16,759 nt of DNA from an uncultured Desulfobacterales bacterium (lineage in GTDB: Bacteria > Desulfobacterota > Desulfobacteria > Desulfobacterales > UBA11574): NCBI GenBank assembly GCA_937925895.1, contig CALANC010000382.1, positions 1-16,759 on the forward strand, read 5' to 3'. The position numbers were made by a program, and so were the translations under genes. The first letter of the stretch is position 1. Each line of letters opens with the position of its first letter. The notes beneath the pieces are model-generated. The model was not told where the DNA came from. It did no database searches and was given only the letters and a program-made list of their open reading frames with translations. Positions 1-16,759 of this stretch are shown here, piece after piece.

Positions 1-159
1 ATTTTTGATCCCTTTTTTACAACCAAGCAAGCAGGAAAAGGCACTGGATTGGGCTTATCCATTGTCTACGGTATTGTAAAAAATCATAAAGGAGACATTC
101 TAATAGACAGTACCGTGGGAGAAGGGAGTACATCTATCGTGACCATTCCGACGATATAG
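1..159 (+). CDS. Sensor histidine kinase, C-terminal ATPase end only (5' truncated by window)
   Basis: This is the last 52 codons of a gene that begins before the window, open from base 1 and stopping at TAG 157-159. The peptide starts IFDPFFTTK and continues through a GTGLGLS block, which are the F and G2 boxes of the HATPase_c (GHKL) domain of histidine kinases. It therefore supplies the ATP-lid part of the autokinase. Only 28 nt separate its stop from the ATG of the sigma-54 response regulator at 188, so the two are very likely co-transcribed and form a cognate kinase/regulator pair. The sensor and dimerisation parts lie outside the window, so nothing can be said about the signal or membrane topology. 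Its end resembles that of the kinase at 3931-5487, which also has IFDPFF and GLGLS boxes, but the downstream sequences differ. Confidence 0.9.
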
Positions 160-176
160 CTTTAAGAAAATGCCCT

Positions 177-181
177 GGAGG
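177..181 (+). promoter_or_regulatory. Ribosome binding site that fixes the start at 188
   Basis: GGAGG lies 6 nt upstream of the ATG at 188. An in-frame ATG at 170 lies upstream of this site and has no comparable site of its own. The protein therefore most likely begins MDKKMSV, just ahead of the receiver fold. Confidence 0.7.
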
Positions 182-187
182 AAGGCT

Positions 188-1543
188 ATGGACAAAAAAA
201 TGAGCGTTATGGTTGTGGATGACGAGGAAATTGTAAGGGAATCTTTTTTTCACTGGTTCCAAAAGTACGGCCATATGGTGGAAACCGCATCGTCGGGATT
301 TGAAGCTCTGGAGAAGCTGGAAAAGAATCCCTTTCAGGTGATGTTTGTGGACATCAAGATGCCGGGGATGGATGGTATAGAACTGCTGGAAAAAGTAAAG
401 CAGGAATATCCGGATACTATTGTGATTATTATCACCGCGTACGGGTCGATTGAGTCGGCCGTTAAGGCCATGCGTATCGGGGCCAGCGACTACCTGCTCA
501 AACCGTTCAAAACGGATCAACTCTCCTTGGTCATGGAAAGAATATCGCAGCAAGAAAAACTTGTATCCGAATACAAATATCTAAAGGGACGTTTGGAAAA
601 AATTACCCGTTTCGAAAACATTATCGGCCAATCCGCGGCCATTGAAAGAGTTTTCAGTATTATTCCGGAAGTTGCCCAGAGTAACAGTTCCATTTTACTG
701 GTGGGAGAAACCGGAACCGGCAAGGAGTTGGTCGCTAAAGCAATCCACGCCAAAAGCCACCGATGCCATCTTCCTTTTATTCCCATTAATTGCGGCTCGA
801 TTCCGGACAGCCTCCTGGAGAGCGAGCTTTTTGGCCATCAAAAAGGAGCTTTTACCGGCGCCACCCATGCTCGCAAAGGTTTCTTGGAAGTCGTTTCCGG
901 GGGAACTCTGTTTCTGGATGAAGTTGGTGAAATCAGCCCTAAAATGCAGGTCGATCTCCTGCGTGTGCTGGAAGAAAAAAAGATAACTAGTATCGGCAGT
1001 AGGGAGCCGGTTGACATCGATTTCCGACTCATCTCTGCAACCCGGCAGGACCTGGAGAGAGGAATTGCAGACGGCACATTCAGAGAAGACTTTTATTATC
1101 GCATAAACGTCATTAAAATCGAGATTCCTCCGCTAAGAGACAGAAAAGAAGACATTCCTATTCTCCTGGAGCACTTTATCGAAAAGTACAGTCATGAAAC
1201 CACCTCCCAAATTGATCGCGCCACACCCAAAGCCTTGGAATTCTTGAAACAATACGATTGGCCAGGAAATGTCAGAGAATTGGAGAATGCCGTTGAAAGG
1301 GCGGTGGTCCTCTCCAAATCCCGAACGCTGGGAGCGGAGGATTTTTCTTTCCTGCAGTCCCCAACCCCTGCGCTTTCAAGTCCTCTTTCTCTGCGTGATA
1401 TGGAAAAGAGATATATCCAACAGCTTCTGGAAGAAAACCAATGGAATGTTTCCAAAACAGCCAAGGTTTTGGAAATTAACCGCGTAACGCTGCACAAAAT
1501 GATAAATAGATATAAATTAGAAAGACCAGCAGAGACGAAATAA
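188..1543 (+). CDS. Sigma-54-dependent response regulator (NtrC/AtoC type: REC, AAA+, Fis-type HTH)
   Basis: This is a 451-residue bacterial enhancer-binding protein of usual length and domain order. The receiver domain spans about residues 5-120, with acidic pocket D11-D12, phosphoacceptor D55 in a DIKMPGMDG loop, T83 and K105. The AAA+ domain (about 144-375) has Walker A GETGTGKE (173-180), the sigma-54-contacting GAFTGA loop (220-225) and Walker B GGTLFLDE (238-245). A Fis-family helix-turn-helix lies at the C-terminus. By family knowledge, phosphorylation drives hexamer assembly and ATP-dependent opening of sigma-54 promoters. The partner is probably the kinase whose tail lies just upstream. 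A clear target in the same window is the -24/-12 promoter at 3609-3623; that link is inference. Its receiver is strikingly similar to the one embedded in the HdrA protein at 5492-8941. It is an activator, not a repressor, because GAFTGA is intact. Confidence 0.95.
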   Translation: MDKKMSVMVVDDEEIVRESFFHWFQKYGHMVETASSGFEALEKLEKNPFQVMFVDIKMPGMDGIELLEKVKQEYPDTIVIIITAYGSIESAVKAMRIGASDYLLKPFKTDQLSLVMERISQQEKLVSEYKYLKGRLEKITRFENIIGQSAAIERVFSIIPEVAQSNSSILLVGETGTGKELVAKAIHAKSHRCHLPFIPINCGSIPDSLLESELFGHQKGAFTGATHARKGFLEVVSGGTLFLDEVGEISPKMQVDLLRVLEEKKITSIGSREPVDIDFRLISATRQDLERGIADGTFREDFYYRINVIKIEIPPLRDRKEDIPILLEHFIEKYSHETTSQIDRATPKALEFLKQYDWPGNVRELENAVERAVVLSKSRTLGAEDFSFLQSPTPALSSPLSLRDMEKRYIQQLLEENQWNVSKTAKVLEINRVTLHKMINRYKLERPAETK

Positions 1544-1558
1544 TTCGGAGAAACTCAA

Positions 1559-1641
1559 GCCTTCCTGCTCATTGAGCAAGACCTCTGAAAAACGTTCAAT
1601 TTTGTTCAAGGTCAAGGAAGGCGATCCGCCTGAGGCGGATT
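1559..1641. repeat. Intergenic cluster of nested inverted repeats
   Basis: The spacer between the sigma-54 regulator and the protease gene is rich in symmetry. An outer pair, GCCTTCCT (1559-1566) and AGGAAGGC (1615-1622), encloses the dyad TGCTCA-T-TGAGCA (1566-1578) and a GTTCAA direct repeat around 1594-1609. Directly after it is a perfect 7-bp stem with a 3-nt loop, ATCCGCC-TGA-GGCGGAT (1624-1640). No T-run follows, so it is not a classical intrinsic terminator, though it could slow or stop transcription from the upstream operon. The arrangement is like a REP or miniature palindromic element. Whether it occurs elsewhere in the genome cannot be seen here. Confidence 0.5.
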
Positions 1642-1751
1642 AACCACATGCATACATTGAATATTCCGCGGATTAAACTTTGAGCCTGACACCGAGGTTG
1701 GGCAAAAGAGGACATTTTTCAAAGGTTTTTAAAGGGATAATTGTTGACTAC

Positions 1752-2300
1752 ATGGATCAGGAGGAAAGACTCATCGGTGTGGTGCCTGTTGGAGAAGTTC
1801 CCGAAATTGCCTTAAAAGTAATTGCAGCACATATATCAGGTTATTTTAACCTCGACCCCCAAGTTTTGGCGCCTTTAGTATCTCCTGATTATGCTTTTGA
1901 TCAGAGACGCATGCAATATGATGCAGGTATCATTTTAAAGACCCTTGAATCCATGACCTTTAGCGATTTTGAAAAAGTCGTTGCGGTTTTGAACCTGGAT
2001 CTTTTTGTTCCCATCTTTGCTCATGTCTTCGGTGAAGCAAGACAGGGCGGGAAATTCGCCCTTGTCTCGCTTTACCGGTTAGGAAAAAATCCCGAAGACC
2101 TTTCCTCTCCTTCTCCTCTGATGTATGAAAGGGCGGCCAAAGTAGCCTTACATGAACTGGGACATCTATTCAATCTTTACCACTGTGAACGACAACGGTG
2201 CCTGATGCACTTTTCGGGCGGGCTTGAAAGTTTGGATCAGACACCGCTGAATCTTTGCAGATACTGCTCGGCGGATTACAAGTATTATCTCTCTCGATGA
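1752..2300 (+). CDS. amzA: Archaemetzincin-type zinc metalloprotease
   Basis: This 182-residue protein carries the archaemetzincin signature. The zinc site is HELGHLFNLYH (H134, E135, H138, H144), followed at once by C145, then C150, M152 and a CRYC pair (C169, C172). This gives the HExxHxxxxxHC-x4-C-x-M-x16-C-x2-C pattern that binds one catalytic and one structural zinc. The family is thought to hydrolyse peptides in the cytoplasm; bacterial physiological substrates are unknown. No signal peptide or membrane segment is visible. The usual Gly at the eighth motif position is Asn here. The ATG at 1752 was chosen because IGVVPVGEVP after it matches the usual first beta-strand of the family. A TTG at 1680 would add 24 residues, and neither start has a strong ribosome site. 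It converges on the gene at 2311-3255 with only 10 nt between stops, and its link to the electron-transfer genes is unclear. Confidence 0.85.
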   Translation: MDQEERLIGVVPVGEVPEIALKVIAAHISGYFNLDPQVLAPLVSPDYAFDQRRMQYDAGIILKTLESMTFSDFEKVVAVLNLDLFVPIFAHVFGEARQGGKFALVSLYRLGKNPEDLSSPSPLMYERAAKVALHELGHLFNLYHCERQRCLMHFSGGLESLDQTPLNLCRYCSADYKYYLSR

Positions 2301-2310
2301 TATAGGCTAT

Positions 2311-3255
2311 TTACTTAATCTGTTCGGTTCTGAGAAAAGTTTTCGCCAGTTGATCCCAACCGAGTTCCGGGAATGTACCGAAAACATCACTGATGGGCTG
2401 GGCACCGGTGGCCGCCAACCGTTCGTACTCCGGGCCCATGAGATTCAACAGCCTCTGGGCTTCTTGCTCCATCCACTTCATACTTTCACTGTTATAAAAC
2501 AATCCTCTTAAATTTCTTTTGGGCATATCTGGCTCCAGAATGCAGAGCCAACCCTCATGATAAGGGTCCTCATGGAGGATCTCAGGATGCTCACGGGCTT
2601 TATGATTGACAGCCAAAACCGTGCCGGATACCGGGGAAAGGGAGGCAGCCTTGTGGCTGTCGCGACCGAAAGTCAAGCCGGCTTGGTTTTTTTTCAAAGT
2701 CGATCCCAGCGGCGGCAGCGCTAGATATTGAAGTGAGCCGAAGAGCTTGACGACAAAATCATCGAATCCGATCCGCACGCGTCCGCCGTGATCGAAACGG
2801 ACCCAAGAGTGTCCCAGATGATAATAATAGCCTTTAGCCATTTTATAACCCGAAGCCAGTGTATAGCTCGGCTGCTCGATGACTTGCGCAAGATCATATT
2901 CGTCCATCATCTGATCAAAGGAACAGTGATAGCATTCATAGTTCATCGGACAGATCTTGGGTGCATCAATACGGCCGGTCAGGGAATGCCTGCAGGGCCG
3001 TTCGGCACCCTGAAAGTGAGTTTTCAAATGCTCAACCCATCCGGGTTCTCGCGATTCGGTTGGAGCAGGTTCTCCGGAACCCATAGCTCGCTGCATCCCT
3101 AAATCGAATGGACAGTTGTAGCAGTCATACACATTGTCACACAGCCGGTAGTTGATAACCCCTGCTTTCATCCAAATGCATTCCTCCTCAACCACCTGGA
3201 ATCCGACAACGCGTTTCTTTTTCTGCGTCTTCTTGGTCTTTTCTTTTTTACTCAT
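2311..3255 (-). CDS. GcvH-like lipoyl-domain protein with two N-terminal cysteine modules
   Basis: This 314-residue protein has three parts. After a lysine-rich start it has two cysteine modules: C26, C39, C45, C48 (ending YDCYNCPFD) and C88, C102, C108, C111 (ending YECYHCSFD). Both look suited to bind a metal or FeS cluster. Residues about 143-270 match glycine cleavage H protein, including HLGHSWVRF, SPVSGTV and the PYHEGWLC turn. The lipoyl-acceptor lysine is kept as K202 in SHKAASLSPVSG. No glycine cleavage P or T genes are nearby, so it probably is not a standard H protein. Lipoate-binding GcvH-like proteins (LbpA) serve Hdr-like complexes in sulfur oxidisers, so a role as a thiol/dithiolane carrier for the adjacent Hdr system is a reasonable inference. 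A near-consensus ribosome site AAGGAGGTG (3261-3269) sits 5 nt before the ATG. It follows the 67-residue gene by 90 nt, probably under the same sigma-54 promoter. Confidence 0.8.
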   Translation of the reverse strand: MSKKEKTKKTQKKKRVVGFQVVEEECIWMKAGVINYRLCDNVYDCYNCPFDLGMQRAMGSGEPAPTESREPGWVEHLKTHFQGAERPCRHSLTGRIDAPKICPMNYECYHCSFDQMMDEYDLAQVIEQPSYTLASGYKMAKGYYYHLGHSWVRFDHGGRVRIGFDDFVVKLFGSLQYLALPPLGSTLKKNQAGLTFGRDSHKAASLSPVSGTVLAVNHKAREHPEILHEDPYHEGWLCILEPDMPKRNLRGLFYNSESMKWMEQEAQRLLNLMGPEYERLAATGAQPISDVFGTFPELGWDQLAKTFLRTEQIK

Positions 3256-3345
3256 TTAGACACCTCCTTACTATTGATGATTCCCAAGACAATTCAGGAT
3301 GAGTTTTTTTCTATCTTTATAAAATTGGTATGATAGTTGTAAGTT

Positions 3346-3549
3346 TTAGTTATAGTATCGGGGTGCAAGCTCATATTCGTCCATCATCTGGTCAAAGGCA
3401 CAGTGAAAACATTCATAGCTCAACGGGCAGATCTTGGGAGCATCAATACGTCCTGTCAGAACATGACGACAGAGCCGCTCGGCACCCTGAAAGTGAGTTT
3501 TAACATACTCAACCCAACCGGGCTCCTCGCGTTTTTCTATTTGAATCAT
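3346..3549 (-). CDS. Small four-cysteine protein, free copy of the cysteine module of the GcvH-like protein
   Basis: This is a 67-residue protein starting MIQIEKREEPGW. About 45 of 56 aligned residues are identical to residues 69-124 of the neighbouring 314-residue protein, including GRIDAPKICP and FDQMMDEY, and four cysteines are kept in a C-x13-C-x5-C-x2-C pattern. It stops right after the module and has no lipoyl domain. The DNA is also clearly related, so it is a tandem partial duplication. It looks like a functional gene, not debris: AGGAGG (3555-3560) lies 5 nt before its ATG, its key residues are intact, and the perfect sigma-54 promoter is 60 nt upstream. The longer open frame upstream of this ATG runs through the promoter and is not coding. 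Function is unknown; it may bind a metal or FeS cluster, or act as a partner or competitor of the larger protein. Confidence 0.75.
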   Translation of the reverse strand: MIQIEKREEPGWVEYVKTHFQGAERLCRHVLTGRIDAPKICPLSYECFHCAFDQMMDEYELAPRYYN

Positions 3550-3608
3550 TTTGGCCTCCTCTTGTTTCGTCTCACCAAAAAAATAGTCTTGTGTTGTCTT
3601 TTGTATTT

Positions 3609-3623
3609 GCAATGGGGGTGCCA
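3609..3623 (-). promoter_or_regulatory. Sigma-54 (-24/-12) promoter
   Basis: On the - strand the sequence reads TTTTGGCACCCCCATTGCAA. It contains TGGCAC, a 5-nt spacer and TTGC, an exact match to the TGGCAC-N5-TTGC core with the required GG to GC spacing. The expected transcript start is near 3597, about 48 nt before the ATG at 3549 and upstream of its ribosome site. It would drive the 67-residue gene and then the lipoyl-domain gene. The sigma-54 activator at 188-1543 is the obvious candidate regulator. Confidence 0.85.
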
Positions 3624-3682
3624 AAAGAAATATGACCGGGGAAAAAATTTCTATGCTGCTTAATTTATTAAATATTATTAAG

Positions 3683-3696
3683 TTGATTTCTATCAG
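3683..3696. promoter_or_regulatory. Possible FNR/CRP-family operator
   Basis: TTGAT-TTCT-ATCAG matches the FNR half-site dyad TTGAT-N4-ATCAA at 9 of 10 positions. It lies about 60 bp upstream of the -24 element of the leftward sigma-54 promoter and about 235 bp before the rightward kinase. A single short dyad in AT-rich DNA can arise by chance. Confidence 0.35.
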
Positions 3697-3810
3697 CATG
3701 CGGGAAAAGGTGATGTATATAAATGGTCGGCATGATTAAATTGGCTACACTTTGGAGGGAAATGGTGAGAAAAAGCCTGAATTCTGAATAATATCAGTCT
3801 GTTTTATAAC

Positions 3811-3842
3811 TGTAGCTTTTTATGGATCGGTTGTAGCTTTTT
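3811..3842. repeat. Two 11-bp direct repeats 21 bp apart
   Basis: TGTAGCTTTTT occurs at 3811-3821 and again at 3832-3842. The 21-bp period is two helical turns, so both copies face the same side of the DNA. They lie about 190-220 bp upstream of the -24 element at 3609-3623, a normal distance for activator sites of sigma-54 promoters, and about 90-120 bp upstream of the kinase start. They may be a binding site for either gene set. Confidence 0.5.
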
Positions 3843-3878
3843 TTTACACAATTAAAACAAAATCGTTGGACTCTCTTC

Positions 3879-3906
3879 TTGAGGTATTATATGAATATGT
3901 TATACA
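3879..3906 (+). promoter_or_regulatory. Possible sigma-70 promoter for the REC-PAS kinase
   Basis: TTGAGG (3879-3884), a 16-nt spacer and TATACA (3901-3906) resemble -35 and -10 boxes, four of six matches each. A transcript would start close to the ribosome site AAGGA (3919-3923). The match is weak and the DNA is AT-rich. Confidence 0.3.
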
Positions 3907-3930
3907 AATTTAATTCAAAAGGACCTGTTG

Positions 3931-5487
3931 ATGAACAAAATAAAGGAATGGAGCGTACTTTTTATAGACGATGACGAAGGAATTCGGAAAGTCATCTCCA
4001 TTGCCTTAGAGGATGCCGGATATAAAATGCTGACTGCAGCCGATGGGGAACAAGGAATCGAGTTGTGCAAGAAGCATTCTCCCCACATTATCATCACCGA
4101 TATTCGCATGCCCGGCATGGACGGAATTGAAGTTTTAAAATCCATCAAACAGACGGATCCGGATAAAGAAGTGATTGTGGTCACCGGCTATGGGGAAATC
4201 GATTACGCTATACAGGCACTTCAGCTGGACGCTTCGGATTTTATCACCAAACCGATAACCGACGCGGCTCTTTATGTTGCCCTCGAGCGCGCCAAGCAGC
4301 GCTACAATACCCGTAAAGAACTTGGAGATTACACCGCTTTGATAGAGGAAAGATGGATGAGTACGGCGGAAGAGCTCGCCAACCTTATTAATTCCCAAGA
4401 AAAACTCATAGAAAGTTCCATTGATGGAATCGCCGGATGTGATAAAGACGGGAAACTCATCGTTTTTAACACGAGCATGGAACAGATGGTAGGGTATAAG
4501 CGCAAGCGTGTAATTGGAAAAAAATTCCTGTCTGAATTCTTTTCCAAAGATAATTGGGAAACATTAGAGGAAAAGCTGTACAGCCCGGACTATGGTGGAA
4601 AGAATCAGCTGCTTTTATATGAAACGAATTTAATATCTAAAGCAGGAATAGAAATCCCTGTCCAGCTTTCAGCAACCTCACTTGACCGTGAAGATGAAGA
4701 AATCGGCGTTGTGGGATTCTTCCGGGATTTGAGAAAAATAAGAAGCCTGGAGCAAGAGTTCGCGGATCAGACCCGATTGTTGCACCAGGATAAAATGATA
4801 TCCTTGGGCAAACTCTCTGCTAGCGTTGTTCACGAAATTAATAATCCCCTTACCGGTGTTCTGAACTATATTCGTCTCATGATTAAAATCCTAAACCGTG
4901 ATTCCTTTTCGGCAGAACAAATACAAAAGTTCAATAGATATCTGGAGTTAATGGAAAGTGAGGTGAGTCACTGCTCCACCATCGTCTCCAGCCTGCTGGC
5001 ATTCTCCAGAAAATCCGAATTGGAGTTTGGGAACGTAAACCTAAATGATCTTTTGAAAAAATGTATGATGTTGAGCGACCACAAACTGACCCTGCAGAAC
5101 ATTCAAATCAAAACCGCTTTGAATTCTGAGATGCCACAAATAACAGGCGACTTTAACCAACTTCAGCAATGCATTCTCAATCTCATTTTCAACGCTGCCG
5201 ATGCCATGCCAGATGGAGGGCTTCTCACCATAGAAAGCGCTTTTAACCCTGAGAAAGAATTGATCCAGATAATGGTGGCGGATACCGGTAGCGGTATCAC
5301 TAAAAACGATCTTCCTAAAATTTTTGATCCTTTTTTTAGCACCAAAGAAGAGGGTCAAGGGCTGGGGCTCGGCCTTTCCGTGGCCTACGGTATTATTTCC
5401 CGACACAAAGGGGTTATTGAAGCGAAAAGTGAATCGGGCAAGTGGACTGTTTTAACTATTACCCTTCCTGTTAACCCTCAATCGTAA
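3931..5487 (+). CDS. Cytoplasmic hybrid sensor kinase: REC, PAS, HisKA, HATPase_c
   Basis: This is a 518-residue kinase with no membrane segment. Receiver domain: residues 8-120, with D13-D15 acidic pocket, phosphoacceptor D57 in DIRMPGMDG, T85 and K107. A helical linker leads to a PAS domain at about 155-275 (GIAGCDKDGKLIVFN). The H box has H301 in VVHEINNPLTG, followed by an ATPase domain with N, G1 (DTGSG), F (IFDPFF) and G2 (GLGLGLS) boxes. An N-terminal receiver suggests it takes phosphate from, or is gated by, another kinase. The PAS domain may sense a soluble cue such as redox state, but no cofactor residues can be assigned. The ATG at 3931 is chosen over a TTG at 3928 because AAGGA (3919-3923) lies 7 nt upstream. 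Its stop is 4 nt from the stop of the receiver-bearing HdrA gene on the other strand, which makes that protein a candidate phosphotransfer partner by proximity only. Confidence 0.93.
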   Translation: MNKIKEWSVLFIDDDEGIRKVISIALEDAGYKMLTAADGEQGIELCKKHSPHIIITDIRMPGMDGIEVLKSIKQTDPDKEVIVVTGYGEIDYAIQALQLDASDFITKPITDAALYVALERAKQRYNTRKELGDYTALIEERWMSTAEELANLINSQEKLIESSIDGIAGCDKDGKLIVFNTSMEQMVGYKRKRVIGKKFLSEFFSKDNWETLEEKLYSPDYGGKNQLLLYETNLISKAGIEIPVQLSATSLDREDEEIGVVGFFRDLRKIRSLEQEFADQTRLLHQDKMISLGKLSASVVHEINNPLTGVLNYIRLMIKILNRDSFSAEQIQKFNRYLELMESEVSHCSTIVSSLLAFSRKSELEFGNVNLNDLLKKCMMLSDHKLTLQNIQIKTALNSEMPQITGDFNQLQQCILNLIFNAADAMPDGGLLTIESAFNPEKELIQIMVADTGSGITKNDLPKIFDPFFSTKEEGQGLGLGLSVAYGIISRHKGVIEAKSESGKWTVLTITLPVNPQS

Positions 5488-5505
5488 GGAACTAACCCGT
5501 TCCTT
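5486..5505. terminator. Short hairpin over two convergent stop codons
   Basis: AAGGAAC (5486-5492), a 6-nt loop and GTTCCTT (5499-5505) form a perfect 7-bp stem. It overlaps the end of the kinase (stop 5485-5487) and the end of the double HdrA gene (stop 5492-5494 on the - strand). Being symmetric, it could act in both directions. There is no strong T-run on either side, so termination is only a possibility. Confidence 0.35.
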
Positions 5506-8500
5506 CCAATGCCGAGTCAATAACATCGAACATTTGTTGGTCGGAAAACCCTGCCAAAATTGAGGCGCTATTGGGGCATGTCGTGGCGCATGATCCACAG
5601 CCTTGACACATAGCAGAATTGACCATGACCCGTTCCTGATCCAGATCAAAGAAACGGGCGCCATAGGGACAGGTGTTGATACACCTTTCGCACAAACTGC
5701 AAAGGCTGTAGCGCACATCCGCCACCACCTTTCCTGTGGGCATCTGTTCGTGGGCAATAATTCTTAAGGCCCGCTGAGACGCAGCCTCGGCCGTCGCGAT
5801 TGATTCGGTAACGTTACGGGGAGAATGAGCCAGACCACAGGCAAAAACACCTTCTTTGAGCGAATCCACAGGCCTCCACTTAGACTCCGCCTCTGCAAAG
5901 AAACCGTCCTGATCCAATGTCGCACCAAAAGCCGTCGCCAGATCTACGGGCAAATTGGGGACAACACCTGTTGCCAGAACGACAAGGTCGGCATCGATCT
6001 CAATCTTTTTTCCCATAATCGGCTCGAAAAAGGTTACCTGAACAGATCCGTCAGCAGTCGACACGTCCGGTTTTTCAGTCGGGTCATATTGGACAAAAAC
6101 AACGCCGGTCTGCCGAGCTTGAGTGTAATAGGTCTCGGCAAATCCGTAGGCCATCATGTCCCGGTAAAGGATGTAAACTGCGATATCGGCATTTTGCTCT
6201 TTAAGGTAAAGTGCATTTTTTAACGCTGCTACACAGCATATGCGGCTGCAATAATTTCTTGGCTCCTCGCGGGAATCCACACATTGAATCATCACCACTG
6301 TTTTCAGGCGTCCCGGTTCTAAGGTGTCATCATCTATTTTTTTGTTCAGGTCTTTTTGGGTGATGACGGCCTCACTGGCGCCGAAGCTGTAGGAGGTGGT
6401 TGCGGCTTCTGTTCCTCCAGTGGCAAGAATGGTAACACCATGATCCAGGGTGAAGACGCCCTCCTCTTTACCCTCAACGGTGGTATTAAAGTGTCCCACA
6501 TAACCGAAGGAACTGAGCACCCGGCTTTTAACATGGGTTTGAATTAAAGGGTGCTTTTCCACTTTTTGCAGCGATTCTTCCAAAAGGGTATTGGTAGCGT
6601 TTCCTTCCAGGGTTCGCTTCAACCAGTTGAGGTTGCCACCCAGTATCTCTTCTTGCTCAACTAGATTGACTTTAAATCCGTGATCCGCAATGGCAAGCGC
6701 TGAGGTCATTCCGGCGATCCCGCCGCCCACCACCAGAGCTTCCTGTTTGATTTTGACTTTGGTCACGGGGGCCGGATCGGCCCATTTAACCTTGGCAAGA
6801 CCCATTTTAAAAACAGCAAACAGCTCATTGTTGGCAGCTGTTCGCTCTTCTTCTGACGGGATCTCGGAGCCGATTTTCGAATTGTAAGCGATGGGCTTTA
6901 TATCGACCACATCGATGAGGGCAGGGTCGAGTCCCAATCGTTGCCCCAGTTCCCTGATTTTTCTGGCATAGACATAGGGCAGGCAGGCTCCGATCAACAT
7001 CCTGTTCGGCCTCTGTTTTTCCGCCAGCTCAACTAGATTTTCCCAACCGATGGCAGTACAGGTCTGTTCAAGAAACAAAACCTGGTCCACTGCCGGATCC
7101 GCCTCGAGGCTTTGGACAAGCTGATCTTGATCGAAAAACTTGGAAATCTCATCTCCGCAGGTGCAAACAGCAACCATAACTCGGGGAGATTCACCCTGGG
7201 CTTCGGCAGGTGGAGGCTCGGCCGAGACTTCGGGAACCAGACCGCCGCCGGATTTGTGAATCACCCGGGATGCAGATAAGGCGGCGGCAGACGCCTGGAT
7301 GACCGACTCATTGATGTCTTTGAGGCCGGAGAAGGATCCCCCCAGCAATATTCCTTCTTTCCCTGTGACCGTTGATGAAAAGGGTTGGGTTTCTCCGAAA
7401 CCCCATGAGTTGCAGGGAATTTCGAGATTTTCCAACATGGCGGTGGCACCTGTTGCGGGTCTCTGACCGACGGAGAGAACAACCAGGTCGAATATCTCTT
7501 CTTTCTTGGTACCCGTGATATCAACATGAGAGGCAATGAGGTCACCGCTGGATTCATCCTGGAGCAGGGAATGAATAATTCCCCTTTTAAATCGAATACC
7601 ATGTTTGCTTTCCGCCTGGTCGCGGTAGCGTTGAAAGGACTTGCCGAAGGTGCGCATATCCATATAAAAAATGGTCGCATCCAGCTCTCCGCCGGATTTT
7701 TCTTTGCCCACAAGGGCTTCCTTGATGGCGTGCATACAGCAAATAGAAGAGCAGAAATCTGCTTCTAATTGAATGTTTCGTGACCCGACACACTGAAGCC
7801 AGGCAACCTTCTTAATGGGTTTGCCGTCATGAGGCCTTACCAGGCGGCCCTGATTCGGACCGGTGCCGCTCAAGATCCTTTCGAATCCCAGACTTGTTAC
7901 TACATTCGGGAAAAAACCGTAGCCATACGTGTTGGGCCCGCTGGCCGGATCGAAATAGTCGGTTCCGCCGCAAAGAACCAGAGCGCCCACTTCCATCGGA
8001 GGCTGTTGATCGGCTTCAAGGTCGTGGTATATTTGCAGAACCTTGGAAACCAGGGGATCGATTTCAAAAGGTTTGAGGAGATAATCCAAGGCCCCTATCT
8101 TCATGGCTTCCACAGCGGTCTCAACCGTGGCGTAAGCGGTCATCATGACAACGCAAAGATCGGGATAGTTCTGCTTTGCCTTTTGCAGGACCTCTACACC
8201 GTCCATGCCCGGCATTTTGATATCCGTGAGCATCAGGTGATAAGGTTGTTTTGATAACAGTTCCAGAGCATCCGGACCGGACTCAGCCGTATCGACGGCA
8301 AAACCTTCGTCCTCCAGCCAGTCTCTTATGGAATCACGAACAATCAACTCATCATCCACTACCATAATGCGGAAATCCTTGGCCACCCTTTTTGAAACCT
8401 TGATGGCTTGGGTGGGGCATACAGATTCACATTCTCCGCACCGGGTACAAGCGGTCATATCGATCACGTACGTGTTGGGAATATTGTGAGGAACCGGCAA

Positions 8501-8941
8501 GTAGATGGCCTTCCGCTTGGAAAAGCCGACGTTGAATTCATCCGGCACCTCCACCGGACAAACCTTTACACATTCGCCGCACCCGTTGCATAGTGCCGAA
8601 TCCACAAAGCTCGGTTTCTGCCGCAACGACACCTGGAAATTGCCCGGTTCGCCCTCCACGGAAGCTAGTTCTGTGGATAGACGGATATCAATGTTCTCGT
8701 GGAAGAGGCCTTTCCGCAGGCAATATTGGGATGATGTATCTCGATCCACTAGGGGGAGCATCTTACACATGCCACATCGATCGGTGGGAAACTGATAATC
8801 CAGTTGACTCAGAATCCCGCCTAGTTTTGGTGCGCGGTCGATGAGGGTGACACCATAACCAAATTCCGCCAGATCCAGAGCCGCCCGGATACCGCTTATA
8901 CCGGCACCTACCACCATTGCTTTTCCGACTTTTTTCTTCAT
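5492..8941 (-). CDS. Double HdrA iron-sulfur flavoprotein with an embedded response-regulator receiver domain
   Basis: This 1149-residue protein contains two HdrA units. Unit 1 lacks the usual N-terminal domain and opens with the FAD fold (VVGAGISG, about 10-17), then an inserted ferredoxin with CNGCGECVKVCP (from C118) and CTRCGECESVCP (from C165). Residues about 191-307 are a receiver domain: D196-D197, phosphoacceptor D240 in DIKMPGMDG, T268 and K290. The flavoprotein fold then resumes with DYFDP, CVGSR and a CSSICCMHA block. Unit 2 starts near 590 with the CTCG N-terminal domain, has VVGGGIAG near 737-744, lacks the inserted ferredoxin, and ends in a 2[4Fe-4S] ferredoxin (CSLCERCINTCP and CQGCGSCATTCP). 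HdrA proteins bifurcate electrons at FAD in soluble complexes. The reading frame is continuous through the receiver, so this is a real fusion. ATG 8941 is preferred over TTG 8962, which has no ribosome site. It is the last gene of the operon. Phosphorylation control is inferred. Confidence 0.92.
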   Translation of the reverse strand: MKKKVGKAMVVGAGISGIRAALDLAEFGYGVTLIDRAPKLGGILSQLDYQFPTDRCGMCKMLPLVDRDTSSQYCLRKGLFHENIDIRLSTELASVEGEPGNFQVSLRQKPSFVDSALCNGCGECVKVCPVEVPDEFNVGFSKRKAIYLPVPHNIPNTYVIDMTACTRCGECESVCPTQAIKVSKRVAKDFRIMVVDDELIVRDSIRDWLEDEGFAVDTAESGPDALELLSKQPYHLMLTDIKMPGMDGVEVLQKAKQNYPDLCVVMMTAYATVETAVEAMKIGALDYLLKPFEIDPLVSKVLQIYHDLEADQQPPMEVGALVLCGGTDYFDPASGPNTYGYGFFPNVVTSLGFERILSGTGPNQGRLVRPHDGKPIKKVAWLQCVGSRNIQLEADFCSSICCMHAIKEALVGKEKSGGELDATIFYMDMRTFGKSFQRYRDQAESKHGIRFKRGIIHSLLQDESSGDLIASHVDITGTKKEEIFDLVVLSVGQRPATGATAMLENLEIPCNSWGFGETQPFSSTVTGKEGILLGGSFSGLKDINESVIQASAAALSASRVIHKSGGGLVPEVSAEPPPAEAQGESPRVMVAVCTCGDEISKFFDQDQLVQSLEADPAVDQVLFLEQTCTAIGWENLVELAEKQRPNRMLIGACLPYVYARKIRELGQRLGLDPALIDVVDIKPIAYNSKIGSEIPSEEERTAANNELFAVFKMGLAKVKWADPAPVTKVKIKQEALVVGGGIAGMTSALAIADHGFKVNLVEQEEILGGNLNWLKRTLEGNATNTLLEESLQKVEKHPLIQTHVKSRVLSSFGYVGHFNTTVEGKEEGVFTLDHGVTILATGGTEAATTSYSFGASEAVITQKDLNKKIDDDTLEPGRLKTVVMIQCVDSREEPRNYCSRICCVAALKNALYLKEQNADIAVYILYRDMMAYGFAETYYTQARQTGVVFVQYDPTEKPDVSTADGSVQVTFFEPIMGKKIEIDADLVVLATGVVPNLPVDLATAFGATLDQDGFFAEAESKWRPVDSLKEGVFACGLAHSPRNVTESIATAEAASQRALRIIAHEQMPTGKVVADVRYSLCSLCERCINTCPYGARFFDLDQERVMVNSAMCQGCGSCATTCPNSASILAGFSDQQMFDVIDSALEGTG

Positions 8942-9013
8942 AACAAAACCATCCTCATCCAAAAGAACATGGGAAAAATTGTCCTTTATAGTAAATTATC
9001 GATTTCATCACCT

Positions 9014-10162
9014 TCATGCATGTCCGATTCCGACGATGTCAGCGAGTTCATCCTCACGAAATACCGACAGCGGAGGTTCTTCTTCAATGCTCCTGCCGGG
9101 CTGATACTCGAATGCCTCTTGGGTGCGGGATGAAACGGCTCTAAACAGTTCCATCACCTGGATATCATTGGGGCAAGCATTGGAACACTGTCCACAGCCA
9201 ATACAGGCCGTACTCATATGGGCCATTCGGGTCAGGTGATAAAAAACCGTATCTGTAGGCATTTTGATGACACCCTTTTTGTTTGCCCAGCGTAAGTACT
9301 GGATAGGCTCATGGTTAAAAACGTCCGTAACAAAGACGCATTCCTTGCAGTAGCAGACGGGACAGGCCACTCTGCAGTTATAGCAGTTCACACAATTGGC
9401 AAGATAGGTGGTTAGCTTTTCCAGGCTGTTGGTGGCCGCAGCGATCTCTTGATACATGTTATCTCGATACGTTGTTTTCTCCGCGATTATCGCATTGACG
9501 GCCTTTTGGCGCCCTGCCGGCTCTTGGGAGCCGGGAAGATTCAAACGTGTGAGTAATTCCTCTCCTTGAGGGGTCTGGGTTTGAACGAGCAGTTGATTGG
9601 CTGTATCGACTCCGAAAAGGCCGATTCCCAGATCGGCGGCACCAGGAATACAGTGTTCACAGGCCTTACAGGTTGGAGAAAGATCGACTTCTTTCATGGC
9701 AGCGCCTTTGCCGGAAAGAACGTTTTGATAAAATCGGGTGGTCGATTCTGTCACGTTATCGCCGACAAATTTGAAATAATCTTTGTTTTGGTAAGCCCCC
9801 AGGCAATCGATCCCCACTAACAGCACGTTTTCCATCCTTCCCTGCTTGAGTTTTACCAGCTCGATGAATGCACGTATCTCGCAAGGGCGCAGTACCGCCG
9901 CCACTTTTCCGCCCGCCGGTTTCCGTGTGAGACGGGAAGCAATTTTCGCTGCATTCATGGGAAAAGCAGGTGCTAGAGGATCGGCACCCTCCAGTTGTTT
10001 GGGATCGGTTACCAATGCCGGCATGACCATATTCTTCATGGGAAGATGTTGTGGGACCAAAATGGCGCTGATATCTTCCACCCGTAAGACGGCCTTAAAA
10101 AATCCCTGCAGAGATGCCAAAAGATTTCCTTCTGTAACGTTTATTTTTGCTGTTTTTGCCAT
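9014..10162 (-). CDS. FrhB/FdhB-like iron-sulfur protein with C-terminal 2[4Fe-4S] ferredoxin
   Basis: This is a 382-residue protein. Its N-terminal half matches the coenzyme F420 hydrogenase/dehydrogenase beta-subunit family: LRPCEIRAFIELVKL around C94, VGIDCLGAY around C120, and a CKACEHC cluster (C165, C168, C171) before ADLGIGLFG. The C-terminal part has CVNCYNCRVACP (C257, C260, C263, C267), the extra cysteines C270, C272 and C275, and CIGCGQCSNACP (C320-C330). In the family such subunits pass electrons between a flavin and F420 or another donor; here the donor is unknown and F420 use is not shown. It lies 22 nt after mvhD and 72 nt before the double HdrA gene, so it is probably a subunit of the same complex. 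GGAGA lies about 7 nt before its ATG. No hydrogenase or formate dehydrogenase catalytic subunit is in the window. Confidence 0.85.
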   Translation of the reverse strand: MAKTAKINVTEGNLLASLQGFFKAVLRVEDISAILVPQHLPMKNMVMPALVTDPKQLEGADPLAPAFPMNAAKIASRLTRKPAGGKVAAVLRPCEIRAFIELVKLKQGRMENVLLVGIDCLGAYQNKDYFKFVGDNVTESTTRFYQNVLSGKGAAMKEVDLSPTCKACEHCIPGAADLGIGLFGVDTANQLLVQTQTPQGEELLTRLNLPGSQEPAGRQKAVNAIIAEKTTYRDNMYQEIAAATNSLEKLTTYLANCVNCYNCRVACPVCYCKECVFVTDVFNHEPIQYLRWANKKGVIKMPTDTVFYHLTRMAHMSTACIGCGQCSNACPNDIQVMELFRAVSSRTQEAFEYQPGRSIEEEPPLSVFREDELADIVGIGHA

Positions 10163-10184
10163 CAGTCTTCTCCGTGTTTGTCTA

Positions 10185-10607
10185 TTAAATCACCATGGCT
10201 GTTTTGGCCTCGCTAGGGCCCATGCCTTTTAGTTGTGCCACCATATCGGTCATGATCTCGGCAAACATGATGCCGTCACTGGCACCTATCCAGGTTAACC
10301 TTAGCCGCTCGTCTTCAATGCCGAACTGGGGAAGGATTTCTTTAAGAAGCTTGATGCGCCGGCGCGCCTTATAATTGCCGTTGATGTAATGGCAATCTCC
10401 GGGGTTGCATCCGCTGACAAGGACCGCATCAGTCCCTTCAAGAAACGCCTTGATTACATATTTGGGGTCAACCATACCGGTGCACATGACCCGAATCAAC
10501 CTGACGTTGGGAGGATATCCCAGCCTGGCGGTTCCGGCTAGATCCGCGGCGGTGTAAGTACACCAGTTACACACAAATGCGATAATCGTCGGTTCAAAAT
10601 CTCCCAT
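10185..10607 (-). CDS. mvhD: MvhD/FlpD-type [2Fe-2S] electron-transfer protein
   Basis: This 140-residue protein is of the usual MvhD length. The conserved cysteines are C13 and C16 in VCNWCTY, C42 in VMCTGMVDP, and C67 and C72 in SGCNPGDCHY, followed by GNY. By family knowledge it carries a [2Fe-2S] cluster and joins the electron-donating enzyme to HdrA. C13 is an ordinary cysteine, so this is not one of the selenoprotein-type versions. It sits between the NADPH-type HdrA and the FrhB-like gene, which fits a docking role between donor and HdrA. GGAGG lies a few bases before the ATG. A 110-nt gap separates it from the gene before it, the largest gap in the operon. Confidence 0.93.
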   Translation of the reverse strand: MGDFEPTIIAFVCNWCTYTAADLAGTARLGYPPNVRLIRVMCTGMVDPKYVIKAFLEGTDAVLVSGCNPGDCHYINGNYKARRRIKLLKEILPQFGIEDERLRLTWIGASDGIMFAEIMTDMVAQLKGMGPSEAKTAMVI

Positions 10608-10717
10608 GGTCTCCCTCCATAAAAAAATTGTTTACAATGTTATTAACCGCAGCTTCTCTTAATTACGGTAAAAAAAGTTAAATGTTCCTTCCATAACTTA
10701 TAACGTTAGGCTCCTTA
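10608..10717 (-). other. 110-nt intra-operon gap with a small dyad before mvhD
   Basis: This is the longest non-coding stretch inside the - strand operon and is AT-rich. The dyad ATTGT-TT-ACAAT (10627-10638) is followed on the - strand by a run of T residues, so it could act as a weak attenuator or a small operator. The stem is short and AT-rich, and no clear promoter was found. Confidence 0.3.
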
Positions 10718-13700
10718 CTATATCCCCACCGCATGTAGTGTATCCAAAACCCCTTGAAGTTCTGCGAACACTTGCTTTTCATTAAAATGCCTTACCTGGG
10801 CGGCGCCACTCGGACAAAACCCTGAGCAACTTCCACACCCTTTGCAGAGCGCCTCGTTGACGACCGACACCTGGCGGCGCTCATCAAATTCGATGGCTGA
10901 ATAGGCACACAAATTAATGCAGGTTTGACAACCGGCACAAATATCCGGATCAATCCAAGAAATGGCGGAAGGAATCTCGACATATCCCCGGGTTGCCAGG
11001 GAAAGCGCTTTGGAAGACGCACCGGAGGCCTGCGCCACCGTATCCGGAATATCTTTGGGCCCCTGGCAAGCACCGGCGAGAAAAACTCCGCTGGATGCTG
11101 TAGAAACCGGGGCCAGCTTGGGATGTTCTTCCTGAAAGAATCCGTCAGCGCCGACATTGATGCCGAATTTTCGGGCGACATCTGCTGCATTCGATCGCGC
11201 CTCCATGGCTGTACACAGGATCGCCATCTCCACCGGAACCTCGACCAGAGTTCCGGAAAGCGTATCTTCGGCTTTAACCATCAGCATCCCGTTTTCTTCG
11301 GTTATCTGCGAAGCTTTACCTCGGATCATGCGGACGCCTTCGGACTGCACCCGTTTGAAGAACTCCTCGTAGCCTTTACCAAAACAACGCATGTCGATGT
11401 AAAAATTATAAACCTGGGTGTCGTGTCCACATTTTTCCTTGAGAAGATGACCATACTTCAGCGCGTACATGCAGCAGGTGCGGGAGCAATATTCGTGGTA
11501 GTTTTGATCCCGGCTGCCGATGCAGTGGAGTATGGCGACGCTCTTGGGTGGTTCGGTAAAGGTTAAGCGATCGTTCGGATCCCTTTTGAGGAGCTTGCCG
11601 CTGGTTGGGCCCGTGGCATTGGACAAACGTTCAAATTCAAGATTGGTAAAAACATTGGCATATGTGCCGTATCCGTATTGTTTCATCGGAGTGGGATCAA
11701 GGGGATCATACCCGGTTGCAATGATGATCGATCCAACATCAATAGTTTCTTTTTTGTCTTCCATGTCGTGGTCGATGGCCTCTGGTTTACAAACACTCTC
11801 ACAAAGTTTACACTGACAGCATTTACCGCAGTTAATACATTTTTCAGCCTCGCGAATTGCTGACATCTCATCCAATCCCAGATCCACTTCCTTAAAAGAA
11901 TTTTCCCTGGCTTTAACATCGAGAACCTGGGGCTCAGCACGCTCAACTATAGCCGCATCTTCGGGAACAGGTAAATACTCCTTTTCTAATAGAAGTGTAT
12001 CCGTTTCAAGTTCATCTTCATATTTTTCCATCTCTTTATTGAGATATCTTTCAATAGCCTTAACAACCTTATGTCCTGCTGCAACCGCCTCAATGACCGT
12101 CGCGGGACCGGTTACTGCATCGCCGGCAGCAAATATATCGATTTCAGATGTCTGCAGGGTCCGATGATCAACCTTGAATGTACCCCAGGCCGTAAGGTCG
12201 ATAGGGTTTTCGCTCACAATAGTTCCCGTATCAGCCCGCTGACCGATCGCAGGGATGACCATTTCACATTCAACCACAAATTCGCTGCCTTCAACCGGAA
12301 CCGGTCTTCTTCTCCCACTTTCGTCGGCCGGCCCCAGCTCGTTTTTGATACATTCGATTCCCACGACCCTGCCATTTTCTTGAACCACCTTAAAGGGAGA
12401 AGCAAGGGTCATCAACTCAATGCCTTCGGCTTTGGCACCCTCAATCTCTTCCTTATATGCCGGCATTTCGTACTCTGTTCTTCTGTAAATAACGGTAACC
12501 TTTTCGGCACCTGAGCGTATGGCGGCCCGGGCGGCATCCATGGCAACATTGCCGCCACCGATAACCACCACTCTTGATTCGGCCTCTTTTGTTCCTTCCA
12601 GGTTCACTTGGCGCAAAAAAGGAATTGCATCCACGACGCCGGCGACATCTTCGTTCTCGATATTCATTTTTATGGGAAGGTGAGCGCCGATTCCCAAGAA
12701 TATGGCATCAAATCCCTGCTCTTTGAGGCCGGTCAGGGTAAAATCTATTCCAAGGGTCATACCGGTTTTGAGCTCAATTCCGGTGGAAAGGATGTGATCA
12801 ATCTCTTGGTCGAGTATTTCCGGCGGCAGCCGGTAGTCGGGAATACCGGTTCTGAGCATACCCCCCGGTTTTTCTAAGGCTTCAAATATCGTCACTTTGA
12901 ATCCCTTCAATCTCAAGTAATAGGCTACGGTAAGACCGGCAGGACCGGAACCTATAACGGCTATCTTCTCTTCCCTCTGCTCAACTTCAGGCAATGGAAC
13001 GTCTTCAAGTTTGGCATTATCCGCAGCAAACCGTTTTAATTCCCTGATGGAGATTGGGGCATCAATCAAAGATCTCCGGCAGTCGTTTTCGCATGGATGG
13101 GGGCAAACCCTTCCCAGCACTCCGGGCAATGGCAGGCGCTCCATTATAACATTTAAAGCCTGCTGATAATTCCCGACTCTCACCAGCTGCACATATGCGT
13201 GCACGTTGGTTCCTGCCGGACAGGAAGTTGTGCAGGGGGCCGTTGACAGCTTATCGATGGTGTAAGTTATGGGAACCGCTTGGGGAAACGGCCTGTAAAT
13301 GGCTTTGCGCATCCTGGTGTTCACATCCCATTCATTGGGGAATTCAACGGGGCAGACCTGTTCACATTCACCGCACCCAGTACAATTATTTTTAACGTAG
13401 CGGGCGTTTTTATGGACGTTTACCTTGAAATTGCCGACAAAACCGCTGACCTCCTCTACCTCACTGTAAGTGAGCAGATTGATATTTGCATCCTGTCCGA
13501 CGGAGACCATCTTGGGCGTACCGATACAGGCGGCACAATCCAGGGTAGGGAATGTTTTATCGAATTGAAGCATATGGCCGCCGACGGTGGGCTGTTTTTC
13601 TACCAGATGTACTTGGTGACCGGCACTGCTGATGTCCAGAGACGCCTGCATGCCTGCAATACCACCCCCTACGACGAGGACATCGGGATGGACACTAACT

Positions 13701-14110
13701 TCTCGGGTCTCGAGGCTCTGATGATAATTGACCCGGTTGATGGCTCCGGCCACAAGTGTTTTGGCTTTGCGCGTGGCCTCATCATCATCTTCGGTGACCC
13801 AGCTAACATGTTCTCGAACGCATGCCATCTGGAAATAGTAAGGATTGAGCCCGGCACGCTGGCAAGCGGCTTGGAATGTTTTTTCGTGCATTCGCGGCGA
13901 GCAGGCTGCCACCACCACCCGGGTGAGGTTATGGTTTTTGATATCGTTTTCAATAAGCTCCTGGCCCGGGTCGGAGCACATAAACAAGTAATCACGGGAA
14001 ACCGCCACGCCCGGCAAGGCCGCCGCAAATTCGGCGACATCTTTCACCCGAACGCGCCCGGCAATATTGACACCACAGTGACAGTTATAGAATCCGATTC
14101 GCTCAGACAT
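10718..14110 (-). CDS. HdrA with inserted GltD/NfnL-like NADPH flavoprotein module
   Basis: This 1130-residue protein has an HdrA N-terminal domain (FYNCHCG, C10, C12), an FAD fold (VVGGGIAG), the HdrA cluster motif TLDCAACIGTPKM, and a first ferredoxin motif CTGCGECEQVCP. After YTIDK an extra domain of about 415 residues begins: a GltD-type FeS start (C293, C297, then RVCPHPCENDC, C336-C344), FAD motif GSGPAG (387-392), NADP-binding GGGNVAMD (518-525) and an RR pair (R543-R544) typical of NADPH-binding GltD and NfnL. HdrA sequence resumes at CINCGKCCQCKLC (C758), then GYDPLDP, CIGSR and CSRTCCMYA, and ends in a 2[4Fe-4S] ferredoxin. It probably lets the Hdr complex exchange electrons with NAD(P)H. 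ATG 14110 has AGGAGG 6 nt upstream and overlaps the preceding gene by 8 nt; a TTG at 14128 is less likely. Confidence 0.92.
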   Translation of the reverse strand: MSERIGFYNCHCGVNIAGRVRVKDVAEFAAALPGVAVSRDYLFMCSDPGQELIENDIKNHNLTRVVVAACSPRMHEKTFQAACQRAGLNPYYFQMACVREHVSWVTEDDDEATRKAKTLVAGAINRVNYHQSLETREVSVHPDVLVVGGGIAGMQASLDISSAGHQVHLVEKQPTVGGHMLQFDKTFPTLDCAACIGTPKMVSVGQDANINLLTYSEVEEVSGFVGNFKVNVHKNARYVKNNCTGCGECEQVCPVEFPNEWDVNTRMRKAIYRPFPQAVPITYTIDKLSTAPCTTSCPAGTNVHAYVQLVRVGNYQQALNVIMERLPLPGVLGRVCPHPCENDCRRSLIDAPISIRELKRFAADNAKLEDVPLPEVEQREEKIAVIGSGPAGLTVAYYLRLKGFKVTIFEALEKPGGMLRTGIPDYRLPPEILDQEIDHILSTGIELKTGMTLGIDFTLTGLKEQGFDAIFLGIGAHLPIKMNIENEDVAGVVDAIPFLRQVNLEGTKEAESRVVVIGGGNVAMDAARAAIRSGAEKVTVIYRRTEYEMPAYKEEIEGAKAEGIELMTLASPFKVVQENGRVVGIECIKNELGPADESGRRRPVPVEGSEFVVECEMVIPAIGQRADTGTIVSENPIDLTAWGTFKVDHRTLQTSEIDIFAAGDAVTGPATVIEAVAAGHKVVKAIERYLNKEMEKYEDELETDTLLLEKEYLPVPEDAAIVERAEPQVLDVKARENSFKEVDLGLDEMSAIREAEKCINCGKCCQCKLCESVCKPEAIDHDMEDKKETIDVGSIIIATGYDPLDPTPMKQYGYGTYANVFTNLEFERLSNATGPTSGKLLKRDPNDRLTFTEPPKSVAILHCIGSRDQNYHEYCSRTCCMYALKYGHLLKEKCGHDTQVYNFYIDMRCFGKGYEEFFKRVQSEGVRMIRGKASQITEENGMLMVKAEDTLSGTLVEVPVEMAILCTAMEARSNAADVARKFGINVGADGFFQEEHPKLAPVSTASSGVFLAGACQGPKDIPDTVAQASGASSKALSLATRGYVEIPSAISWIDPDICAGCQTCINLCAYSAIEFDERRQVSVVNEALCKGCGSCSGFCPSGAAQVRHFNEKQVFAELQGVLDTLHAVGI

Positions 14111-16424
14111 GACATTCCTCCTGGTCAAAACTCCGATTGAAACTTTCGGTTTTATCTTCTTGATTCGTTTGGCCCGGCATCTCTACGGACTGCAGCAGCA
14201 GTTCGGCCAGATCCCGGACTTCAATTTGATCGGCAACACCCAGCTGATTGACGGCATCATTCAGCATGCGAATACAGTATGGACAAGCTGTGGCAATCAC
14301 ATCCGCTCCGGTTTTCAAGGCCTCACGGATGCGCAGCACATCGAGGCGCTGATCGGGCGGGGCGCTGTTCCAGGCACCGCCGCCGCCGCCACCGCAGCAA
14401 AGACTTCTTTCTTTATGACTCGGCATCTCCACCAGCGTTAATCCCGGTATTCGTTGCAAAATCCGCCTGGGCGCATCGTAAATGCCGTTGTGCCGTCCCA
14501 GATAGCAAGGATCGTGATAGGTGACAATGCAATCGACTTCCAGCACCGGCTTGAGACGTCCATCGGCAACGAGTCGATCGAGAAGTTCGGTATAATGCTC
14601 ACTACCCACAGCCCCATGCAATTCTTTATAGTTTTTCTTGAAAGCGTTCAGGCAGTGTGGCGAATTGGTCAGTATTTTCTGTACGCCGGTATCTTTAAAC
14701 AGATCCGTGTTTTGCCGGGCAAGATCGGAGAATATCTCTATGGCACCGATCTTCTGGACCTGCTCCCCGCAACAACTCTCCTTCGTACCTAATGTGCCAA
14801 ATGAGATGTCGGCTTGGTTTAACAGCCGGGGCAGGGCCCGACCGGCCATTTGGCTGCCCTGGGAGGAGCTGGTATCATAGGCTGTGGTGCAACAGGTGAA
14901 CAGACAGTACTCGCTTTCTTGGGTAAAAGTTGGTATTTCTATATCTCCGGCCCATTCCAGGCGATTCTTCCGAAGCCCGCTCCAGGGGTTGCCGTTTTCT
15001 TTAAGACTGCCAAGCGGTGCCTCCAATTGTTTGGGGATCCTTCTCGAATCAATGTTCTGTCCCCGCACCGATTTAACCAAATCGATGATGTCTATGCCTG
15101 ATGGGCAGTATTCACCACATTGGTTGCAGGTGACACAGCTCCAGACAGCCTGATCGACGGATTGCTCGGTGCACGAGTCCAAGGAAAGATGGCGCAGGAT
15201 CTGGCGCGGGTTATAGGATGACACCTGATTCCAGGGGCACATTGCCGTGCAGGTTCCACATTGCAGGCAAGTCATAAACGTCTCTCCGATCTCAGCCTTA
15301 ATAACCTCCAAGTCAATATGGGAATCTTTGGTTGCCTTTTCCTTTACGGTGGTCAAATAGATCGCCAGCGGCCGGTAGAAAAGATGTCCTAATTTTCCGA
15401 ATGGAATCATTATGCACAGCATGCCCACACAGACCGCCAGGTGAATGACGTACATACCGTAGGTTGCCAAGGGCCACTCGGCAAGACGGAAAAAATGAAT
15501 GAATATTCCGGTAAACGCCATGGAAAAGAGAAGGACCAAAAAAAACCAGTCCGTAAAGTCTGAATATCTATGAAGCTTCTCTTCTTTCTTGTAGCGGCTG
15601 ATGAGCATGTCGGCTGAAATAATCATTAAAGCAACCGTGGCATAGTATCCAAAAATGCGGGTGGGGTGCCACATGGGATGGACAATGTCGGTCTGGAAGG
15701 CGTCGAGAAAGCCGATCACCAATACCTCCATGGTCACATAGCCTGAAAACAACAAGAAATGTCGCCACCATCGGCCTCTTTGTCCGCTGCCGCATTTGCG
15801 CCAGCGTTTCTGGGTGAAATAATGCAAGATGAATGTTTTTGCTTCCGTGAGGTAGGTTAGAAGCGGGATCTTGGTATCACGCATAATACTTCGGTACATG
15901 CGGAATCCGTTGGACAACAATAACGCCCCCAGGGTGGTAAGCATAATTTTGTCACCCAATTTTATCCAAGCCACAGGGGCAAATGTATTTAGCGCCACGC
16001 GGTCGGTGACGATGGGGCCGTGGAAAACCATAAAAAGGGTAATTATGCTAAGAGCGATAAAAGCAAAAGCGCCGACTTCCCAGGCCGGTGAGGAATAGAA
16101 CCGGCGGGCCAGCCCGGTCCAGTCATACTGGGTAGTCAGCCAGCGACGGGTGGCCATCATCGTCTCGGCAGGTTCAGCACCTCGGGGACAGTCGGTATTG
16201 CAATCGCCGCAATAATAGCAAAGCCATGGTTCAGGCGACTCAAGCAGCTTGTGTTCAAGTCCGAGTTGAAGATAACGATATACCCGGCGAGGAAATGTGT
16301 TTGTGCCGCTGGACAGGGGGCATGCGGCACTACAGTTACCACACTGCATGCAAACCTCCATGTCTCTGGCTCCAAGCTTCTCTATCTCTTTATACAAATC
16401 TTGCCTGATACGATTTTTTTTCAA
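14103..16424 (-). CDS. Membrane HdrC-QmoC-HdrC-HdrB/D-type fusion, probable quinone-linked electron carrier
   Basis: This is a 773-residue fusion. It starts with an HdrC-like 2[4Fe-4S] domain (CMQCGNCSAACP from C25; CYYCGDCNTDCP from C69). About six membrane helices follow (near 116-138, 153-178, 222-245, 257-277, 290-312, 321-343) with histidines suited to heme b, as in QmoC and NarI. A second ferredoxin domain comes next (CLQCGTCTAMCP from C386; CVTCNQCGEYCP from C430), then two CCG domains as in HdrB/HdrD (C507, C511-C512, C551-C552, C591; and C640, C676-C677, C714, C717). Where the first CCG domain usually ends CPHC, it has S588 before PHC. The likely role is electron exchange between the cytoplasmic HdrA proteins and menaquinone; this is inference. 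TTG 16424 is the start: GGAGA (16431-16435) is 6 nt upstream and the codon overlaps the preceding stop as TTGA. Confidence 0.9.
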   Translation of the reverse strand: MKKNRIRQDLYKEIEKLGARDMEVCMQCGNCSAACPLSSGTNTFPRRVYRYLQLGLEHKLLESPEPWLCYYCGDCNTDCPRGAEPAETMMATRRWLTTQYDWTGLARRFYSSPAWEVGAFAFIALSIITLFMVFHGPIVTDRVALNTFAPVAWIKLGDKIMLTTLGALLLSNGFRMYRSIMRDTKIPLLTYLTEAKTFILHYFTQKRWRKCGSGQRGRWWRHFLLFSGYVTMEVLVIGFLDAFQTDIVHPMWHPTRIFGYYATVALMIISADMLISRYKKEEKLHRYSDFTDWFFLVLLFSMAFTGIFIHFFRLAEWPLATYGMYVIHLAVCVGMLCIMIPFGKLGHLFYRPLAIYLTTVKEKATKDSHIDLEVIKAEIGETFMTCLQCGTCTAMCPWNQVSSYNPRQILRHLSLDSCTEQSVDQAVWSCVTCNQCGEYCPSGIDIIDLVKSVRGQNIDSRRIPKQLEAPLGSLKENGNPWSGLRKNRLEWAGDIEIPTFTQESEYCLFTCCTTAYDTSSSQGSQMAGRALPRLLNQADISFGTLGTKESCCGEQVQKIGAIEIFSDLARQNTDLFKDTGVQKILTNSPHCLNAFKKNYKELHGAVGSEHYTELLDRLVADGRLKPVLEVDCIVTYHDPCYLGRHNGIYDAPRRILQRIPGLTLVEMPSHKERSLCCGGGGGGAWNSAPPDQRLDVLRIREALKTGADVIATACPYCIRMLNDAVNQLGVADQIEVRDLAELLLQSVEMPGQTNQEDKTESFNRSFDQEECHV
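14117..14122 (-). promoter_or_regulatory. Ribosome binding site fixing the HdrA-GltD start
   Basis: AGGAGG on the - strand lies 6 nt before ATG 14110, inside the end of the preceding gene. The start and the preceding TGA share ATGTCTGA, an 8-nt overlap that implies translational coupling. Confidence 0.75.
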
Positions 16425-16759
16425 AACGTCTCTCCAAAGGAACGATTAGTGTCTGTTGAAAATTGATCTTTTAGAATCCTGAGCAACTCCTCAGCGTCCG
16501 GGGGTTTCTCCATGTATGAATCCGGATGCGGTATTTCTTCTTCGATTCTGATATTCAACATATTCAGGAAATGGGTGAAGGTTTTTTTGGCGACGGCCGA
16601 AAGCATAATCACCGGGATATGCCTCAGCATTTTGTCGCTTTTGAGTTTCCTGTACATATACACACCGCCCTCACCTGGCATCATCACATCAAGAATAATC
16701 ACATCGGGATTGACTGTTTTTGCTTTCTCAAGACCTTCTTTTCCATCTCTTGTCGCAAA
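16421..16759 (-). CDS. Stand-alone response regulator, N-terminus cut by window edge
   Basis: 112 codons plus a stop are visible, and the frame stays open to the window edge. The visible part begins FATRDGKEGLEKAK, then has the phosphoacceptor aspartate in VIILDVMMPG, a serine in IMLSA at the Thr/Ser position, and the conserved lysine in SYMEKPPD. Between the last two it has a longer than usual alpha4 region. The sequence ends about 15 residues after the last receiver helix with no output domain, so it is CheY-like. Roughly 30 N-terminal residues are missing. It is the first visible gene of the Hdr operon and its TGA overlaps the TTG of the membrane subunit, so a signalling protein is made together with the electron-transfer complex. 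It may act as a phosphate donor, sink or binding partner; which one is not shown by the sequence. Confidence 0.88.
   Translation of the reverse strand, partial: FATRDGKEGLEKAKTVNPDVIILDVMMPGEGGVYMYRKLKSDKMLRHIPVIMLSAVAKKTFTHFLNMLNIRIEEEIPHPDSYMEKPPDAEELLRILKDQFSTDTNRSFGETF
16431..16435 (-). promoter_or_regulatory. Ribosome binding site supporting a TTG start
   Basis: GGAGA on the - strand is 6 nt before TTG 16424. The next in-frame ATG is 21 codons on, inside the conserved N-terminal helix just before the first cysteine motif, so TTG is the better start. A TTGA overlap couples it to the response regulator gene. Confidence 0.65.

Follow-up and report, generated by a model that had tools for sequence, protein, structure and literature searches.

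The window, a stretch of 16,759 nucleotides of DNA from an uncultured Desulfobacterales bacterium, encodes a fused double HdrA of 1149 residues (minus strand, 8941 to 5492) that carries a complete receiver domain inside its first half. Receivers are a type of phosphorylation switch that bacteria mostly use for gene control; here, as in numerous sulfate reducers, one lies in the core of a putative electron-splitting, energy-saving enzyme, and a sensor kinase may therefore adjust electron flow directly. We favor the reading in which the receiver is a working phospho-acceptor through which a nearby histidine kinase tunes the electron flow of the Hdr complex post-translationally, and we give it a probability of about 0.65. 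Comparative evidence, including the conservation of the intact site and its association with kinases, favors phospho-control. Taken separately, it is very likely that the intact form of the receiver is a working phospho-acceptor, and control of the Hdr complex by it is likely. To our knowledge, flavin-based bifurcation has mostly been discussed as governed by redox potentials and substrate supply. If the favored reading is true, a phospho-receiver in the bifurcating subunit would place the energy-conserving electron split under direct kinase control.

A receiver domain within a fused double HdrA

The first HdrA core of the protein is interrupted. Part a of its FAD fold (residues 5-112, 8606..8929, minus strand as are all segments of this gene) contains C56, C59 and C74 and includes the counterpart of the Cys197 region. 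It is followed by the inserted 2x[4Fe-4S] ferredoxin (residues 113-181, 8399..8605; Cys 118, 121, 124, 128, 165, 168, 171 and 175), by the receiver (residues 191-302, 8036..8371) and by part b of the FAD fold (residues 316-565, 7247..7996; C384, C397, C401 and C402). The second half consists of the HdrA N-terminal domain (residues 584-720, 6782..7192; C593, C595, C628 and C653), a second HdrA core (residues 730-1064, 5750..6754) in which Pfam detected no inserted ferredoxin, and a C-terminal 2x[4Fe-4S] ferredoxin (residues 1065-1149, 5495..5749).

The preliminary description had proposed a complete receiver between the inserted ferredoxin and the rest of the FAD fold, and this was borne out in both domain and position. 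The segment has the receiver fold (Pfam PF00072, E = 3.8e-31, 108 bits against a cut-off of 30.2) and the complete phosphorylation set of DD, D, T/S and K: D196 (codon at 8354-8356), D197 (8351-8353), D240 (8222-8224), T268 (8138-8140) and K290 (8072-8074). The insertion falls cleanly behind the second cluster motif of the ferredoxin, with about 15 residues from the last ferredoxin cysteine to the start of the receiver. At the other end, three residues join alpha5 to the strand with which the chain returns to the first HdrA core. In a predicted structure, modeled with 86 sequences, the insertion left the HdrA fold unperturbed.

A TrxR-like FAD fold with an inserted 2x[4Fe-4S] ferredoxin identifies the host protein as HdrA. 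The N-terminal domain (584-720) and the Cys197-type ligand (C56/C59 region) are both present and are split over the two halves, the Cys197 equivalent having been chosen from the alignment, not from the structure. The protein missed the curated NCBIfam cut-offs for HdrA/HdrA2, scoring 676 bits against the 1100 set for HdrA2, and is therefore an HdrA-type double protein and not an HdrA2 equivalog.

The TrxR-like FAD fold, the inserted and C-terminal ferredoxins and the N-terminal domain are shared with HdrA proteins from HdrABC-MvhAGD and similar complexes (PDB 5odc, 7bkb-e, 8rvu/8rwn). MvhD and HdrBC-type genes adjoin hdrA here as in those systems, and by homology this complex would carry out flavin-based electron bifurcation. 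Unlike those proteins, the protein of the window combines two cores in a single chain and carries a receiver behind the inserted ferredoxin. Chadwick and colleagues (PMC9012536) described HdrA fusions whose two halves divide the N-terminal domain and Cys197 between them. In that account, such complementary halves mean that the fused chain may be its own heterodimer. Our protein shares the complementary arrangement with the ANME HdrA 3/4 and Moorella MetFV-HdrABC proteins of the same source, but according to the alignment its order is the opposite: the Cys197-type half leads, and the one bearing the N-terminal domain follows.

Two further kinds of fusion are comparable. HdrL of Desulfobacterium autotrophicum is a fusion of Hdr and glutamate synthase, according to PMC2702500. 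An HdrL-type gene neighbors hdrA in the window and has its module in the ferredoxin region of HdrA; what it carries there is a GltD-type NAD(P)H module and not a receiver. Response regulators with enzymatic outputs also join a receiver to an enzyme in one chain, and the P2CS table (PMC2716373) includes thioredoxin-disulfide reductase, marked “Probable”, among them. Their usual order is an N-terminal receiver and then the output, whereas in HdrA-REC the receiver is inserted inside an Fe-S/FAD electron-transfer enzyme.

Distribution and two states of the receiver

The fusion is widespread. In the order to which the window belongs, 112 of 291 genomes match the architecture, as do 72 of the 173 of high quality, and carriers come from 62 of 138 sampled genera, so that the intact receiver spans a large share of one order's genomes. 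An even sample of the phylum gave 15 of 395 genomes, the window's own included, and the Desulfovibrionales gave 23 of the 120 genomes of that order. Receiver-less HdrA paralogues also occur in the window's own genome. Among named records the nearest is Candidatus Desulfatibia vada (81%). As the preliminary description had suspected, the architecture is already annotated automatically in databases. Source names include “response regulator” and “heterodisulfide reductase subunit A”, and one Pseudodesulfovibrio protein (P0241), of the same architecture as ours, is named “response regulator receiver modulated heterodisulfide reductase subunit A”. A literature search, with subscription papers mostly outside its reach, returned no paper that we recognized as describing a receiver in HdrA. 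The terms “receiver” and “response regulator” do not occur in the available text of PMC9012536, the accessible parts of PMC10553843, PMC5109826, PMC7376266 and PMC3333781 do not mention such a domain, and the words sought are absent from the text of PMC6085437.

The carriers fall into two groups, assigned to orders by the names of homologues and of retrieved records: group A, comprising Desulfobacterales and five genomes of other orders from the phylum sample, and group B, the Desulfovibrionales. The five site residues were complete in 119 of 120 group A homologues, the remaining one being truncated and the window's own protein (P0002) being left out, and in all 40 loci from an order-wide search. 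They were also complete in the window and 80 further loci, a sample that includes 14 of those 40 and is biased because MTAYATVE, one of the two patterns used to find it, falls within the receiver. Conservation was therefore recounted on matches found without that pattern, and distinct segments were then pooled from these overlapping sets; the residues were complete in 220 of 221, and the exception was truncated. In the phylum sample 12 of 15 carriers, the window's own genome included, had the full set, and the other three were of the Desulfovibrionales type. In group B it was complete in none of 120 proteins, 20 loci or 135 distinct segments. P0241, for example, reads DRGAK at the five sites and is a pseudo-receiver.

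Loss of the key residues in most homologues had been named beforehand as evidence against phospho-control. It was not seen in the pooled segments from outside the Desulfovibrionales, whereas every segment sampled from that order shows it. The proposal of direct phospho-control stands as the best reading of the intact receivers with kinases nearby, but it does not extend to the Desulfovibrionales. These keep the inserted domain without its phosphorylation set; the fusion as such therefore needs no phosphorylation, and the domain must also have a phosphorylation-independent role. This natural pseudo-receiver branch is a ready comparison, and the question can thus be tested now in cultured strains; cultured carriers include Desulfosarcina alkanivorans, Desulfospira joergensenii and Desulfonema magnum.

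The two groups also differ in how the receiver is conserved relative to the rest of the protein. It is the best-conserved domain in group A (mean pairwise identity 0.66; other domains 0.31-0.63) and the worst-conserved in group B (0.46; others 0.56-0.78). The 41 group A rows share 26 invariant positions out of the 112 in the receiver. Were all positions equivalent, which they are not, the five site residues would all be invariant by chance with a probability of 4.9e-4. Among 240 proteins, conservation of alpha4 was 0.99 in group A and 0.47 in group B, and that of alpha1, the usual docking place of kinases, was 0.82 and 0.35. The acid pocket, like these two helices, is kept in group A and weakened in group B. 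On the other hand, alpha5 scored 0.68 in group A and 0.71 in group B, where it is the best-kept element. We read this pattern as an apparent loss of kinase and switch functions in group B, with a packing surface retained.

The retention of alpha5, together with the persistence of a siteless domain at the same place in the Desulfovibrionales and the undisturbed HdrA fold of the model, would also be expected if the receiver served mainly for structure or docking, its alpha5 face packing on the HdrA core or on a partner subunit and phosphorylation being minor or absent. We consider this rather unlikely as the main account for group A, where it leaves unexplained D196, D197, D240, T268 and K290, the conserved alpha1 and alpha4, and the kinases nearby.

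Histidine kinases and the proposed control of electron flow

Upstream of hdrA on the minus strand the window has genes for an FrhB-like/Fer4 subunit (9014..10162), an MvhD/FlpD subunit (10185..10607) and the HdrL-type protein, an HdrA with a GltD-type module in its inserted-ferredoxin region (10718..14128). These stand in the order typical of group A, namely HdrL, MvhD, FrhB, HdrA-REC, HdrC and HdrB, often followed by two kinases, the first of about 770 residues and the second a hybrid of about 390; in one locus Pfam gave HAMP-PAS-HisKA-HATPase for the former and REC-HATPase for the latter. HdrC and HdrB lie downstream of HdrA-REC in 36 of the 39 printed group A loci. The window differs in two respects. 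A fusion of a QmoC-like membrane protein with HdrC and CCG domains (HdrF type; 14103..16424, minus strand) lies upstream and probably substitutes for the separate HdrC and HdrB. In addition, a REC-PAS-HisKA-HATPase histidine kinase, HK519 (3928..5487, plus strand), converges on hdrA tail to tail and is a candidate kinase. Beyond the fusion, at the contig edge, lies a partial stand-alone receiver (16421..16702, minus strand; 28.4 bits, just below the 30.2 that Pfam requires). In 21 of the 39 printed intact loci a receiver gene stands ahead of HdrL, either adjacent to it or separated by a single gene.

To separate kinase adjacency from plain kinase abundance, we compared 40 group A loci and 20 group B loci with 40 loci of receiver-less HdrA/HdrL paralogues. 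The group A loci came from 40 of the 112 carrier genomes, mostly on long contigs and in some cases with neighborhoods known beforehand; the group B loci represent 20 of 24 pseudo-receiver places. The controls came from 30 of the 40 genomes and were picked from the listed paralogue rows before their neighbors were known. Genes were labeled with purpose-built HMMs (E <= 1e-5), the kinase HMM being seeded from group A kinases. A histidine kinase gene on either strand lay within 8 kb downstream at 33 of 37 assessable group A loci, 2 of 19 group B loci and 11 of 38 control loci; the other four group A loci had none within that distance. Co-directional kinases gave 27 of 37, 1 of 19 and 6 of 38, respectively. 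Anywhere in the retrieved stretch, kinases were found at 36 of 40, 10 of 20 and 18 of 40 loci, those of group B mostly adjoining a divergent NtrC gene. Orthologues of HK519 (at least 45% identity, a cut-off that favors close relatives) occurred at 20 of 40 intact, 0 of 20 pseudo-receiver and 1 of 40 control loci. Fisher p values for the association were about 1e-6 to 1e-9 with loci treated as independent, which they are not: intact versus pseudo-receiver is one evolutionary contrast, and the values therefore overstate independence. Several loci have more than one kinase, and the receivers that hybrid kinases themselves contain are possible targets.

In the mechanism we propose, HK519, or elsewhere the kinase of about 770 residues encoded after hdrB, would phosphorylate D240. 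In receivers the conserved T and K couple phosphorylation to the alpha4-beta5-alpha5 face, and T268 and K290 would do so here. The switch would then gate the low-potential branch at the inserted ferredoxin, presumed to be the low-potential exit, through docking or release of ferredoxin or of a partner subunit. A changed distance or angle between the Fe-S relay and the FAD, as put forward in the preliminary description, is possible; to us gating at the ferredoxin seems more probable than any stretching of the relay because it fits the attachment points of the receiver better.

Origin of the insertion and related receivers

When the receiver was removed and a tree was built from the HdrA backbone, groups A and B formed one clade holding all 60 sampled carriers (support 1.0) and one extra member, a fragment of a group A gene. 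The 47 paralogues used for comparison fell outside this clade; all came from group A genomes, so that the clade could still break with paralogues from Desulfovibrionales. One gene with an internal TGA (L136) was excluded from this tree and from the printed loci, and its shorter piece was counted in the kinase comparison. The receiver tree placed the HdrA receivers of both groups (61 of 61) in one split with three Usp-REC-Usp receivers (support 0.96). A single origin is probable because all 60 sampled carriers share one clade, and the simplest account is a single insertion, with the phosphorylation site later lost on one of the two branches. By these trees, the insertion is older than the split of the two groups.

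The most HdrA-like receivers among the ORFs of the retrieved loci were those of Usp-REC-Usp proteins and of NtrC activators. The window encodes an NtrC-type sigma-54 activator (170..1543, plus strand) whose receiver is 56% identical to that of HdrA (50-58% elsewhere). Recent copying of the receiver from the neighboring NtrC is unsupported, as a single split unites the HdrA receivers of groups A and B; an older origin from NtrC, the next nearest receiver class, is possible. Tandem-Usp genes are rare near group A operons: they occur at 3 of 40 loci in one set and at 3 of 80 in the other, in four distinct genomes altogether, and the retrieved stretch has none at 37 of the 40. Where present, all their products have the two Usp domains separated by a receiver whose identity to that of HdrA is 64-74%. 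Three more ORFs near group A loci have a single Usp domain and no receiver. All 20 group B loci have a tandem-Usp gene after hdrB, in each case receiver-free (Pfam on three).

It could be speculated that one shared kinase phosphorylates the HdrA, Usp-REC-Usp and NtrC receivers and opens or closes the low-potential ferredoxin branch without new protein synthesis, one phospho-signal thus setting both enzyme and genes. The Desulfovibrionales would have dropped this layer, keeping a dead HdrA receiver and a receiver-free tandem-Usp protein, so that control would fall to the divergent NtrC-type activator encoded next to the operon. We regard this extension as tentative. The arrow could also be reversed, with HdrA reporting redox state while its receiver competes for, or drains, the phosphate of a kinase shared with NtrC and the Usp-linked receiver, so that the complex tunes transcription. 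The likeness among the three receivers is as expected with a shared kinase, but it would equally fit control of the enzyme by that kinase, and there is no sign of redox state reaching the receiver; we consider this improbable. Although decay did occur in one branch, it is most improbable that the intact site is a slowly decaying, functionless relic, as the insertion predates the split of the groups and yet the receiver is the best-conserved domain of group A, with carriers in 62 of the 138 genera sampled from the order. The favored reading, phospho-control of electron flow by a nearby kinase, has a parallel at the paralogue loci. A stand-alone receiver follows mvhD in 14 of these 40, and co-directional kinases occurred only at such loci (6 of 14, compared to 0 of 24 of the remaining assessable ones). 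Together with the Usp-linked receivers, these make a receiver tied to an Hdr operon, whether fused or separate, a recurrent theme.

Receiver domains in Usp proteins and receiver-less operons

Usp-REC-Usp proteins were found at loci L125, L127 and L158, and also at L015, L061 and L070, which together represent four distinct genomes. Their receivers share 64-74% identity with that of HdrA. In Desulfovibrionales, the corresponding protein consists of two Usp domains and carries no receiver (20/20 loci). Among the 40 control loci, which hold receiver-less HdrL/HdrA operons, a single-domain stand-alone receiver immediately followed mvhD in 14 (L169, L174-L179, L184, L186, L189, L192, L197, L200 and L201).

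NtrC-type activators and their neighbors

At the Desulfovibrionales loci where HdrA has a pseudo-receiver (L104-L123), 11 of the 21 NtrC-type activators possessed a non-canonical receiver. Phosphorylation may therefore not be the means of control at such loci either.

In the window, a gene for an NtrC-type activator adjoins an M54 peptidase gene (together 170-2300, forward strand). The reverse strand at 2311-3255 encodes a GcvH-like protein whose N-terminal part is long and rich in cysteine, and a short adjoining ORF (3346-3699, reverse strand) repeats part of that N-terminal region. The NtrC, M54 and GcvH-like genes were grouped at several Desulfobacterales loci; an NtrC orthologue was found in only 2/40 and 13/80 loci of the two overlapping sets with an intact HdrA receiver.

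HdrA-type genes

The gene at 10718-14128 (reverse strand) is of the HdrL type, an HdrA whose inserted-ferredoxin region has an NAD(P)H module of the GltD type inserted into it. Neighboring genes of the window thus carry different modules inserted at one and the same HdrA region.

On contig C236 of the source genome, the HdrA-type genes L003/L007 and L002/L008 each contain one internal TGA, which perhaps encodes selenocysteine. Selenocysteine is reported in PMC2702500 for hdrA1, hdrA2, hdrL1 and hdrL3 of D. autotrophicum.
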